This document shows positions 1-64,000 of a stretch of 64,000 nt of DNA, piece by piece (the stretch's first letter is position 1; every line of letters starts with the position of its first letter). The notes beneath the pieces are model-generated. The model was not told where the DNA came from, searched no databases, and saw only the letters and a program-made list of their open reading frames with translations. This stretch comes from Ignavibacteriaceae bacterium. GTDB lineage: Bacteria > Bacteroidota > Ignavibacteria > Ignavibacteriales > Ignavibacteriaceae. The stretch lies in assembly GCA_013360295.1 (NCBI GenBank), contig JABWCL010000011.1:62001-126000 (forward strand), read 5' to 3'. Both the position numbers and the translations under genes were made by a program.

Positions 1-912
1 CCGGTTTCGCTCGGACTAAGAGTATTTCCTAAATTACTGTTTGGTGAAGGGCACCCATACTCAAAACCGTTCAGCGGTTCGGGATACAGGGAGTCGGTCG
101 AAAGTATAACCCGTGAAGATATCTCACAACTTTACAAAAAATACTTTTCACCGCTTAATTCTTCATTGATAGTTACAGGCAATATTTCACTCGATGAAAT
201 CGTCCCGGAACTGGAGAGGCTGCTTGGAGGATGGCGCGGAGAAATGCCGGCGCTCCCTGAAATAAGAGCTGTTGAACAGCCGGAAAAACCTATTATTTAT
301 TTGATAAACCGCGCCGGGTCCGTGCAGAGCATTATTTTCGGCGGCTCTCTTGCGCCGGCAAAAAGTATGAATGATCCCGCGATTGAGGCAATGAACCTTC
401 TCTTAGGCGGCGCTTTCACTTCAAGAATAAATATGAACCTGCGCGAGGATAAGCACTGGTCATACGGATCCGGGTCATTTATCCGTGATGCTAAAGTACA
501 GCGCCCTTACATTTTCTACGGAATCGTACAGGGAGATAAAACCAAAGAGGCTCTGACCGAATTATATAAAGAAATTAAAGGCTTGTCGGGTGAAAGCCCC
601 GTCACCGAAGATGAGGCGCTTAAAGCAAAATTAAACCTGGTATATCAGCTCCCCGGTTACTGGGAAACTCTTGAGGTGGTCGGCGCTTCCGTATCCGAGA
701 TCGTTCGGTTCAATTTACCGGAAGATTTTATTTACAAATATTCTTCAATAATAAAATTACTCTCACGCGAGGATATACAGAAGGCCGCGAGCGGCCTCCT
801 TCAGCCTGATAAACTGATATGGGTTGTGGTCGGTGATGAAACCCAAATCCTGGAACCGCTGAAAGAGACGGGATATGAGGTCATCCCGTTGGATAAGAAC
901 GGTGTAATATAA
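1..912 (+). CDS. M16 family zinc peptidase, C-terminal part (5' end outside window)
   Basis: The frame is open from base 1, so the gene begins before the window; a TTG at 166 is internal, not the start. The visible 303 codons cover the end of one M16 half-domain (a GEGHPYSKPFSG stretch, then SSLIVTGNIS) and a complete C-terminal M16 domain. The Arg/Tyr pair used to bind substrate in M16 peptidases is seen in FTSRINMNLREDKHWSYG. The zinc-binding HXXEH motif is not in the window, so I cannot tell whether this is the catalytic or the non-catalytic type of M16 chain. In Bacteroidota such proteins are usually periplasmic or outer-membrane-associated. The family call is firm; substrate unknown. Confidence 0.9.
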   Translation, partial: PVSLGLRVFPKLLFGEGHPYSKPFSGSGYRESVESITREDISQLYKKYFSPLNSSLIVTGNISLDEIVPELERLLGGWRGEMPALPEIRAVEQPEKPIIYLINRAGSVQSIIFGGSLAPAKSMNDPAIEAMNLLLGGAFTSRINMNLREDKHWSYGSGSFIRDAKVQRPYIFYGIVQGDKTKEALTELYKEIKGLSGESPVTEDEALKAKLNLVYQLPGYWETLEVVGASVSEIVRFNLPEDFIYKYSSIIKLLSREDIQKAASGLLQPDKLIWVVVGDETQILEPLKETGYEVIPLDKNGVI

Positions 913-1415
913 AAATTTGTAATAATTTTTTCGCGAATCCATTCACACGCCACTCAATTGTTAAGCGGGGTTTCAAATGACTTTGAAAGACCAAGAGATA
1001 AAACCTGGTTGTTTCGTTGGGATGGAACACAGATTACACTGATGGAACGGATGACCACAGATTAACAAGTGCAGGGGAGCAGACCTGCTTGTCCCGACGG
1101 AGTCTTTGAAAAAGATTGAAAAGTGATTGGATGGTCTGAAAATATATTAAGTGCCTTTGTAGTCGGCAATTATTAATTTACACATCCTTCAGACCCCAGA
1201 TTGAGCCCTCGCAAATTAGTTTATCCGTCAATTTGCTATAAAAAATTATGTGTCTGCCGGTAAGATAAGTTGTTGAACTCAAAACCTTTTCTCCCGACAA
1301 CCCCACACATAGATACCCTTGTCCCAATGCACCAGGATCAGTGCCACGCTTTTGATAAAAAGGGAAACAGAAGCTCTGTTTTAACTCTTAACTCATAACT
1401 TTTAACTCTCACAGA
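913..1415. other. Gene-free stretch between convergent genes, with dispersed repeat phrases
   Basis: No credible gene. At 1020-1066 lies a phrase built from GGAACACAGATTACACTGAT and ACCACAGATTAACA that recurs in altered form near 15141-15183 and 59781-59820. Around 1070-1096 is a GCAGG/CCTGC inverted repeat (GTGCAGGGGAGCAGACCTGC) that may be a decayed relative of the REP elements further on. At 1381-1410 a TTAACTCTTAACT-type heptad repeat abuts the end of the leftward gene. Confidence 0.6.
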
Positions 1416-3419
1416 CTATTTGATTAAAATCATTTTTTTGGAATCAATATGAACTTCCTGCTTTGAGCTTGTAGTTGCAATCAGTTTGGCATAGTAAACG
1501 CCGGACGCAACATTCTCACCGCTCCACAGCACTTCGTGATATCCCGCTTCCCTCTCCTCGTCGATCAGTTCGGCGACTTCCTTACCGAGCAGGTCAGATA
1601 CAACCAGCCTCACGCCGCTCTTCTCAGCGAGTATAAACCTGATGGTGGTCGCCCCGTTGAAAGGATTGGGATAATTCTGTAATAACTCATACTCTTTTTT
1701 TGTCGTGCCCGCTTTTACCATAACGGGGTAAGTATAAGTATACTCTCCGTTAAGGTCAATCTGCTTCAGGCGGTAGAATACCTCCGTAGGTTCAGCAAAC
1801 GGGGGGAGGCGGTCATCGAACCTGTAGATGCTCAGTTCAGTCGTGGTGCCTTTCCCTTCAACAAAGCCTACTCTCTTCCATCCGTTCTTTATGCTTCTGT
1901 AGATCTCGAACCCGCTGTTATTTATCTCCGAGACGGTTATCCACTGCAGAATGGCGTCACTCCCCGCGACTGAAGCGGAGAAACTTTCCAGTTCAACAGG
2001 TATATATGAAAGGATCGTTACAGTATTCGAATAACCTGAATTTCCGGAAGAATTGAATGCCTTTACGCGGTAAGAATACTGAGTGAGGCCGGAAATGGCG
2101 GAATCAATATATACTGTTGTATTCGCTGAGATAGTATCTCTTACCACAAATGTATTGTTTCCCTGCCGGCGCTCGATTATGTACCCGGTTTCATTCAGCG
2201 CGTTATCCGTCCAGTTCAGTTCAATATCGCTCATAAGGTTAAGTGACGCTGTCAGACCTGTCGGGGCAATCACCGGAGCGGTGGCGTTAAACTTGTATAT
2301 TTTACCTCCTGTAAGGTCCGCCGCGTAAATTTCACCATAGCGATCCAAGCCGAAAGTGGAGAGGCTAATACCGGCTGAACTTATCAGAACTTCATTAACC
2401 GGCGGATTCACTCCGTCATAACTTAAAGCCCAGATCCGTTTTGAGACATAATCTCCGTAGATGTACTTACCCGTTAACTCCGGCAGATTCGGGCCGCGGT
2501 AAACGTAGCCGCCCGTTACGGAATATCCGCCCGAACTGTTATGCCCATATACAAATATCGGCGGTATTTTATTTGTAGTATCACAGGTGGCTGCATTATA
2601 GCACTGAAAGCCTTCAAGTATTTTCCAGCCGTAATTTCCGCCGTTCCAGATCAGGTCAATTTCTTCCCAAAGCCCCTGACCCACATCGGCACACCACAGC
2701 CAACCCGTAACGGGATCAAATGAAAAACGCCAGGGATTCCTCATTCCGTATGAGTATATCTCCTCGCGATATCCCTGTGAGTTTCCTTTATACGGGTTAT
2801 CAGGAGGAATGGAATAATTCAGTCCGGCAGCCGATGAGTCAACATTGATTCTTAATATTTTACCAAGGAGCACCTCGCGGTTTTGCGCGTTATTCTGCGG
2901 ATCACCGGCGGAACCGCCATCACCGGTCGCTACATAAAGATAACCGTCCGGACCGAATGAATTCTGCCCGCCATTGTGGTTCGAGTAAGGTTGATTATAT
3001 GAAAGGAGTATCAGTTCGCTGTTTTTATCCGCGGAGTCGGGATTAGTTTGAGATACACGGTACCTCGCTACAATGCTTCTGCGCGGATTGGGGGCTGTGT
3101 AATTGACGTAGAAATAACCGTTATTTTTATAATCGGGGTGGAACGCGAGCCCGAGCAGTCCCAATTCTCCGCCGGATGTAACCCTGTCGGTTATATTAAG
3201 AAATATTTTTGAGCTTGTAACGTTTTTGTTATTGGGGAAGACGTAGATTAACCCTGACTGGGAAACAACAAACATACGATCGGTATCATCGTCCGGGGTC
3301 TGGATATCCACCGGAGAGGAGAAAGTCAGATTAGGGAACGCAACCTGCAGCGAGTACTGGCTGAAGGCGGTTACCTGCAATACAAGAATAAATAAAAGTA
3401 ACATTTTGATCATACGCAA
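1416..3419 (-). CDS. Secreted PQQ-dependent sugar dehydrogenase-like protein with FN3 and T9SS sorting domain
   Basis: 667 residues. A signal peptide (about 1-20) leads into a six-bladed propeller of the glucose/sorbosone dehydrogenase family (about 30-375), with the family-typical runs SFGPDGYLYVATGDGG and GMRNPWRFSFDP. A fibronectin type III domain (about 380-470), an Ig-like linker and a T9SS C-terminal domain (about 580-667, opening QNYPNPFNG) follow. Family members oxidise aldose sugars with PQQ; no PQQ synthesis genes are seen here, so cofactor and substrate are inference. Likely exported through the outer membrane by T9SS and attached to or released from the surface. Convergent with the M16 gene across a repeat-rich gap. 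Confidence 0.88.
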   Translation of the reverse strand: MRMIKMLLLFILVLQVTAFSQYSLQVAFPNLTFSSPVDIQTPDDDTDRMFVVSQSGLIYVFPNNKNVTSSKIFLNITDRVTSGGELGLLGLAFHPDYKNNGYFYVNYTAPNPRRSIVARYRVSQTNPDSADKNSELILLSYNQPYSNHNGGQNSFGPDGYLYVATGDGGSAGDPQNNAQNREVLLGKILRINVDSSAAGLNYSIPPDNPYKGNSQGYREEIYSYGMRNPWRFSFDPVTGWLWCADVGQGLWEEIDLIWNGGNYGWKILEGFQCYNAATCDTTNKIPPIFVYGHNSSGGYSVTGGYVYRGPNLPELTGKYIYGDYVSKRIWALSYDGVNPPVNEVLISSAGISLSTFGLDRYGEIYAADLTGGKIYKFNATAPVIAPTGLTASLNLMSDIELNWTDNALNETGYIIERRQGNNTFVVRDTISANTTVYIDSAISGLTQYSYRVKAFNSSGNSGYSNTVTILSYIPVELESFSASVAGSDAILQWITVSEINNSGFEIYRSIKNGWKRVGFVEGKGTTTELSIYRFDDRLPPFAEPTEVFYRLKQIDLNGEYTYTYPVMVKAGTTKKEYELLQNYPNPFNGATTIRFILAEKSGVRLVVSDLLGKEVAELIDEEREAGYHEVLWSGENVASGVYYAKLIATTSSKQEVHIDSKKMILIK

Positions 3420-3474
3420 ATTCTCCTGTTATAGGGTTAACACGCCTTAAATATAAACATTTATTTTATTTTAT

Positions 3475-6400
3475 TCACGGCTTCTTTTTCCCCTTGGGCT
3501 TTGCTTTAACTGTCTTTACTGCTGATTTAGCAGATGATGTTTTTTTCACCGGAGATTTTACGGCTTTTTTGGTCGGCTTCTTTACCGCTTTTCCTTTAGC
3601 GGCAGTCTTCTTTTTGGGCGCGGCGGATTTTTTTACTGTTGTTCCCTTTTTCTTATCAGAAGAGGGCTTCACTTTCTTTTTACTGTCAGCAGTTTTAGCC
3701 TGACTTACCTTTTTCACTTTTTTTACGGGAGCGGCTTTTTTTGCCGGATTCTTCTTCACAATTGCTTTCGTTGTTTTCGCAACAACCTCTTCTTCAGCAG
3801 CCACAGGGATCTCTTCCTCCGGCTTTTCGACAGCCACTTCTGTAATGGGAGGAACCGGTACCGGAGTAAGCCTGGCAAGGATCTCATCATACTTAAATCC
3901 GGCTTCTTCCGCTGCTGTGGTTAAAGCTTCTATCTTATCTATCATTTTATTTAAATACAGGATGAATCTTCTTCCGGTGAAGACCTGCTGCTTTTCAATA
4001 TCCTCCGGATGCACGGGGGAATATTCGTCAATAAGCCTTTCAGCCTTCAGGATCAGCTCAAGAGTGAAATCCCAGTTGAGCAGTGTATTAAAGTTTTCCT
4101 TGCTGAAATAGGCGGTATCCTGATAAACATTATACCCGATAAAAGATTTAATTTCAGGATGCGAAAGCAGTTCGACCGCGCTGCTTTCCGCGGCAGGGAC
4201 ATCCTCAAAGATGCGCTGTTCGGACGCGAGAATCTTAAGCAGGTCAAACTCCTGCTTTACAAGCGGATAGTCATAATTCAGGCGGATAAGATTCTGCCAC
4301 AAAGGCTGGGCTAGGAGAAGGTTCTCGTATAATTGCGAAGCTTCCTTTCTGGATACAACTTTTTCAACGGAGAATAAAATCCTCTTCATCACAAAATAGA
4401 TCAGGATAAGGTCGCGATAGGCGTTCTGTTTCTGAGGATCATAAATGATCAGGAAGCCTTTTACGCGGATGTAGGTTTTGTTTTTCCGCTGTTCAGCCGT
4501 ACTTACCTGTTTATTCAGCAGTTTGAGCGTGGAGAGGTCTTTCTCTATCTCACCGATAATCACGGTTTCGCTGAGACGCATATCGTGCAGCGCTCCGAGC
4601 TCCGAAATTACAGCGGATAATTTTGTACGGATATAATCGCCGAAGCGGGCCGGACCCTGCCCTTCTTCCTTAAACCCGCAGTATCTCCCCAGTTCATCAA
4701 GCACTTCCGCTCCGAATAATCCGTTTACGGCTTCGTGAAGCGGCATTAACTGAAGTTCGCGCAGCGCGGCGGCAACGGAAGGAACGCCCTTTCCGCGCAG
4801 GTTATCGTGCAGAATTCTCAGATCGCCTGTTTTATCAGTCATCTCCTTAAACTCAGTAAAGACGTGGTACTGATAACCCTGTATATTGAAATACAATCCT
4901 TCAGCGGCGATATCTGCTCCGCTCCTGAGATACTCTAATCCGGTTTTTGAATCCCTGAATGCATAATAATATTCAAGCCCGCTTTTCATATTAAGCGCCG
5001 AGGCAAGCGTGTTCATCCGGAAGTCTTTGTCAGCCTCACCGGGACAGGTAGAAATTACTTTCCCGGTCGAAACGTGAATTGTACCCGGGGCAGCTTCATA
5101 CGAGTTGTTATAAACTACAAGCGCAAATTCTCCGCGCGCGTAGTTTGTGAACGCGAAAACATTGTGGTTAACTCTTCCGTCGTCTTCCACAAAATCGTAG
5201 AAATCAAAATGCTTCACTTCGCTGAAGAGATAACGCTTCCTGAAGATCGGGAAGATCTCCGCTTCGTGCCTCGCGATAAGGTAACCGTCCTCAAATTCAT
5301 TATAGTAAGCCTTGCTGTATTCCATACCGTATTTCTCGGTAAAGCCTTCTATCTGCCCGTGTGCAAGCATCGGCAGTCCGGGCAGGGTGGCGAGCATAAC
5401 GCAGACGCCAAAATATTTATCTCCCTTTCCGAACTGGTTTACGGCTGTTTCTTCATCGGGATTACTCATAAAATTCACATACCGTTTGAGAATTTCGGGA
5501 TTGAACTCGAGTGTATTGGTAATGAGTTCACGGAACTTCTGGTTTTCCTCCTTCATAAACATATGCATAAACGCGCTGTTATATACGCGGTGCATACCGA
5601 GTGTGCGGACGAAATATCCTTCCATCAGCCAGAACGCCTCAGCAAGAAGGAGCGTGTTCGGCATCTCCGCGTTCATACGGTCTACCACATCCCTCCAGAA
5701 TTCATTAGGCATAGCCGATTCAAACGCTTCCTGCGTTAACGCATAATCTGAACGGGACGGAATAGCGCCGCCAAGCCCGGGCTGAGGGAACCATAATCGC
5801 TGATAATGTTTCTTCGCGAGGGTCATAGCCGCATCAAAACGTATGATCGGAGTTTTCGCCGCTACGTGCTTAATCGCGCTTATGAGGTATTCCCTTACTT
5901 CTTCTTTCAGAAGGTTCAGCTGCGCGGTATCGTTCCAGGGCATATTGGTGCCGTCGTTACCGTGGTAGATATACCTTACTCGCCCGCTGCCGTTCTCAAT
6001 CAGCTGGAAGACAACCGCCGCGTCTTTCCTTGTGTAATATTTATCCTCAATCCTTATCTGAACAGCGGGACTGTCGGAAAGGTCGGGGCCTGTAAATGAA
6101 TACGACGGATATGGCGGCTGCTCGGTTTGTATGTAAAAATCAGGATGTTCGAGCACCCAGCGCGAAAAGATACCGGTATGATTCGGGACCATATCGCTCG
6201 AAAGCCTTATCCCCCTGATAGCGCACCTGTATTTAAGATTCAGGAATGCAGGCTCGCCGCCGAGCTTGTGAGCAATGTCATAATCATATAAAGAATATGC
6301 TGAAGATTCGGCTTCGGGATTTCCGCAAAACTGTTTGATCTTCTTTGATGCGGCGCTTCGCTCCCATAACCCGATCAGCCAAAGCGCATTGATATTCCTT

Positions 6401-7491
6401 TTTACCAGCAGGTCAAGCTCTTCATCAGGTATTTGTTCAAGGGTATATATATCGCGCTGATATTTTTTGCTCAACTGGTTCATCCATACATAGGCGTTTT
6501 TCGCGAGCATCACCACGTTTGGCATCCAGTCGATATCCTCGGTAAACTGCTCCGCTTCAAAGAAATATGACATGCTTACTTCATCAATGCTCACCGGCCT
6601 CTTCCCGGCAAGTATTTGTCTGCGTATCTCTTCTATCTCTTCTTTGGTAAGCAAAGGCTGGTATGAAGGAACAGGTGGAGTGCCGAAAGTGCCGTGTGTG
6701 CCGAATATCTTAGAGTCTTCAAAGATAAGGTCTTTCCCTTTGATCAGCCTCGCGAGAAACTTTTCGTCCAGCAGTTTGCCCCATTTTTCAATTATATATT
6801 CAAGCTGAGCGTTTGGATCATCGGGATTTGCCAGTATAGGTTTACGCAGCGCCTCGATAAGAGAGAGGTTTTCAAGGCTGAGCGGTTTTTCTTTAAGGAA
6901 AAACTCTTCCGCCCCCTTAATGAATTCAGTATAGGGAGCTTCCTCTTTTAATTTCGTGTTGTCAAAAAATTCAGCGAGCTTTTTAATGGACGGATTAATG
7001 TTCTCCAGATCAAGCAGTATCATCTCCTCAAACAATATTTCGAGGTTCTCTTTTTCCCCGGTCTTCCCCTGGAGGTAATCTGTCGCAGTTACTTCCCCTT
7101 TATATACCGGCAGCGGCGGGAACTGTTCCGTAAATTTCAGAAAAACCTTTTCCGCGCCTTCCTTCCCCAGGAGGCTGTACAGAGTATCAACGCCTCTCTT
7201 CAGCACGCCCGGATTTTCCTCTTCATCGTATTTCCTGATCACAAAGTGGAATATCTCGTGCAGAAGCCCGGCCGCGTTTATTAGTCCGGGAGTGATCAGG
7301 TTTTCAGTGTCATTAGCCGCCTCGCGGACTTTATTCACAGTATCGGCAACCTTACGCGCGAGTGGTGAATTAGCAATGATCAGCCGCCCGGTAATGGAGT
7401 AAAGCTCCTCATCAATGAGGTATTTATCCCTCGCCTCAGTATTTACGTGAAGGTAATAAGTGACTAAATTATTCGTCTGCATTTTTATCAT
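3475..7491 (-). CDS. Large GH13 alpha-amylase-family protein with histone-H1-like basic tail
   Basis: 1338 residues, no signal peptide, so probably cytoplasmic. The first ~330 residues are helical and unrecognised. The GH13 core lies at about 340-800: region with DMVPNHTG near residue 434, the nucleophile Asp in IRFDAAM near 552, and the acid/base Glu in LLLAEAFW near 615. About 800-1190 is again unassigned and helical. The last ~120 residues (encoded near 3480-3840) are a Lys/Ala/Pro-rich low-complexity tail (AAPKKKTAAKGKAVKKP) like histone H1 or Hc1-type nucleoid proteins. GH13 enzymes act on alpha-glucans; the tail could bind nucleic acid, acidic polymer or simply solubilise. A second in-frame Met lies three codons inside (MQTNN). 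Confidence 0.82.
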   Translation of the reverse strand: MIKMQTNNLVTYYLHVNTEARDKYLIDEELYSITGRLIIANSPLARKVADTVNKVREAANDTENLITPGLINAAGLLHEIFHFVIRKYDEEENPGVLKRGVDTLYSLLGKEGAEKVFLKFTEQFPPLPVYKGEVTATDYLQGKTGEKENLEILFEEMILLDLENINPSIKKLAEFFDNTKLKEEAPYTEFIKGAEEFFLKEKPLSLENLSLIEALRKPILANPDDPNAQLEYIIEKWGKLLDEKFLARLIKGKDLIFEDSKIFGTHGTFGTPPVPSYQPLLTKEEIEEIRRQILAGKRPVSIDEVSMSYFFEAEQFTEDIDWMPNVVMLAKNAYVWMNQLSKKYQRDIYTLEQIPDEELDLLVKRNINALWLIGLWERSAASKKIKQFCGNPEAESSAYSLYDYDIAHKLGGEPAFLNLKYRCAIRGIRLSSDMVPNHTGIFSRWVLEHPDFYIQTEQPPYPSYSFTGPDLSDSPAVQIRIEDKYYTRKDAAVVFQLIENGSGRVRYIYHGNDGTNMPWNDTAQLNLLKEEVREYLISAIKHVAAKTPIIRFDAAMTLAKKHYQRLWFPQPGLGGAIPSRSDYALTQEAFESAMPNEFWRDVVDRMNAEMPNTLLLAEAFWLMEGYFVRTLGMHRVYNSAFMHMFMKEENQKFRELITNTLEFNPEILKRYVNFMSNPDEETAVNQFGKGDKYFGVCVMLATLPGLPMLAHGQIEGFTEKYGMEYSKAYYNEFEDGYLIARHEAEIFPIFRKRYLFSEVKHFDFYDFVEDDGRVNHNVFAFTNYARGEFALVVYNNSYEAAPGTIHVSTGKVISTCPGEADKDFRMNTLASALNMKSGLEYYYAFRDSKTGLEYLRSGADIAAEGLYFNIQGYQYHVFTEFKEMTDKTGDLRILHDNLRGKGVPSVAAALRELQLMPLHEAVNGLFGAEVLDELGRYCGFKEEGQGPARFGDYIRTKLSAVISELGALHDMRLSETVIIGEIEKDLSTLKLLNKQVSTAEQRKNKTYIRVKGFLIIYDPQKQNAYRDLILIYFVMKRILFSVEKVVSRKEASQLYENLLLAQPLWQNLIRLNYDYPLVKQEFDLLKILASEQRIFEDVPAAESSAVELLSHPEIKSFIGYNVYQDTAYFSKENFNTLLNWDFTLELILKAERLIDEYSPVHPEDIEKQQVFTGRRFILYLNKMIDKIEALTTAAEEAGFKYDEILARLTPVPVPPITEVAVEKPEEEIPVAAEEEVVAKTTKAIVKKNPAKKAAPVKKVKKVSQAKTADSKKKVKPSSDKKKGTTVKKSAAPKKKTAAKGKAVKKPTKKAVKSPVKKTSSAKSAVKTVKAKPKGKKKP

Positions 7492-7726
7492 ATAAGAGAA
7501 TCCGGTGAAATCAGTTTAAATTCTGTATAAGTAAGTTTAGAAATATATAGTGAGGAAAGATAATAAAATGGAGGGAAATACAGAGGTCGGGGCTTACTGA
7601 TTACAGCGGTATTTTTGGGTCTGTAATGGAAGTGGAAAGTTACTTGTGTGGATGAAGTGCCCCGCTTTGCATTACTGTTGCCCGGGCTTTTCCCTTTCAC
7701 CTGCCATTGCCCCATTAATATAATTT

Positions 7727-8185
7727 TTATTGTTCGCAGATTTCCTTCAATTTGTCCAATGCCTGAGGGTAAGTCTCGTTCATATAATCCGCAAAATCTT
7801 CCGTAATGTCCAACTCTACTAAAACAGCAGTAACGCCATCGCTTTCTTCAAACGAATAATTTTCAAATCCTCCTGCCCATTTTTCAACCTCCGGGCCTTC
7901 CGTTATTTCTTTATTCCCAACCAATAGTCCGGTGTGTTTGATTGAAACAAATTTGTCCGTAATGTTCTCAACTATTTCGGAGACCATCCCTCCTTTTTCT
8001 CCCTTTTCATCTGTCCCGATAAAGAGCATTTTGCTTCCTTTGTGCCAGGAGCCCTCGATAGTGGAAGTAGGGTTAAACAGAGCCGTCCATTTTTCATATG
8101 TAGATTTATCGCTTATGCCAAGCATAAAGTCATAAACCTTGTTAACAGGAGCGTTAATTTTAACAGTGAACTGAAGTTTTTTCAT
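7727..8185 (-). CDS. SRPBCC (AHSA1-like) domain protein
   Basis: 152 residues forming a single START/Bet-v-1-like fold of the AHSA1 type: it opens LQFTVKINAPVNKVYDFML and ends in an amphipathic helix (TYPQALDKLKEICEQ). Such small proteins bind hydrophobic ligands or act as chaperone-ATPase activator relatives; no catalytic residues are evident. It is downstream of the DUF1801 gene with a 21-base gap on the same strand, and this pair commonly co-occurs in small environmental-response loci. Specific ligand unknown. Confidence 0.85.
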   Translation of the reverse strand: MKKLQFTVKINAPVNKVYDFMLGISDKSTYEKWTALFNPTSTIEGSWHKGSKMLFIGTDEKGEKGGMVSEIVENITDKFVSIKHTGLLVGNKEITEGPEVEKWAGGFENYSFEESDGVTAVLVELDITEDFADYMNETYPQALDKLKEICEQ

Positions 8186-8206
8186 AAATATAAAAGTGTT
8201 TTGTTA

Positions 8207-8638
8207 TTATAATTTAACAAGTTTTCCTTTTCTTTTCACAATGTTTTTATAATCCCACTGAATTTTTCTGGATTTGATCAGCCAGCGTTTTAAGTCCTCA
8301 GGATCAATTTCGGAAACACTGTTGAAGAAAACAGAAGCATCCTTAAACTTCCCTCCCCGAACATTCAATTTTTCCTCGTCAAAATCTGCCCCGCTCCAGA
8401 ACATAAGCCTTATCCCTTTCTTCTGCTTACTGTAGCCAACTATCGGGTTGCCGTCCAAAAACCAGACAGGATGCGCGTGCCAGACCTTACTTTCCGCCCC
8501 GGTAAGCCCGGCATCAATTATTTCCGCCAGTTGATCGCAAATTAGCTGATCATCCGGGGTTTGTTTTAGGTTGTATGATTTTATATCGGGGATCATTTTT
8601 GATTCTTTAATATATCTATTAATATTATCTATTTCCAT
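8207..8638 (-). CDS. DUF1801 family protein
   Basis: 143 residues matching the compact DUF1801 (YdhG-like) fold: KVWHAHPVWFLDGNPIVGY followed by GIRLMFWSGADFDE, and a C-terminal segment ending KIQWDYKNIVKRKG. Biochemical function of the family is not established. It is first in a likely two-gene unit with the SRPBCC gene downstream. The start ATG at 8636-8638 has no clear Shine-Dalgarno sequence, as usual for this group. Confidence 0.8.
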   Translation of the reverse strand: MEIDNINRYIKESKMIPDIKSYNLKQTPDDQLICDQLAEIIDAGLTGAESKVWHAHPVWFLDGNPIVGYSKQKKGIRLMFWSGADFDEEKLNVRGGKFKDASVFFNSVSEIDPEDLKRWLIKSRKIQWDYKNIVKRKGKLVKL

Positions 8639-9114
8639 ATTGTGCCTGACTCAGTAGCGGATTTAGCAAGAATTAAACAGTCAATCCGGGACTAAAGAAT
8701 AATTGAATAACAGTCTTGACTTAACCACATTACACACAATTTAAGCAAACCGCTGTTGGTGGCACTAAATATTTATATATAAAATAAGTACCATTGGTGT
8801 CTATCGCAATGATATACGAAGTCTATTTATCATAATTTAGCTAAATTGTGCTAGTATACTGACACAATTCAGCTAAATTGTGCTAATTAGCCAAAAATTC
8901 TGCTATTGTGTTAAAATTTTCAGCCTCTTTCTTTTAACCTTTAAAAATCGTATTTTTAAAGTCTGTAATTTTTTTCGGTCCCAAACCGGTGGCTCTGTGA
9001 ATAACAAGTAATGCCATCCCTCACGGGATTCGGGGAAGGTGGGGTTGCCGGGGTTATAATAATATAATCGCTCACGGGGTTTTTAATTCTTAATTCTTAA
9101 TTTTTAATTTACCT
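8639..9114. other. AT-rich gene-free stretch upstream of tRNA-Arg
   Basis: No credible gene. It contains the pair of palindromes described separately (8831-8882), extra half-sites (CACAATTTAAG near 8750, CTATTGTGTTA near 8903), and a heptad repeat (TTCTTAATTCTTAATTTTTA) at 9085-9110 just before the tRNA. Confidence 0.6.
8831..8882. promoter_or_regulatory. Paired palindromic operator-like sites
   Basis: Two 20-base palindromes, at 8831-8850 and 8863-8882, share the core AATTYAGCTAAATT flanked by CAY and GTG. Each has at most one or two symmetry mismatches. Their centres are 32 bases apart (about three helical turns), with a TAGTATACT palindrome between them. This spacing suits two regulator dimers on one DNA face. 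No regulator or target gene of obvious relevance is adjacent; nearest are DUF1801 (divergent) and tRNA-Arg. Confidence 0.5.
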
Positions 9115-9188
9115 GCCCTCGTAGCTCAGCAGGATAGAGCGACGGTTTCCTAAACCGCAGGCCGGAGGTTCGACTCCTCTCGAGGGTA
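9115..9188 (+). tRNA. tRNA-Arg (anticodon CCT)
   Basis: A 74-base cloverleaf. Acceptor GCCCTCG pairs with CGAGGGT (one terminal G-T wobble), D arm GCTC/GAGC, anticodon stem CGGT/ACCG with loop TTCCTAA, and T arm GGAGG-TTCGACT-CCTCT. The anticodon CCT at 9149-9151 reads AGG. The top anticodon-stem pair is an A-C mismatch. CCA is not encoded (CGAGGGTACTA follows). Confidence 0.96.
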
Positions 9189-9195
9189 CTACAAG

Positions 9196-9227
9196 CCGCA
9201 CTTTCATTTCGATCGTGCGGTTTTTTT
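9196..9227 (+). terminator. Rho-independent terminator after tRNA-Arg
   Basis: CCGCAC (9196-9201) pairs with GTGCGG (9215-9220), followed directly by a run of seven T. It begins eight bases after the tRNA and fits termination of its transcript. Confidence 0.85.
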
Positions 9228-9249
9228 ATTTTAAAAGCTTTGCGCATTT

Positions 9250-9496
9250 CCCCCACAAATTATTCAACTCGTCACTGAAACTATCACTGATTTCCCCTGA
9301 TCTCCGTTCTCTTCTACCTATTCCCTGAATTTGGCTCTGATCATTGATCATTGTTATTTGATCATTGCCCCCCAAAACCATTTAACACATCACTGAGAAT
9401 GAGACCGACACTGATACTGACACTGTCACTGATTCCCCTGCTCCCTGCTCTCTGAAGTTTGCTTTGATCATTGATCATTGATATTTGATCATTGCA
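9250..9496. repeat. Imperfect ~120-base tandem duplication with TGATCATTG phrases
   Basis: Two related units (about 9250-9370 and 9371-9496) each run: a CACTGA-rich part (ACTGATACTGACACTGTCAC), a CCCCTG-rich part, then TGATCATTGATCATTG and TTTGATCATTG. The second unit reaches into the 3' end of the leftward UbiA gene, whose TGA stop (9489-9491) is part of the TTTGATCATTG phrase. It looks like slippage-generated sequence rather than a coding or RNA gene. Confidence 0.7.
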
Positions 9497-10340
9497 CACC
9501 AGCCGCTTTCATCACCACAAAAACCAGAATCCCCAGCGTTGCACCGAGGTAGAGAGTTCTTATATACTTTCGCCCTTCATCGCCACTGGACTTCAGCAGC
9601 TTCACGGTTGAGTATACTATGCTTATATCAATGATCAGTACCGGAATAAGATAGACCAGGCTGAACCAGCCAAGTATAAACGGAAGGAAAGAGAGAAGGT
9701 AGACAATTGTAAATATCAATCCGCTGATATTAAGAGCGGGGCGCCTTCCGTATATGATCGCCAGTGATTTTGATCTGATGATCATATCCCCTTTAGCGTC
9801 CATTGCGTCCGCGGCGATTTCTTCTCCAAGGTCAATAAGCGCAGCGAGCACCGCGAAGTACCAGACAGTCTTTTCCAGCGGATATCCCACAGAGAACCCG
9901 CCATAGACAAACGTCATACCAACGGAAAAGCTGACCATAAGATTACCCGGCAGCCCGCTTTTTTTATATTTCCTGTTATATAGAAAACCTATAACGGAAA
10001 CAAGCAGGGCTAAGAACAGTGTCTGAAATGATAAAAATGCTCCGCCTGAAAACCCAAACAAGAATAATGAGACAGCCCAGATAAACGCTCCCTGTGGAGA
10101 TACGGCTCCCGATGGTATGGGGCGGTGCGGCGCGTTGATCTTATCAGTCTCGATATCATAATAATCATTCAGAACAAGGATTGACGCGGAAATGAGGAAG
10201 ATAGAAGTAAAGCCAAGGGCCATCTGCAGAACTGAAGGGATAGCGCCGAGGGCGAGTATCTGTCCCATCACCACGCATATCCCCGCCGAAACAGGCAGTT
10301 CAACCCTCATCAGTTTTACTAGACCTTTTAACGTTCTCAT
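9489..10340 (-). CDS. UbiA family prenyltransferase, probable digeranylgeranylglyceryl-phosphate synthase-type
   Basis: 283 residues with about eight membrane helices. The first Asp-rich prenyl-diphosphate motif is NDYYDIETD (58-66) followed by KINAPHRPIPSG; the second is DLGEEIAADAMDAKGD (about 170-185). The NAPHRPIPSG form resembles the geranylgeranylglycerol-phosphate geranylgeranyltransferases annotated in the FCB group and archaea, but menaquinone, heme and chlorophyll relatives cannot be excluded. It starts one base after the TrmO stop codon, so the two are co-transcribed. A GGGP synthase occurs at 26201 in the same window. The stop lies in a repeat, so the last residues may be repeat-derived. 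Confidence 0.85.
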   Translation of the reverse strand: MRTLKGLVKLMRVELPVSAGICVVMGQILALGAIPSVLQMALGFTSIFLISASILVLNDYYDIETDKINAPHRPIPSGAVSPQGAFIWAVSLFLFGFSGGAFLSFQTLFLALLVSVIGFLYNRKYKKSGLPGNLMVSFSVGMTFVYGGFSVGYPLEKTVWYFAVLAALIDLGEEIAADAMDAKGDMIIRSKSLAIIYGRRPALNISGLIFTIVYLLSFLPFILGWFSLVYLIPVLIIDISIVYSTVKLLKSSGDEGRKYIRTLYLGATLGILVFVVMKAAGVQ

Positions 10341-10341
10341 A

Positions 10342-11178
10342 TTAGGATATTGTATTTTGTTTATTTGTTAAAAAACCTTCCGCTAAATATTCACGGTGGA
10401 GTGATTTGTCACCGTATTTATCATTATTGATATCATTAAGTTCGTCTTCCGAATAGCCTGATATCACCCCTGTTACAGTGACCTTATTATCTTTATTGTC
10501 AACCTGATACAATATCCTCCAGGTGCGGTATGCCAGCAAGTATTCATCCGAGAGGCTGGAAAGTTTTTTTATCCTTTTCCGTTTTGTATCAAACGGATTG
10601 AAAGAAAGCTGAACTGAGGCATATCCTTCCAGGTTAATACCCGCCTTTTTGTTCAGCCACTCTGTCTGCTTCTTTGCCTCAGCCGAAAAAATCACGGGAA
10701 ACATTTTGTCCATATCAGTAGTGACCCATCCGGTTTCAGCATCGGGGAATGAATCCGAGTAAGGAAGGTACGGTTTAATATCAAACACCGGGGAGCCATC
10801 GAGTATATCAGACTCTGAAATGTAAATATTCCTTTTGTCAATTCTCACAAGTTTAACACAACTGATCCCGATCTGGTTCGGGCGGTATGGAGCGCGTGTC
10901 GCGAAGACGCCAATTTTTTTTCCATCGTTACGCGGGGGAGTTACAAGGGGTTTCCAGTTATTATTAAGGTGGAACCTGTATATCACCCATATCCGACTAA
11001 ACCCGTCCAAACCTTTAAGGGCCTGGGAATAGTTATTCCCCGGATAAAGTTTAATAACGGATTCATTTTCAGTGGCCAATACTCCCTGCCGCGGGGCTTC
11101 ATAGCGGTATTTCACTTTACTCCGGACGTAACCGATGGGTTCAATCCGGTATTCTTCATTTTCCATATTGCACTTCAA
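10342..11178 (-). CDS. trmO: tRNA (N6-threonylcarbamoyladenosine37-N6)-methyltransferase TrmO-like
   Basis: 278 residues. The N-terminal TrmO/TsaA beta-barrel domain (about 8-145) shows IGYVRSK, LDGFSRIWVIYRFH, GVFATRAPYRPNQIGIS and the signature DGSPVFDIKPYLPYSDS. A C-terminal domain (about 160-265, ending in the form seen in bacterial TrmO, ..DPFDTKRKR.. to Y..WRILYQVD) follows. E. coli TrmO methylates t6A37 in tRNA-Thr(GGU) using SAM, and that role is inferred. A second Met five codons inside could be the true start. It is the promoter-proximal gene of a two-gene unit with UbiA. Confidence 0.85.
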   Translation of the reverse strand: MKCNMENEEYRIEPIGYVRSKVKYRYEAPRQGVLATENESVIKLYPGNNYSQALKGLDGFSRIWVIYRFHLNNNWKPLVTPPRNDGKKIGVFATRAPYRPNQIGISCVKLVRIDKRNIYISESDILDGSPVFDIKPYLPYSDSFPDAETGWVTTDMDKMFPVIFSAEAKKQTEWLNKKAGINLEGYASVQLSFNPFDTKRKRIKKLSSLSDEYLLAYRTWRILYQVDNKDNKVTVTGVISGYSEDELNDINNDKYGDKSLHREYLAEGFLTNKQNTIS

Positions 11179-11288
11179 ATATATGTTTTACTTCTAAGGT
11201 GAAATATAACGATATTATTCTGCAAGAATATATTTCGCAGCAAAAATCTGGCACAGAATTTGATATAAAAAAATTTAAAAAATTTTTC

Positions 11289-11319
11289 TTGACAATGTGA
11301 AATAACGTGATTACTTTCG
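11289..11319 (+). promoter_or_regulatory. Candidate Bacteroidota-type promoter
   Basis: TTGACA at 11289-11294 and TACTTTCG at 11312-11319 (one mismatch to the TAnnTTTG -7 element) sit about 65-90 bases before the ATG of the next gene. Spacing between the elements agrees with the family -33/-7 pattern. Confidence 0.4.
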
Positions 11320-11381
11320 CCTGACAAAGCTGTGTTATTTTTTAATTCACTCACATTTCACTTACTTAAGAAAGGTCTCTT

Positions 11382-12794
11382 ATGAAACTTTTTTCACTGC
11401 TGTTCTTATTCTTTTTCGCTGCCAGTATGACATTCGCGCAAATGGATCTGGCGCCCAAGGATCCTATCGGAGGCGAAACACCCGGCGGAATTACCTACGA
11501 CACAATTCCTCCTGTCGGTTTCCCGTTTCCTACGGTGTTTAATTTTAATTATTCTCTGGTTCCGGGTGTTAACGCGGGTTCAGTCGGCGCAATGTACTTC
11601 AACGGGAAGTATTATCTGAACCGCTGGAATTCCACAATGATGTATCGTTATAACGCGAATGGTCCAAACGGCGCTCCCGGTACATTCGCTGATTCAATGA
11701 CTTACCAGGGTTCCTGCAGGGATCTCGCCACTGACGGAATGTATCTCTATGGCGGAAACGCGTCAACTGCTCTCTACAGGATTGATCCCAATACAATGGC
11801 AACCTTAAAAACATTTACTCTCGCCGGCGGCTCAACACGTGCGGTTGCCTGGGATCCAAACCGTATGGGCTTCTGGAATACCAACTTCGGCGGCAACATT
11901 TTCCTCCACGATACAAACGGTGTTTTGAAAACCCAGATAACCTCTACACTCGCCGGTAAATACGGAATGGCTTTTGATTCTCTGCCGGGACAGCCCGCGT
12001 TCCTGTGGGTATGGAACCAGGTTACAGGCGGACTGACCGCAAGCCTTCATAAAATTAACATAGCGACCGGACTGGAAGTAGCAAATTATGTCTTTACCCT
12101 CACGGCTGCCAGCATTGGTATTCCGGGCGGCGCAGAAATCTGCTGGGTAAACAACAACAGATATCTCTTACTTAACTACCAGAACTTTGCTCTTGCCGGT
12201 TACCTGATGGAAGGTATAATCCCTGTTGAATTCACTGCTTTCAGCGCCAAGACTGTCGGCGGAGACGTTGTTCTCGACTGGTCAACCGCCACGGAAAAGA
12301 ATAACCGCGGATTTGAGATCCAGAGGAAATCAGGAAACGGTGAATACATTGTTGTTGGATTTATCCCGGGCAACGGAACATCACTTACCCCGCGTAACTA
12401 TTCGTTTGTAGACAAAAACGTTCAGACGGGATATTACTCATATCGCCTGCGCCAGATGGACTATGACGGAAGCTACGCTCATTCAGCAGTAGTAGAAGTC
12501 GACGTCATGGCTCCCGTTCAGTTCTCTTTAGACCAGAACTACCCGAACCCGTTCAATCCCGCGACCACAATCAGCTTCAGCCTCGCTGTTGACTCAAAAG
12601 TATCAATGAAAGTTTATGACGTACTCGGCAAAGAAGTTATGACCCTCGCGGGTTCTGAGTTCAGCGCCGGCACCCATAACCTGAGCTTCAACGCTTCCGG
12701 CCTTACCTCCGGAGTTTATGTTTATAAGATCGAAGCTTCCGGTGTTGACGGAACCAACTTCTCGTCAATGAAGAAGATGATACTGAATAAATAA
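11382..12794 (+). CDS. T9SS-exported protein with propeller-like repeats
   Basis: 470 residues. A signal peptide (about 1-20, ending TFAQ) leads into a repeat region (about 50-285) with strands such as GSVGAMYFNGKYYLNRW, RDLATDGMYLYGGNASTALY and WDPNRMGFWNTNFGG, which suggests an open or small beta-propeller of unknown specificity. An Ig-like linker (PVEFTAFSAKTVGGDVVLDW) and a T9SS C-terminal domain (QNYPNPFNPATT.. to SSMKKMILNK) follow. Likely surface or secreted; no catalytic motif seen. GC content and codon use match neighbours. A terminator lies 56 bases downstream. Confidence 0.75.
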   Translation: MKLFSLLFLFFFAASMTFAQMDLAPKDPIGGETPGGITYDTIPPVGFPFPTVFNFNYSLVPGVNAGSVGAMYFNGKYYLNRWNSTMMYRYNANGPNGAPGTFADSMTYQGSCRDLATDGMYLYGGNASTALYRIDPNTMATLKTFTLAGGSTRAVAWDPNRMGFWNTNFGGNIFLHDTNGVLKTQITSTLAGKYGMAFDSLPGQPAFLWVWNQVTGGLTASLHKINIATGLEVANYVFTLTAASIGIPGGAEICWVNNNRYLLLNYQNFALAGYLMEGIIPVEFTAFSAKTVGGDVVLDWSTATEKNNRGFEIQRKSGNGEYIVVGFIPGNGTSLTPRNYSFVDKNVQTGYYSYRLRQMDYDGSYAHSAVVEVDVMAPVQFSLDQNYPNPFNPATTISFSLAVDSKVSMKVYDVLGKEVMTLAGSEFSAGTHNLSFNASGLTSGVYVYKIEASGVDGTNFSSMKKMILNK

Positions 12795-12850
12795 TGGATA
12801 ATTGACAATGGACAATGGATAATTGAAAATTGTTGATTAAAAATTTTTTA

Positions 12851-12876
12851 GGCGCGTCCGAGGACGCGCCTTTTTT
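12851..12876 (+). terminator. Rho-independent terminator
   Basis: GGCGCGT (12851-12857) pairs with ACGCGCC (12864-12870) around a CCGAGG loop, followed by six T. It closes the upstream T9SS-protein gene. Confidence 0.9.
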
Positions 12877-13088
12877 ATTTTAATATTATTTGTGAAGTAG
12901 CCCCGGCATCTTAACAACAACAAGCTCGACTAACCAATAAGAATGCCTTTAAGAATAGTATGATATGAATGGAAATTTGAGAATGGAGAATTCTAAACGC
13001 GGCAGAGTAAAAAACACTTCCCGTGTTTATATCAGAGACCGGGAAATATTATAATTTTACGAAAACACTTCTATTTACCCGGACTGAT

Positions 13089-13146
13089 TATTTGATTTGA
13101 GAATCCGCCATTTTGTTTTAAAATGGATAATCAAATATTTTTTATT
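13089..13146 (+). terminator. Two-tier hairpin before the amylase gene
   Basis: Outer arms TATTTGATT (13089-13097) and AATCAAATA (13129-13137), inner arms CCATTTT (13108-13114) and AAAATGG (13120-13126), then a T-rich run (TTTTTTATTT). It sits about 40 bases before the start codon of a co-directional gene, so it could be an attenuator-like leader or a terminator of upstream read-through. Confidence 0.45.
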
Positions 13147-13182
13147 TAGATATAAGCCGTTATCCGGGCCTTCGAGAAACAG

Positions 13183-15027
13183 ATGAAATTACAAATTCAA
13201 ATAATTATACTCTTTACCATTATGCCACACTTATTCCACGCGCAGCAGCATACTTTTACCCCGGAATGGGCAAAACACGCAATCTGGTACCAGATATTCC
13301 CGGAAAGGTTTTCAAACGGCGACCCTTCGAATGATCCGACGGTGAAAGATATTATTGGCGCCGATCCGCAGGAGCGCCCCGCGGCCTGGGAGGTGCATCC
13401 GTGGAACAGCGACTGGTATGAACTGCAGGAATATGAAAAAGTTAACGCGGAACTTGACGGCAATCCCGCGTTATGGAAGCACCTTCTCCGACGGAGATAC
13501 GGCGGCGACATTCAGGGAATAATAAATAAACTCGGCTACCTTAAAGAACTCGGTATAAACGCAATTTACCTTAACCCGGTTTTCGATTCCCCCTCCCTTC
13601 ACAAATATGATGGCGCTTCGTATCATCATATTGATCCGAATTTCGGCCCCGACCCAATAGGCGACAGGCTGATGATGGAAAAAGAAGACCCTTCCGATCC
13701 TTCAACCTGGGTGTGGACAAAAGCCGATGAACTCGCGCTCGAACTTATAGAAAAAGCCCACAGCCTCGGGATGAGGATAATCTTTGACGGAGTGTTCAAT
13801 CACCTGGGGATTAATAGTTTCGCTTTTAGAGATGTTGTAAAAAACCAGCAAAATTCCAAATACAAAGACTGGTTTATCATCAAATCGTGGGAAGACAAAT
13901 CAAATGGCACAAAATTTGATTATGAGGGATGGTGGGGCGTTAAATCGCTTCCCGAACTGCGCGAGGACGAATCAGGGATAGTAAAAGGGCCAAAGGATTA
14001 TATCTTCGCGGCAACGGAACGGTGGATGAACCCAAAAGGGAAAGGTACCCGATACGGTATAGACGGTTGGCGCCTCGATGTTGCGTTTTGTGTAAGCCAT
14101 AACTTCTGGAAAGACTGGAGAAAACACGTTAAGGGAATCAATCCCGAAGCCTACATCACCGCCGAACTTGTTCTGCCGCTTGAGGATGTGAAGCCATATC
14201 TTCAGGGAGATGAATTCGACGGCGAGATGAATTATATTTTCGCTTTCGCCTGCGCGGATTTCCTCTTCACATCACCTGATAAAACAATCACCCCTTCACA
14301 ATTCGATAAACAACTCGAATTTCTGAGGAATGCTTACCCCGCGGAGGTATCTTATGTTACACAAAATTTATTTGGAAGCCACGATGCGGCGCGCATAGGA
14401 ACACATATAGTTAACAGAGGTATCGAACGGTACTCAGACTGGGGAAAATACTTCGGAGCTTCAAAAGCCGCGGATAACCCTGAATACCGGGTACGTAAAC
14501 CATACGATTACGAAAAACAGCTTCAGAAACTTTTCGCGATAATACAGTTCACTTACGTTGGCGCGCCAATGATCTACTATGGAGATGAAGCGGGAATGTG
14601 GGGAGCGAATGATCCAGACTGCCGCAAGCCTATGGTCTGGAAAGAAATAAACTATAAGCCGGAAAAATATAATCCCGACGGCAGCACCAGAAAACCGGAT
14701 GAAGTCAGGTTTGACGATGACCTTTTTAATCATTATAAAAAACTCGCTGACATACGAAACACTTACTCCGCGCTCCGTTCCGGAGGTTACCAGACAATTA
14801 TTACTAATGACAAGAAAAAAATATTCGGCTACAGCAGAAAAGAAAATGAACAGGAGCTGATCGTTCTAATAAATAATTCTGAGAACAAAACTGACGTTGA
14901 TGTTCCGGCAGAAAAGAATAGTACATTTACCGAACTACTGAGCGGAGAAAGCCTGAATGCAAGCGGCGGCAGTTTAAAAATAAGTTTGCCGGCGAAGTGG
15001 GGAGTGATTCTTTATAATGGCAAATAG
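13183..15027 (+). CDS. Exported GH13 alpha-amylase / cyclomaltodextrinase-type glycosidase
   Basis: 614 residues with a signal peptide (about 1-20, ending FHAQQ). The GH13 (beta/alpha)8 barrel contains WYQIFPERFSNGD, GDIQGIINKLGYLKELGINA, GVFNHLG (about 201), the nucleophile Asp in GWRLDVA (about 297), acid/base Glu in TAELV (about 328) and transition-state Asp in GSHDAAR (about 401), so the catalytic triad is intact. The C-terminal beta domain is present. It resembles neopullulanase/cyclomaltodextrinase subfamilies that act on maltodextrins; exact specificity is inferred. There is no T9SS domain, so it is probably periplasmic. Confidence 0.9.
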   Translation: MKLQIQIIILFTIMPHLFHAQQHTFTPEWAKHAIWYQIFPERFSNGDPSNDPTVKDIIGADPQERPAAWEVHPWNSDWYELQEYEKVNAELDGNPALWKHLLRRRYGGDIQGIINKLGYLKELGINAIYLNPVFDSPSLHKYDGASYHHIDPNFGPDPIGDRLMMEKEDPSDPSTWVWTKADELALELIEKAHSLGMRIIFDGVFNHLGINSFAFRDVVKNQQNSKYKDWFIIKSWEDKSNGTKFDYEGWWGVKSLPELREDESGIVKGPKDYIFAATERWMNPKGKGTRYGIDGWRLDVAFCVSHNFWKDWRKHVKGINPEAYITAELVLPLEDVKPYLQGDEFDGEMNYIFAFACADFLFTSPDKTITPSQFDKQLEFLRNAYPAEVSYVTQNLFGSHDAARIGTHIVNRGIERYSDWGKYFGASKAADNPEYRVRKPYDYEKQLQKLFAIIQFTYVGAPMIYYGDEAGMWGANDPDCRKPMVWKEINYKPEKYNPDGSTRKPDEVRFDDDLFNHYKKLADIRNTYSALRSGGYQTIITNDKKKIFGYSRKENEQELIVLINNSENKTDVDVPAEKNSTFTELLSGESLNASGGSLKISLPAKWGVILYNGK

Positions 15028-15070
15028 CGGCGTTGAGTTTGATTAATAACCGGAATCGTGAAAGTTCTAT

Positions 15071-15183
15071 AGAGTTAAGAGTTAAAAGTTAAGAGTTAAT
15101 GTGAGGCGTTAATATTTGGGGATACAATAGTAGTTGTATATAAATCTGCGGTCATCTTATTAAATCTGTGTCATCTGTGTTCC
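15071..15183. repeat. Heptad repeat and dispersed ACACAGAT phrase
   Basis: AGAGTTAAGAGTTAAAAGTT at 15071-15090 is a heptad-style repeat like those at 1381, 50271 and 51916. At 15141-15183 AATCTGCGGTCATCTTATT then AATCTGTGTCATCTGTGTTCC-like sequence is an inverted-orientation copy of the phrase at 1020-1066. The pair fills the gap between two converging genes. Confidence 0.65.
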
Positions 15184-15211
15184 AAAAAATTTATCGCAGA
15201 AGATCCTTTTA

Positions 15212-16585
15212 CTAACCGTCGCGCTTCAATTTCTGCATCGCTTTTTCATATAAAAGTTCAGGATTTTCTATCCCTTCATCAAGCTGAATATCAAACGCAA
15301 CGGAAAGTATCCTCTTAAACTCCGGGCCGGGCTTACGCCCTTTCTTTATTAAAAATTCTCCGTTCAGCACCGGATGAATTTTTTCCTTCCCAAGTTCATC
15401 TGCCAAGGCAAGTATTTTTTCAGTCTCGGGAGTAAATGTCATAACATCGGAGGTAAAATTCCCGCAGCGGTCAGCCTGGGTAACATAAGCCGCAACGTGA
15501 AGGGGGAGTTCATTATGCAGCCTCTTCCACGCGCCTGCTGAAGCGCTATCTTTTGCCAGCTGATAGGGGCGCATATGGTTCCGGACTATCGACAAAACTC
15601 TTTCAGTCAGTTCAATATTGTTTGTCAGTCTGTGCATAAACGACACCGCCACATCCACTCCCGCGGATTCGTGTTTATACGCGGTTAACCTGACCGGATC
15701 AGTAGTCGCCGGTTTCCCCATATCGTGACAAAGCATACCGTACATATATGGCAGTTTCCAGTCACCGGGCAGATACCCGCGAAGCTTCGCGGCGTTATCC
15801 ATAACAAGAAGAGTGTGAGTCCACACATCCCCTTCCGGATGGTATTCCGGATTCTGCGGCGTGTCAATTAGCGCGGATAGTTCAGGAAATTTGTTAATCC
15901 ATCCACAGTCAACGAGGAATTTTAATCCCGCTGACGGCTTTTCCGTTTTCATCATCAGTTTATTAAACTCAAGCATCAGTCTTTCAGACGGCAGTGTATC
16001 AAATTCATCAACCATGCTGCGGCATAGCTCAACAGTTTCTCCGTCTACTTTCCTCCCTTTCCTGGGAAGGATCTGCATTATCCTTAAAACCCTTAACGGG
16101 TCCTCAACAAAAGTATGAGGATCAGTTGCGCGGAGGATTCCATCCTTCAAATCACCGACACCGTTAAAGGGATCAATTATTTCAAGCGTGGATAAGTTTA
16201 AATATATTGAATTGATCGTCAGGTCTCGCCTTCGCGCGGCTTCTCTGACATCAAGCGTTGGGTCAAGCTCAACTGTAAATCCCCTGTGCCCGACACCGCT
16301 TTTGTTATCGCGGCGCGGGATTGAAAAGTCATACTCTTCGTCATCCGCCCAAAGCTTAATAATACCAAATGCCCTGCCGACAAGGCTGGTCCTTCCGAAT
16401 CCTTTAAGCAGATCATTGAGTTCCTGATAATTCAGGCCGTAGCACTCCACATCCCAGTCCTTTACCGGCGCACCCATCAGCGCATCAAGAACCGCACCGC
16501 CCACAAGGTAGGAGGCAGAACCGCGTGATGACAAAGCACCAACAACTTTCTGAAGGGTTAATGGTATTTCGAATCTAACTTTCAT
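15212..16585 (-). CDS. CCA tRNA nucleotidyltransferase / poly(A) polymerase-family protein with HD domain
   Basis: 457 residues. The class II nucleotidyltransferase head shows YLVGGAVLDALMG followed by DWDVE (metal Asp pair near 40-42), the RRDNKSGVGHRGF region and RRDLTINSIYLNL, then FVEDPLRVLRIMQ and the primer-binding region. An HD phosphohydrolase domain (about 245-380) shows HPEGDVWTHTL and CHDMGKP. This architecture is that of bacterial CCA-adding enzymes with HD; since the tRNA here lacks an encoded CCA, such an enzyme would be required. CCA- versus A-adding or poly(A) activity cannot be separated by eye. Confidence 0.88.
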   Translation of the reverse strand: MKVRFEIPLTLQKVVGALSSRGSASYLVGGAVLDALMGAPVKDWDVECYGLNYQELNDLLKGFGRTSLVGRAFGIIKLWADDEEYDFSIPRRDNKSGVGHRGFTVELDPTLDVREAARRRDLTINSIYLNLSTLEIIDPFNGVGDLKDGILRATDPHTFVEDPLRVLRIMQILPRKGRKVDGETVELCRSMVDEFDTLPSERLMLEFNKLMMKTEKPSAGLKFLVDCGWINKFPELSALIDTPQNPEYHPEGDVWTHTLLVMDNAAKLRGYLPGDWKLPYMYGMLCHDMGKPATTDPVRLTAYKHESAGVDVAVSFMHRLTNNIELTERVLSIVRNHMRPYQLAKDSASAGAWKRLHNELPLHVAAYVTQADRCGNFTSDVMTFTPETEKILALADELGKEKIHPVLNGEFLIKKGRKPGPEFKRILSVAFDIQLDEGIENPELLYEKAMQKLKRDG

Positions 16586-16648
16586 AATAACTACTTGTTA
16601 AAATACAAAAAAATATGCGCGGCGGGAGGTTATTATTTACGGGGAGAA

Positions 16649-16679
16649 CAAAAAAAGCCCGGCAGCAAAGCCGCCGGGC
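16649..16679 (-). terminator. Rho-independent terminator of the leftward T9SS gene
   Basis: On the minus strand GCCCGGC (16679-16673) and GCCGGGC (16663-16657) form a 7-base stem, followed by eight T (A run at 16649-16656 on the plus strand). It lies 25 bases after the stop of the 762-residue gene. Confidence 0.9.
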
Positions 16680-16704
16680 CTGAAGTCAATAAAAATTTAC
16701 TTAG

Positions 16705-18993
16705 TTACTTCTGCAGGATCATTTTGCGCGTAAAGCTGAATTCACCCGCGTTCATTCTGCAGATATAGATACCGCTCGGGAGTGATGAAGCATCAAACCT
16801 TACTTCGTGTATTCCGCTCTCCATATATCCGTCAGATAAAGTGGAAACAAGCTCTCCGGTAATGTTATATACGGATATCTTTACATATCCTTCTGCCGGG
16901 AGGCTGAACCTTACAACCGTTGAAGGGTTGAAAGGATTAGGATAATTCTGGTCAAGTTTATATTCAACCGGGGTAACAGAAGCGCCGCTCTTAACAGACG
17001 TTACGGAAGACGGCGAAGAAGCTACCATAGACATACCGGGAACCGCGTTAAAGAATCCGGGCATATTATTCTGGTTTGCACCTACAACAGTTGCAAAGTT
17101 AGTGAATGTCGTATCTCCTGAGATAGAGCCCGTGAAGGGGGAAAGATTTATCTGGCCTGAGCCGAACATCTTGCGTACTATAAGCTGGCCGGTAACAACG
17201 CCTGCAGGGAAAGTAAGATCGGCAAAAGGCGCAAGTACGGAAGCGCGGACATCAATCCCGGAAATATGAAGCTTTGTGGCTTCGTAGAAGTTGAGTAATA
17301 CTTTATCTTTTGTGGTACCGCTTACATCAAAGCCGCCGAATAATCTCGAACTGTCGCCGCTGATGTTTACTACAACGGTAGCGCCGGAAGGAACGTCAAC
17401 CGTGAAATTATTAGCGCCAAAAAGGATACTGCCGTCAATATTGAAAACATTTAGACCGGGGTTCGTTCCGACAAGTTCAACGTGATAATAGGAGAACTTC
17501 ATAGTATCAGTCGGCTGAAGCGTTGACAACTGGCTGGATAAGTTTTCGAGATATAACTTAGCCGCGGGGAAATCAACAACGCTGTCCTGAACAATACCGC
17601 TGTCGGCGGAAAAGCCCATTGTTGTTGTAATAAAATTCTGGTATACCGCCCTGCCGTTATATACCCTTCCGGAGATGAAGGTTAAATGGTTGCCAACAAC
17701 TAACACATCTCCGGAATTGGGTGGAAGTTTATCGCCCACGCTGTAGTTGCGGAGGTCAGCGTAACCGCCAACGGCAATCTTTCCTTCTGTATCAGCGGAA
17801 GGCTGTATGAGCGTATCAATAACAAAAAAATTGTAAGGTGAAGCAGGCCCTAATGTAAACTGAGTAGCGTTTACGTTTGAATAATCAACTTTAGTCTGAA
17901 TAATAAGGACTGCGGAGTCGCCTGCGTTAAGATTACCTACCGACCAGATCCCCGTTAGCGGATTGAATACGCCTGAAGGAGTTGAAGAGATAAAATCAAG
18001 CACAGCCGGAAGCTGATCGGAAACTTCAACATTCTGAGCGTTACCGGAGCCGGTGTTTTTAACTACTATACGATAGTTAATGAAATCGCCGTTATTTACA
18101 ACGGTCTTATCAGCTGTTTTATCTACAACTAAATTGATCTGGTTATACCAGGTAATCGTGTTTTTTACTGTTCTGGAAGCAATTGTCGGGGTCGCGAGAA
18201 TAAGTTTCTGCTTGCCGTTCGGATTGGCAACGTGATAATATTTTGTACCTGCGGGAATTCCGACTGTTCCGGTAGCGGTAATTTCAGCTTCAGTTATGTT
18301 TCCGCCCGGATTAAGTGTGATAACAGGAGTTACGCCTGTAGGCCCGGTAGTTACGGTGGTCTGGCTGAGTGTTCCTGCCGTTGTGCTGAGAGTAATGCTC
18401 ACATTAGGCATTGCGATTCCGAGATCATCAAAAGCCTGAACGGTGAAATTAACCGGCGAGCCAATCGTAAAGGACTGCGGAGGGATAACGATCATAAAAG
18501 TATTAAGGCTGAAAGAGTGAGCGTTTGCCTGGGCATCACTGATTATGGCGAGCGCTCTCGTTTTAATTCCTGCATCGGAAACACTTACCGAGTTTACATT
18601 AAGCCCGTCAGAGAAATGCCATAAAGCCAACTGTACCGCTGAGGCTTCTTTCTGAACTGTTGAGAGCGATCCGGTATACGGATACGCTTTAAAAGGATAA
18701 TAATTATTGAGTACATAAGTGAGCCAGATATCTGTGGCGGTTACGTCCTGGTATGACTGATTATACGCCAGAGGGTTATTAATGTCTACACAGTAAAGTT
18801 TCGTTGGGTTACCGTCTATGACTGCGTTAAATGTACCGGCGAATACCGTGGTGCTCCAGGGAGAAGGAAGAGTTACGTTTGTACCCTTATCCGTACTCGT
18901 AACCGTAGCGATACTCTCTATTCCGGCAAATACTGCAGTATGCGCAGCCGCGAAAATGAGAAGTATTGTTAAAGACCTGAGTATGTTTTTCAT
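16705..18993 (-). CDS. T9SS-exported putative adhesin: thioester domain, DUF11-like and choice-of-anchor A domains
   Basis: 762 residues. After a signal peptide (about 1-23) comes a region (35-165) with KLYCVDIN (Cys68) and AVQLALWHF (Gln121), the paired motifs of Cys-Gln thioester domains that form an internal thioester and bind host or surface amines covalently. An Ig-like domain (about 175-270), a DUF11-type repeat (about 285-375, VDKTADKTVVNNGDFINY), a choice-of-anchor A domain (about 378-640, EGKIAVGGYADLRNY; DVLVVGNHL) and a T9SS sorting domain (about 680-762) follow. Role as surface adhesin is inferred from the domains. A terminator follows the gene. Confidence 0.82.
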   Translation of the reverse strand: MKNILRSLTILLIFAAAHTAVFAGIESIATVTSTDKGTNVTLPSPWSTTVFAGTFNAVIDGNPTKLYCVDINNPLAYNQSYQDVTATDIWLTYVLNNYYPFKAYPYTGSLSTVQKEASAVQLALWHFSDGLNVNSVSVSDAGIKTRALAIISDAQANAHSFSLNTFMIVIPPQSFTIGSPVNFTVQAFDDLGIAMPNVSITLSTTAGTLSQTTVTTGPTGVTPVITLNPGGNITEAEITATGTVGIPAGTKYYHVANPNGKQKLILATPTIASRTVKNTITWYNQINLVVDKTADKTVVNNGDFINYRIVVKNTGSGNAQNVEVSDQLPAVLDFISSTPSGVFNPLTGIWSVGNLNAGDSAVLIIQTKVDYSNVNATQFTLGPASPYNFFVIDTLIQPSADTEGKIAVGGYADLRNYSVGDKLPPNSGDVLVVGNHLTFISGRVYNGRAVYQNFITTTMGFSADSGIVQDSVVDFPAAKLYLENLSSQLSTLQPTDTMKFSYYHVELVGTNPGLNVFNIDGSILFGANNFTVDVPSGATVVVNISGDSSRLFGGFDVSGTTKDKVLLNFYEATKLHISGIDVRASVLAPFADLTFPAGVVTGQLIVRKMFGSGQINLSPFTGSISGDTTFTNFATVVGANQNNMPGFFNAVPGMSMVASSPSSVTSVKSGASVTPVEYKLDQNYPNPFNPSTVVRFSLPAEGYVKISVYNITGELVSTLSDGYMESGIHEVRFDASSLPSGIYICRMNAGEFSFTRKMILQK

Positions 18994-19006
18994 CGAAATT
19001 TCCTAA

Positions 19007-19332
19007 AAATGTTAATTGTTGGCTGCCACATATGTACATTTTACGTGCCAGATAAAAACCCTTAAAATTAAGCTGTTTTTACAGGTTTCCCTCTCTATTC
19101 GCGTCTCATTTTGATACTTTATCTCCCTTTGATATTTGATTCTTCTGACGGCGGGCACATTGGATATAACCCTTTTTCCTTATCTTGCGCAGGCATTTTA
19201 CTTGTTTTGGCTACAAGATTGATCCTTGCCGAATACCCCCTCATCATTATAGGGTGAACAGGGAGATGGGAACAAATCTTCTTACCGGCGGGTTGATGCT
19301 TCAGAGTCATTGTTGAACAAATTGCGGATTTT
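19007..19332. other. Divergent intergenic region, no recognised gene
   Basis: Lies between the adhesin gene (leftward) and the DUF486 gene (rightward). A CTGTTTTTACAG hairpin is at 19074-19085. An open frame on the minus strand here overlaps the DUF486 gene antisense and is not credible. No clear promoter elements could be fixed. Confidence 0.5.
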
Positions 19333-19701
19333 ATGAGAGGACATCTCACAATAGCTTTGCTTATTCTTTCAAATACATTTATGACCTTTGCCTGGTACGG
19401 GCACCTGAAGTTTAAAGATATAGGGTGGTTCGGTAAACTGGGTTTACCGATGGTAATTATGATTAGTTGGGGAATAGCATTATTTGAATATATCTTCCAG
19501 GTTCCGGCGAACAGGATGGGATATACAGATAACGGTGGGCCATTCAACCTGTGGCAGTTAAAGGTAATTCAGGAGGTTATAACGCTTACCGTATTTACCC
19601 TCTTCACGATTTTTTTATTTAAGAATGAAACGTTTAAACTGAATCACTTTATCGGTTTCGGATTTTTAGTGCTGGCGGTTTATTTCATTTTTAAAAATTA
19701 G
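19333..19701 (+). CDS. DUF486 (DMT-like) small membrane protein
   Basis: 122 residues and four hydrophobic helices, matching the DUF486 family: LTIALLILSNTFMTFAWYGHL, then VIMISWGIALFEYIFQVPANR, GGPFNLWQLKVIQEVITL and a final hydrophobic helix ending AVYFIFKN. The family is distantly related to drug/metabolite transporters; substrate and function are unknown. Length is normal for the family. The gene stands alone, convergent with the next gene across a strong hairpin. Confidence 0.9.
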   Translation: MRGHLTIALLILSNTFMTFAWYGHLKFKDIGWFGKLGLPMVIMISWGIALFEYIFQVPANRMGYTDNGGPFNLWQLKVIQEVITLTVFTLFTIFLFKNETFKLNHFIGFGFLVLAVYFIFKN

Positions 19702-19733
19702 CCGCGCCCCCGCGTTTTTATAAAGAATACTTA

Positions 19734-19761
19734 GTGAAGGGGAATCGCCCTTCCCCTTCAC
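19734..19761. terminator. Hairpin between convergent genes
   Basis: GTGAAGGGGAA (19734-19744) pairs perfectly with TTCCCCTTCAC (19751-19761), loop TCGCCC. It sits between two converging stop codons; there is no long T run, so it may act as a bidirectional terminator or mRNA 3' stabiliser. Confidence 0.7.
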
Positions 19762-19771
19762 ACAATTCCTG

Positions 19772-22222
19772 CTATTTGGTTAACAGCATCTTCCTGACAA
19801 ACTCATCTTTATTGCCGGTTTTCAGGCGGTAGATATATACTCCGCTTGCCAGTTCCCCGGCATCAAAAAAGACATTATGCTCTCCTGCTTTATAGTAACC
19901 CTTCGCGAGAGTATCGACAGTCTGCCCGAAAATATCATAGACGGTCAGTTCAATGTTCGTTGCTTCATACAATGTGAATCTTATCCTCGAGACCCTGTTG
20001 AAAGGATTTGGATAGTTCTGCGCCAGGCTTGAGGGGGTATTTGTCAGATACCTGCTGATCGCCGAAGGTACGGGAGGATACTTAACCCTTATATTATCTA
20101 TATATATTGTCCCGCTGTATGTTTGTCCCGCCACCATACTGCTTCCCAGCGCGATGGCGACGCTCTTGAGCGACATCGGGTAGATCATCGCGGAGGTTTT
20201 TGGGAAAGGGCCCTTGATCATATCAAAGGTGTTCGCCACATTAGCCACTTTGTTTGTAAATACACGCTGCGTGCTTCCATACTGATCCATCAGGTCAAAA
20301 AAGATACGGTGCCCCGCACCGTCCGACCGGATATCAATCATTGTGGAATCGGGCACGCCGAATACTTCCGATATTTTGTTAAGGTAAGCCCAGAAGTACA
20401 TACCGGACTGATAAGTAAATGAATAATCCAGTTTTATTGACGCGTTACCGTAGGAGGAATAAACGGTATCAATACTGATCACGGTTGCGATTGAATCAAC
20501 GTTTTGAGTCGTTAGCGTGAAACCGGATAATGATTCAATCGAATCCACAACCGATGTTCCGAAGCCTATCTGAACGTGAACGGTGGCTGTATCAGAAAAG
20601 GCGCTGTAAGTTCCAACTATCTTTACGATTCCCGCTTTTCTTCCCTGGAATTGTCCGAACGCGTCAATAACTCCTATCGTTGAATCAAGCGAACGCCACT
20701 GCACGTTTGTTGTGGGGATTGACTGTTCAACACTGTCGGTATCAAAGACACGGGTCCTGAAAGTAATAAGCCTTGAAAAATCCGTAACAGCGTACCGGGG
20801 TTCGCATCTGATATAGCCGATGCCTTTAACGTCTATCCTGACGCTGTCCGTCAGCCCCTGGTATCGCGCAATGAGATACCCTGAGTCCTTATTCGCGCCC
20901 GCGGTGAATAATCCGCTGCTGTTTATTGTTCCGAGGGAGGGTTTAGATAAACTGAACTGAACCTGGTTCACGTTGATCGTGACGGGATTGTAGTGAATGT
21001 CTGTCCCCGAGACACTGAACTGTATTGTTGTACCCGCAAATACCCTGTTGATCCGCGGCTGCATTTCCAGGCGCATCAGCGTATCCAGCGGCGCGGTTGA
21101 AATAACAAGAAGCGCGTTTGCCACGGTCCTCTCTCCGCCGGCATCCGAAGGCGAATTAACGATCCCGCCCCTGATCGCCATTGTTGTTGAGCCGCCGCCG
21201 TCAAGGTTCATTCCCTGGTAGACTCCGATTCGCATCATAAAATCCGCAAGCTCATACAAGTCCATCCCGAGGCTGAAATATGTCTGGCGCCCGTCAACCG
21301 TTATAAGATATAGCGCCGAAGTATCGCTGTTAACTCCGATGGCCGTGCGCGGGTGGCGGGTCGTTACAAAGGGATCCGCCGGATCGAGGTTTGCCTGCGC
21401 GCCGTTTACTACAAGGAGCGGGTGCCCCGAAATCATTTCTTTAAGCCGCGGCATAGAGGGAAGGTGTTTTACAATGATCTTTATTGTATCGCCTTTAACA
21501 GCTTTCCTGTCCAAAGCCGAGGCAAAATTACCTGCTCCTGATAATACAGCCTTGAACGGAGTTATCCCTGTATTGCCAATTCCGGTTCTCACCGAATCCA
21601 CAATTCCAATAAGAGTATCGTTAACGCTCCATCCGCCGGGTATACGGATAATTACTTCGGTACCCGTGTTAGTCGTTCCGGTTGAATTTCCGTAAAACCT
21701 GTTGTATAATACCAGTCCGGATGCAGGGCGCGCAACATTTATATTTGTAATAGTTATTGTCGTATCGCGCATTTTTACCGCGGCGCTGAAAACGGGTTTA
21801 CTGATTGAAACGTTACCCAATGTGTCGAAACCGGCAGAAGGATAATCAACGCGTTCATTCCTGAGCGCCTCTCCCCTTTCCACCTGCAGGCTGTTTGGCA
21901 TACCGGTGCCAAGGTCAAAGAAGTCGCCGTTAATTGCAGCCACAGCCCAGTGCCCGTTCCAGGTGCGCCTGCCTGCCATCGAAGTGGTTTTCTCTCGTCC
22001 CGCAGCCAGTTTGTCCAGTGACTTGACTGTCTCAACACGGAAGTACTGGTTATTAATGTCTGCCTTGAAAAGATCGATGCTCCAGGGCGTGCCCGTTTTA
22101 ATTTTATAATACGTCATCCCCGGACCTACGGAGCGGACTTCAACTGTATCGAAAACTACCTGGGCGTGCAAAAAGCAGGAGAAGAAGAAAAGAATAATAA
22201 GTGTGTAAAGATTTCGTTTCAT
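19772..22222 (-). CDS. T9SS-exported phosphodiester glycosidase (NAGPA-like) protein
   Basis: 816 residues. Signal peptide (about 1-21, ending LHAQ), then a NAGPA/phosphodiester-glycosidase domain (about 80-380): AAINGDFFDLGTGMPNSLQV, HPRTAIGVNSD, YLITVDGRQ and the closing MNLDGGGSTTMAIRG signature. Two bacterial Ig-like domains (about 385-545) and a beta-sandwich (about 560-715) follow, then the T9SS domain (about 735-816, AQNYPNPFNRVSRIRFTL). Family members cleave GlcNAc-phosphodiesters or process exopolysaccharide; the substrate here is unknown. The gene ends at the hairpin shared with DUF486. Confidence 0.88.
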   Translation of the reverse strand: MKRNLYTLIILFFFSCFLHAQVVFDTVEVRSVGPGMTYYKIKTGTPWSIDLFKADINNQYFRVETVKSLDKLAAGREKTTSMAGRRTWNGHWAVAAINGDFFDLGTGMPNSLQVERGEALRNERVDYPSAGFDTLGNVSISKPVFSAAVKMRDTTITITNINVARPASGLVLYNRFYGNSTGTTNTGTEVIIRIPGGWSVNDTLIGIVDSVRTGIGNTGITPFKAVLSGAGNFASALDRKAVKGDTIKIIVKHLPSMPRLKEMISGHPLLVVNGAQANLDPADPFVTTRHPRTAIGVNSDTSALYLITVDGRQTYFSLGMDLYELADFMMRIGVYQGMNLDGGGSTTMAIRGGIVNSPSDAGGERTVANALLVISTAPLDTLMRLEMQPRINRVFAGTTIQFSVSGTDIHYNPVTINVNQVQFSLSKPSLGTINSSGLFTAGANKDSGYLIARYQGLTDSVRIDVKGIGYIRCEPRYAVTDFSRLITFRTRVFDTDSVEQSIPTTNVQWRSLDSTIGVIDAFGQFQGRKAGIVKIVGTYSAFSDTATVHVQIGFGTSVVDSIESLSGFTLTTQNVDSIATVISIDTVYSSYGNASIKLDYSFTYQSGMYFWAYLNKISEVFGVPDSTMIDIRSDGAGHRIFFDLMDQYGSTQRVFTNKVANVANTFDMIKGPFPKTSAMIYPMSLKSVAIALGSSMVAGQTYSGTIYIDNIRVKYPPVPSAISRYLTNTPSSLAQNYPNPFNRVSRIRFTLYEATNIELTVYDIFGQTVDTLAKGYYKAGEHNVFFDAGELASGVYIYRLKTGNKDEFVRKMLLTK

Positions 22223-22335
22223 AACTTATAAAAAATAAAAGTGCTTAATAAACATATATAATTATTCGTAATTAAGGCAATATCCATTATTTTTACCGTG
22301 CATTATTGATCATTAATTCAAAACAAACTCCTTTT

Positions 22336-22536
22336 ATGATAAAGAGCAGAGCAATACTTCTGATCTTCGTGGCGCTTTATGTTTCCGCCAACGCGGTTCA
22401 TTATTTTATCACCGGCAGCAACCACGTAGACCCTGCGGGTACAAAGATCCTGGTTGGCCTGCAGTTTTTGATCGGAATAGCCGCGGCAGTTTATATCTGG
22501 CTGAAGCACCTGCGGAAGAAAGAAGGGAACACCTGA
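22336..22536 (+). CDS. Small two-helix membrane protein, unknown function
   Basis: 66 residues from the ATG at 22336 (a TTG ten codons upstream is less likely). Two hydrophobic segments, SRAILLIFVALYVSANAV and TKILVGLQFLIGIAAAVYIW, are joined by a polar loop, and the C-terminus is basic (LKHLRKKEGN). Composition is typical of a real inner-membrane protein, and the overlapping antisense frame is not. No family is recognised. It stands between two leftward genes. Confidence 0.55.
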   Translation: MIKSRAILLIFVALYVSANAVHYFITGSNHVDPAGTKILVGLQFLIGIAAAVYIWLKHLRKKEGNT

Positions 22537-22590
22537 GGTTTCGGGACTGATCAAAGAGAAACAAGGCTTTCCTGATAAAAGATACCGGTT

Positions 22591-23391
22591 TTATTTTTCC
22601 AGTATTTTTCTCACGGCGGTGAGATAATCGGGATTGTCCGTCATACCGTTATGTGTTTGACCGGATAAAGTTATTAATGTATCCTGAGGCTTGAATTCAT
22701 TTTTCAGTTTTAACGAAGAGCCGTAGTAAATCACCTCGTCGAGGTCGCCGTGAAATATTATCACCTGCATTTTAGAATTCTTTACAAATTCATTAACGAA
22801 GAATTTATACTTTAATAAAAACGGGGGGATAACCGGCAGGCGTTGTTTCACTATGTCCCACATATTATAAAATGGGGCCTGCAGAATAAGCATTGCGGGA
22901 TTATTCGTCGAAGCCAGTTTCGCGGCGGGAGCCGACCCTATTGAATAACCCAGAATAATGATATCGCTCTCACTGTATCTTTTTTTAATTTCATCATAAG
23001 CGCTTTGAACATCTCCATAAAACTGCTCTTCACTGCTTATTGTTCCCTCGCTCTTTCCGTAACCTCTGTAATCAAGTATAAACACATCATAATTCATCCC
23101 CGTATATGCCGCCGCCACCCTCCCCCACGATCTCAAAGACCCCGCGTTTCCGTGCAGGTAGAATATCAAACCCTTCGAACTATCGGCTTTAAACAGCAAA
23201 CCGTTTATTAACGTCCCGTCTTTTGCTTTTACATTAATTTCCTCGAAATCCTGATCAAAACCAAAAACATAATCCCGCTCCAGTTTTTCCGGAAAGAATA
23301 TCATCCTCTCCTGGAAAAAGTAAAGCAGCGCGCATATAACTATATAACTGCCGCTAATAAGTAATATTATGTTCAATATCAGGCTTTTCAT
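22591..23391 (-). CDS. Alpha/beta hydrolase (S33/Bem46-like), membrane-anchored
   Basis: 266 residues with an N-terminal hydrophobic anchor (about 4-24). The hydrolase core has the oxyanion turn FYLHGNAGS, the DYRGYGKSEG strand-turn, the nucleophile Ser in LGYSIGSAPA (about 148), the acid in FHGDLDEVI and the His in GQTHNG. All triad residues are present. This is the Bem46/YfhR-type family of uncharacterised serine hydrolases; substrate unknown. It stands alone on the minus strand, with an accessory repeat region upstream. Confidence 0.88.
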   Translation of the reverse strand: MKSLILNIILLISGSYIVICALLYFFQERMIFFPEKLERDYVFGFDQDFEEINVKAKDGTLINGLLFKADSSKGLIFYLHGNAGSLRSWGRVAAAYTGMNYDVFILDYRGYGKSEGTISSEEQFYGDVQSAYDEIKKRYSESDIIILGYSIGSAPAAKLASTNNPAMLILQAPFYNMWDIVKQRLPVIPPFLLKYKFFVNEFVKNSKMQVIIFHGDLDEVIYYGSSLKLKNEFKPQDTLITLSGQTHNGMTDNPDYLTAVRKILEK

Positions 23392-24198
23392 TTGTAAAGA
23401 TGCCTGTAAAATTACATTATTTATTCTTTCGTTAAAAGGGGGGTTGCAAATAACCAGTAAAGACTAATAATGCCGGTTCGATTTGTTCGGGTTACAGAAT
23501 TATCTTCATTGAATTAGAACTCTTGGGATGTATTTATTTTTTTAATATCAAAAGTACCGTAGGTACGGCATATTGGTAGCAAAAAGCAACCTGCCATCCA
23601 AATCACAGTTCCAGCGGAACGGCATGTTTTGGCGGTTCAATTATTTGGTGTAGGAGTATGTAAAGAATAGATGAACGTGAGCGCAAATGGTTGAAACCAT
23701 TTTGCTGCTTTTAATGAGGAGAATAAATGTTCTCAGTATTACCGATTATATAATAGTGAATATTAGTTTTTGCACATATCAAAAGTACCATAGGTACGGC
23801 ATGTTAGTAGCGGCTTGGATTAAGTTAATGTGGTCGGGGGGGACGCAAATGGTTGAAACCATTTTGCTGTTTTGGGTGAAGAAATAAATTTTACGAGAAC
23901 AGGGAATAAAAAAGAGACTCGGACAACCTAGCAAACTGAGCGCAGACGCTGGTCACTCTAGCTAATGTTTTTTATGTAATATCTCCTGTTCTTCTATTAT
24001 TAACTCATTTTTTGTGAACCCAAACCGAGCATTGGAAGTATAAACTAAATGGTGTAAATTTAATAACCGGTTTTGTTGCAGGTTGTCTATTATTCCGGAT
24101 TCGATTTTTTATTCATTTAGTAATATTTCAAGACACGTTTCAGAACATTTGATTTCATCAGTTAACTAAATTTAACCTTAATAAATTCCAATTAAGAG
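23392..24198. other. 800-base gene-free accessory stretch
   Basis: Holds the composite repeats at 23545-23885 and, near 23921-23975, a segment with AGCGCAGACGCT hairpin flanked by CTAG/CTAG (ACAACCTAGC...CTCTAGCTAA), which could be part of an RNA associated with the DUF3800 gene downstream. A 66-codon open frame here is built from the repeats and is not accepted as a gene. Confidence 0.55.
23545..23885. repeat. Duplicated composite repeat (GTACC... and GCAAATGG... palindromes)
   Basis: Two copies of a composite. Each opens ATATCAAAAGTACC(G/A)TAGG with TACGGCAT then GGTAGC or AGTAGC (23545-23580 and 23776-23812) and, after 50-100 bases, carries GCAAATGGTTGAAACC with CATTTTGC, an imperfect palindrome (23683-23705 and 23845-23867). 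A diverged third opening (GTTCCAGCGGAACGGCATG) lies at 23608-23626. The second palindrome recurs alone at 47361-47386. These look like REP/MITE-type non-autonomous elements. Confidence 0.75.
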
Positions 24199-25041
24199 AT
24201 GTATTTTTTCTATGTAGACGAATCAGGAGAGAAAAATCCCAAGGTAAAGAGAGATGAGCCTTTTGTTTTTCTGGGTCTGGGACTGCACGAGTATCAATGG
24301 AAGAAGTTTGAGGATACAATTAACCGCAAAAAAATAAAGCTTATTCTGGACATCAAAGAAAGGGAGGGAATTCAATTAGATCTAGCAGATGCTGAAATAA
24401 GGTCTTCTGATGTAAGAATACCCTCTAACAGAGCTCAACATAAATTTCTCCGGTATCTAACAGAGCCGGAATTAAGCAGTCTTATAGATCTCTTTTATGA
24501 ACAGTTGGAAATAAGACACTTCAATATTTTTGCAGTGGTTATTGATAAAAACTGCCTTGATGACTTTATGGATATTGAAAAACTACTGAAAAAAGTTTAC
24601 GAGCTAACCCTGGAAAGAGCAGAAAATTTCATTTTTAATGATCACCCTAAACAAAACGCAATATTTGTCCTGGATAATACATCTAAGCAGTTAAACAGAA
24701 GCCTTGCTATGAAACACTCATTTTTCCAGCGAAACAGGACTTCATCCGGCTTAAGGGTTAATCATATAATCGAAATCCCCTTTTTCGTTGAAAGTTATCT
24801 GTCAAACGGTGTTCAGTTGGCTGATTTATGCGCTTATAATGTCTATCGCGCTTTTCTTGATAAAAATTCAAGTTATCCGTTCTTTCGGAAATTGTTACCC
24901 TATTTTTATTCCGGGAAGAAAACAAGAACCGAAAAAATTGACGGCTTAAAAGCCTTCCCCGAAGGGCACAGATGGGGTGCTTTTATAGATGAAATAGAAA
25001 AAGAAAGAGCCCGACTCCTGAGAGAACGGGCTCTAAAATGA
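24199..25041 (+). CDS. DUF3800 domain protein
   Basis: 280 residues. The acidic N-terminal motif MYFFYVDESG and the late motif GVQLADLCAYNVYRAF (about 212-227) are hallmarks of DUF3800, an RNase H-like-fold family found in mobile and defence-associated loci. Further conserved acidic positions are seen in FAVVIDKN and FVLDNTSK. A nuclease-like or transposase-related role is inferred from the fold only. The region is AT-richer than neighbouring housekeeping genes and is flanked by repeats, suggesting acquisition. Its 3' end folds into an RNA-like structure (next entry). Confidence 0.85.
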   Translation: MYFFYVDESGEKNPKVKRDEPFVFLGLGLHEYQWKKFEDTINRKKIKLILDIKEREGIQLDLADAEIRSSDVRIPSNRAQHKFLRYLTEPELSSLIDLFYEQLEIRHFNIFAVVIDKNCLDDFMDIEKLLKKVYELTLERAENFIFNDHPKQNAIFVLDNTSKQLNRSLAMKHSFFQRNRTSSGLRVNHIIEIPFFVESYLSNGVQLADLCAYNVYRAFLDKNSSYPFFRKLLPYFYSGKKTRTEKIDGLKAFPEGHRWGAFIDEIEKERARLLRERALK

Positions 25042-25092
25042 CGTCCAGCCCCCGATAAATCGGGGTATCGAGCCTACACGGAGGCACTGGAC
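25006..25092 (+). ncRNA. Candidate structured RNA at the DUF3800 3' end (DUF3800-type RNA motif)
   Basis: A perfect hairpin, AGAGCCCG (25006-25013) with CGGGCTCT (25027-25034), lies in the last codons. One base after the stop a three-way junction begins: closing stem GTCCAG (25043-25048) / CTGGAC (25087-25092), enclosing CCCCGA-TAAA-TCGGGG (25050-25065) and GCCT-ACACGG-AGGC (25072-25085). All stems are perfect Watson-Crick. Published comparative searches report several RNA motifs named after DUF3800 genes; whether this matches one of them is not checked. Confidence 0.6.
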
Positions 25093-25257
25093 AGATTAAA
25101 TAAACCTGAACTAATATATATAATCTCCTGAATAGATGCAAGTCATAACGAAGGCGAGGGTGTTAAAGCCTCATTTTACAATCTTTTATTTACTAGCCGT
25201 ACTATCATTTGTTTAAACCCTGAAACCTAATATCAATATTTTTCAAAGGATATAAAA

Positions 25258-25800
25258 ATGGAATTATCAAATCAAATGATCTCCGACAGAATATCAGCCA
25301 TAAAGGATGATATTACTAAATTAAATGCAGATGCAATTGTTAATGCCGCGAATACCACACTGCTCGGCGGAGGTGGTGTTGACGGAGCGATTCACCGCGC
25401 GGCGGGAAGGGAATTGCTTGAGGAATGCCGCGCGCTTGGCGGCTGCCGCACTGGCGATGCAAAGATTACGAAAGGATATAAATTATCCGCGAAGTTTGTA
25501 ATTCATACTGTCGGGCCGGTGTGGTTCGGCGGAAAAAACAACGAGGATGAACTTCTCGCTTTATGTTACAGGAACAGTCTGCGCCTGGCTTCTGATAATT
25601 CTTTAAATTCAATTGCGTTTCCTTCGATAAGCACCGGCGTATATAATTTTCCGTTTGAACGCGCGGCGGATATTGCCATAAGGGAAGTTTCGGATTTTCT
25701 TGAAAAACACCCTCTCCCGCGCGAAGTAATTTTTTGCTGCTTCAGTGAGGGGGATTTTTTAGTATATAAACGCAAACTCGAAGCTTTTTTTGAAGAATAA
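25258..25800 (+). CDS. Macrodomain protein, probable O-acetyl-ADP-ribose deacetylase type
   Basis: 180 residues forming one macrodomain: the adenine/ribose-binding INAAN-type motif is IVNAANTTLLGGGGVDGAIH (one residue short of a full hallmark run), then CRTGDAKITKGYKL, VIHTVGPVW and the phosphate-binding loop AFPSISTGVYNFPFERAA. This MacroD-like arrangement hydrolyses O-acetyl-ADP-ribose or removes ADP-ribose from proteins; exact substrate is inferred. ATG is preceded by AAAGGATATAAAA. It follows the DUF3800 accessory gene; the C-terminus (FFEE) is of normal length. Confidence 0.92.
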   Translation: MELSNQMISDRISAIKDDITKLNADAIVNAANTTLLGGGGVDGAIHRAAGRELLEECRALGGCRTGDAKITKGYKLSAKFVIHTVGPVWFGGKNNEDELLALCYRNSLRLASDNSLNSIAFPSISTGVYNFPFERAADIAIREVSDFLEKHPLPREVIFCCFSEGDFLVYKRKLEAFFEE

Positions 25801-26200
25801 GTTATTCTTTTGAGAATTCCAAAGATTTTAATTTTATTTTTTTGTTAAATTTTTTGCGGAGTTGCGCTTATTTTTTAACTTTGAATAGTTAATAAAACAC
25901 AACTACACTTTCTTTCACAGAACTTGAAAATTAGGCTAATCAACAATAAAATATCGGCTGACCGGAGAAAAACCAGGATGGTTAAGAAGCGCCCTCCGGG
26001 ACCTTCTCTGTTTGAATTCAGCAATGAAAGAATCCCCGCGGGGGAGCCTGACCGCGTGATAGAAATTTCCCCATATCTCCTGAAATTATCAGGGCTTTCT
26101 AAATTCTGACCCCGTTACCCGGGTGAGATATATTACATTCTTCTCTTAAAAATCTTTATTATATTGGATGTTTAAGTGATATAATTTATCCGATTAACTT
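25801..26200. other. Gene-poor gap before the GGGP synthase gene
   Basis: AT-rich, with one possible small gene at 25978-26109. No hairpin with T run or repeat family was recognised. Confidence 0.5.
25978..26109 (+). CDS. Possible 43-residue protein, unknown
   Basis: A short frame from ATG 25978 with basic start (MVKKRPPGPSLFEFSNERI) and the end ISPYLLKLSGLSKF. A TTG at 25924 would give 61 codons. A GGAG lies 15 bases before the ATG. No family is recognised, and the only support is the non-random composition and position in an otherwise empty gap. Confidence 0.25.
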   Translation: MVKKRPPGPSLFEFSNERIPAGEPDRVIEISPYLLKLSGLSKF

Positions 26201-26959
26201 TTGACTACCTATAATTACATATTAGATAAGATCGCCCGCAGGGGCGCCGCGTTCCTGGTGCTTATTGATCCCGATAAGCATAACGACGGAAGCGTTACCG
26301 GATTCGCGGAAAAGTGCGCGGCGGCTGGCGTTGACGGATTCCTCGTCGGCGGTAGCCTGATGATGAGCCGTAACCACGAAGAGGCGATCAAAGAAATTAA
26401 GAATCTGACCCATCTCCCCGTGATCATCTTCCCGGGCAGCATTAACCAGGTTTCCCCTTACGCTGACGCGATTTTATACCTCTCCCTGATCTCAGGAAGA
26501 AATCCCGAGCACCTTATCGGCAAACACGTGCTTGCGGCTCCCCTGATAAAGAACTACGGCATCGAACCTATCTCAACGGGCTATATGCTGGTTGAATCGG
26601 GAGTGAAAACCACCGCCGAGTATATCAGCGGAAGCGCACCCATCCCGCGCAATAAACCGGAAATAGCCGCGGCGACTGCCCTGGCGGCGGAATATATCGG
26701 AATGAAGCTCCTCTATCTTGAAGCGGGTTCCGGCGCGATACAGCACGTTCCTTTTGAAATGGTACAGGCTGTTAGTGAGTACTGCACCGTTCCGCTTATT
26801 GCAGGAGGAGGGATAAGAACCCCACAGACAGCAGAAAGAATGGTGGAAAGCGGAGCGAAAGTTGTGGTTGTGGGGAATCATTTCGAAAAAGTTTCAGACG
26901 CGGCGCTTATAAAAGAATTTTCTGACGCCGTGCATACCAAGGACCCCAAAACAGTTTAA
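26201..26959 (+). CDS. Geranylgeranylglyceryl-phosphate synthase (PcrB/GGGPS family)
   Basis: 252 residues of a TIM barrel. Diagnostic runs are AFLVLIDPDKHN (metal-binding Asp), VDGFLVGGS, VIIFPGSINQVSPYADAILYLSLISGRNPE, ISTGYMLVESG, LYLEAGSGA and the phosphate-binding VPLIAGGGIRTPQTAE and VVVVGNHFE. This matches the group that couples sn-glycerol-1-phosphate with geranylgeranyl-PP, the first committed archaeal-type lipid step, rather than the shorter Bacillus PcrB; product is inferred. The start is TTG because an in-frame stop lies two codons before. It heads a run of forward genes (gmhA 9 bases after). Confidence 0.88.
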   Translation: MTTYNYILDKIARRGAAFLVLIDPDKHNDGSVTGFAEKCAAAGVDGFLVGGSLMMSRNHEEAIKEIKNLTHLPVIIFPGSINQVSPYADAILYLSLISGRNPEHLIGKHVLAAPLIKNYGIEPISTGYMLVESGVKTTAEYISGSAPIPRNKPEIAAATALAAEYIGMKLLYLEAGSGAIQHVPFEMVQAVSEYCTVPLIAGGGIRTPQTAERMVESGAKVVVVGNHFEKVSDAALIKEFSDAVHTKDPKTV

Positions 26960-26968
26960 GTTATTATT

Positions 26969-27556
26969 ATGGATGTTTCACGTTTTATAGACGACTCGCT
27001 TAACGAGAGCGCCGAAACAAAATTAAAGATCAGAACCTCGTGCGCTGAAGAGATAAAAAGCGCCGTCTTACTTATTGTTGACGCGTATAAAAACGGCAAA
27101 AAAGTCCTGCTGTGCGGCAACGGCGGAAGCGCCGCCGACTGCCAGCATATCGCCACCGAACTTATGATAAGGCTTAATCATAAGATCAACCGCCCCGCTC
27201 TCCCGGCGATTGCACTTACAACCGATACTTCAAACCTGACCGCGGGGGGCAATGACATCGGATTTGAAAATGTGTTCGCCCGGAACGTGGAAGGCCTCGG
27301 GAACGAAGGGGACGTGCTTATCGCGATCTCGACAAGCGGCAACTCCCCTAACGTGATCAAAGCTGTTGATATGGCTCACGCGAAGAAAATGAAAGTGATC
27401 GGGTTCCTCGGCGGTACCGGCGGAAAACTAAAGCCGCTCGTTGATACCGCAATCGTCATCCCCTCTTCAAACACCCAGCGGATACAGGAAGGGCACATCA
27501 CCATCGCTCATATCATCTGCGAACTCACAGAGTTTGGTTTGTATCCACAAGATTAA
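26969..27556 (+). CDS. gmhA: Phosphoheptose isomerase
   Basis: 195 residues of a SIS-domain isomerase: VLLCGNGGSAADCQHIATEL, then ALTTDTSNLTAGGNDIGFEN, DVLIAISTSGNSPNVIKA and the C-terminal QEGHITIAHIICE with the catalytic His/Glu positions of GmhA. It converts sedoheptulose-7-phosphate to D-glycero-D-manno-heptose-7-phosphate for LPS heptose. It follows the GGGP synthase by nine bases, so it is likely co-transcribed; no other heptose gene is visible here. Confidence 0.93.
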   Translation: MDVSRFIDDSLNESAETKLKIRTSCAEEIKSAVLLIVDAYKNGKKVLLCGNGGSAADCQHIATELMIRLNHKINRPALPAIALTTDTSNLTAGGNDIGFENVFARNVEGLGNEGDVLIAISTSGNSPNVIKAVDMAHAKKMKVIGFLGGTGGKLKPLVDTAIVIPSSNTQRIQEGHITIAHIICELTEFGLYPQD

Positions 27557-27571
27557 TTAACAGGATCCTTT

Positions 27572-28072
27572 ATGTACAGAAATATCGAAGACCTCCTTGC
27601 CGACTGGAAGGAAGAATCAGAATTCACGCAAAAAATATTCTCTCATCTCACCGATGATTCACTCACCGCGAAAGTAACCGATGACGGCCGCTCGATCGGA
27701 AAGATAAGCTGGCATATAGTCCAGACGCTGACCGAGATGGGAAAGATAGCGTGTATATTTGATGAGGATCCGCTCGCCGATAAACCGGTACCAAAGACGG
27801 TTAAAGAGATTGCCGATACCTACAGTCAGAAGAACGCTGACGCGGTTAACTTCATAAATTCAAAGATCAAAGAATCAATGCTCTTCGCGCCGATGGAAAT
27901 ATACGGCGAAATGTGGGAGCTGAGGAAAGTCTTCCAGGTGATAATCAAACACCAGGCGCACCACCGCGCGCAGCTTACCGTGCTGATGAGGCAGGCGGGA
28001 TTAACAGTCCCCGGCATCTACGGCCCCTCAAAAGAAGAATGGTCGCAGTATAATATGCCCCCGCAGGAATAA
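27572..28072 (+). CDS. DinB-family protein
   Basis: 166 residues of a four-helix DinB/YfiT-like bundle. The three metal-ligand His positions can be seen: ISWHIVQTL (about 48) and KHQAHHRAQL (about 128-132). Family members include metal-dependent thiol transferases and stress-induced proteins of unknown role. The gene sits 15 bases after gmhA with an AGGATCC before the ATG, and 5 bases before the deiminase-family gene, as part of the forward block. Confidence 0.85.
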   Translation: MYRNIEDLLADWKEESEFTQKIFSHLTDDSLTAKVTDDGRSIGKISWHIVQTLTEMGKIACIFDEDPLADKPVPKTVKEIADTYSQKNADAVNFINSKIKESMLFAPMEIYGEMWELRKVFQVIIKHQAHHRAQLTVLMRQAGLTVPGIYGPSKEEWSQYNMPPQE

Positions 28073-28077
28073 CTTTT

Positions 28078-30171
28078 ATGAAACTCAGAGTCCTTTTCGC
28101 GGTCCTTACGCTTTTTTTTACCACCCCGTTATTAAGCCAGGATCTTCCGAAGGGATTGACGAATTCTGAAAAACAAATACTGAAGAATTATTCGTTTCCC
28201 TCTTCACCGGCCGGAATTAACGCGCCCCCTTCAAAGCCCGTAAGAACAATGGCTGAGTGGGAGGAACTGGAAGGGATAATGATAACGTGGACATCCTACC
28301 AGGCAATACTCGCGCAGATAGTTGACTACGCGCAGGAACAGGGGAAAGTGTTTATCGTATGCTCGGATTCGAATACGGTCAAGACATATCTCACACAGCG
28401 AAGCATCGAACTGAAGAATCTTGTATTCCTCATAAAACCTTTTAACTCAATTTGGAGCAGGGACTACGGCCCGTAGAATGTTTACACCTACGGCTACGAC
28501 AGCCTTTATATTATTGACTGGAAGTATAACCGCCCCCGCCCCAATGACGACCTTCTGCCCTCTCATTTTGCGTCTTACTATAACACACCCCTCTTCCAGA
28601 TGACAACATCGCCGGAAGACCTTGTGGCAACGGGCGGAAACTTTATGACAGACGGGCTTGGCACCGGCTTCTCTTCCAAACTGATCCTGGAAGAAAACCC
28701 CGCTAAAACAGCCGCGGAAATTGATACGCTGATGCGCCGTTTTATGGGGATCAGCCGCTACATTAAAATGGATGTACTCCCTTATGACGGCATACACCAT
28801 ATTGATATGCATATGAAACTGCTTGACGAGGAGACCCTTCTGGTAGGACAGTATCCGCCGGGAGTTTCAGACGGCCCGCAGATAGAAGCGAATCTTCAGT
28901 ACGTGCTTTCAAACTTTCTTACCCCTTACGGAAGGCCGTATAAAGTTGTGCGGATACCTATGCCCCCCGACGCAAACAACCAATACCCAAGCCAGGGCGG
29001 CGATTACCGGACATATACGAACTCCACCTTTGTAAATAAAACCGTACTGGTGCCCACATACGAATTAAGATACGACACCACCGCGCTCAGGATATACAGG
29101 GAGGCGCTCCCCGGCTACAATATAATCGGGATCAACTGCAACCAGATAATCCCCGCAAGCGGGGCAATTCACTGCATCAATAAAGAGATCGGGGTAAAGG
29201 AACCTCTGTTTATAAATATCCCGCCGCCGGTTAATGTACACACGAACCTCTTCAGGGTAAAGTCAGTTGTAAAAACCAGGAGCGGAGCGGCATCGGTTAA
29301 GCTGTTCTGGTCGGTTGACACACTCGCAGGCTATAACCAGGCAAATATGGCGCCCGCGTCCGCCGATACTTTTTCTGCCGACATACTTCTCCCAGAAAAC
29401 GCGACTAAATTATTTTATTATGTGGAGGCCGCTTCTAACTCCGGCAAGGTTATCCGCAAACCAATGACCTCCCCAGCAGGCGCGCTTCAGATGAGTGTTG
29501 AAATTACCGTACCGGTTGAGCTATCGCTTTTTGAAGGTTATTACCAGAACGGGAAGAACATTCTTTACTGGATCACATCATCTGAAATGAATAACCGGGG
29601 ATTCGAGATTGAAAGAAATGACCTGCGTGAAGACGGCGCATACGGCAGCTGGATAACCGTCGGCTATGTTCAGGGCGCGGGCACATCCGCGGAAATAAAC
29701 CGTTATAATTTCAGCGACGATAAAATAACCGGCGCGAAATATATCTACCGCCTTAAACAAATTGATTTCGACGGCACAGTCAGTTACTCAAAGCGTGTGA
29801 ACATTCAATCTGAGCTTCCTTATGATTTTACTCTTGAACAGAACTATCCAAACCCATTCAGCACAACAACAAAAATAAAATTTACAATTCCCACCCTGGG
29901 GCTAGGGGGTACCGATGAGGGGTTAGGCGGCTCTGCGCAGGGTTCAGGAACAATAGGGACGTCAGGGGACGTTCCGGTTACTCTGAAGCTTTACGACCTC
30001 CTCGGACGAGAGGTTGCAACACTTGTAAATGAAACCAAAAGCCCCGGCGCTTATGAAGTTACGCTTGACCTTTCAGGAAGTTTATCCGGTGAGATCTCCA
30101 GCGGAATGTATTTCTACCGGCTCGAAAGCGGCAACAATACGATAACCAGAAAAATGATTGTAATAAAATGA
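28078..30171 (+). pseudogene. Peptidyl-arginine/agmatine deiminase-family T9SS protein, interrupted by in-frame TAG
   Basis: One reading frame of 698 codons broken only by TAG at 28474-28476, between WSRDYGP and NVYTYG. Relatives have Trp at this place (RDYGPW), so one G-to-A change of TGG explains it. Signal peptide 1-20, the deiminase domain (about 55-390: RDYGP, ATGGNFMTDG, HIDMHMKLLDEETLLVGQY) and catalytic Cys in SGAIHCINKEIG are otherwise intact, followed by Ig-like and T9SS domains. The family hydrolyses agmatine or C-terminal peptidyl-arginine. The rest shows no decay, so a very recent nonsense mutation, a sequencing error or amber read-through are all possible. Overlaps the CotH gene by four bases. 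Confidence 0.8.
29891..29970 (+). repeat. In-frame repeat insert in T9SS domain (short version)
   Basis: Encodes LGLGGTDEGLGGSAQGSGTI-like sequence between the first strand (IKFTIP) and VTLKLYDLLGRE of the sorting domain. It shares GGCGGCTCTGCGCAGG and TTCAGGAACAATAGGGAC with the inserts in three other genes of this window, but lacks the front hairpin part. Confidence 0.7.
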
Positions 30172-31988
30172 TGAAGAGTTTTACACGCCTGCTTGCGTTA
30201 TTACTTATAATGCCTGCTTTAAGTTATCCTTCCCCTGATTCTTTATCGGGGAGCATTAACAGCCGCACTGAAACCTCGTTCACTTCATCAAACCTCCCCA
30301 TCATCGTAATAAACACGCACGGACAGATCATTCCCAACGATTACAAGATCACCGCAGATATGGGAATAATATTTAACGGCGAGGGCGTGAGGAATTACGT
30401 TACGGATCCACTTAACAATTATAACGGGAAGATCGGGATTGAATTACGCGGTTCATCATCACAAATGTTTCCCAAGAAACAGTATGCCGTTGAAACACGC
30501 GATACTCTTGGCGAAGACCTGAAGGTATCTCTGCTTGGCTTCCCCTCTGAATCGGACTGGATACTCTTCGCGCCGTACAATGACAAAACGCTTATGCGCG
30601 ACGCGCTTGCTTACCGCCTCGCGCGTGATATGGGCCGATACGCTTCCCGCTCAAAATTCTGCGAGATGGTACTGAACGGTGAATATATGGGGGTCTATGT
30701 CCTTTTTGAAAAAGTAAAACGCGACGCTAATCGGGTCAACATAAAGAAGATGGAGCCCGGCGATATCTCCGGTGACGCGCTCACGGGGGGCTATATAATA
30801 AAGATAGATAAACTCGACGGCGAGACTAACGACGGATGGTATTCTGATTACCTCCCTTTCCCGCAGTCATCGCTTAAAATTTTTTACCAGTACCACTACC
30901 CAAAACCGGAAGACATAGTTACTCCGCAGAAAAATTACATACAGAACCTGATCTTTAATTTTGAAACCACGATGAAGTACAGTCAGAACTTATCGGACTC
31001 CCTTACCGGCTATCCCCGCTATATTGACGACGCTTCATTTGTTGATTTCATACTTGTAAATGAACTGACAAAGAATATTGATTCGTACAGATTAAGTACA
31101 TATCTGTATAAAGACCGCGATAGCCGCAACCCGAAACTATACGCAGGACCGGTCTGGGATTATAACCTCGCCTTTGGCAACGCGAACTACTATGAGGCGT
31201 GGCTGACAAACGGTTGGTATATGCTTCACGTAACCGACTTCCAGAACATCGGCCCGGATGAGTATTTCCTTACTCCGTTTTGGTGGCGGCGCCTTTTTGA
31301 TCATCCTCCGTTCAGGAATAAAACCTACGCGAGATGGCAGCAGTTAAAGGTGAACGTATTCAGTCCCGCGCGGATAAACGGCATAGTTGATTCGCTCGCG
31401 AACCTGCTTGATGAAGCGAAGACAAGAAATTTTATCAAATGGCCTGTATTAGGCGAATGGGTATGGCCGAACTATTTTGTCGGGCAGTCGTACATTGAAG
31501 AGATACAATGGATAAAGAACTGGATCATTTCCCGTTACAACTGGATGGACGCAAATATGATCGGCGAGCCCACATCTGTCCCTGAAGAAACCGATTCTCC
31601 CAAAGATTTAACACTGTTGCAAAACCACCCCAACCCCTTCAGCGATAAAACTAAAATTAGATACAAAATCCCCACTCCCTCCCTTTATCGAAAGGGAGAA
31701 GGTGGCGCCGCAATGAGCCTGTCGAAGTGGGAGGGGTTAGGCGGCTCTGCACAGGTTTCAGGGACAATAGGGACTACAGGGGACATTATGGTCACTCTAA
31801 AGATATACGACCTCCTCGGACGCGAACTCGCGACACTTGTAAATGAAACAAAAAGCCCAGGCGTATATGAAACTGAGTTAAATACACGGCAGTTCTCCGG
31901 CGGCGGGAAGCTCGCAAGCGGCGTTTACTTCTGCCGGCTCAACGCGGGGGGTAATGTTAAAACGATTAAAATGGTTGTGATAGATTAA
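30168..31988 (+). CDS. CotH kinase-family T9SS protein
   Basis: 606 residues. A signal peptide (about 1-20) is followed by a CotH domain (about 40-470) with IGIELRGSSSQMFPKKQYAV, DWILFAPYNDKTLMRDALAY, GVYVLFEKVKRDANRVNI, the DKLDGE active-site area and GPVWDYNLAFGNANY. CotH-type kinases phosphorylate proteins or glycans; here it is likely extracellular. The T9SS domain (about 500-606) has an in-frame repeat insert. ATG overlaps the upstream TGA (ATGA), and rsgA begins two bases after the stop, so all three are probably one transcript. Confidence 0.9.
   Translation: MMKSFTRLLALLLIMPALSYPSPDSLSGSINSRTETSFTSSNLPIIVINTHGQIIPNDYKITADMGIIFNGEGVRNYVTDPLNNYNGKIGIELRGSSSQMFPKKQYAVETRDTLGEDLKVSLLGFPSESDWILFAPYNDKTLMRDALAYRLARDMGRYASRSKFCEMVLNGEYMGVYVLFEKVKRDANRVNIKKMEPGDISGDALTGGYIIKIDKLDGETNDGWYSDYLPFPQSSLKIFYQYHYPKPEDIVTPQKNYIQNLIFNFETTMKYSQNLSDSLTGYPRYIDDASFVDFILVNELTKNIDSYRLSTYLYKDRDSRNPKLYAGPVWDYNLAFGNANYYEAWLTNGWYMLHVTDFQNIGPDEYFLTPFWWRRLFDHPPFRNKTYARWQQLKVNVFSPARINGIVDSLANLLDEAKTRNFIKWPVLGEWVWPNYFVGQSYIEEIQWIKNWIISRYNWMDANMIGEPTSVPEETDSPKDLTLLQNHPNPFSDKTKIRYKIPTPSLYRKGEGGAAMSLSKWEGLGGSAQVSGTIGTTGDIMVTLKIYDLLGRELATLVNETKSPGVYETELNTRQFSGGGKLASGVYFCRLNAGGNVKTIKMVVID
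31671..31790 (+). repeat. In-frame repeat insert in CotH T9SS domain
   Basis: Begins with hairpin CTCCCTTTATCGAAAGGGAG (31677-31696), then GGTGGCGCCG, a GTCGAAGTGGGAGG part and GGCGGCTCTGCACAGG. Length keeps frame and encodes a Gly/Ser-rich loop between two CTD strands. Confidence 0.75.
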
Positions 31989-31989
31989 A

Positions 31990-33057
31990 TTGGAACTTAC
32001 GGATCTCGGTTACGACGGTTACTTTGAAAATTACCGGACAGAGAATAACCTCGACTTTCAACAGATCGCCAGGGTTATCGCGGAGCATAAAGAGCGCTAT
32101 ATTATAAGAGCCTTATCCGGCGAACTTGAAGCAGAGATAACCGGCAATATGCGCTACGCGGCGGAAGGAAGGGAAGATTTTCCCGCGGTTGGCGACTGGG
32201 TCTCGTTCGTCAGTTACGATCCCGGCTTTGCAATAATAAATAAAATATTCCCCCGATTTTCCGCTATAAAGAGACAAGCGGCAGGAGGCAAAGGCGAAGT
32301 ACAATTAATTGCTGTGAATGTTGACTACGCGTTCCTCGTACAGTCTGCCGGACACGATTTTAACATCAACCGCTTTGAGCGCTACCTTACGGTTTGTTAC
32401 TCATCCAAAGTCAGCCCGGTAATATTATTAACCAAGACCGACCTCATAACCGACGAGCAACTCTCCTTACTTATTGAAAGCATTAATCAGCGGATTGAGG
32501 GTGTCCCCGTTTTAGCCATAAGCAACGCGACGATGGCGGGATACGACAAACTGAATCAAGCGATTGAAAGAGGAAAGACATACTGCCTGCTTGGTTCATC
32601 GGGAGTCGGAAAATCGAGTATGATAAATAACCTTAGCGGCAGGAACGTAATGAAGACGGACGAAATAAGCTGGAGCACAAACAAAGGAAAGCACGTTACA
32701 ACGCACCGTGAGTTAGTCCTGCTCGAAAGTGGAGGCATACTGATAGATAACCCCGGTATGCGCGAAGTCGGTATCGCGGACACCACAAACGGACTCGAAA
32801 AAACCTTCGATAAGATCATCGCCCTTTCCGAAGGATGCAAATATAAAGACTGCACCCACATCCACGAATCCGGCTGCGCCGTACTCGAAGCCATTGAATC
32901 AGGAGAAATAGACAAGCACTCCTACGAGAACTACCTGAAGATGCACAAAGAAAAAGCATACTTTGAATCCACGCAGGCAGAACGGAAGAAAAAGGAAAAG
33001 CAGATGGGGAAGCTGCTGAAGAATTATAATAAGGAGTTTCGGAAAGATAAGCGGTAG
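31990..33057 (+). CDS. rsgA: Ribosome small-subunit-dependent GTPase A
   Basis: 355 residues with the circularly permuted GTPase order: an OB-fold (about 35-105), G4 LLTKTDL (about 138), G1 GSSGVGKSSM (about 204), G3 DNPGMREVG (about 252), then the zinc-knuckle CKYKDCTHIHESGC (about 283-296). RsgA matures the 30S subunit. Start is TTG, since an in-frame TAG lies two codons before. The TAG stop codon (33055-33057) is supplied by a REP element, so the basic C-terminus (NKEFRKDKR) ends at the repeat boundary. Confidence 0.93.
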   Translation: MELTDLGYDGYFENYRTENNLDFQQIARVIAEHKERYIIRALSGELEAEITGNMRYAAEGREDFPAVGDWVSFVSYDPGFAIINKIFPRFSAIKRQAAGGKGEVQLIAVNVDYAFLVQSAGHDFNINRFERYLTVCYSSKVSPVILLTKTDLITDEQLSLLIESINQRIEGVPVLAISNATMAGYDKLNQAIERGKTYCLLGSSGVGKSSMINNLSGRNVMKTDEISWSTNKGKHVTTHRELVLLESGGILIDNPGMREVGIADTTNGLEKTFDKIIALSEGCKYKDCTHIHESGCAVLEAIESGEIDKHSYENYLKMHKEKAYFESTQAERKKKEKQMGKLLKNYNKEFRKDKR

Positions 33058-33113
33058 TGCAGGTCGTGACCTGCGCGTAAAGCCCAACCGTAGTGCAAGT
33101 CGGGACTTGCGCG
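33054..33113 (+). repeat. Two REP palindromes, forward orientation
   Basis: GTAGT followed by GCAGGTCGTGACCTGC-GCG at 33054-33077, and GTAGT followed by GCAAGTCGGGACTTGC-GCG at 33090-33113. The stem change GG/CC to AG/CT is compensatory. The first supplies the rsgA stop codon. Confidence 0.9.
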
Positions 33114-33243
33114 TGATTGGGATTCAGGTTCATTTGCGTAAAAACCACTCGTCGAATTATATGTTCCAGAGGCACAGATTCCGAAACATACTGGATTGAT
33201 ACAGATTTATTCCGTTAAAAGTGGATAATCATAATTCACTTAT

Positions 33244-36216
33244 TTATTCCCCGGATTCTATTAGTTTTATTTCGTCAGAAGAAAGACCATACATTTCATA
33301 GACGATCTCATCCATATTCTGCTCAAAGTGATTAATTGTAGTTAAATAATGTTCTTTTTCGTTTTTAAGTTTGCAATTAGAAAGTGATAAATATAGCTCA
33401 GTTAATCGATCAACAAGCGAACAAACTTCGGTTTTATATTTCAGCGAGATAATAATTGGCAACCGCCCAAAATATTGCTTGGTGCAAGTGATCCATCCCC
33501 CCCTGAAAACGTTACTTATCTTGTTTAAATACCAGAACAAAAGTTTAGAATTTAGCAAGCCTAAAACATATTTTGAATCAATCTCACTCTGAGGAAAATG
33601 AATTGAAAATCCCCCACTCGCCATCAAGGTATAGTTTTTAAAGTGAACCGGGGTCTTAGAGAACATTCCCCTGTTTGCAAGTAGTGGTATTAGAATTTCT
33701 GCTTTTGAATGAAGCCAGAGATTCCGAGGGGCGCTGTATCCATACCAAGATGAGAATTGTTTTCTTTGATTAAGAATAACTTTCTTTGTTTGAAGATAGC
33801 GATATGTTTTGGGATAATCATTCTTCAATGTTTGCTCGGACAAAATCTCAGATTCTTCATCACTGTTATATGGATAAATCAATCTGTAGTTGGAATTGAC
33901 ATTAAAATAAAAGCGATTAAAATCCGTAGCAAATACCGGGATCTTTAATAAATCTGGCTCAATATCGACCTTCTCCATGAATCCGTTTGTATATCCATCA
34001 TCCGAGTTAATGGTGACAATATAAATCTTATCATTTCCTGTGCTAATACCTCGAGAAATTGAGCATGGGAGATCAATCAATGCTTTTGACGCTAATACCA
34101 GTTTTGAGATAATATTGTTTTCGCCTCGATCAAAGAAATGCCACGGTTCTTCCCCTAATGCATTTATCGAAAACGTTGAATTCAGAGATGACTTTAATCC
34201 ATTTTCACCATTTTTAGAACTTATATATGTAACATCAGTTAATTGTTTGTTCTCCAAAAAAAGTAGACAAGTATAAACCGAAGCATTTTCGAAAACCTGA
34301 AAATCATTAAAATCATTTATTTGTGAAACGATCCTTTTCCTTGATAAAAGTTTTCTTAAATGAACGCCATAGTCTGTCACGAAAAACTTGTTTGGTACTA
34401 TGAAGCCTAAAACTCCACTTGGATTCAATAAGGCAGAGCTTTTTTCAATAAACAGAACGTATAGGTCGTAATTCTTTGATGCTGCAGTCTGAAAGGTTTT
34501 TTGATAATATTTTATAATCTCAGTTGACTGTAAATTCATATTTTGTATTTTAACATACGGCGGATTCCCAATCACTGCATCAAACCCGCCCTGCGCGAAG
34601 ACTGACGGAAATGATTTCTGCCAGTTGAACGCTTTTATTTTATGTATCTCGCCGAAGTCCAGCTGCTGATCGTAGAAGTCGGTATCAATCAAACTGTTGC
34701 CGGATTTTATATTATCGTCGAGAGTCGGGAGTACGCGGTCGTTCCAAAGCGAAAGCTGCGTTGAGATGCTTGCTTCCGTCTCACCTTCCAGGCACTTGAG
34801 GAGGAGGGAGAGTTTTGTCACTTCCACCGCGTTAGCGTCAATATCAACGCCGAAGATATTATTTATCAGTATCCGCTTTTTAACCGCGGAGGTGAGGAAG
34901 CCGTCGGGATTGAGGGGATTATCTTTTTTACTCCCCGCGGCGGGATGCGAGTTATAATATTCGCGGTGGTAACTAAGGAGATAATCATACGCGCCGAGGA
35001 GGAAACTGCCGCTTCCGCAGGCGGGATCAACAATTTTTATTTTTTCGATCTCAGCCGGAGTTTTCCCTTCAATCAGTTTCCCGACCGTGTTCTTAACTAT
35101 ATAATCAACAATGTACTGCGGCGTATAATAGACTCCCCCCGCTTTCCTTACTTCCGGTTTCTCCTCTATCTTCGCGCGGTGCGCGCCGGATATGCGTATC
35201 GTTTTCCCGAGGAACTGTTCATAAGCGCTGCCGAGTATCTCAACGGAAAGGACTGAAAACTCATAAGGGGAGACGGGATAGTAAAGCTCGTTGATAATTG
35301 ACTTAAGCGTTTTATTCTCTATTACGAGTTTATCGCTCAGTTTATCAAGTTTGAAATCGAAGAGTCCGGAGTTATACTTTTCATCCGCGCGGCGGAAAAG
35401 TGAGAAAAGGTTTTTATAATAGAGTTCGCCCGACTTAACCGCGGACTGGAGTGTGCCGTATGGTTCAACGCGCCTGTCCTCGGCAATGCGGAGGAAGATG
35501 ATGCGGTCGAGTGTCTGCTGAACCGCGAAGTTTAGTTCAAATTCATTTAACGCGGGATTATTCTTCGCGATGTTCACCGCCAGCACCGTGCGCCAGTTAT
35601 CTAGCGAAGTGAGGAATTCCTTATCAACCGATGATGTGCCGCGCTTTTTCGATTCACCTACAACAAACTTATCGAAGCTTCCCTTCAGCACGCTTTCTTT
35701 ACTGAAAGTATCCCAGAGGAAATCAAATTCGGCGATATAATCGGTGAAGGTCAGATAGTTGATCCGCGCGTTCGCGGCTTTATCTGAAGGAGAGGGTTTG
35801 GTGGTGCAGTCATAAACGGCGAATTCTTCAAAATCGGAGATAATGCTTATGGGGAGTTTCGCGCTCCAGCCGTAACGCCGCACCTGATACGCTGGCTGGA
35901 TCTCATCCTTAACGGATACGCTTGGTTTTTTGGCTTCGACAAAGAAAAGGCGTTTACCGCCGGGGAGGCGGAAGGAATAATCGGGGGCTTTAGTCGCGCC
36001 GGCTATTTTGATCTTATCTTCATAAATAACCTCGCGGTAAGCTTCGGCGTAGCCCGCCTGATTATCAACATCCCACCCAAGCGCCTTGAACAGGGGGTTA
36101 ATAAAGTCGAGGCGAGTTTGAGCTTCATTATAATGCCCGCTTTTATATGAATCAATCTGTTCTCCAAAGCGGTCGACCAGAACAGCGGCGGCCTCTTTAG
36201 CCTTATTTTTGTCCAT
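33244..36216 (-). CDS. Type IIG restriction-modification enzyme (Eco57I-like methylase plus nuclease)
   Basis: 990 residues. The N-terminal domain (about 1-170) is HsdR-N-like with PDYSFRLPGGKRLFFVEAKK, a PD-(D/E)xK nuclease site (Asp and ExK). A helical connector leads to an N6-adenine methylase: motif I IVDPACGSGSFLLGAYDYLL (about 395) and motif IV AVIGNPPYVKI (about 550). The last ~350 residues are a TaqI-like target-recognition domain (IIPLLANRGMF.., SGGFSIHFPQ). One polypeptide thus combines cutting, methylation and DNA recognition; recognition site is unknown. It stands alone, flanked by REP elements, as expected for a mobile defence gene. The upstream methylase part is GC-richer than the AT-rich TRD, suggesting recombined specificity. 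Confidence 0.92.
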   Translation of the reverse strand: MDKNKAKEAAAVLVDRFGEQIDSYKSGHYNEAQTRLDFINPLFKALGWDVDNQAGYAEAYREVIYEDKIKIAGATKAPDYSFRLPGGKRLFFVEAKKPSVSVKDEIQPAYQVRRYGWSAKLPISIISDFEEFAVYDCTTKPSPSDKAANARINYLTFTDYIAEFDFLWDTFSKESVLKGSFDKFVVGESKKRGTSSVDKEFLTSLDNWRTVLAVNIAKNNPALNEFELNFAVQQTLDRIIFLRIAEDRRVEPYGTLQSAVKSGELYYKNLFSLFRRADEKYNSGLFDFKLDKLSDKLVIENKTLKSIINELYYPVSPYEFSVLSVEILGSAYEQFLGKTIRISGAHRAKIEEKPEVRKAGGVYYTPQYIVDYIVKNTVGKLIEGKTPAEIEKIKIVDPACGSGSFLLGAYDYLLSYHREYYNSHPAAGSKKDNPLNPDGFLTSAVKKRILINNIFGVDIDANAVEVTKLSLLLKCLEGETEASISTQLSLWNDRVLPTLDDNIKSGNSLIDTDFYDQQLDFGEIHKIKAFNWQKSFPSVFAQGGFDAVIGNPPYVKIQNMNLQSTEIIKYYQKTFQTAASKNYDLYVLFIEKSSALLNPSGVLGFIVPNKFFVTDYGVHLRKLLSRKRIVSQINDFNDFQVFENASVYTCLLFLENKQLTDVTYISSKNGENGLKSSLNSTFSINALGEEPWHFFDRGENNIISKLVLASKALIDLPCSISRGISTGNDKIYIVTINSDDGYTNGFMEKVDIEPDLLKIPVFATDFNRFYFNVNSNYRLIYPYNSDEESEILSEQTLKNDYPKTYRYLQTKKVILNQRKQFSSWYGYSAPRNLWLHSKAEILIPLLANRGMFSKTPVHFKNYTLMASGGFSIHFPQSEIDSKYVLGLLNSKLLFWYLNKISNVFRGGWITCTKQYFGRLPIIISLKYKTEVCSLVDRLTELYLSLSNCKLKNEKEHYLTTINHFEQNMDEIVYEMYGLSSDEIKLIESGE

Positions 36217-36289
36217 TAGCCAATTGAAGAATAATTATAAAGATAAATTAAGGATTGTAATTGAGAAATAAAAGATTTAAATAACATAT

Positions 36290-36504
36290 TCGTAGCGCAG
36301 GTCGTGACCTGCCCGATTTTGTCACATCCGTAGTGCAGGTCGTGACCTGCCCAATTGGTCACATTCGTGATGCGGATCGTGACCTGCCCGTTTGGTCACA
36401 TTCGTAGTGCAGGTCGTGACCTGCCCAATTGGTCACATTCGTGATGCGGATTGTGACCTGCCCGATTGGTCACACTCGTAGTGCAGGTCGTGACCTGCCC
36501 GTGA
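36290..36504 (+). repeat. Tandem array of six 37-base REP units
   Basis: Units start at 36290, 36328, 36365, 36402, 36439 and 36476. Each has the palindrome (GCAGGTCGTGACCTGC or GCGGATCGTGACCTGC) followed by CC, four or five variable bases and TTGGTCACAT. Units 2+3 and 4+5 form near-identical 74-base pairs, showing growth by duplication of a dimer. Confidence 0.92.
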
Positions 36505-36636
36505 AAATCGCATTATATTTACAACATTATTTTATATAATAATATTTTTCGGGAATTTGTTAAGAATATAATATTATTAAATTTTTTTCGCTTATCTCGT
36601 TCGAATATCTCCGTCATAATTACACCATAAATTCTA

Positions 36637-36683
36637 CGCGCAGGTCACGACCTGCACTACATTTTCTTAACGACCTGCACTAC
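36637..36683 (-). repeat. Reverse-orientation REP and half-REP
   Basis: CGCGCAGGTCACGACCTGC-ACTAC at 36637-36660, then the half unit CGACCTGCACTAC at 36671-36683 after ATTTTCTTAA. Opposite orientation to the array 130 bases upstream, giving a REPIN/BIME-like pair. Confidence 0.88.
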
Positions 36684-36931
36684 ATTTTATAAATCTACTC
36701 CTGCGGCAGGTTCTCCTAACACGCTTCTTCTTTCTTCCTTTTGAGCCGGAAGAAGTTAACTTCATTTATGACCGGTATCGTATAGTATAAATGAAACTTT
36801 TAGTTTTCTCGTAAAATAATTTTTTTGTGTTTTGCTGTGCCCCTCTGTAATCAACATTGAGTATATCCCTGCAGTCTTCATAATACGGGCTTGGATTTAA
36901 CCCGAAATAAACGTAATATTCAATCGCAAAA

Positions 36932-37519
36932 ATGAAACTTTTACGAATAAAAGAAACACTATTCTTAATCGGGACTGCTTTCTTATTCCTCCTCTCCGGG
37001 TGCAGTCAAACCTGGCAAATCACAGAAAAGGTTCAGCCCAAAGAGAAAAATAAATTAACTTTTAAACTGGCGCAGGAACGGCTCCATGGTAAAGAGGTCA
37101 AGGTATTACTGCGGGACAAACGGCAATTTAATGGCATTATCACAGAGATAGCCTCCGATTCTGTCCACCTCCAGAACGATGCCGATACAACCGAGAGGGT
37201 ATTTCCTACGAGTCAGATTAAATGCATTGAGAGAACAGATTATTTTGCGGGAGGTGTATTGGGGTGCATTGGTGGAACGGCCGGCGGCTTGCTGTTGGGC
37301 GCGGCTATTTCTGAAGCGGTTATTCCGCCCGGAGGCGATATGAGGGGACTGGGAGTGATGATGGTTATGGTGGAGACCGGAACCATTGGATTTCTTGGGG
37401 GAACGATTTATGGTGCAATTTCCGGCAGAGACAGCTATTACGAGTTTGCAGACACAACCGCTACAACCGTCCCCGGACCTGATTCATCGAGTGTTCCCGC
37501 ACGTGTAACCCAACCGTAG
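36932..37519 (+). CDS. Lipoprotein of unknown function
   Basis: 195 residues with a lipoprotein signal (hydrophobic FLIGTAFLFLLSG, lipobox LLSGC, Cys24). The next part (about 50-105) resembles a small Sm-like or barrel segment often seen in Bacteroidota lipoproteins (KEVKVLLRDKRQFNGIITEI, SQIKCIER). Two glycine-rich hydrophobic stretches (GGVLGCIGGTAGGLLLGAAI; GTIGFLGGTIYGAISG) follow, like glycine-zipper segments. Its TAG stop (37517-37519) is supplied by a REP element, so the Thr/Pro-rich C-terminus may not be original. No family assigned. Confidence 0.75.
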   Translation: MKLLRIKETLFLIGTAFLFLLSGCSQTWQITEKVQPKEKNKLTFKLAQERLHGKEVKVLLRDKRQFNGIITEIASDSVHLQNDADTTERVFPTSQIKCIERTDYFAGGVLGCIGGTAGGLLLGAAISEAVIPPGGDMRGLGVMMVMVETGTIGFLGGTIYGAISGRDSYYEFADTTATTVPGPDSSSVPARVTQP

Positions 37520-37539
37520 TGCAAGTCGGGACTTGCGCG
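37516..37539 (+). repeat. REP palindrome, forward, at lipoprotein stop
   Basis: CCCAACC-GTAGT-GCAAGTCGGGACTTGC-GCG, the same variant and same left flank (CCCAACC) as at 33083-33113. It provides the TAG stop codon of the preceding gene. Confidence 0.9.
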
Positions 37540-37678
37540 CGTGAAATACCATAAATAAATAATAATATTCATAAAAGGTTATGATATGAATATTTGTTTG
37601 TACGATAATATTTGGGGGAATATTTATTTCGTTTTTTTCATCCGAAAGCCGTGGCTATGATAACACTAATTAACTTTA

Positions 37679-37794
37679 CGCGCAGGTCACGACCTGCACT
37701 ACATTTTCTTAATGACCCGCACTACATTTTCTTAACGACCTGCACTACATTTTCTTAACGACTTGCACTACATTTTCTTAACGACCCGTACTAA
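37679..37794 (-). repeat. Reverse REP followed by four 23-base half-REP repeats
   Basis: A full reverse REP (37679-37702) is followed by four units of ATTTTCTTAACGACCTGCAC-TAC at 37703, 37726, 37749 and 37772, each with small changes (CCCGC, CTTGC, CCCGT). Only one arm of the palindrome is kept in these units. The array ends ten bases before the RAYT stop codon. Confidence 0.9.
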
Positions 37795-37804
37795 ATTTTT
37801 GTAA

Positions 37805-38308
37805 TTAATCCAGTGGGGTGTTTTCCGTAAATCCTTCTTCTATTTCCCATCTTAGCGGGTTCTGTTCGATATACCTTCTTATATTATATAATTCCTTTTC
37901 GTTACGTATTATCCTGTCATAAAACGAAGGCTGCCATTTGAACTCAGTCAATCCCTCGCGGCGTATCGCTGCTGAACTTCTCGACTTGAATACCCCAATA
38001 AGATCAGATAACGATTTTATCTTCTTGTCCCCGGCTTTAGACGGATCAATAATGATAATAATATGAGCGTGATTTGGCATTATGACGTAATAATCAATTT
38101 CCATATAGGGATATAATACTGCGGTTTCGAGAAGATATTTTTCAACGATGTTCCCAAACTTATTAAGTTCGCATTTTGAATCGATAATCTCACCAAGCAA
38201 CTCCCGATGCCGGTCAACGCAGGTAGTAATAAAGTAATAACCGCCGTTTGAATAATCATAACCTTCCAGACGGTTTTTCTTCCTGAAATAAATACCATCA
38301 TTATTCAT
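37805..38308 (-). CDS. REP-associated tyrosine transposase (RAYT, IS200-like Y1)
   Basis: 167 residues. The HUH motif is VIMPNHAHIII (about 77-87); YYFITTCVDR at the start and SFYDRIIRNEKELYNIRRYI with ENPLRW-like QNPLRWEIEE near the end are typical of RAYTs, with the catalytic Tyr in the SFYDRI helix. RAYTs nick and move REP palindromes through single-strand intermediates. The gene is complete and flanked on both sides by REP repeats, which strongly supports it as their processing enzyme. No IS200-type ends enclosing the gene as a classic insertion sequence were found. Confidence 0.93.
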   Translation of the reverse strand: MNNDGIYFRKKNRLEGYDYSNGGYYFITTCVDRHRELLGEIIDSKCELNKFGNIVEKYLLETAVLYPYMEIDYYVIMPNHAHIIIIIDPSKAGDKKIKSLSDLIGVFKSRSSAAIRREGLTEFKWQPSFYDRIIRNEKELYNIRRYIEQNPLRWEIEEGFTENTPLD

Positions 38309-38328
38309 ATATATTCCATTTTATATTT

Positions 38329-38460
38329 GTAGTGCAGGTCGTGACCTGCGCGTATAATCACCGACGGTTAAAGTCGAGACCTGCGCGCATAATCACCGAC
38401 AGCTAAAGTCGTAACCTGTGCACATTTTCACCGGTAGTTAAAGTCGTGACCTGCGCGATT
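38329..38460 (+). repeat. Four-unit REP array, forward, partly decayed
   Basis: Units at 38329, 38366, 38401 and 38434. The first is a full REP (GCAGGTCGTGACCTGC-GCG) followed by TATAATCACCGAC; the others keep the right arm (AAAGTCGAGACCTGCGCG, AAAGTCGTGACCTGCGCG) with the ATAATCACCGAC or TTTTCACCG linker but have lost the left arm GCAGG. Confidence 0.85.
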
Positions 38461-38781
38461 CGTTATAATTGCAAAGCACATTGTAATCCGGGTGTAATTA
38501 AAATAATTAGTTTAACTAAATTCGTATTTATCAATACTTATTAAAATAATTATAATTTATTAATGGTAATAATTCTTTTAAATTATTTATTCATTACCGT
38601 TGCCACGCATCATCCCACACGCAGGTCGCGACCTGCACTACGACTGGGTTATATCAAACTGCATTTATTATATTAATAATTTCCCCCTTCTTTTTTTATT
38701 CGTATGCGTAACCTATTTTTGAATATCCTGGAATGGATTTTCTTTACCAGAAAGTATCAAAACATACATATATATTCATCA
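38461..38781. other. AT-rich stretch with one REP
   Basis: 157 bases of AT-rich sequence between the forward REP array and the reverse REP at 38618, then the leader of the serine hydrolase gene. An in-frame ATG at 38704 would add 26 residues without signal-peptide character before the Met chosen as start. Confidence 0.55.
38618..38641 (-). repeat. REP palindrome, reverse orientation
   Basis: GCAGGTCGCGACCTGC-ACTAC on the plus strand, with the palindrome centre CGCG making a perfect 16-base palindrome. Its flank (reading minus, AACCCAGTC) resembles the CCCAACC flank of the forward copies. Confidence 0.88.
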
Positions 38782-40242
38782 ATGCGCCTGATCATATTTA
38801 TATTTTTATTCACCGTCTCCGCTCTTTCGCAGCAGTTATATTTCCCTCCCCTGACCGGGAACCAGTGGGAGACAATGCCGTTTATTTCCGCGGGATGGGA
38901 TTCTACAAAAACCGATTCGCTGTTCACTTTCCTCGAAGAGAAAAACACCAAAGCTTTTCTCGTGCTTAAGGACGGAAAAATTGTAATTGAAAAATATTTC
39001 GGCGCGTTTGTTCGGGACAGCCTCTGGTACTGGGCTTCCGCGGGAAAAACACTGACTTCTTTCCTCGTCGGACTGGCACAGCAGAAGGGGCATCTTTCCA
39101 TACAGGACACAACCTCGAAATACCTCGGAAGATGGACAAGCGCTCCTTTGGAAAAAGAGAGGCTTATTACAGTCCGCAACCAGTTGACTATGACCTCCGG
39201 TCTGAATGACGCCGTACCTGACCACTATTGCACACTCCCCGAATGCCTTCTCTATAAAGCCGACGCCGGCACCCGCTGGGCTTACCACAACGGCCCCTAT
39301 ACGCTTCTTGATTCCGTGATGCAAAAAGCCGCGGGACAAACACTAAACCAGTTTTTTATAAGTGAGCTGAGAGCAAAAACGGGTATGACAGGCTTTTTCC
39401 TGAAGTCGGGATACAACAATGTATTTTACAGCACCGCGCGGAGTATGGCGCGTTTTGGCCTTCTTATACTTAACCGCGGCAGGTGGGATACAACAGCGGT
39501 AATGAGCGACACCGCGTACTTCAGGGAAATGACCAACACATCACAGGATCTCAACAAATCTTACGGTTATCTCTGGTGGCTTAACGGGAAGGAATCGTAT
39601 ATGCTGCCGCAGTCGCAGTTTGTTTTTCCCGGATCAATGAATCCCTACGCGCCGGATGATATGATCTCCGCGCTCGGAAAGAACGGGCAGTTCCTCAGCA
39701 TAGTGCCGGGACGCAATATCATAATGGTCAGAATGGGCAACGCCCCCGATTCTTCTTTGGTTCCGTTTTTACTCAATAACGACATCTGGAAGTTGCTTAC
39801 CCCCGTCATCAGTCCGGTCAGCAGAGCGGAAGGTAATTATAAGGTTTCACCATTTAAACTGGAACAAAACTATCCCAATCCGTTTATTGTATCAACAAAC
39901 ATCAAATATACTATCCCGGCTCCCTCCCATTTTATAAAGGGAGAGGGTGGCGCCGCACTGAGCCCGTCGAAGTGGGAGAGGTTAGGGGATCCGGGTGATG
40001 GGTTAAGCGGCTCTGCGCAAGTTTCAGGAACAATAGGGACATCAGGGGACGTTCTGGTTACTCTAAAGCTATATGACATCCTCGGCCGCGAAATAGCAAC
40101 ACTTGTAAACGAATACCAGTACCCCGGCGCCTATGAAGTAAAATTAAACGCGGAAGAGTTAGATTTATCAAGCGGCATTTACTTTTATGAAATAAAAATC
40201 GGCGGCTATTCCGCGGTGAAAAAAATGCTTGTTTTCAGGTGA
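38782..40242 (+). CDS. Serine hydrolase (class C beta-lactamase family) with T9SS domain
   Basis: 486 residues from ATG 38782, which starts a clear signal peptide (MRLIIFIFLFTVSALSQ). The class C/DD-peptidase-like domain (about 45-370) has the SxxK motif in WASAGKTL, the YxN motif in WAYHNGPY and GKNGQFLSIVPG near the KTG position. Such secreted enzymes hydrolyse esters or peptides; beta-lactam cleavage need not be the role. The T9SS domain (about 375-486) carries a long in-frame repeat insert and is nearly identical in DNA to that of the 640-residue gene downstream. The stop is one base from the end of the convergent MarR gene. Confidence 0.87.
   Translation: MRLIIFIFLFTVSALSQQLYFPPLTGNQWETMPFISAGWDSTKTDSLFTFLEEKNTKAFLVLKDGKIVIEKYFGAFVRDSLWYWASAGKTLTSFLVGLAQQKGHLSIQDTTSKYLGRWTSAPLEKERLITVRNQLTMTSGLNDAVPDHYCTLPECLLYKADAGTRWAYHNGPYTLLDSVMQKAAGQTLNQFFISELRAKTGMTGFFLKSGYNNVFYSTARSMARFGLLILNRGRWDTTAVMSDTAYFREMTNTSQDLNKSYGYLWWLNGKESYMLPQSQFVFPGSMNPYAPDDMISALGKNGQFLSIVPGRNIIMVRMGNAPDSSLVPFLLNNDIWKLLTPVISPVSRAEGNYKVSPFKLEQNYPNPFIVSTNIKYTIPAPSHFIKGEGGAALSPSKWERLGDPGDGLSGSAQVSGTIGTSGDVLVTLKLYDILGREIATLVNEYQYPGAYEVKLNAEELDLSSGIYFYEIKIGGYSAVKKMLVFR
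39921..40050 (+). repeat. In-frame repeat insert in hydrolase T9SS domain
   Basis: Starts with hairpin arms CTCCC and GGGAG (TATAAAGGGAGAGGGTGGCG), then TCGAAGTGGGAGAGG, GGATCCGGGTGATGGG and GGCTCTGCGCAAG. Encodes KGEGGAALSPSKWERLGDPG and a Gly/Ser-rich run in the loop before VTLKLYDILGRE. Confidence 0.8.
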
Positions 40243-40243
40243 A

Positions 40244-40948
40244 TCAATCCAGGTATTTGTTGACTAGCTCGCCTACTGATTTATCGCTTTCAGTTTTATA
40301 AATATGGGAATGGAACGCCGCGATATAGCTCAGCATCCTGAGCAGTTCATCTTTATCGTGCTGAGGCAGGTTGCCTGTTTTTAATTTAATGCTTTCAGAA
40401 AGTTTATTAAACACATTCCCCTTTATCTTCTCCCCCTTCTTTGTTAATCTGACCCTTTTTGCCCTTTTATCATTTTTATCAGTTGTTTCTTCCACATAAC
40501 CCTGCTTAATGAGCCGCTTCATTATCTGCGCGCCGGTGGTAAGCTCGGTTATCGTATCAAAATATACCTCGCTCTTGGTAGGGCTGCCCGATCTTCCGAT
40601 CGAGAGAAGAAAATAAAATTCATCAATTGAATTCAGGCCGAATTCTGCAAGTTCCTTCTTTGTATAGAAGCGGGAGTATTTTGCGATTCTATTAAACAGG
40701 TAGGCTATATTTCTGTCTGTATCTTCACTTTCCTCCGCACTTCGTGGTTTACCGGATTCCTCTTTATTCCTTCCCTCTTTAACCGGTGCAGGCTTTGAGT
40801 TGATTAATGTTAAGTCATCCCGCCTGCCCTGTGACCGGAGAAGCCACAGCGCGAACTCCCGGAGGTCTTCGCTTCTATTCGTAGCCGAGAATTCGTCATA
40901 AAGATTTACAATTTCTACGATTTTACTGTTTTTCATATTTCCTGACAA
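40244..40948 (-). CDS. MarR-family transcriptional regulator with long N-terminal extension
   Basis: 234 residues. The winged-helix MarR domain (about 85-205) shows FNRIAKYSRFYTKKELAEFG, SPTKSEVYFDTITELTTGAQIM (recognition region) and the wing KNDKRAKRVRLTKKGEK. About 80 N-terminal residues are helical then Lys/Glu-rich and unusual for the family. It lies tail-to-tail with the hydrolase gene and divergent from the next T9SS gene, with a 16-base palindrome just before its start. A decayed copy of its 3' end is found near 44010-44125. Ligand unknown; control of the divergent gene is likely. Confidence 0.88.
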   Translation of the reverse strand: MSGNMKNSKIVEIVNLYDEFSATNRSEDLREFALWLLRSQGRRDDLTLINSKPAPVKEGRNKEESGKPRSAEESEDTDRNIAYLFNRIAKYSRFYTKKELAEFGLNSIDEFYFLLSIGRSGSPTKSEVYFDTITELTTGAQIMKRLIKQGYVEETTDKNDKRAKRVRLTKKGEKIKGNVFNKLSESIKLKTGNLPQHDKDELLRMLSYIAAFHSHIYKTESDKSVGELVNKYLD

Positions 40949-40951
40949 TAT

Positions 40952-40967
40952 ACTACATTTCTGTAGT
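40952..40967. promoter_or_regulatory. Palindromic operator for the MarR regulator
   Basis: ACTACA-TTTC-TGTAGT is a perfect inverted repeat starting four bases upstream of the MarR ATG; a further half-site TGTAGTA is at 40993-40999, before the divergent gene. Position and symmetry suit autoregulation. Confidence 0.6.
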
Positions 40968-41024
40968 AATTTAATAATTATTGTTATATTTGTGTAGTAT
41001 TAAAATAAGTAATACGGAACTATT

Positions 41025-42083
41025 ATGAAAACAATCCCGTGTATGATAAGAATTTCTGTAATTATGAAGATAATCTTATCCGTCCTCTTTTTCGTCACCT
41101 CAGCTGCGGCTGATACGTTAACCGTCAACTTCGACAACGGCTCGTGGGAACCTCTTGTGAGGCGATACGGGCCAAATGATAATCCCGCCCAGCAGGATAC
41201 CAATTACACCGTGAGGGTGGTAGACGGGCTGGCGCGGTTCCAGATGCCCGCCGGCACACCGGGCGCGAGAATGACGGGCTTCCTTGACCTTCCCGCTTCG
41301 ATGGTTCCTGTTGAGGGGGAGCTTTTTGTTGAGTGGACTTTCACCAACGTTCCCGAGCTATTAGGCCTTGGTTCAGCCACTCAGATCGCGATCGCCGGAT
41401 GTTACATCCGCGGTGATATGAACCACTGGCAGGGCGGATTATTCGGTGATTACTGGGGGGCGATGGTTTACGCCGGCGGACAAAGGGTTTCTGCCCTCAG
41501 GCAGGGAAATATAAATCTGCAGTCAGAACCCTTCACTGCTACACAGACAGCATCATACCGGATCCGGAAAACTGCGCAGAACAGATTGCAGCTCTGGGCC
41601 AAATACGATAACGCGAACTGGCACCAGGTCGGCAGCGATGTATCCATTACATTGAACCCGAACACTGCTGGTGCAAGCTATAATGTGGCGGTCACCCACG
41701 TGCGTGTTCTTGATCTGAGCGGGAAAGCAGTGGATGTGGCCGCTGATGATTTCCTCTGGTACGGCGATAATTTTCCGCCGGTGACTGATATTGCCAAAGA
41801 GGAGAAAGCTCCTGCAAAAATGTCATTGCCGCAAAACTATCCTAATCCTTTTAATGCGCGCACGTATTTTAATTTCACTCTTAAGGAGAAGTCAAATATT
41901 ATACTGCAAGTCTATGACTTAACCGGAAGAAAAATCGCGGAAATAATGAACGAAAATAAAGAAACGGGGGCACATCGTCTTGAATTCAACGCTGTTGAGT
42001 TCGGACTATCAGGCGGCATTTATTTTTACCGTTTGCAGTCAGGCGAAACAATAAAAACCGGAAAGATGATGGTCGTCAGATGA
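41025..42083 (+). CDS. T9SS-exported protein with beta-sandwich (concanavalin-like) domain, unknown
   Basis: 352 residues. The signal peptide ends about SAAA; either Met1 or Met14 (MKIILSVLFFVTS) could start it. The middle (about 30-245) looks like a LamG/concanavalin-type jelly roll (FDNGSWEPL, YTVRVVDGLARFQMP, VEWTFTNVP, YRIRKTAQNRLQLWAKYDN, VDVAADDFLWYG) as in secreted glycan-binding proteins; no catalytic motif. The T9SS domain (about 262-352, QNYPNPFNARTYF) has no repeat insert, so it shows the normal form. It overlaps the next gene by ATGA and shares a promoter region with MarR. Confidence 0.72.
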   Translation: MKTIPCMIRISVIMKIILSVLFFVTSAAADTLTVNFDNGSWEPLVRRYGPNDNPAQQDTNYTVRVVDGLARFQMPAGTPGARMTGFLDLPASMVPVEGELFVEWTFTNVPELLGLGSATQIAIAGCYIRGDMNHWQGGLFGDYWGAMVYAGGQRVSALRQGNINLQSEPFTATQTASYRIRKTAQNRLQLWAKYDNANWHQVGSDVSITLNPNTAGASYNVAVTHVRVLDLSGKAVDVAADDFLWYGDNFPPVTDIAKEEKAPAKMSLPQNYPNPFNARTYFNFTLKEKSNIILQVYDLTGRKIAEIMNENKETGAHRLEFNAVEFGLSGGIYFYRLQSGETIKTGKMMVVR

Positions 42084-44002
42084 ACCCTTCAAAGATAAAC
42101 TTAGTAATAATTTTCGTTTTACTCTGCTCATCCAGGCTAATTCCGCAGTTTGCTTTTCTCTACGGAAGCCCCGGACAGGAATACGGTAAGGCAAACTGCG
42201 TAGACGCCGATACCTGTTACATAGAAGCCGCTCTTTTTCAGAACACTATTAATGTACACCCTTACGGAACACTTAATCTCACGTCAAACGGAATGGTGGA
42301 TGTTGTACTTGCAAAATATGATAAACGCGGAAACCTTTTGTGGGGAAAGCGGTTTGGCGGCACAAATACAACAGACGCGCCGCACGGTGTCGCCACGGAT
42401 GCCGGGCGAAATATTTACGTGGCCGGCTACTTCGGGAACCCCAATTTTTCAAATCAGAATGTAAGTTTCAATCCTGACGGAGGAGGAGTGCTCACTACCA
42501 GGAGCGGATTTGATGCTTTCCTCGCTAAGTACGATAAAAACGGAAATTATGTCTGGGCGCTTGGGCTTGGCAATACCGCGGGTAGTACCGAGGAGAGATG
42601 CTGGGACATTCACACTGATGCTGATGGCAATTCGCTTATATGCGGAGGCTTCAGCGGCACGGTGGACTTTAATCCGCGCGGCACTCCGAACGTTAAATCG
42701 GTCACCTCCGGTGTCGGACTTTTTCTCGCGAAGTATGATTCCTCCGGAACAAACAAATGGGCGATTGTCATTGACGCAAAGGATACGAGCGTATTTTTCG
42801 AAGCCTACGCCGCGGTTGATGAAGACGCAAGCGGCAATATTTACCTCGCCGGTAATTTTCGCGGAAGCAATGTGAACTTCGATCCAAACGGCTCGGCTTT
42901 ACTCTCAAGCGCGGGGCAGACGGATATGTTCCTCGCGAAATACAGAAGCGACGGTTCGTTTGTGTGGGTGAAAAGGATTGGCGGAACAATGCAGGACATC
43001 GTCTCCCCGGGCGCGCTGCGGCTTGATAAAAACGGTTTGCCATTCTTTACGGGGCGCATTGCGGGTACGGTCAACTTCAGCACAACCGGCGGCGTCAATA
43101 ATGTGTCCGGATCAAGTTTATTCCTTGCGGGTTATGATACTGCCGGCGCGTTGCGTTATGCTTTCGGAATGCCGTCTAATCCCGGCGACGGCGGGCACCG
43201 AATTGGTTTCGACAGTGACAACAATATATATATTGCGGGCTGGATAAACGGCACTGTTGATTTCGATCCATCCCCAAACTCATACTCCATAACGGCAAAA
43301 GCCCCCACAGCTGATGCTTTCATCGCCAAGTATAGCAACAGCGGCAACATAATTTGGGCAAATAGTTTCGGGGCGGCTAATTCATCAGAAAACAATATCG
43401 CTGCAGGACTGGTGATTGATCAGGATAATAACGCAATTATCACCGGACAGCTTTATGGCACAAACGCGGATTTTGACCCTTCTCCCTCTTCACAATATTT
43501 GCTTTCCAGCGCCGGGCAGAACGACTGCTTCATCGCGAAGTATGATTCAAGCGGCAGGCTTTGGAGAAACGTTACCAATATTGATTCAGAAGATAAAGCA
43601 GAAGCCATAAGTCTCCGGCTCGAACAAAACTATCCCAATCCGTTTATTGTATCAACAAATATCAAATATACTATCCCGGCTCCCTCCCAGTTTATAAAGG
43701 GAGAGGGTGGCGCCGCACTGAGCCCGTCGAAGTGGGAGAGGTTAGGGGATCCGGGTGATGGGTTAGGCGGCTCTGCGCAAGTTTCAGGAACAATAGGGAC
43801 ATCAGGGGACGTTCTGGTTACTCTAAAGCTATATGACATCCTCGGCCGCGAAATCGCAACACTTGTCAACGAATACCAGCACCCCGGCGTCTATGAAGTA
43901 AAATTAAACGCGAAAGAGTTTGATTTATCAGGGGGCATTTACTTTTATGAAATAAATTTCGGCGGTTACTCCGAGGTGAAAAAAATGCTTGTTTTCAGAT
44001 AA
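42080..44002 (+). CDS. SBBP-repeat beta-propeller protein with T9SS domain
   Basis: 640 residues. Signal peptide, then about eight SBBP-type repeats (about 25-505) with recurring FLAKYDKNGNYVWALGLG, DADGNSLICGGFSGTVDFNP and LYLAGNF-like units, i.e. a calcium-binding-like beta-propeller often found on surfaces. The T9SS domain (about 515-640) carries the 130-base repeat insert and is almost identical in DNA, starting near 43622, to that of the serine hydrolase gene. ATG overlaps the previous stop, so the pair is co-transcribed. Confidence 0.87.
   Translation: MNPSKINLVIIFVLLCSSRLIPQFAFLYGSPGQEYGKANCVDADTCYIEAALFQNTINVHPYGTLNLTSNGMVDVVLAKYDKRGNLLWGKRFGGTNTTDAPHGVATDAGRNIYVAGYFGNPNFSNQNVSFNPDGGGVLTTRSGFDAFLAKYDKNGNYVWALGLGNTAGSTEERCWDIHTDADGNSLICGGFSGTVDFNPRGTPNVKSVTSGVGLFLAKYDSSGTNKWAIVIDAKDTSVFFEAYAAVDEDASGNIYLAGNFRGSNVNFDPNGSALLSSAGQTDMFLAKYRSDGSFVWVKRIGGTMQDIVSPGALRLDKNGLPFFTGRIAGTVNFSTTGGVNNVSGSSLFLAGYDTAGALRYAFGMPSNPGDGGHRIGFDSDNNIYIAGWINGTVDFDPSPNSYSITAKAPTADAFIAKYSNSGNIIWANSFGAANSSENNIAAGLVIDQDNNAIITGQLYGTNADFDPSPSSQYLLSSAGQNDCFIAKYDSSGRLWRNVTNIDSEDKAEAISLRLEQNYPNPFIVSTNIKYTIPAPSQFIKGEGGAALSPSKWERLGDPGDGLGGSAQVSGTIGTSGDVLVTLKLYDILGREIATLVNEYQHPGVYEVKLNAKEFDLSGGIYFYEINFGGYSEVKKMLVFR
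43681..43810 (+). repeat. In-frame repeat insert in SBBP-protein T9SS domain
   Basis: Nearly base-for-base the same as 39921-40050 (differences such as CCCAGTTTATAAAGGG against CCCATTTTATAAAGGG, and GGGTTAGGCGG against GGGTTAAGCGG). Confidence 0.8.
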
Positions 44003-44009
44003 GTCGGTC

Positions 44010-44125
44010 AGGTTATTTTTTTGATCTGCCCGTTTACGGATTTGTCCCCGTAACTTTTATAAATATTCTGCTGAGATACCGCGAAATGTTTCGGTAACCT
44101 TAGCAATTCATCTTCCCCTTTTTAA
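44010..44125 (-). pseudogene. Remnant of the MarR gene 3' end
   Basis: Read on the minus strand this gives EDELLRLPKHFAVSQQNIYK then SYGDKSVNGQ and a stop, aligning with KDELLRMLSYIAAFHSHIYK then TESDKSVGEL at the C-terminus of the intact MarR protein. It directly follows the duplicated T9SS cassette, as the intact MarR gene does in the other copy. The rest of the gene is missing. Confidence 0.75.
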
Positions 44126-44284
44126 AGAAGAGCCTCCCCGGTCGGGCGCAGGCCTCATTATTGTCACTCTAAATAACGCTGAATTATTGTTTATATTTCT
44201 GATTATTATATCATTTTCTTTGATTTGAATGCTTATTGAATGACCGGTGGATCACCCCGGCAGGATTATTCAGGAAAGGATTTA

Positions 44285-44728
44285 ATGTTTATGAAAATCG
44301 GAATTGTGATCTGCGACCGCTACAAAAGCTGCGCCGACGGAAAGTGCTTCAGAGCTGTAAATAACAGGGAAGGAGCTTTTGATATTTACAGCAAGGATGA
44401 ACCGCTTGAGATAGTTGGATATACAAGTTGCGACGGCTGGCCCGGAGGGAACATCGAATACGCGCCTGAAGAAATGATCAAAAACGGTGCTGAAGCAATT
44501 CACTTTGCTACCGGTTTGGTTGTCGGGTACCCCCCCTGCCCTTATACTTCATACTTCAGGGATTTTGTCGAAACACGTTATAAGCTAAGAGCAGTTATAG
44601 GTACGCATCCTATTCCGCAGAAATATTACCTTGTCCACAATGCCCTTGGTACCTGGAATAATGATGAATGGCAGGAACTGATAAAACCCACATTGGTTAC
44701 TGAAGAAATAAGAAAAAAATACGATTAG
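44285..44728 (+). CDS. CGGC domain protein
   Basis: 148 residues from ATG 44285, chosen because AGGAAAGGA precedes it; an upstream in-frame ATG lacks this. The protein shows the CGGC-family metal/thiol pattern: IVICDRYKSCADGKCFRAV, VGYTSCDGWPGGN, HFATGLVVGYPPCPY and IGTHPIPQKYY. The family is thought to bind metal through conserved Cys/His, function unknown. It is 8 bases before the radical SAM gene, suggesting functional coupling. Confidence 0.85.
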   Translation: MFMKIGIVICDRYKSCADGKCFRAVNNREGAFDIYSKDEPLEIVGYTSCDGWPGGNIEYAPEEMIKNGAEAIHFATGLVVGYPPCPYTSYFRDFVETRYKLRAVIGTHPIPQKYYLVHNALGTWNNDEWQELIKPTLVTEEIRKKYD

Positions 44729-44736
44729 CATCAGTT

Positions 44737-45672
44737 ATGTATAAATACCTTTTCGGCCCGGTGCCCTCAAGAAGGCTTGGGATGTCTTTGGGGGTTGACC
44801 TCGTACCCAAAAAAGTCTGTTCGCTTGATTGTGTTTACTGCGAAGTAGGCAAAACAATCAAACTTACCCTTGAGCGGAAAGAGTATATCAAATCGTATAA
44901 GATCAAAGAGGAACTCACTCATTATTTCAGCAGCAATCCTGATCCCGACTACATTACTTTTTCCGGCGCGGGTGAACCGACACTGAGCACAGCCATCGGC
45001 GAAATCCTCCGGTTCATAAAAGAAAACAGACCTGCGCTCCCAGTAGCCGTATTAACAAACGGATCTCTTTTATCAGACCCCGACGTAATAAAAAGCCTCA
45101 TGGCTGCCGACGTGGTGCTCCCCTCTCTCGACGCAGCGACTCAGGAAGTATTTGAAAAGATCAACCGTCCGGCAGATGGACTTACCATTGAGAAGTACAT
45201 TGAAGGATTAATTGAATTCAGAGCCTCATTCAAAGGGAAGTTATGGCTTGAGGTTTTTATACTGCCGGGTTATAATGACAGTAAAGAAGAACTCGCGGCA
45301 ATTAAAGATGCTGTACTCCGGATAAAACCCGACTCGGTCCAGCTCAACACGCTTGACAGGCCGGGAACAGTACCCGGTTTACGCGGCGCGACAAGATCAG
45401 AACTGAAGCAGATAGCCGACGACTGGGGGCTTGCAAATACAATTATCATCGCCGCCTCGCCCGAAAGAAAAAAGATACTGGCATACAGAAGCGATACCGA
45501 AACCGCGATACTTGAAACAATCAAACGCCGCCCCTGCACACCCGATGATCTAACGCAGATACTGGGAATGCACATAAATGAGATAAACAAATATCTTGAT
45601 GTCCTTGATTCTGAAGGAAAAGTCGAAACCATTCAGCAGGAGCGCGGAATATTTTATCTGGCGAAAGAGTAA
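44737..45672 (+). CDS. Radical SAM protein (COG0731-like)
   Basis: 311 residues. The [4Fe-4S]/SAM-binding CxxxCxxC is CSLDCVYC (about 28-35), preceded by FGPVPSRRLGMSLGVD, typical of the COG0731 radical SAM group related to wybutosine-type enzymes. FSGAGEPTL is the SAM-contact GGE-like strand. The C-terminal ~60 residues form a winged-helix-like domain (TPDDLTQILGMHINEINKYL). The reaction is not known for this group. Likely co-transcribed with the CGGC gene. A hairpin follows the stop. Confidence 0.87.
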   Translation: MYKYLFGPVPSRRLGMSLGVDLVPKKVCSLDCVYCEVGKTIKLTLERKEYIKSYKIKEELTHYFSSNPDPDYITFSGAGEPTLSTAIGEILRFIKENRPALPVAVLTNGSLLSDPDVIKSLMAADVVLPSLDAATQEVFEKINRPADGLTIEKYIEGLIEFRASFKGKLWLEVFILPGYNDSKEELAAIKDAVLRIKPDSVQLNTLDRPGTVPGLRGATRSELKQIADDWGLANTIIIAASPERKKILAYRSDTETAILETIKRRPCTPDDLTQILGMHINEINKYLDVLDSEGKVETIQQERGIFYLAKE

Positions 45673-45685
45673 ACAATAATTTGTA

Positions 45686-45705
45686 TTACGGGTCACGACC
45701 CGTAA
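45686..45705. terminator. REP-like hairpin between convergent genes
   Basis: TTACGGGTCACGACCCGTAA is an almost perfect 20-base palindrome. Its centre (GTCACGAC) is that of the REP family in reverse orientation. It sits between converging stop codons and could end both transcripts. Confidence 0.65.
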
Positions 45706-45711
45706 TAAATT

Positions 45712-47253
45712 TTAAAGACGGTAACCCAATGTCAAATAGCTTCCGGATGAATAAATTTTTTCTCCCCCCGCTTTTGGCAGTTTGGTCAACGCCATCTGCA
45801 CGTTTCCGGCGACGATGACTCGCATTACTTCGACTCCGATACCAAGGCTTATGCCGGCTTCACTTCGGTTATACTGATTCTCAAAATCAAGTTTTACACC
45901 GCCGTTGTTGCCCGCGAAGCTAAACTTGTAATAGCCTCCCGCAAACGGAAACGCTTTTACCATTCCGCCGAAAATGTTTATTAAGTTATATTTAATATGG
46001 ACCGGGACAAAAGCGGAATATCTCCTGAATGTGCCCTGAGGCGATTTACTGCCGTCCGCGGAGACTAATAATTCCGGCTGAAAAGTGAACTTTTTGCCGA
46101 TACTGAGCTGAATAAAAAATCCAAGATTAACCGCAAAGACGCTTTTTGCTATAAAAAACTCGTCCGGGTATTCGTTGTGCGCTGTGCCCAAACCTGCCAG
46201 CACGCCGTACTCGGTTTGTATGGCGAAAGATTCCTTTTTGCCTAAAAATTCAGCCGATGATTTAAGCGCGGGCATCCCGGAAACCTCGGTGATCAGTCCG
46301 GTAAGATAACCGGAAACTTTTGCCATTCCGTCGTATTCAAGTTTATCGTAAGTGTCTTCCGTTTTATGGTAGGGGGATTCAATCCCCGTAAACGCATGCG
46401 CCGCGGGTATCCCTTTATCGCCGAATGGCGCGGTGTCAGTCTGCAGTTCTATCTCCGCGGAGACATCTTTCAGCGTGATTCCTTTTACGGCGGCAATCTC
46501 TTCCGCCAGTTTCGCGCCTCCTTCAAGCGCCCCGATACCCTTCAGTATCAGCCCGCCGTTTTTATTATACATTCCAACCATATCAAGGCTGAACATCAGT
46601 TTAACTTTCTTTATGTCAAACCTGCTGTTCTCTTCGATAAACCTGTACGCCCCAAAGAGCCCGCTCTCTTCAGCGTCAAAAGCGATGAAGATAATGCTCC
46701 GTTTGATTTTCTCCTTATTAAGCGACATCGCTCGCGCTATTTCCATCATTGCGGCTACACCCGATGCGTTATCATCCGCGCCGCGGTAGATAATTTTTTC
46801 ATTTTTCTTCTCAGTCGTATCCGCTTCGCCTGAGCCGAGTAGCAGGTTCCTCATTCTTCCGCTTTCACTGGTAAACTCATACCCAAGATGGTCATAATGC
46901 GCGCCCACAACAATATATTCATCCTTCAGCACGGGGTCATTTCCTTCAATGTAGCCGATCACGTTTGCCGCCGGCACGCGCGCAAGTCCGATGCGAAGGT
47001 TCAGATGCTGGAAATAACTTCCTTCGGGGTCATACGGGTGTAAGCCCGACAAACGGAACTGCTCCGCGATGTATTTCTTCGCAAATATCTTCCCTTCCGT
47101 ACCCAGCCCGCGCCCCTCAAGCGTATCCGCGGCAAGGAATGATACGTGTGCTTTCAAACGTTCAGCTGCCGCGCCGTTATCCTGAGCAATGCTGTCTGTG
47201 GTGATGAAAAGCGAAAGAATAAAAAAGCAAGAAATAAAAAGTATTTTTTTCAT
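45712..47253 (-). CDS. M28 zinc peptidase fused to a C-terminal outer-membrane beta-barrel-like domain
   Basis: 513 residues. Signal peptide (about 1-23). The M28 aminopeptidase-like domain (about 25-335) keeps all zinc ligands: HYDHLG, GADDNASGV, DAEESGLFG, LDMVGMY and the late His in SPYHKTEDTYD. From about 345 the sequence changes to alternating strands (FAIQTEYGVLAGLG, VNLGFFIQLSIGKKFTFQPE, GISLGIGVEVMRVIVAGNV) ending SYLTLGYRL, as in PorT/OmpA-type 8-stranded barrels. So a peptidase may be tethered to the outer membrane on one chain. Substrate unknown. Confidence 0.82.
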   Translation of the reverse strand: MKKILFISCFFILSLFITTDSIAQDNGAAAERLKAHVSFLAADTLEGRGLGTEGKIFAKKYIAEQFRLSGLHPYDPEGSYFQHLNLRIGLARVPAANVIGYIEGNDPVLKDEYIVVGAHYDHLGYEFTSESGRMRNLLLGSGEADTTEKKNEKIIYRGADDNASGVAAMMEIARAMSLNKEKIKRSIIFIAFDAEESGLFGAYRFIEENSRFDIKKVKLMFSLDMVGMYNKNGGLILKGIGALEGGAKLAEEIAAVKGITLKDVSAEIELQTDTAPFGDKGIPAAHAFTGIESPYHKTEDTYDKLEYDGMAKVSGYLTGLITEVSGMPALKSSAEFLGKKESFAIQTEYGVLAGLGTAHNEYPDEFFIAKSVFAVNLGFFIQLSIGKKFTFQPELLVSADGSKSPQGTFRRYSAFVPVHIKYNLINIFGGMVKAFPFAGGYYKFSFAGNNGGVKLDFENQYNRSEAGISLGIGVEVMRVIVAGNVQMALTKLPKAGGEKIYSSGSYLTLGYRL

Positions 47254-47360
47254 AAGAGTTTAGAATTAAAAGATTCTTGGCTAATTGAAGAATTTAATGC
47301 ACTAATAATTTTTCACGTAGGCTAATATAAATAATTGCCAGGTAATTTGACTTCTTCTTT

Positions 47361-47386
47361 GACGCAAATGGTTGAAACCATTTTGC
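47361..47386. repeat. Single copy of the GCAAATGGTTGAAACC palindrome
   Basis: GACGCAAATGGTTGAAACC-ATTTTGC, the same sequence as at 23683 and 23842. It lies in the divergent gap before the amidohydrolase genes. Confidence 0.8.
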
Positions 47387-47537
47387 CGATTTTGCAATTC
47401 ACATTGGGGGGTATGTCTCCCGGGGGATTTCCCGTCTTTATTCCGATACCAAAATTCTAAAATATATTTTTATTTAATTCCCCTTATTTCTTATCTTGAA
47501 TTCAAGTGCTATTTGTTTCAACAATTCTGTAAAGAGG

Positions 47538-48842
47538 ATGAAAAAGTTATTTCTGCTTATTTTATCCGTTATTCTTCCTTTAAGCGCCCAGTATAAGATC
47601 ACCGCCTATAAAGGGGCACTGATCTATCCTGTTGAGGGTGCGCCGGTTGAAAACGGAGTGATGATAATTCAAAACGGTAAAATTATAAGTGTCGGCAGGG
47701 AAGGCGAGATTGCCATTCCAAATGGCGCCGAGGTTATTGATGTTTCAGGGAAGGTGATCATACCCGGGCTTGTTGACACACACTCGCATATTGGCAACGG
47801 TGACGGCGGCGACGGCTCAGCACCGCTGCACCCTGATGTGCGCATACTCGATTCCATTGACCCTATGAGCGATACTTTTATGCGCGCGCGGACAGGAGGC
47901 ATTACAACCGTTAACGTGATGCCCGGCTCAGGACACCTGATGAGCGGGCAGACTGTCTACCTGAAACTGCGTAAATCGAATATTATAAACGGGATGCTCT
48001 TCTGCGATGACCCGATAAACGGAATTTGCGGCGGATTGAAAATGGCAAACGGTACAAACTCTCTGCGCGGCACACCGTTCCCTGGCACGCGAGGAAAATC
48101 GGCAGCACTGGTAAGACAATTATTTATTAAAGCGAAGGAATACCGCGAAAAGAAAATAGCTGCCGGAAATGATAAAAGTAAAATGCCGGCGTATGATTAT
48201 GAAATGGAATCGCTCGTTGAGGTGCTCGACGGGAGAAGGATCGTTCAGCATCACACACACCGCGCTGATGACATTATGACCGTGCTTAGGCTGCAAAAGG
48301 AATTCGGCTTTAAGGTTGTATTGCATCACGTATCGGAAGGATACAAAGTCGCGAAAGAAATCGCTGAAGCAAAAATCCCCTGTTCGATAATTATCATTGA
48401 CTCCCCCGGCGGCAAACTTGAAACCATGAATCTCTATTTTGATAACGGAGTAAAAATGGCGGAAGCGGGAGTTGATATCGCATACCATACTGATGATTAT
48501 ATAACGGACTCCCGGCTATTCCTTCGCAGCGCCGCGCTTGGAATAAGAGCCGGTCTGAGACCTGAAAAGGCGCTTGAGTCGCTTACGCTTGCCGGCGCGC
48601 GGATGCTCGGTCTCGAGAGCAGGATCGGCTCGCTGGTTAAAGGCAAGGACGCGGATTTTGTGATTCTTTCCGGGGACCCTTTTAGTGTATATACAAAGAT
48701 AGAAAAAACCGTTGTTGAGGGAGTGGTCGTTTATGACCGTTCGAACCCCGATGATTTCAAGTTTGCCACCGGCGGATATAGGGTGTATAAGGATCTGTAC
48801 TATGAGCATATCCACTGCGGGCACGATGAGGAGCTGCACTGA
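47538..48842 (+). CDS. Exported amidohydrolase with intact metal site
   Basis: 434 residues from ATG 47538, which begins a signal peptide (MKKLFLLILSVILPLSAQ); an upstream ATG is less likely. Imidazolonepropionase-type amidohydrolase: VIIPGLVDTHSHIG (HxH metal motif), HHTHRADDIM, KVVLHHVSEGY and IAYHTDDY (metal Asp). The end returns to the composite domain (KGKDADFVILSGDPF). Substrate unknown; family members act on cyclic amides and dipeptides. The next gene starts one base after the stop and is a homologue. Confidence 0.88.
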   Translation: MKKLFLLILSVILPLSAQYKITAYKGALIYPVEGAPVENGVMIIQNGKIISVGREGEIAIPNGAEVIDVSGKVIIPGLVDTHSHIGNGDGGDGSAPLHPDVRILDSIDPMSDTFMRARTGGITTVNVMPGSGHLMSGQTVYLKLRKSNIINGMLFCDDPINGICGGLKMANGTNSLRGTPFPGTRGKSAALVRQLFIKAKEYREKKIAAGNDKSKMPAYDYEMESLVEVLDGRRIVQHHTHRADDIMTVLRLQKEFGFKVVLHHVSEGYKVAKEIAEAKIPCSIIIIDSPGGKLETMNLYFDNGVKMAEAGVDIAYHTDDYITDSRLFLRSAALGIRAGLRPEKALESLTLAGARMLGLESRIGSLVKGKDADFVILSGDPFSVYTKIEKTVVEGVVVYDRSNPDDFKFATGGYRVYKDLYYEHIHCGHDEELH

Positions 48843-48843
48843 T

Positions 48844-50046
48844 ATGAATAAGTCATTAACGGCGTTTCTGTTCCTCTGCGTTGCTTTTGCGGGGGAGTTA
48901 TTCCCCCAGGCAGCAATAAAAGCCTCCGTCATCCACACCGCGGCGGGAAAGACGATTAACAACGGGGTAATACTTATTAAAGACGGAAAGATTGAGAAAG
49001 TCGGGGAGGAGAAGGATATCACTATACCCGCGGATTATATAGTGTACTCACGGAAAGTTGTAACTCCCGGATTAATAGACGCGCGCAGTTCCATCGGGCT
49101 TTCAGGGATACTTAATTATGCTCACGACCAGGATCAGCTTGAAAAATCAGATCCGGTCCAGCCTGAACTGAGAGCAATTGACGCTTATAACCCGCGTGAA
49201 GAATTAATTGAATGGATAAAGAAATTCGGCACGACAACTGTTCATACGGGACACGCTTCCGGAGCGCTCGCGTCGGGACAGACGATGATCGTCAAGCTCG
49301 GAACAGCGGAGAAACCGGTACGCATTATTGATTCCGCGCTGATGGTTTCATTCACGCTCGGTTCGGATGTCTCTTCTAACTTTAAAAAACCGGGCACCCG
49401 CGCCAAAGGCGTCGCTATGCTGCGAACTGAATTCCTTAAAGCAAAAGAGTATCTTGATAAAATTAAAAAAGGCGAGAAGGTAAACCGCGACCTTAAACTC
49501 GAAGCTTTGGCACAGGTATTGAAAGGAGAACTCACCGCTCTCTTCACCGCAAACAAAGCGCCGGATATACTTGCCGCGATAAGGCTGCAGAAGGAGTTTG
49601 GTTTCAGGATGGTGCTTGACGGTGTTGCCGAAGCATCGCTGGTAATGAATGAAATTAAGGAGTCGCGCGCGCCGGTGATACTGCACGCCACTATGGAGCG
49701 GCAGTCAGGTAACTCGAAGAGCGTGGCATTTGATAACGCGGCATTGCTTGATAAGGAAGGTGTGCTTTTTGCAATCCAGTCCGGATTCGAAGGCTATGTA
49801 CCCAAAACCCGTGTAGTGCTATTTGAAGCGGCAGTTGCGCTCGCTTACGGTTTGCCTTTTGATAAAGCGCTCGCTTCAATCACCATTAACGCCGCGAGGA
49901 TACTTGGCATTGATAAGCAAACCGGTTCCATCGAACCCGGCAAAGACGCCGACATTGTCCTGTTTGATGGTGACCCCTTTGAATACACCACCCGCGTCTG
50001 TGAAGTATTCATTGACGGAATACCTGTAAAACAAACCTGCGATTAG
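48844..50046 (+). CDS. Amidohydrolase homologue lacking metal ligands (probable pseudoenzyme)
   Basis: 400 residues from ATG 48844, chosen for its signal peptide (MNKSLTAFLFLCVAFAGELF); frames starting earlier overlap the previous gene. It aligns end to end with the upstream protein, but the HxH is replaced (PGLIDARSSIGLSG), the later His positions are gone (FTANKAPDI; MVLDGVAEA) and the metal Asp is not evident (LFAIQSGFEG). The structural C-terminus KDADIVLFDGDPF is kept. It is translationally coupled to the intact enzyme, suggesting a partner or regulatory subunit. Catalysis by another mechanism cannot be excluded. Confidence 0.85.
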   Translation: MNKSLTAFLFLCVAFAGELFPQAAIKASVIHTAAGKTINNGVILIKDGKIEKVGEEKDITIPADYIVYSRKVVTPGLIDARSSIGLSGILNYAHDQDQLEKSDPVQPELRAIDAYNPREELIEWIKKFGTTTVHTGHASGALASGQTMIVKLGTAEKPVRIIDSALMVSFTLGSDVSSNFKKPGTRAKGVAMLRTEFLKAKEYLDKIKKGEKVNRDLKLEALAQVLKGELTALFTANKAPDILAAIRLQKEFGFRMVLDGVAEASLVMNEIKESRAPVILHATMERQSGNSKSVAFDNAALLDKEGVLFAIQSGFEGYVPKTRVVLFEAAVALAYGLPFDKALASITINAARILGIDKQTGSIEPGKDADIVLFDGDPFEYTTRVCEVFIDGIPVKQTCD

Positions 50047-50059
50047 TTACGATAGATGC

Positions 50060-50086
50060 GCCGGAGGTAAAAACCGCGCCTCCGGC
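50060..50086 (+). terminator. Hairpin after the amidohydrolase pair
   Basis: GCCGGAGG (50060-50067) pairs with CCTCCGGC (50079-50086). It lies 13 bases after the stop. No T run follows, so it may be a weak terminator or 3' stabiliser. Confidence 0.6.
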
Positions 50087-50270
50087 TGCATTTCCGTCCT
50101 AATAACCACCGAGAACGGCAAACGTGTTTGATGGTATCAAATAGAAACGACTGGTTCTTTTTGACGCTTTCAAATAGTCGGGCCGCACAATTCACGTGCA
50201 TTAACCTTTAAATAAATACAACTAATGCATAGTTACATAACCGTGACATCCCCATCCGTCAATAGTGTTA

Positions 50271-50300
50271 TTAACTTTTAATTTTTAACTCTTAACTAAA
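50271..50300. repeat. Heptad repeat overlapping the hflX stop codon
   Basis: ATTAACTTTTAATTTTTAAC followed by TCTTAACTAAAG. The minus-strand TAA stop of hflX (50292-50294) is inside it. Confidence 0.65.
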
Positions 50301-51596
50301 GTTATACCCCGCCACCATACCTTTAAGTTTTTCAAGATTCTTTTTATGAATCATTATCTCCACCACAACTTTATCATCATCGTAGTTTGTACTCAGCACT
50401 TCCGCGATTGTGTGGAGCGCGGCGATGGTTTTGGAATCGGCGGCGCTGAAGGTGAGTTTTTCCGTTGTGTAATCTTTATATACCAGTTCGCTGAGGCGCT
50501 GGTTGAATATAGAGATGTTTATTCCACGCCCGGCTGAGATGATCACACTGCCCGGGTATTTTGCTTTAATATACTCAATCCTCCCCTTGTCGTGCAGTAT
50601 ATCCACTTTGTTGAATACCAGCATAATCTGCGTACCGTCGCAGCCCAGTTCTCTAAGCGTTTCCTCAACAACGCGGATATGGTCTTCGTAGAAGTCGTGG
50701 GATATGTCCGCAAGATGAATAATGATATCGGCGTCGCGGACTTCACCCAATGTGCTCCTGAATGACGCGACAAGATTATGCGGAAGTTTACGGATAAATC
50801 CTACTGTATCGCTAAGTAGTATGCTCCTGTTTTTTCCGAGCTGTAGCACTCTCGTTGTCGAGTCGAGCGTGGCAAACAGTTTATCTTCCATAAGCACATC
50901 GGAGTCGGTAATTAAATTAAATAAAGTAGACTTCCCGACGTTTGTATAACCAACCAGGGTGACTTTTGTCAGTTCCTTCCTCCCCGCGGTTTGGGTTACT
51001 CTTCTCGCTTCAAACTCCTCCAGTTTACCTTTCAGCAGGCTGATCCTGTTCCTTATGATACGCCTGTCAGTCTCTATCTGCGTTTCACCGGGGCCCTTGG
51101 TCCCGATACCTCCGTATTGCTTCGAAAGGTGTGTCCACGCACGAGTCAGCCTGGGGAGATAATACTGAAGCTGCGCGAGTTCCACCTGGGTCTTCGCTTC
51201 AAGCGTGCGTGCGTGCGATGCGAATATATCCAGAATTAATCCGCTCCTGTCAACGATCTTGCGGTTGAGCGCGCGTTCCAGGTTTCTTACCTGTACCGGG
51301 GAGAGGTCATCATCGAATATCAGCAGGTTTACACCGAGTTCCTCTACCATCAGCGCGAGTTCTTCTACCTTGCCTTTTCCGAGGTAGTACGCGGAATCAT
51401 AGCTCTCTCTTTCCTGTACTACTATCTTCACCGTCTCCGCGCCCGCGGTAAGTGCCAGTTCCTTCAGTTCCTCGAGATGCTCGTCAATCACCTCGCGCGA
51501 AATAAACCTCGTCTTTAACGCGACAAGTATGGCTTTTTCAGTCTCGTCTTTTTTTATTTCAATAAGCGCCCTGCGCTTTGATCTCTCTTTTTCCAA
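50292..51596 (-). CDS. hflX: GTPase HflX
   Basis: 434 residues. The HflX N-terminal domain (about 15-195) includes LIFDDDLSPVQVRNLER, GLILDIFASHARTLEAKTQV and GGIGTKGPGETQIETDRR. The G domain has G1 GYTNVGKSTLFN (about 217), G3 DTVGFIRKLPHNL and G4 VFNKVD. HflX splits stalled or hibernating 70S ribosomes. No hfq-hflX neighbourhood is seen; the gene stands alone, with weak RBS typical of the group. Confidence 0.95.
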   Translation of the reverse strand: MEKERSKRRALIEIKKDETEKAILVALKTRFISREVIDEHLEELKELALTAGAETVKIVVQERESYDSAYYLGKGKVEELALMVEELGVNLLIFDDDLSPVQVRNLERALNRKIVDRSGLILDIFASHARTLEAKTQVELAQLQYYLPRLTRAWTHLSKQYGGIGTKGPGETQIETDRRIIRNRISLLKGKLEEFEARRVTQTAGRKELTKVTLVGYTNVGKSTLFNLITDSDVLMEDKLFATLDSTTRVLQLGKNRSILLSDTVGFIRKLPHNLVASFRSTLGEVRDADIIIHLADISHDFYEDHIRVVEETLRELGCDGTQIMLVFNKVDILHDKGRIEYIKAKYPGSVIISAGRGINISIFNQRLSELVYKDYTTEKLTFSAADSKTIAALHTIAEVLSTNYDDDKVVVEIMIHKKNLEKLKGMVAGYNFS

Positions 51597-51977
51597 TATT
51601 TAACTTTGTTTAATTTGATTTAGTTTGTGACTTAGATTCAGAATTAATCAACTTAATTCCACAACCCCACTTCGATACTCCCGAAAGCTTTCGGGATACT
51701 CAGAACAACGCCAACCCTGCTACTTCGTCCCGACGCATCCGGATCAGCACATTACCTTTTTCCATTTATAAAAATGGATACGTGGTTAATATCTTGCTGC
51801 AATAACCCCTCCCTTCCCTCCCCTTTCCCCTGTGGGACAAGTGTAAAAATGGGAGGAGAACTTCTGCATCAACATATAACTAGAAAAATTAATTCTTAAT
51901 CTCCCGCCCCGTGGGATTAACTTTTAACTCTTAACTTTTAACTAGAAATACTAATTCATAATTATTATTAATTGAAT
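51597..51977. other. Gene-free stretch with dispersed palindromes
   Basis: TCCCGAAAGCTTTCGGGA (51679-51696) is a perfect 18-base palindrome flanked by GATACTC, a known style of dispersed Bacteroidota repeat. A TTAACTTTTAACTC heptad repeat is at 51916-51945. Otherwise nothing is recognised. Confidence 0.6.
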
Positions 51978-52823
51978 TTACAAATATTTCTCATACCACC
52001 CCCTCCTCACCTCATCAACCTGCCTTCTTGACTGGCGCAGATAGTGATCGGATTCTTCAAATATATGCAGAGCATACGTAACGCCTCTTTCACCAAAGCG
52101 CCGTGCCATTTCAATGCTATGCTCCGGTAAAATAATATCATCAGAGGCGCCGTGGACAAGCAGGTATTTCACATCGCGGGGCAGTTCTTCAAAACGGTAC
52201 TGCGCCGAGCGCGTGCGCATAACTTCTTCTATATCTCTCCCCGGCATTTTATGATTGTAATACTCAATGATATCCGGTTTGGTCTTAATATAAGCCCACG
52301 GATCCGATATTCCTCCGACCAGCACCGCGCATTTTATTCCCGGCACATTCATAAGCGTAAGGTACGTCATCATTCCCCCGCGGCTCCACCCTTCCATTCC
52401 CCATCTTGAAGTATCCGCAAAAGGAAATTCCTCCGCGAGCATCATCAGGTTAGTGATGTCATTCAGATCGCCGCCGCCGAACTGGTCTTCCCCTTCTCCT
52501 CTGACGCTCCCGCGGTACATCGAAGCAAAAACCGCATATCCCCACGACGCAATCAGCCCGAATATCCCGCGTGCCGTAAATGAGTCTATCACCCCCTTAT
52601 TCTTCATCCCGCCGCGGTTCCACATTACGCACGGGAGTTTCTCATCCTTCTTAATAAATTTAGGATAAGCGAGGTAGCCCTTGACGCGGTAGCCGTCCGA
52701 AAGATAAACAATCCTTTCGGTCATCGTATTCCTAAGCACCTCTTCACTCCATCCGCTGATCAGCATCTTCTCAAAGTGTGGAGAGAGGTGAATTTCCTCG
52801 CGTTCAATAATTTCGGGTATCAT
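51978..52823 (-). CDS. Prolyl-oligopeptidase-like alpha/beta hydrolase
   Basis: 281 residues without a signal peptide. The S9-type hydrolase core has VMWNRGGMKNKG (oxyanion side), VFASMYRGSVRGEGEDQFGG, the nucleophile Ser in GMEGWSRGGMM (about 148), the Asp in LVHGASDDIILP (about 225) and His in FEESDHYL. The triad is complete. The usual propeller of prolyl oligopeptidase is missing, so it is a stand-alone acyl-peptide or dipeptidyl hydrolase-like enzyme. Substrate unknown. It transcribes away from the accessory island. Confidence 0.87.
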   Translation of the reverse strand: MIPEIIEREEIHLSPHFEKMLISGWSEEVLRNTMTERIVYLSDGYRVKGYLAYPKFIKKDEKLPCVMWNRGGMKNKGVIDSFTARGIFGLIASWGYAVFASMYRGSVRGEGEDQFGGGDLNDITNLMMLAEEFPFADTSRWGMEGWSRGGMMTYLTLMNVPGIKCAVLVGGISDPWAYIKTKPDIIEYYNHKMPGRDIEEVMRTRSAQYRFEELPRDVKYLLVHGASDDIILPEHSIEMARRFGERGVTYALHIFEESDHYLRQSRRQVDEVRRGWYEKYL

Positions 52824-52997
52824 TAATCAAAAATAAAATAAAGGTGTAATATAGTTAAATGGGAGCGAGGGGGGAAATGGCAGAAAAACTCACGATAGGA
52901 TTATACTAAAATTTTAGATATAGGTGCTAAACGGCGCTGTTATCAGCGGTATTTATATTAATTTAAAGTCAGGAATATAATTAATTAGGTGTGCACA
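52824..52997. promoter_or_regulatory. Leader region of the accessory island
   Basis: AT-rich DNA between divergent genes with a 12-base palindrome CTAAAATTTTAG (52906-52917), a possible operator or promoter part for the island. No firm -33/-7 assignment can be made. Confidence 0.35.
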
Positions 52998-53084
52998 TTG
53001 AAGCTTATCGTAGGTTCTGTAAACACCGCGCCTGACGGATGGAATTTCGTATCAACGCTGGATCAGGCAAAGCAGATCTGTTAA
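52998..53084 (+). pseudogene. Frameshifted beginning of the cREC gene (first domain)
   Basis: From TTG 52998 this frame gives KLIVGSVNTAPDGWNFVSTL and DQAKQIC, then TAA (53082-53084). It lines up with the second cREC domain's WVYLDDLRTPPRGWVLTETP and continues in the -1 frame as ETIDELHIEDVIGDDPEGGL. So the first cREC domain appears split by a frameshift at about 53070-53082. If translated from ATG 53039 only, the first strand of that domain would be missing or out of frame. Confidence 0.6.
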
Positions 53085-53656
53085 ACGAAACAATAGATGA
53101 ACTGCATATAGAAGATGTTATTGGAGATGATCCGGAAGGCGGATTACGCCTGATTGCCTGGATAAAAGATCAGATCAAATCCAACGGTTATACTCCCCCA
53201 TTAAAGATCACACCACGATCAGAAGATAATGACAGATTAATTATTATGCGTGAAAAGACAGATCATATTCATCACCTCGTAAATAATCGTACTCTCCTTT
53301 CTTCAGAAGAACCCCTTTGGGTTTATCTCGATGATTTAAGAACTCCCCCCAGAGGGTGGGTACTCACAGAAACACCCGAAGAAACAATCGAATTATTGAA
53401 AACTGGCAGAGTCGAAAAACTCTCGCTGGATAATGATCTCGGTTTGGGACATGATGAACGTGGTAGAGAAAGAGATGGTTATAGCGTACTTAGGTGGCTT
53501 GAAGAAGAGGTGGAATTTTCAGGATTTATTTCACCTAATGTGATAACGGTACATTCAGGCAATCCCGTAGCGAGAAATAGGATGCAAACTGTAATTAATC
53601 GATTAGAAAAATCAAAAAAAAATGACTATGAAGCTCCAATATATTACCGACATTAA
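53039..53656 (+). CDS. cREC (cyclic-phosphate processing receiver-like) domain protein, probably tandem
   Basis: 205 residues in the intact frame. The C-terminal half (about 85-195) is a cREC domain: WVYLDDLRTPP (acidic pair), GWVLTETPEETIELLKTG, KLSLDNDLGLG, DGYSVLRWLEEE and NVITVHSGNPVARNRM, with all conserved acidic and His positions. The N-terminal half (about 20-75: IDELHIEDVIGDDPEGG, RLIAWIKDQI, ITPRSEDNDRLIIM) looks like a degenerate second cREC whose start lies upstream in another frame. cREC domains have been proposed from comparative genomics to process cyclic or other nucleotide phosphates in immunity systems. Opens the island; overlaps the next gene by 35 bases. Confidence 0.75.
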   Translation: MEFRINAGSGKADLLNETIDELHIEDVIGDDPEGGLRLIAWIKDQIKSNGYTPPLKITPRSEDNDRLIIMREKTDHIHHLVNNRTLLSSEEPLWVYLDDLRTPPRGWVLTETPEETIELLKTGRVEKLSLDNDLGLGHDERGRERDGYSVLRWLEEEVEFSGFISPNVITVHSGNPVARNRMQTVINRLEKSKKNDYEAPIYYRH

Positions 53657-54203
53657 GTGCGATGCAAATATTTTTCCATATGACCAGGATGCTATAAATC
53701 GCTTACAAAAGATTTATCGAACCGCACGCAAAGGGAACTTAAAAGAGGACAAGCTGACAAATCTAAAAGATTATTTGGCTAACATCCATAAGGAGCCCAG
53801 GTCGATTCCTTCTAATATCGAAGCATTCGATTCTTTTGCAAAAGAGATAATTAAAGAGATAGCCATAAGAATTAACGGTACGAGGAAGCTTAAATTTGGC
53901 ATCGCTCAAAAAATTTTTAATTTATTTATGAAAGATTTATGGGCATGGGACAAATTGAAGCCAGAACAGGAAAGCGTGCTTCATTGGCCTATTGATAAAG
54001 GTGTTTTAGATATGGTAAGAAAACCTGCTTGGAAAGCCTGGACGAAAGTAGTTACAACCGAAAATAATCTCAATGAAACATTTAACGAATATTTGCACAT
54101 TCAGAATATTCTTAGATCACAGCTCCTCAAATTCCCCCAATTTCATACAGCTATTGAAATGGAACAATATTTGTGGCATAAATTTGAATTAATTAATCAA
54201 TAA
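53622..54203 (+). CDS. Unknown helical protein, second gene of the island
   Basis: 193 residues (Met1 or Met3, MKLQYITDIKCDANIFP). Mostly helical by composition, with KFGIAQKIFNLFMKDLWAWD and HWPIDKGVLDMVRKPAWKAW as conspicuous Trp-rich stretches near the middle and SQLLKFPQFHTAIEMEQYLW near the end. No signal peptide, membrane segment or known motif. AT-richer than housekeeping genes. It overlaps the cREC gene by 35 bases, so the two are translationally coupled, and the next gene starts ten bases after it. Confidence 0.65.
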   Translation: MTMKLQYITDIKCDANIFPYDQDAINRLQKIYRTARKGNLKEDKLTNLKDYLANIHKEPRSIPSNIEAFDSFAKEIIKEIAIRINGTRKLKFGIAQKIFNLFMKDLWAWDKLKPEQESVLHWPIDKGVLDMVRKPAWKAWTKVVTTENNLNETFNEYLHIQNILRSQLLKFPQFHTAIEMEQYLWHKFELINQ

Positions 54204-54213
54204 AGGTCAGAAT

Positions 54214-54792
54214 ATGGGACAGACAACCCGAGATAACACAAAACACATTTTTCGCTCCTTGCTAGCTTTAGGAGTTATAGAGTTAGGCGCTAATCCTATA
54301 AAAAGAAGCGATTTGATAATTTCGCTAAACAATCAAAATATTAGATCTCATAGCCAAGCCAAAAGATTATTGGAATTAACTAAAAATTGGCTTACAGATG
54401 ACGATGCCAAATTCTACTCCGAAGATAATGGTGGTGATGAAAAGTCTATGTTCGTAGATTTTCAAAATCTCCCTACAGATATATATTTGGATTTTATAGA
54501 TACTCTGTTGAGTTTGTACAAAATAGGTGAAAGAAGGATTGATGACTCTATTTTAGAAATTTATAATAAGAGAGGAATAAAACCACTAAGTCTTATAACA
54601 CAAGTAATACTTGCAATAGAAGATGGGCAAGCCATTCATCTTCTTTTGGAAGATAGAAATCGCATGTTTATTGCGCCGAGCGCTCTAAAAAGGGAGGATA
54701 ATGTTTGGTTGGTTGTGGGTGTGCGAGTTGGAGATCCTTCAACGCTGAAGACAACCATCCCATTACATCAAATCAACGACATCGAGTTTTAG
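54214..54792 (+). CDS. Putative WYL-like protein with N-terminal helical domain
   Basis: 192 residues, preceded by AAAGG. About 1-120 is helical (RDNTKHIFRSLLALGVIELG, SLNNQNIRSHSQAKRLLELT). The last ~60 residues look like a small WYL-type sensor barrel: IEDGQAIHLLLEDRNRMFIA, PSALKREDNVWLVVGVRVG and PLHQINDIEF follow the pattern of WYL domains (P..L...+.WyvvG, then ..ipL.+I..I). WYL proteins often regulate immunity operons by sensing nucleotide ligands. The WYL call is from pattern only and needs a profile check. Confidence 0.5.
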   Translation: MGQTTRDNTKHIFRSLLALGVIELGANPIKRSDLIISLNNQNIRSHSQAKRLLELTKNWLTDDDAKFYSEDNGGDEKSMFVDFQNLPTDIYLDFIDTLLSLYKIGERRIDDSILEIYNKRGIKPLSLITQVILAIEDGQAIHLLLEDRNRMFIAPSALKREDNVWLVVGVRVGDPSTLKTTIPLHQINDIEF

Positions 54793-54835
54793 ATACTCTT
54801 GTGTTAGCCAAAAAATTTCATCGATAATTAACTTT

Positions 54836-54863
54836 CCATCCGTAAACAACATAAATCGGATGG
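54836..54863 (+). promoter_or_regulatory. Hairpin at the AAA+ gene start
   Basis: CCATCCG (54836-54842) pairs perfectly with CGGATGG (54857-54863); the ATG of the AAA+ gene begins three bases later. The ribosome-binding area is inside or next to the stem, so this could control translation or mark an operator/terminator boundary between the two halves of the island. Confidence 0.5.
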
Positions 54864-54866
54864 AAT

Positions 54867-56141
54867 ATGAACTTACTCGAACTCAACAAAAGCCCGAAAG
54901 TCAGAATCCCGAACCCGGTTCATCATACCGATGACCTCCGGAGCGAGATTAATACGTTCATTAAGAATTACCTCTTCAATTTGTACCACGGCAGGTTTTC
55001 ACACCCGGAAATCGTGGTCACGAAAATGATGGGGTGCATCAATTATTTTCACCCGCTGCTGAAACCCCCGTATGTTTTTTATAACGACAGTACAAAAATA
55101 CTGAGATTTGACGACTTATTGCTTTTCACCTCGGTTGACTATCATGGCGAAAGCTATGAGATCGTTTTCAAGACTGTCTTTATAGAAAATCCGCGGATCG
55201 CTAGGGTAACTGAAAAGAATCAGATATTCATTACCGGATTCACGGACGGCGCGCTATACCCCGAGGAACTGCTTACTGCTCTTAAAACCGGGGCGGTAAA
55301 AACGTCCAATATCAGGAATAAGATCTTAAGCTTAGATCCGCTCAAGAATAATGAAATTGACCTTCTTACAAAGTTGGAGGTTGTAGATGTGTCGCCGGTC
55401 AGTCTCTCCGATATCTTTCTTCCGGAGAATAAGGTCCGGGAATTCAGACGCTTTATTTACGAGATAATGAATTTCGAAGCCGGCAGCTCGCATCCGTGTC
55501 CGCGGTTCCTGCTCGCCGGCACGCCGGGGACGGGAAAGACGCAGATCATAAACGCGATACTGAATGAAACTAAGGGTAAAATAACGGCTTTTCTTTGCAG
55601 CGGCAACAATATCCAGCTCGATAAAATATTCGAGTTCTGTGAACAGATGGAGCCAACGCTGCTTATAATTGACGATCTCGATCAGGTTGTGGGAGACCGG
55701 CAGGGATACAACTCGGCGGTTTCTCTAAGGACTTTTCTGAATCTTATGGACGGAATGCTGACTAAGAAAAACAGCATCTTCATACTCGCGACCACGAACG
55801 TAAAAGGACACATAGACGCCGCGGCTTCCCGCCCGGGCAGGTGGAGTATGGTTTTGGACATAGACGAGATCACAAGCGATAATTACCTCCGGCTTGTCCG
55901 TCGCGAAACAGAAGACAATGAAATCATAGGGTGCTTTAACGAGAAGATATTAGACGAACTTAAATCGAAAAAAGTTACCGGAGCGCTTATCGTAAGCCTC
56001 ATAGATAATCTTACGTCTCTTAAAAAAATGAAGGGGGAGATAACAGGAACAGACTTCCGCGGATACTTTGACCTGATATATAACGGTTTTTATAAGTCCA
56101 ATTCGGAGTCAAAAATAAGCGAGGTGGGATTTGGAAACTAA
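54867..56141 (+). CDS. AAA+ ATPase with unique N-terminal domain
   Basis: 424 residues. An uncharacterised N-terminal region (about 1-165; VVTKMMGCINYFHPLLKPPY) precedes an AAA+ domain (about 180-410) of the classic unfoldase type: Walker A LAGTPGTGKTQ, Walker B LLIIDDLDQV, sensor 1 FILATTNV and the second-region Arg in DAAASRPGRWSM. Hexameric unfolding or remodelling is inferred. The N-terminal part may be the substrate adaptor. It is followed by an overlapping peptidase gene and lies in the middle of the island. Confidence 0.85.
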   Translation: MNLLELNKSPKVRIPNPVHHTDDLRSEINTFIKNYLFNLYHGRFSHPEIVVTKMMGCINYFHPLLKPPYVFYNDSTKILRFDDLLLFTSVDYHGESYEIVFKTVFIENPRIARVTEKNQIFITGFTDGALYPEELLTALKTGAVKTSNIRNKILSLDPLKNNEIDLLTKLEVVDVSPVSLSDIFLPENKVREFRRFIYEIMNFEAGSSHPCPRFLLAGTPGTGKTQIINAILNETKGKITAFLCSGNNIQLDKIFEFCEQMEPTLLIIDDLDQVVGDRQGYNSAVSLRTFLNLMDGMLTKKNSIFILATTNVKGHIDAAASRPGRWSMVLDIDEITSDNYLRLVRRETEDNEIIGCFNEKILDELKSKKVTGALIVSLIDNLTSLKKMKGEITGTDFRGYFDLIYNGFYKSNSESKISEVGFGN

Positions 56142-56952
56142 GCGAATATCAGATTATGTGATCCGAAAACTGAAAGAATACGCCGCGATCCCCTCATTGA
56201 CTCATCACGAAGATGAATTTTTGAATTATCTGATCGCTGATTTCGGAACGCCGCAGGGGATGGAGTGGATAAAAGTTAAAATTGAAGGGAAACAACAGGC
56301 GCAATTTCTTCACAATGTTGGCGATGATAGCGGGTTGGTATTCACTGTGCATACAGACCGTGTGCCGGATGCGGACGGGAATCCGTTTCAGAATATTATC
56401 GCAGAGTGTAAAGACGACGGATCAATAACCGGACAGCTTGACGATTTAATAGCCATCGCGATTCTCAGACATGTGATTGAATCCGGAATTAAAGTGAATA
56501 TACTGTTCACAACGCAGGAAGAAATCTGTAACAGTTACGTTCAGGTTGCCGCTGTTGCGGATAATTTCGGACTTATGCCTGTCAGCATTGACATTGATCC
56601 CGTGCGGATCTTTGATGAAAGTAAGGACAGAGCTATAACCATAAGGGAAAAGAGTTTCAGTTATTTATATGAACCTGAAACGGTGAGGATGCTTCAGGAA
56701 GTTGCTGTAAGAAACAATATTCCTTTTGAAACAGATTATGGGTACGTATGTGACGAAATACTTTATCTGATAAGAGCCGAACAGGGTACGGGGTGTCATC
56801 TTGGACTTCCATTGATGAACTATCACACTAACCGCGAAAAAGTAAAGGCCGCGGCAGTATTAAACATGATTGATCTTATATCCGCGGTATCTCGGGCGGA
56901 TGAGTTTAAGCGCTTGAATTACAACACCATTAGTGAAACATTAACCAATTAA
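56131..56952 (+). CDS. MH-clan (M20/M42-like) metallopeptidase
   Basis: 273 residues. Start is TTG, overlapping the AAA+ gene by 11 bases, with GAGGTGGG four bases before. The dinuclear zinc ligands are seen in FTVHTDRVPDADGNPF, GQLDDLIAIAIL, LFTTQEEICN, SIDIDP and LPLMNYHTNREKV, in the order used by M20/M28/M42 aminopeptidases. It is shorter than M20 carboxypeptidases because no lid/dimer insertion is visible. Probably trims small peptides in the cytoplasm; exact family needs a profile search. Confidence 0.8.
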   Translation: METKRISDYVIRKLKEYAAIPSLTHHEDEFLNYLIADFGTPQGMEWIKVKIEGKQQAQFLHNVGDDSGLVFTVHTDRVPDADGNPFQNIIAECKDDGSITGQLDDLIAIAILRHVIESGIKVNILFTTQEEICNSYVQVAAVADNFGLMPVSIDIDPVRIFDESKDRAITIREKSFSYLYEPETVRMLQEVAVRNNIPFETDYGYVCDEILYLIRAEQGTGCHLGLPLMNYHTNREKVKAAAVLNMIDLISAVSRADEFKRLNYNTISETLTN

Positions 56953-56968
56953 TCAAAAGGAATCTGAT

Positions 56969-57136
56969 ATGAACTATTACGATAACGATTATGAGAATAA
57001 GATTTTCGAACTCGAGTCGCAAATACAGGATTTGCAGAATAAACAGCGTATCAGCGAACAGAAATCAGCATCGCGCCGCAGAGGTTTCTGGTGGTTTATT
57101 TTAGTTTTACTCACGCTTGATTTTAACAATTATTAG
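56969..57136 (+). CDS. 55-residue coiled-coil plus membrane-tail protein
   Basis: Begins MNYYDNDYENKIFELESQIQ, a heptad-like acidic segment with a coiled coil to about residue 32. Then a basic patch (SASRRRG) and a hydrophobic tail, FWWFILVLLTL, consistent with a C-terminal membrane anchor with the N-terminus in the cytoplasm. AAAAGG is a good RBS eight bases before ATG. It fits exactly between the peptidase genes (16 and 13 bases) so is likely a real small protein of the system. Confidence 0.7.
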   Translation: MNYYDNDYENKIFELESQIQDLQNKQRISEQKSASRRRGFWWFILVLLTLDFNNY

Positions 57137-57149
57137 GAAGAAGCAGAAA

Positions 57150-57950
57150 ATGGAAAACATTAAAACACCGGGTGTCGGAGTAACCTGCATCTGCAATACC
57201 GGATCACCTATAAGGCACTTATTGGACGTCGTGATATGTCCGCAATGTAACAGAGAATTGCGCTTATCCGAAGAGACCAGAAAAAACTTGTGGATTAAAT
57301 ATCTGAGAAGAAACGGTCCCAGAAAGCCTATGGATATTCCTTTAGTGCAAAAAAGCGGCGAAGGCGACAAGGATGCTTGCCAGGCTGTTGTTGCATATAT
57401 GGCGCTGAAATATTACGGCATCAACGCATCAAAGGAGGAGTTCTTTGCAAGATGCGAAACAGCGGGGAAAGGAAATCACGCGCTTTCCTGGGGCGTGCTT
57501 AAAGGGGCTGCAAGTTACGGATTGTACGCCTGGCTGATCTCCGGCCATCCTTATGAACTCATCGGTTACGGAGACGTAATGGAGAAGGAAGGCTTAACGG
57601 AAGACGCGGCGAGAGAAAAAGTTAAAAGGCTCATTAAGGAATGCGAAGAAAATGAAAGAACTGAACTTTTTACAAACGTTGAAGAAAGGGTAATAATTTC
57701 AAAGTTCATTGACGCAAAAGCGGCTGTACTAATTCCTACCCTTGAATGGACAGAGAACGAAAACCATTCGGTTGTTGTAACTAATATCTGGGAGGGGTAT
57801 GTCTATTACAACGATCCAAACGACGAAAAGCAATGCAAAATGGATATGAATTATTTTTTCCGGCTTTGGCAAAACGAGAAAACGGACTATGATATTATAG
57901 TGATTTCAGATAAGAAAATTGATTTTGATGAAATAAATGAAAGAGAATAA
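57150..57950 (+). CDS. Zinc-ribbon plus C39-like cysteine peptidase
   Basis: 266 residues from ATG 57150 (AGGAAGAAG before it; an upstream Met would overlap the small gene). The N-terminus has a Cys4-type ribbon (CICN.. then CPQC, about residues 14-43). The rest is papain-fold like peptidase C39: the catalytic Cys in DIPLVQKSGEGDKDACQAVV (about 83), His in ENHSVVVTNIWEG (about 215) and an Asn/Asp in YYNDPND. A C39 domain without transporter suggests an intracellular or anchored protease. Substrate unknown, possibly the small tail-anchored partner or another island product. Confidence 0.75.
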   Translation: MENIKTPGVGVTCICNTGSPIRHLLDVVICPQCNRELRLSEETRKNLWIKYLRRNGPRKPMDIPLVQKSGEGDKDACQAVVAYMALKYYGINASKEEFFARCETAGKGNHALSWGVLKGAASYGLYAWLISGHPYELIGYGDVMEKEGLTEDAAREKVKRLIKECEENERTELFTNVEERVIISKFIDAKAAVLIPTLEWTENENHSVVVTNIWEGYVYYNDPNDEKQCKMDMNYFFRLWQNEKTDYDIIVISDKKIDFDEINERE

Positions 57951-57951
57951 A

Positions 57952-58569
57952 ATGAGAATAATGATGAATATGAGATTGTTTAATCAGTACAGAAGTGTGC
58001 TTGGCAGGAAGACCGCGGAGAAAATTGTATATCTTCATCAGGTTAACGAAATGCTGACCAGGCAGGTAAGGCCCGGCAGTGAGTGCGCCTGCAGTTTTGA
58101 ATCGTTTTTCAATAATGAAGAGGCTAACTACGAGCGCGGCGGTTTTGATGAATATCTTGCGTTGCTCTCTATGTCGGTCATGATAGATGAAACACTTTAC
58201 TATGTTCTCGTTGACAGGCGAAATAATCCGGAAAGCCTCGGTGAAGAAGCTGTTTATGAGGAATACAGAGAATACTTCAATTTCTTAAGGATATGGTACC
58301 ATTGCACCGCAAAGCATGTGTCCCCCGCATTTGTGTTGAAAAAGTTTCAGCATCCGGAGAATGAGGCGGAGATAACTGTTAGTAACAAAAAGATTCGACA
58401 GGCGAAGGAGATTCTTTGGGATTCCGGAGTGAAAATGTATCTTACAGAGAGAGGGAGAGAAGACATAGCGGAGCTTTGCGAAAAGGAATTCCTGAGAGAC
58501 CTTACGATCAGAGAGAGGTACACCGAAAAGGATGAAGCGCGTCTTAAACCAATCTTTGAGGCAGTATGA
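57952..58569 (+). CDS. Unknown protein, island gene
   Basis: 205 residues from ATG 57952, one base after the previous stop; a Met five codons earlier would overlap it. Helical in outlook with Tyr- and Glu-rich segments (FDEYLALLSMSVMIDETLYY, EEAVYEEYREYFNFLRIWY) and a Cys pair (SECACSF). The end is charged (RERYTEKDEARLKPIFEAV). No signal peptide, membrane helix or known catalytic motif. The next gene overlaps its stop by ATGA. Confidence 0.7.
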   Translation: MRIMMNMRLFNQYRSVLGRKTAEKIVYLHQVNEMLTRQVRPGSECACSFESFFNNEEANYERGGFDEYLALLSMSVMIDETLYYVLVDRRNNPESLGEEAVYEEYREYFNFLRIWYHCTAKHVSPAFVLKKFQHPENEAEITVSNKKIRQAKEILWDSGVKMYLTERGREDIAELCEKEFLRDLTIRERYTEKDEARLKPIFEAV

Positions 58570-59207
58570 AAGATCTGTTTGTTAAACTGATTGAACTTCG
58601 CACGCGTTTAATTACATACAGTAAACTGTCGGATTCCACCCGTGAACTCGGACTAAGCAGCAGTATAAGCAATTTTCTTGAAGACGTAAAAGAGAATTAT
58701 TCCGGCTTCGATATGGAGTCCGCCAATTACAATGCGGCGATAATCATTAACTGTGCAAAACCGCAGGAGTTGCGGGAAACCTTACTGGAATCATTTATTA
58801 ATTCTCTGAATAAAATAAATGAGGATGCATCAAAGGATTTCCTCCTCAGCTCTCTTAAGGATATGTTCATTCTGGAAAAGCTGTTCAGTATGCGATTGTT
58901 CGAACCGGAGTTCATAGATAATATCGAAAGATTATTGCAGCAATTCACCGAACTGAAATCTCAGATGCCGGAGAAGTACACGGTAATGCGCGAAGTTGTG
59001 ACCGAATTACATCAGGCGCTGAAAGCAAAGATTGATGAGATGGGGGTGACTGTGCGACAGATGGAGTTGGTTGGGAGAGAGATGTTAAATTGGGATTATT
59101 TGATAATCGATAATCGATTCCAATTTAATGATTCTGAATATAGAAGTGTTGTAGCATTGCATCAAGTTTTTATAGTGTTTTGTTCTATTAAGTACGCATT
59201 AAAATAA
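58566..59207 (+). CDS. Unknown all-helical protein, island gene
   Basis: 213 residues, translationally coupled to the previous gene. Nearly all helix: KDLFVKLIELRTRLITYSKL, LRETLLESFINSLNKI, KDMFILEKLFSMRLFEPEFI and EVVTELHQALKAKIDEMG, a pattern of amphipathic helices like a bundle or coiled scaffold. The 3' part after about residue 185 is AT-rich and less regular, possibly from local decay. No catalytic motif; a structural or inhibitor/adaptor role is possible. Confidence 0.68.
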   Translation: MKDLFVKLIELRTRLITYSKLSDSTRELGLSSSISNFLEDVKENYSGFDMESANYNAAIIINCAKPQELRETLLESFINSLNKINEDASKDFLLSSLKDMFILEKLFSMRLFEPEFIDNIERLLQQFTELKSQMPEKYTVMREVVTELHQALKAKIDEMGVTVRQMELVGREMLNWDYLIIDNRFQFNDSEYRSVVALHQVFIVFCSIKYALK

Positions 59208-59247
59208 ATAATATTTTAAAACAATAAATTATTCGAGGTGAATGATA

Positions 59248-59613
59248 ATGAAGAGCTGGAGTTCATGGATTTCTTTAACCGCAACGGGAATACGATCCAT
59301 CCCCATAAATATTGCTGGAGTTTATACTATAAGAGTCAGGGAGATTATCCCAAATTATGATAGCGATATCATTTATATGGGTAAATCAAAGGACATTAGT
59401 CGAAGATTAAAAGGCTTACTGGATGATTTAAACAATGATCGTGAAAAGTGGAAGGGACATTCGTCTAGTCAAAAAATCAAACTTTATAAAAAACACGGTT
59501 TAGAGTTTTCTTTTATTCAAGTATCAAAAAATTCTGATGGGGTGGAAAAGGCACTATTGCTTGCTTTCCATTGTTCAAATGGTCGCTTGCCACTATGTAA
59601 TAGGTCGTTTTAA
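59248..59613 (+). CDS. Small GIY-YIG-like protein
   Basis: 121 residues from ATG 59248, which has GAGGTG seven bases before; an ATG two codons earlier would be too close. It follows the GIY-YIG fold order: AGVYTIRVRE (GVY for GIY), DIIYMGKSKDISRRLKGL (YMG plus Arg), a helix with HSSSQKIKLYKKHG and VEKALLLAFHCSNGRLPLCN (Glu before Asn). The order of catalytic residues (Tyr, Arg, Glu, Asn) fits; nuclease activity is inferred. Last gene of the island, 40 bases after the helical protein and before the terminator. Confidence 0.65.
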   Translation: MKSWSSWISLTATGIRSIPINIAGVYTIRVREIIPNYDSDIIYMGKSKDISRRLKGLLDDLNNDREKWKGHSSSQKIKLYKKHGLEFSFIQVSKNSDGVEKALLLAFHCSNGRLPLCNRSF

Positions 59614-59717
59614 TTAATTGAATTAATAACGGAACTAAGAGGTAAGTAGGATTCTGGAACCGGTTTTTTCAATATAACCAGTCCAATCCTATAAATCCGC
59701 TTCCCAATTTCATAAAT

Positions 59718-59747
59718 CCGGACGGATAGAACCTCCGTCCGGTTTTT
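59718..59747 (+). terminator. Rho-independent terminator at the end of the island
   Basis: CCGGACGGA (59718-59726) pairs perfectly with TCCGTCCGG (59734-59742), loop TAGAACC, followed by TTTTT. It closes the forward operon and marks its right limit. Confidence 0.92.
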
Positions 59748-59780
59748 ATTTCATTAAAGAATAAGGGCGGCGAGAAAAAA

Positions 59781-59823
59781 ATCCGTGGTCATCCATTTCA
59801 ATCTGCGTCACCTGTGTTCCATC
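59781..59823. repeat. Dispersed ACACAGAT-type phrase
   Basis: ATCCGTGGTCATCCATTTCA followed by ATCTGCGTCACCTGTGTTCC, the third copy of the phrase seen at 15141 (same orientation) and 1020 (reverse). Confidence 0.7.
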
Positions 59824-59839
59824 TCCCCCGATAATACCT

Positions 59840-60394
59840 CTACAACTTCCGCAATATCCTGCTCCCGGTCTGTTCTTCAACAATGGCTCCGCAGGTTTTG
59901 CAGAAGAAAGTGCCTTTGATGTCCACTTCTTCTATCGCGGCGGAGGAGTGCATTACGCAATCCCAGTCGTGGCAGTGCTTCAGTCCGAAGTTGTGCCCGA
60001 GCTCGTGGAGGCTTTCTTTGATGAGGCGTATAAAGAGAAGTTCTTCGTTGGTGTTGCCGGAGTAAAATTCTTCGTGAAGGCGGCAAAGGGATACTATGGA
60101 ATGCTTTCCCCCCAGCTGCGCTTCACCGAATACAAAGGTGAAGACGGGTACATACAGGTCGTGCTCGATCAGCATCTGCACTTTACCTTCGATCGTGTCC
60201 GTGCGCTTAATCGCGTCGGCAATTATCTTTGTGGAGAAGTACTGTTTCCTTTCAACCGAGCGGTACTCTTCTATCGGGATATCGAGATCAACATAGTTTA
60301 CCTCCGCCCCGAGTATCCTTTCAAGCGAGAGGGAGAGGCGGTCGCTTAGTTTGCGGTCTTCAAATCCGAGAGGCGCTAAATGAAGCTTAAGCAT
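59840..60394 (-). CDS. amzA: Archaemetzincin-like zinc peptidase
   Basis: 184 residues with the complete archaemetzincin signature: zinc motif HELGHNFGLKHC (about 131-142), the downstream Met in DCVMHSS and the extra pair CKTC (about 165-168) that binds a second zinc. Archaemetzincins are small cytoplasmic or periplasmic proteases mostly known from archaea and some bacteria; there is no signal peptide here. The start ATG overlaps the stop of the regulator gene by one base (TGATG), so it belongs to the two-component operon. Confidence 0.93.
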   Translation of the reverse strand: MLKLHLAPLGFEDRKLSDRLSLSLERILGAEVNYVDLDIPIEEYRSVERKQYFSTKIIADAIKRTDTIEGKVQMLIEHDLYVPVFTFVFGEAQLGGKHSIVSLCRLHEEFYSGNTNEELLFIRLIKESLHELGHNFGLKHCHDWDCVMHSSAAIEEVDIKGTFFCKTCGAIVEEQTGSRILRKL

Positions 60395-61746
60395 CAGGAG
60401 CTTTTTTGCAGCCCGTACTTATTGATCTTGTTATAGAGTGTAACCCTGTCTATTCCAAGCACATCGGCGCTGCGGCTTATGTTCCAGTTGTTTTCGTTAA
60501 GCACACGCTGTATGTGCATCTTCTCCATACCCGCGAGTGACTTAACCTGGTCATCGCTTACTACCGTATCGCGGTATAACTGGAACGGCAGGTCTTCAGG
60601 GGTAATTTTATCGGACCGCGATATTACCACCGCTCTTTCAATGGCGTTTTCAAGTTCGCGCACGTTCCCGGGCCAGTTGTACGTGGTAAGGATCTTCATA
60701 GCGTCTTCGGAGATGCCCGCGACTTTCTTGTTCATTGCGGTCGAAAGCTTCTGAAGGAAATAATAAGCAAGCACGGGAATGTCATATCCCCTCTCCCTCA
60801 GCGGCGGTATGAATATGGAGAAAACATTCAGCCGGTAATAGAGGTCTTCGCGGAACTTCCCTTCCTTAACCAGTTCTTCAAGCGATTCGTTTGTAGCAGC
60901 AATCACCCGGAAGTCGCTTTTAATCTGCTCGTTACCGCCGACGCGCATAAAGGTTTTCGATTCAATTACGCGCAGCAGTTCGATCTGCACCTTAGGCGAA
61001 ATAGTCCCTATCTCATCGAGGAAGATCGTGCCGCCGTCAGCCATCTCAAACTTCCCTTTTCTCTTTGTATGGGCGCCTGTGAACGCTCCTTTTTCGTGCC
61101 CGAAGAGTTCGCTTTCCAGGATTGATTCCGCGAGCGCGCCGCAGTTTACGGTAACGATCGGGAAGTACCTTCGCCTGCTATTGATGTGAATGGCTTTAGC
61201 AACCAGCTCTTTCCCCGTTCCGCTTTCGCCTCTTATCATCACCGTGGTATCGGTAGGGGCAACTGTATTAATGAGCGAGTATATTTTCTTTATTTCTTCG
61301 CTTTCACCGATAAGGTTATCAGGCTTAATGATTTCATCAATGTTTTCCTTAAGCTGTATATTTTCCCTTGTAAGGGATTTCTGCTTGAGGGCGTTTTCGA
61401 GTATATGGTTCAGTTCATCGGGGTCAACGGGTTTGGTAAGGTAATCATACGCTCCCTCTTTAAGGGCTTTTATCGCGGTCTGAACCGACGCGTAGGCGGT
61501 TATAAGGATTACGATTGCTTCCTGATCGACCTCTTTTATCTTCTCCAGAAGTTCAATGCCGCTCATTCCGGGCATTTTCATATCGAGAAGGTAGACATCA
61601 TATTTACCCGCCTGAAGTTTCTTCAGCGCTTCTTCCGCGCTGTCTGCCGTATCAACCTGGTAATTCTCTTCTTCAAACCAGTGGAGAAGGGATTCTCTTA
61701 CTATCAGCTCGTCATCAACCACGAGCAGTTTATAATTTTCGTTCAT
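60394..61746 (-). CDS. NtrC-type sigma-54 response regulator
   Basis: 450 residues. Receiver domain (about 4-120) with phospho-acceptor Asp55 (DVYLLDMKMP) and Lys105-type KP turn (YLTKPVDPDEL). AAA+ central domain with Walker A RGESGTGKELVAK, the sigma-54 contact loop GAFTGA (EKGAFTGAHTKRKGK), and Walker B GGTIFLDEIG. C-terminal Fis-type helix-turn-helix (NISRSADVLGIDRVTLYNKI). All key residues are present. The kinase gene overlaps by four bases and is its likely partner. Targets are unknown. Confidence 0.94.
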   Translation of the reverse strand: MNENYKLLVVDDELIVRESLLHWFEEENYQVDTADSAEEALKKLQAGKYDVYLLDMKMPGMSGIELLEKIKEVDQEAIVILITAYASVQTAIKALKEGAYDYLTKPVDPDELNHILENALKQKSLTRENIQLKENIDEIIKPDNLIGESEEIKKIYSLINTVAPTDTTVMIRGESGTGKELVAKAIHINSRRRYFPIVTVNCGALAESILESELFGHEKGAFTGAHTKRKGKFEMADGGTIFLDEIGTISPKVQIELLRVIESKTFMRVGGNEQIKSDFRVIAATNESLEELVKEGKFREDLYYRLNVFSIFIPPLRERGYDIPVLAYYFLQKLSTAMNKKVAGISEDAMKILTTYNWPGNVRELENAIERAVVISRSDKITPEDLPFQLYRDTVVSDDQVKSLAGMEKMHIQRVLNENNWNISRSADVLGIDRVTLYNKINKYGLQKSS

Positions 61747-63326
61747 TCTTTTATCGGTAATGTAATTTTAAATGTAGTTCCTTTTACGGATGTTTCTTCA
61801 ACTTCAATTTTGCCGCCGTGGCTGTTTATGATCCCGTATGCCACGGAAAGGCCGAGTCCGGTTCCTTTTCCTTTTTCCTTGGTGGTGTAGAACGGTTCAA
61901 ATATATTCTGCATATCGGCGTCGCTTATACCGTGCCCGGTATCAGTAAGCCTGATTATAACATTGGTACCGGCTTTTTCAAGTTTTACTTTAATTACCCC
62001 CTCACCGCTCATTGCCTCCACGGCATTAATAAGCATTGCCACAAGCGCCTGCTCTATCTTCTGCCCGTCGCATTTCAGTATGATGCCGGTATCAGAGTAT
62101 TCCTTTTCCAGCACAATATTATTGATTTGGAGATGGTGATTGATGAGAAGCAGCGCCTTATCAATAAGTTCGCTTATCCTGTTCTGCTGTGAGTCGTGAA
62201 CCGAATCGTGGGAGAATACAAGCAGGTCCTTCACTATCCTTCCGCAGCGGGCGGACTCATCTGAAATAAGCGTAGTGAATTTGATGAGATCATCGTGCCG
62301 CTTATCTTCGTTCGCTTTGGAAAGTTTTTTAGTTATCAGTTTACTGTAAGTAAGGATACCCTCGAGAGGGTTATTAAGTTCGTGCGCGACGGTGGCGGAA
62401 AGTTTACCGAGAGAGGCCAGTTTTTCAACACGGATTATCTGTTCGTATATTTTCTTGAGCTCAATATTCTTTTCTTTTACCTTCTCGTTAAGTGTTTCCG
62501 ACCACTCCTGAAGTTCGGTGTATGCCTTGTCAAGTTTCTCAGCCATACTGTTGATCTCGTGGGCAAGCCCGCCAAGTTCATCTTTGGACTGTAAATCTAT
62601 CCTGTACTGCAGGTTACCTTTCCCGATCTCCGCTACTCCGTCTGATATCTTCGAGATAGGGCGCGAAACGTAGAACATAATAAATATGATTGAGAAGAGG
62701 CCAAGCGCGCCGGCGACAAGGATCGTATTAAAAACCAGATTATTGATATTAGCTTCGAACACCCTGTTAGATTCCTCAACCGAAAGGACAACATCGAGCA
62801 CCCCAAGAATTTTTTTATCGCGGTCTTCGGTGTGGCATTCGGAGGTGGTGCAGTCCGGCTGATTGTGTACCGGATTAATAAGCCCGACCACCCGCTCGCC
62901 GTTCTCCTTCTGGTAAAACCGCATCAGTTTATCTGCGGGAGGAGTGCTGGTTATCTTGCCGTCCTCGTGACACATTATGCAGGCCTCGGCATTCATATCA
63001 ACTTCCTTCCCGATTTCGAGGCTGTCGCTTGAAAAGCTGATAATGCCGAGCTTATTGAAAATTCTGACCGACTTCACCCCCTTCTCTTCCCCGATCGTAG
63101 AAATGATATTCGCGAGGTCCTCGCGGTGATTTTTCAGCATTGAATAGCGCGTGGAGCTTTTTATGATATCGCTGATGTTATAGGCGGATGCGGACCGGAA
63201 ATTTATCAGGTCTTCTTTAAGGTTCTGTACCGTAAAGAAGGTGTAAAAAGCGAGGTTTATAACTAATATTGCCGTAAGCCCCAGTATGAGTTTAAGGCTA
63301 AGTCTGTTTCTAGTAAGCAACGGCAT
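61743..63326 (-). CDS. Membrane sensor histidine kinase with c-type heme sensor domain
   Basis: 527 residues. TM1 about 10-31 and TM2 about 198-220 enclose a periplasmic domain (32-197) with two heme-attachment-like motifs: CIMCH (116-120, CX2CH) and CTTSECH (159-165, CX4CH). HAMP (about 218-275), a coiled linker, HisKA with His315 (ATVAHELNNP) and the HATPase lid (NAVEAM, DTGHGIS, FTTKEKGKGTGLGLS) follow. It likely senses redox state or small ligands through heme and phosphorylates the adjacent regulator; the heme requirement is inferred from motifs. First gene of the operon with the regulator and archaemetzincin. Confidence 0.93.
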   Translation of the reverse strand: MPLLTRNRLSLKLILGLTAILVINLAFYTFFTVQNLKEDLINFRSASAYNISDIIKSSTRYSMLKNHREDLANIISTIGEEKGVKSVRIFNKLGIISFSSDSLEIGKEVDMNAEACIMCHEDGKITSTPPADKLMRFYQKENGERVVGLINPVHNQPDCTTSECHTEDRDKKILGVLDVVLSVEESNRVFEANINNLVFNTILVAGALGLFSIIFIMFYVSRPISKISDGVAEIGKGNLQYRIDLQSKDELGGLAHEINSMAEKLDKAYTELQEWSETLNEKVKEKNIELKKIYEQIIRVEKLASLGKLSATVAHELNNPLEGILTYSKLITKKLSKANEDKRHDDLIKFTTLISDESARCGRIVKDLLVFSHDSVHDSQQNRISELIDKALLLINHHLQINNIVLEKEYSDTGIILKCDGQKIEQALVAMLINAVEAMSGEGVIKVKLEKAGTNVIIRLTDTGHGISDADMQNIFEPFYTTKEKGKGTGLGLSVAYGIINSHGGKIEVEETSVKGTTFKITLPIKE

Positions 63327-63549
63327 ATAAGGCTCTAATTAAGAAAAAATGTATTAACAAAACTAAGCAAGTTTGGGGTAAATACCAATTTGCAACCGAT
63401 ACGCCAATAAATAAAACTATGACTAGTTTTTAAAAACAGAAATCCTCCTCCGCTGTTCTCCTTAAACCAAAGATAACCTTCCAACCCCTTAGAAGCACAT
63501 CTCTTCGCTATGTGAGTGCCTGGACGGCAAATCGTATTAACTAAATATC

Positions 63550-64000
63550 TTAAAACCTGTATCCATAATTAATATTGCCAGTCGTCTCCCTGAAACTCGA
63601 TGCATTTGCCCCCTTTCCAACAAAAAGAGACACACGCATTGAGGCAGAAATCGAGCCATTTGCCATAACCGGATAAGATGTTTGCATATTAATTGCGTGA
63701 ACAATTGATGCCTGCGAATTAGTAAGAGAATATGATGCGCTTGAGTTCAGTTTGTTGTTGAATGATCTGTTCATTGCACGCATGCTGAGCGTACTTGTAC
63801 TGTTATCACCCCTATCCTGAATCTGCACAAGGTTATAGGAGGATGATACTGATGCGCTCCATTGCGGATTAAATGTTGTGGAAAGCGAAATGTTCATATT
63901 ATGCGAAGTGACGTCGCTCCCCTTTCTCAAAATATTAGCGTCCTGATAAAGCTGGTTTCCATAAGTGGTGGATACGTTATGCCTTAATCCAAATAAATTC
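63550..64000 (-). CDS. Outer-membrane/beta-barrel-like protein, C-terminal part (5' end outside window)
   Basis: The minus-strand frame is open to base 64000, so only the last 149 codons are seen. The sequence is nearly all alternating strands rich in Ser/Asn (HNMNISLSTTFNPQWSASVS, SYNLVQIQD, NGSISASMRVSLFVGKG) and ends INYGYRF with a terminal Phe, as in many outer-membrane barrels. No family is assigned. Separated from the kinase operon by a 220-base gap in which nothing was recognised. Confidence 0.65.
   Translation of the reverse strand, partial: NLFGLRHNVSTTYGNQLYQDANILRKGSDVTSHNMNISLSTTFNPQWSASVSSSYNLVQIQDRGDNSTSTLSMRAMNRSFNNKLNSSASYSLTNSQASIVHAINMQTSYPVMANGSISASMRVSLFVGKGANASSFRETTGNINYGYRF

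Follow-up and report, generated by a model that had tools for sequence, protein, structure and literature searches.

The window, a 64,000-nucleotide stretch of DNA from a genome of the class Ignavibacteria, contains a run of ten forward open reading frames (ORFs) at 52998-59613. Listing the ORFs recovered the ten-gene run described in the original prediction, bounded as claimed by a divergent S9-type hydrolase on the 5' side and an intrinsic terminator on the 3' side (Table 1). The quoted overlaps are correct for cREC/g2 (35 bases, 53622-53656), AAA/M42 (11 bases, 56131-56141) and H1/H2 (4 bases, 58566-58569), and C39 and H1 overlap by 14 bases if H1 starts at 57937. The gap between g3 and AAA is 74 bases and holds an inverted repeat whose 3' arm reaches to one base short of the AAA start codon. 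The predicted hairpin is real against shuffled sequence (z -3.1; 3 of 300 shuffles were as good) and is present in the two nearest homologues, G001 (z -2.2, 7/300) and G017 (z -5.5, 0/300). The G+C content of the operon is 0.34-0.46 compared with 0.41-0.50 in the flanks; the first three genes have lower G+C, and the AAA gene is at flank level (0.45-0.46).

Table 1 Features of the locus, in window coordinates.
Feature	Position	Strand	Basis
S9-type hydrolase, divergent	51978-52823	-	Pfam scan
cREC protein	52998-53656	+	Conserved ORF 53039-53656, 205 aa; cREC domain aa 95-187; PF20274 90.8 bits, E 9e-26 (cut-off 27)
g2, protein without family	53622-54203	+	ORF; nothing over Pfam cut-off
g3, short HTH–WYL-like protein	54214-54792	+	Profile-profile match
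Inverted repeat before AAA	54834-54865	+	Arms 54834-54842, 54857-54865
AAA ATPase, 424 aa	54867-56141	+	PF00004 65.7 bits (cut-off 21.2)
MH-clan (M42-like) aminopeptidase, 273 aa	56131-56952	+	PF05343 27.6 bits (cut-off 23.2)
55-aa protein	56969-57136	+	Coiled-coil-like by eye; short hydrophobic C-terminus
C39-like cysteine peptidase, 266 aa	57150-57950	+	PF13529 (C39_2) 29.5 bits (cut-off 24), PF03412 25 bits, over cut-offs
H1	57937-58569	+	Helical by model
H2, protein without assigned family	58566-59207	+	36% identical in G017, same place
GIY-YIG-like protein	59242-59613	+	PF01541 20.8 bits, below cut-off 22.6
Intrinsic terminator	59718-59742	+	9-pair stem, T tail

Proteins encoded by the operon

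The Pfam scan covered nine operon proteins and left out the 55-aa protein. The cREC, AAA, MH-clan aminopeptidase and C39 assignments of the original prediction were all borne out, each over its cut-off (Table 1). The cREC protein is 77% identical to the copy in G001, a genome of the same genus, and its aspartate motifs YLDD and LDxDLG are kept in an alignment with this copy and two copies from G272. The start at 52998 had to be corrected: the TTG there is out of frame with the cREC ORF and runs to a stop at 53082-53084. The stretch 52998-53084 is probably where an extra, degenerate cREC repeat begins at the N-terminus; profile matches to this repeat are weak, and colinear across two frames (3.4 and 9.2 bits); the N-terminal part of the cREC ORF matches the G001 cREC domain by BLAST (E 1e-4). 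In the accessible parts of two papers (PMC7824862, PMC9503650), the activity proposed for cREC is resolution of 2'-3' cyclic ends or 1''-2'' cADPr. The part available of PMC9503650 describes it as experimentally uncharacterized, predicts cyclic phosphates as its substrate, and counts SLOG, Nudix and cREC as ADP-ribose-network domains.

The g2 slot is occupied in G001 by an unrelated 270-aa ORF (hhalign E 0.14). g3 lies immediately 5' of AAA in the window, in G001 (64% identical) and in G017, a genome of the same family (40% identical). Its description as a WYL-like sensor holds at the level of profile resemblance to eight WYL neighbours (E 3.7e-5; 0.2-0.78 for five unrelated controls), but not as a Pfam WYL (PF13280) match, which g3 lacks. 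After its own members, the first matches of the g3 HMM were two WYL ORFs (1.2e-4, 2.4e-4); when g3 was compared with individual ORFs, two from the AAA family (0.0016, 0.0017) outranked the best WYL ORF (0.0021). g3 is probably a regulator. A 214-aa ORF from G382 was set aside as a g3 homologue because its match is weak (hhalign E 0.094 to g3); it matches a 199-aa ORF from G272 at E 9.7e-4.

The AAA protein has the Walker B motif 'DDLD' and the C-terminal tail 'GFYK', and DD[LIV]D is found in 24/24 aligned family members. The sequence of the ATPase domain is close to the PAN and CDC48/p97 profiles. The N-domain was modeled with a pLDDT of 88, and the first Foldseek row was mitochondrial Bcs1, with unclear separation from other folds. 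Bcs1 occupied ranks 1, 2, 4, 6 and 13 (E 1.3e-3 to 6.2e-3, prob 0.91-0.99, TMq 0.28-0.32) and PYL2-type receptors ranks 3, 5 and 7, while VIA Z reached 7.6, compared with 7.7 for an unrelated kinase domain. The N-domain sequence profile returned no Bcs1 chain, and the alignment of the AAA family profiles to a phage protein annotated as BCS1 began no earlier than the linker that precedes the ATPase. Thus, it is structure and Walker B that carry the Bcs1 link. By hydropathy, none of the 24 AAA members has a membrane helix in the first 60 residues (highest 17-residue mean 1.22).

The M42 metal-ligand positions (H74, D76, D104, E130, E131, D154 and H232) are invariant in three sequences. There are 29 residues between H74 and D104, too few to accommodate the dimerisation domain of M42, which builds TET particles. 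The C39-like peptidase is 60% identical in G017 and keeps the Cys and His positions; its N-terminus resembles, by eye, a four-cysteine zinc ribbon, present also in G017. The peptidase in G170, a genome from another family, is probably of the MH clan, judged by a Pfam match below the cut-off (18.4 versus 23.2 bits) and kept ligand positions; it came sixth (0.02) in the M42 profile search. An unrelated ORF (0.0012) ranked above the G170 C39 (0.003) in the C39 profile search, and the identity of the latter was settled by Pfam.

The 55-aa protein has a homologue in G017 (E 3e-7). The tail anchor ascribed to it proved to be a short hydrophobic end, with a best 17-residue hydropathy mean of 1.04 (1.71 in the G017 homologue). 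The H1 model (pLDDT 73) has no PDB match at E <0.001, with a best VIA Z of 4.9. The G017 H1 weakly matches the candidate PADLOC family PDC-M08B (E 9e-4). The proposed GIY-YIG-like nuclease retains a weak family match, but one under the cut-off; as judged from sequence, it is possibly a nuclease effector. The ORF in this slot in G017 is not recognisably related (hhalign E 0.15), and a by-eye reading of it as GIY-YIG was dropped as unconfirmed.

Recurrence in other genomes

The co-occurrence implied by the original prediction was found, with sets of the genes in G001, G017, G170, G272, G226 and G382. In G001, cREC, the 270-aa ORF, g3 and AAA are contiguous. G017 has g3, AAA, a short ORF, the small protein, C39, H1, H2 and a final ORF over two contigs, the AAA gene being split by an insertion sequence. 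C39, the probable MH-peptidase, AAA and cREC are side by side in G170. Two loci are present in G272, one with a g3-like gene, AAA and cREC, and the other with AAA, an 88-aa ORF, cREC and an H1-like ORF. This H1-like ORF (C112) came out on top when ranked with 311 unrelated ORFs (E 3.5e-4, against 0.0086 for the runner-up), which is not decisive. G226 has C39, AAA and WYL, and two H1 homologues adjoin M42 in G382 (E 1e-8 and 7e-4). Overall, the MH-peptidase adjoins AAA in only two genomes (G000 and G170), and C39 is near AAA in four (G000, G017, G170 and G226).

The distribution is patchy: among 391 genomes of the class, M42 was found in 2, C39 in 2, H1 in 3 and the AAA N-domain in 20. All three genomes with H1 have it together with M42, C39 or both, and the C39 search of genome contigs returned the G017 contig only. 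A true WYL regulator lies within one gene of 9 of the 21 distant AAA copies; 9 of the 21 have no WYL, cREC, C39 or MH-peptidase neighbor. Some restriction-type genes occur near distant copies.

Within seven genomes, all five over-cut-off cREC genes, spread over four of the seven, adjoin the AAA family of the operon, and 0/14 control genomes gave a match; ten weaker sub-cut-off matches lie elsewhere in the same seven. The chance product for this location, 4e-14, is unfair as a p-value, four of the genomes having been picked after cREC was seen there. Absences of cREC elsewhere are soft, since our own cREC profile missed the G170 copy, which Pfam found.

Viral, plasmid and defense-gene searches

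On two viral contigs, NUDIX and YAcAr SLOG genes lie no more than 2.2 kb from AAA, and all four of these genes score over cut-off; separate searches of viral contigs with AAA, M42, C39, H1 and g3 as queries gave no relatives. A wide AAA family alignment contained at least 108 relatives, of which 80 were kept; the N-domain profile picked out two of these at E 1e-3, and our own cREC, WYL, g3, C39, M42, H1 and H2 profiles had no match in any of the 80 loci. Plasmid searches gave no match for M42 or C39. The window AAA matched 134 records, starting at residue 80 or later among the 20 matches listed, and two Rhizobium neighborhoods were unrelated; the G170 AAA matched 10 records through its ATPase part only. 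For phages, M42 had no match and AAA matched 29 records, 20 of these among the matches listed.

A PADLOC scan of 112 AAA-neighbor proteins, drawn up after removal of four ORFs that contained unread letters, returned 237 families, compared with 129 families from 53 controls, the first 25 being listed in each case, with no clean separation; WYL models matched 8 of the 112. No named system matched the operon in PADLOC, NCBIfam or the literature searched (mostly at shallow depth), in agreement with the original prediction.

Comparison with known systems

IetAS consists of the AAA ATPase IetA and the subtilisin-like protease IetS. The operon similarly places an AAA ATPase next to a protease, and IetA is the best PADLOC match of its AAA (E 6.9e-12). 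However, this match is confined to aa 160-383, the AAA scores 39 bits against a cut-off of 510 for the IetA equivalog NF042959 (NCBIfam), and cREC, g3, C39 and MH-peptidase stand in place of a subtilase, with no subtilase (S8) match in the nine scanned proteins. Membership was rejected on this score and the lack of an adjacent subtilisin-like IetS.

Bcs1 resembles the operon AAA in having Asp at the Walker B catalytic position, where it reads E-D-I-D. It also heads the Foldseek rows of the predicted N-domain, with PYL2-type receptors interspersed among the top ranks. Bcs1 has an N-terminal membrane helix, whereas the operon AAA has none by hydropathy, is nearer to CDC48/p97 in ATPase sequence, and is tied to peptidases and cREC. 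Jumbo phages carry BCS1, according to the accessible part of PMC7824862.

Like the MoxR-vWA ternary and peptidase-cascade conflict systems described in the available portion of PMC7159879, where 'C39' occurs 0 times and 'WYL' once, the operon combines an AAA+ motor with peptidases and an exchangeable effector. It differs in that neither a MoxR-vWA pair nor a trypsin or caspase scored over cut-off; membership was rejected with bpMoxR at 12.7 bits (cut-off 27) and no vWA match in the nine scanned proteins. Systems of the cREC/ADP-ribose network are similar in cREC, the link to WYL-type regulators, and the viral AAA near NUDIX and SLOG. In them, cREC occurs with RNA ligases, sirtuins, Nudix and WYL, and not with AAA and two peptidases, in the accessible text of PMC7824862 and PMC9503650.

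The TET/M42 aminopeptidases share the M42 profile and metal-ligand positions, but the missing dimerisation domain led us to reject TET membership. A bacteriocin C39 exporter was likewise rejected: the C39 protein has 266 aa and the nine scanned proteins include no transporter over cut-off.

Interpretation

The original prediction left open one system or two. The 74-base gap, the hairpin and the lower G+C of the first three genes would suit two unrelated neighbors split before AAA, a reading that synteny contradicts and makes barely credible: cREC–x–g3–AAA is found in G001, g3–AAA in G017, and AAA–cREC in G170 and twice in G272. Because the parts recur together and 5/5 over-cut-off cREC genes adjoin AAA, we conclude that the operon is one modular system. 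It might be a stress-induced quality-control operon, whose AAA would unfold damaged proteins for the peptidases to degrade, with cREC and g3 merely sensing general stress. An AAA with two peptidases that have conserved active-site residues is in line with this, as is the closeness of the ATPase domain to the profiles of PAN and CDC48. However, core quality control is normally conserved, whereas this operon is rare and patchy in the class, its g2 and nuclease-like last gene are exchanged, an insertion sequence breaks the G017 copy, and distant AAA copies have WYL regulators and some restriction-type genes nearby. We regard quality control as distinctly unlikely.

We are more doubtful still of an RNA-damage or ADP-ribose response operon, with cREC as the main enzyme and peptidases that merely mature or recycle components. 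The NUDIX and SLOG genes near viral AAA copies are consistent with it, as is the chemistry proposed for cREC, cyclic ends or cADPr (accessible parts of PMC7824862 and PMC9503650). In the same parts, however, RNA repair as described has no place for two peptidases, and RNA ligase, polynucleotide kinase and KptA were unmatched in the nine scanned proteins. A peptide maturation or export operon, with C39 trimming a leader the way bacteriocin ABC transporters do and AAA working as a Bcs1-like translocase, would agree with the C39 score and the N-domain model; it is very unlikely, given no ABC transporter over cut-off in the nine scanned proteins and no initial membrane helix in 24/24 AAA members.

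The recurrence of the parts together in other genomes suggests an undescribed defense-type system. What the sequences themselves show is that parts recur as a set, that the operon is modular, that active-site residues are conserved, that the distribution is patchy and that an insertion sequence breaks one copy. We tentatively favor, at close to an even chance, a single modular, accessory operon centered on an AAA ring whose N-domain is modeled as Bcs1-like, acting as a nucleotide-signalled conflict (anti-phage) system. How it is regulated, which ligand it answers to, in what order events run and what it does against phages are inferred in the following scheme. The WYL-like g3 would hold the operon low, and the hairpin would limit AAA translation. 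Infection or RNA damage would raise a nucleotide ligand of the cyclic-phosphate or ADP-ribose type, upon which g3 would release and the AAA ring assemble. The N-domain of the ring would seize a target protein, to be remodeled or passed to the two peptidases, MH-clan and C39. The complex may be tethered to the membrane by the 55-aa protein, H1 and H2 may be adaptors or substrates, and the GIY-YIG-like protein may be an exchangeable nuclease effector. Finally, cREC would remove the ligand and reset the system.

A more specific form of this conflict system, unlikely in all its details, is an immune machine in which a cyclic-phosphate/ADP-ribose signal relieves the WYL-like repressor, and a soluble Bcs1-type AAA ring drives two unrelated peptidases, the MH-clan exopeptidase and the zinc-ribbon papain-fold enzyme, so that a target is processed and the nuclease released. 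cREC would be the signal eraser. The related AAA that phages carry with NUDIX and SLOG genes would perhaps counter the whole machine.

Since all five over-cut-off cREC genes in the seven genomes adjoin AAA, the operon provides a defined setting to test cREC. If true, a soluble Bcs1-like AAA with two peptidases would couple motor and proteolysis in a new way, apart from the proteasome, FtsH and Clp. Such an AAA could also tie phage BCS1-type ATPases to immunity.

Composition of the operon

The genes of the operon were compared with curated profiles. The ten forward open reading frames of the original prediction are all present and overlap as it described, and the cREC, AAA, M42 (MH-clan peptidase) and C39 domains each score above the curated Pfam cut-off. 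The last gene, predicted to be GIY-YIG-like, resembles that family in Pfam with a score slightly under the cut-off. The remaining candidates g2, g3, H1 and H2 gave no above-cut-off matches in the Pfam scan. The G+C content of the operon is 0.34-0.46 versus 0.41-0.50 in the flanks, and that of the AAA gene (0.45-0.46) is the same as the flanks. No named system was matched in PADLOC and NCBIfam. The top match of the PADLOC control scan was Type IIG restriction-modification (E 1.4e-243), the matching member not being named by the scan.

The frame opened by TTG 52998 gives a weak match (3.4 bits) to positions 2-30 of the cREC profile, ending at a stop at 53082-53084. The next frame, a conserved ORF, matches profile positions 49-95 (9.2 bits) ahead of the intact cREC domain. 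Since weak matches in two successive frames precede the intact domain, the cREC gene probably carries, or once carried, an additional, degenerate cREC repeat with a frame change inside it. The contig from a genome of the same genus (G001) begins within this degenerate repeat.

Coordinates of the operon and of features in the window and fetched loci
Sequence	Coordinates	Strand	Feature
Window	52998-59613	+	Ten-gene operon
Window	3475-7491	-	1338-aa ORF, probably a Type IIG restriction-modification enzyme
Window	59840-60394	-	Archaemetzincin-family metalloprotease, convergent with operon end (148.9 bits, cut-off 145, NCBIfam)
L011 (G382)	7367-9542		M42-like peptidase and two tandem H1 relatives, without an AAA of this family
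L025 (G001)	465-1277		270-aa ORF in the g2 position, with a 'LASWGM' stretch
L060 (G170)	477-14142		Z1-domain gene and neighbours flanked by two AAA copies; restriction-like neighbourhood
L089 (viral contig)	4433-7942		AAA near NUDIX and YAcAr SLOG genes
L090 (viral contig)	3562-6826		AAA near NUDIX and YAcAr SLOG genes

Distribution and gene neighbourhoods

A profile of the AAA N-domain found 26 places in 20 of 391 class genomes at E 0.01: three close copies, 21 distant copies that were taken further, and two weak ones (G126, G311) that were omitted. With the AAA profile, every one of the 21 distant copies scored E 1e-44 or better. The DD[LIV]D motif at Walker B is kept in 24 of 24 members, and of the 22 whose tail is complete, 19 keep GFY near the C-terminus. 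WYL regulators above the Pfam cut-off lie at most one gene away from nine of the 21 distant copies, cREC neighbours occur at three (G272 twice, G170), C39 at two (G170, G226), and a probable MH-clan peptidase (G170) and a weakly matching H1-like ORF at one each. None of these neighbours was seen at nine of the 21, some on short contigs. In G170, from another family, C39, the probable peptidase, AAA and cREC adjoin, giving four parts of the window operon; this peptidase scores 18.4 bits with the M42 profile, below the 23.2 cut-off, and keeps the ligand positions. Some AAA copies have PD-(D/E)XK, DnaQ-type, Z1 or HsdM genes at distances of up to about 3.5 kb, and the Z1 gene of the G170 locus matches PF10593 at E 4e-52.

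The cREC survey covered seven genomes (G000, the window genome, with G001, G017, G170, G226, G272 and G382). It gave five above-cut-off matches in four genomes, all five adjoining an AAA of this family, and ten weaker sub-cut-off matches elsewhere in the seven; none of 14 control genomes had a cREC match. A cREC had already been noticed in the four cREC-bearing genomes when they were picked; the weight of the linkage therefore lies in the absence of other above-cut-off cREC matches in them, not in a p-value.

Among the 391 class genomes, M42 (window query) and C39 were each found in two and the H1 profile in three, as nested sets: H1 in G000, G017 and G382, C39 in G000 and G017, and M42 in G000 and G382. 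A 365-genome phylum sample gave H1 in two genomes, both already among the class finds. In G017, from the same family, the 3' end of AAA is followed in conserved order by a short ORF, the small protein, C39, H1, H2 and an ORF; M42 is missing, and the 5' part of AAA lies with g3 on a separate contig. Inverted repeats of 220 bases lie near the two ends of the C39 contig and share 93% identity. Because 20 to 26 bases of these repeats recur at the AAA break, the gene was most likely split by an insertion sequence.

In G001, cREC, a 270-aa ORF, g3 and AAA lie on a 3-kb contig, with identities to the window of 77% (cREC), 64% (g3) and 70% (AAA); the 270-aa ORF is not related to g2. In G382, M42 (35%) is accompanied by two relatives of H1 (E 1e-8 and 7e-4); a profile search of that genome found no AAA N-domain. 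This set is possibly a minimal version. On visual inspection, the 'LASWGM' stretch of the G001 ORF recurs in a 229-aa ORF close to M42 in G382, and hhalign gave a separate 36-column match between the two ORFs (E 3.7e-4).

The N-domain is kept in two of the 80 viral-contig loci fetched with the AAA family alignment. In both, a NUDIX gene and a YAcAr SLOG gene lie upstream at no more than about 2.2 kb, and all four genes score above their cut-offs. PMC9503650 places cREC, SLOG and Nudix in one ADP-ribose-processing network. One of the two loci (L089) also shows a tandem duplication of a 79-aa ORF together with a portion of its NUDIX gene.

Structural models of the AAA N-domain and H1

The AAA N-domain was modelled from 24 sequences (pLDDT 88, pTM 0.78). 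Bcs1 was the first row and five of the first 13 rows in Foldseek, at E 1.3e-3 to 6.2e-3 (none below 1e-3) and TM about 0.3, with PYL2-type receptors interspersed. In VIA, Bcs1 reached Z 7.6 versus 7.7 for an unrelated kinase domain. By sequence, the ATPase domain is nearer to CDC48/p97, the N-domain sequence profile found no Bcs1 chains, and hydropathy revealed no N-terminal membrane helix in any family member. Thus, 'Bcs1-like' describes a fold resemblance of the modelled N-domain, not Bcs1 membership. The H1 model is helical, and neither the PDB search nor VIA returned an informative structural match.

Regulation

A profile-profile comparison aligned the length of g3 with a set of eight WYL regulators at E 3.7e-5, versus 0.2-0.78 for five unrelated controls. 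A Pfam WYL match in g3 was not found, and single-ORF scans were mixed. A hairpin lies just 5' of the AAA start in the window and G001 and spans the start in G017; its letters differ among the three genomes (z -3.1, -2.2 and -5.5, respectively). Among 19 distant AAA copies, a comparable hairpin (z -2.3 to -3.2) occurs in three; the remaining 16 have z -1.7 or weaker. The hairpin could serve as an operator, as a translation lock or in both roles.

Proposed mechanism and novelty

Taken at the level of sequence, the comparisons establish recurring parts, modularity, kept catalytic positions and a patchy spread, with one copy apparently disrupted by an insertion sequence. We propose that a nucleotide ligand would derepress the operon via g3, that the AAA ring would remodel a substrate or deliver it to the peptidases, that a nuclease would be the terminal effector, and that cREC would act as a reset. 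Compared with the size of the TET-building domain in TET particles, the M42-like enzyme has no space for such a domain, so a proteasome-like hollow chamber appears unlikely; limited proteolysis as activation fits better. The best PADLOC match of the window AAA is IetA, over aa 160-383 only and far under the curated NCBIfam cut-off. No description of this combination of parts was found among the matches listed in the open-licence PMC literature, and a prior description elsewhere is possible. We rate operons of an NTPase, peptidases and an exchangeable effector as known, and the parts list found here as new.
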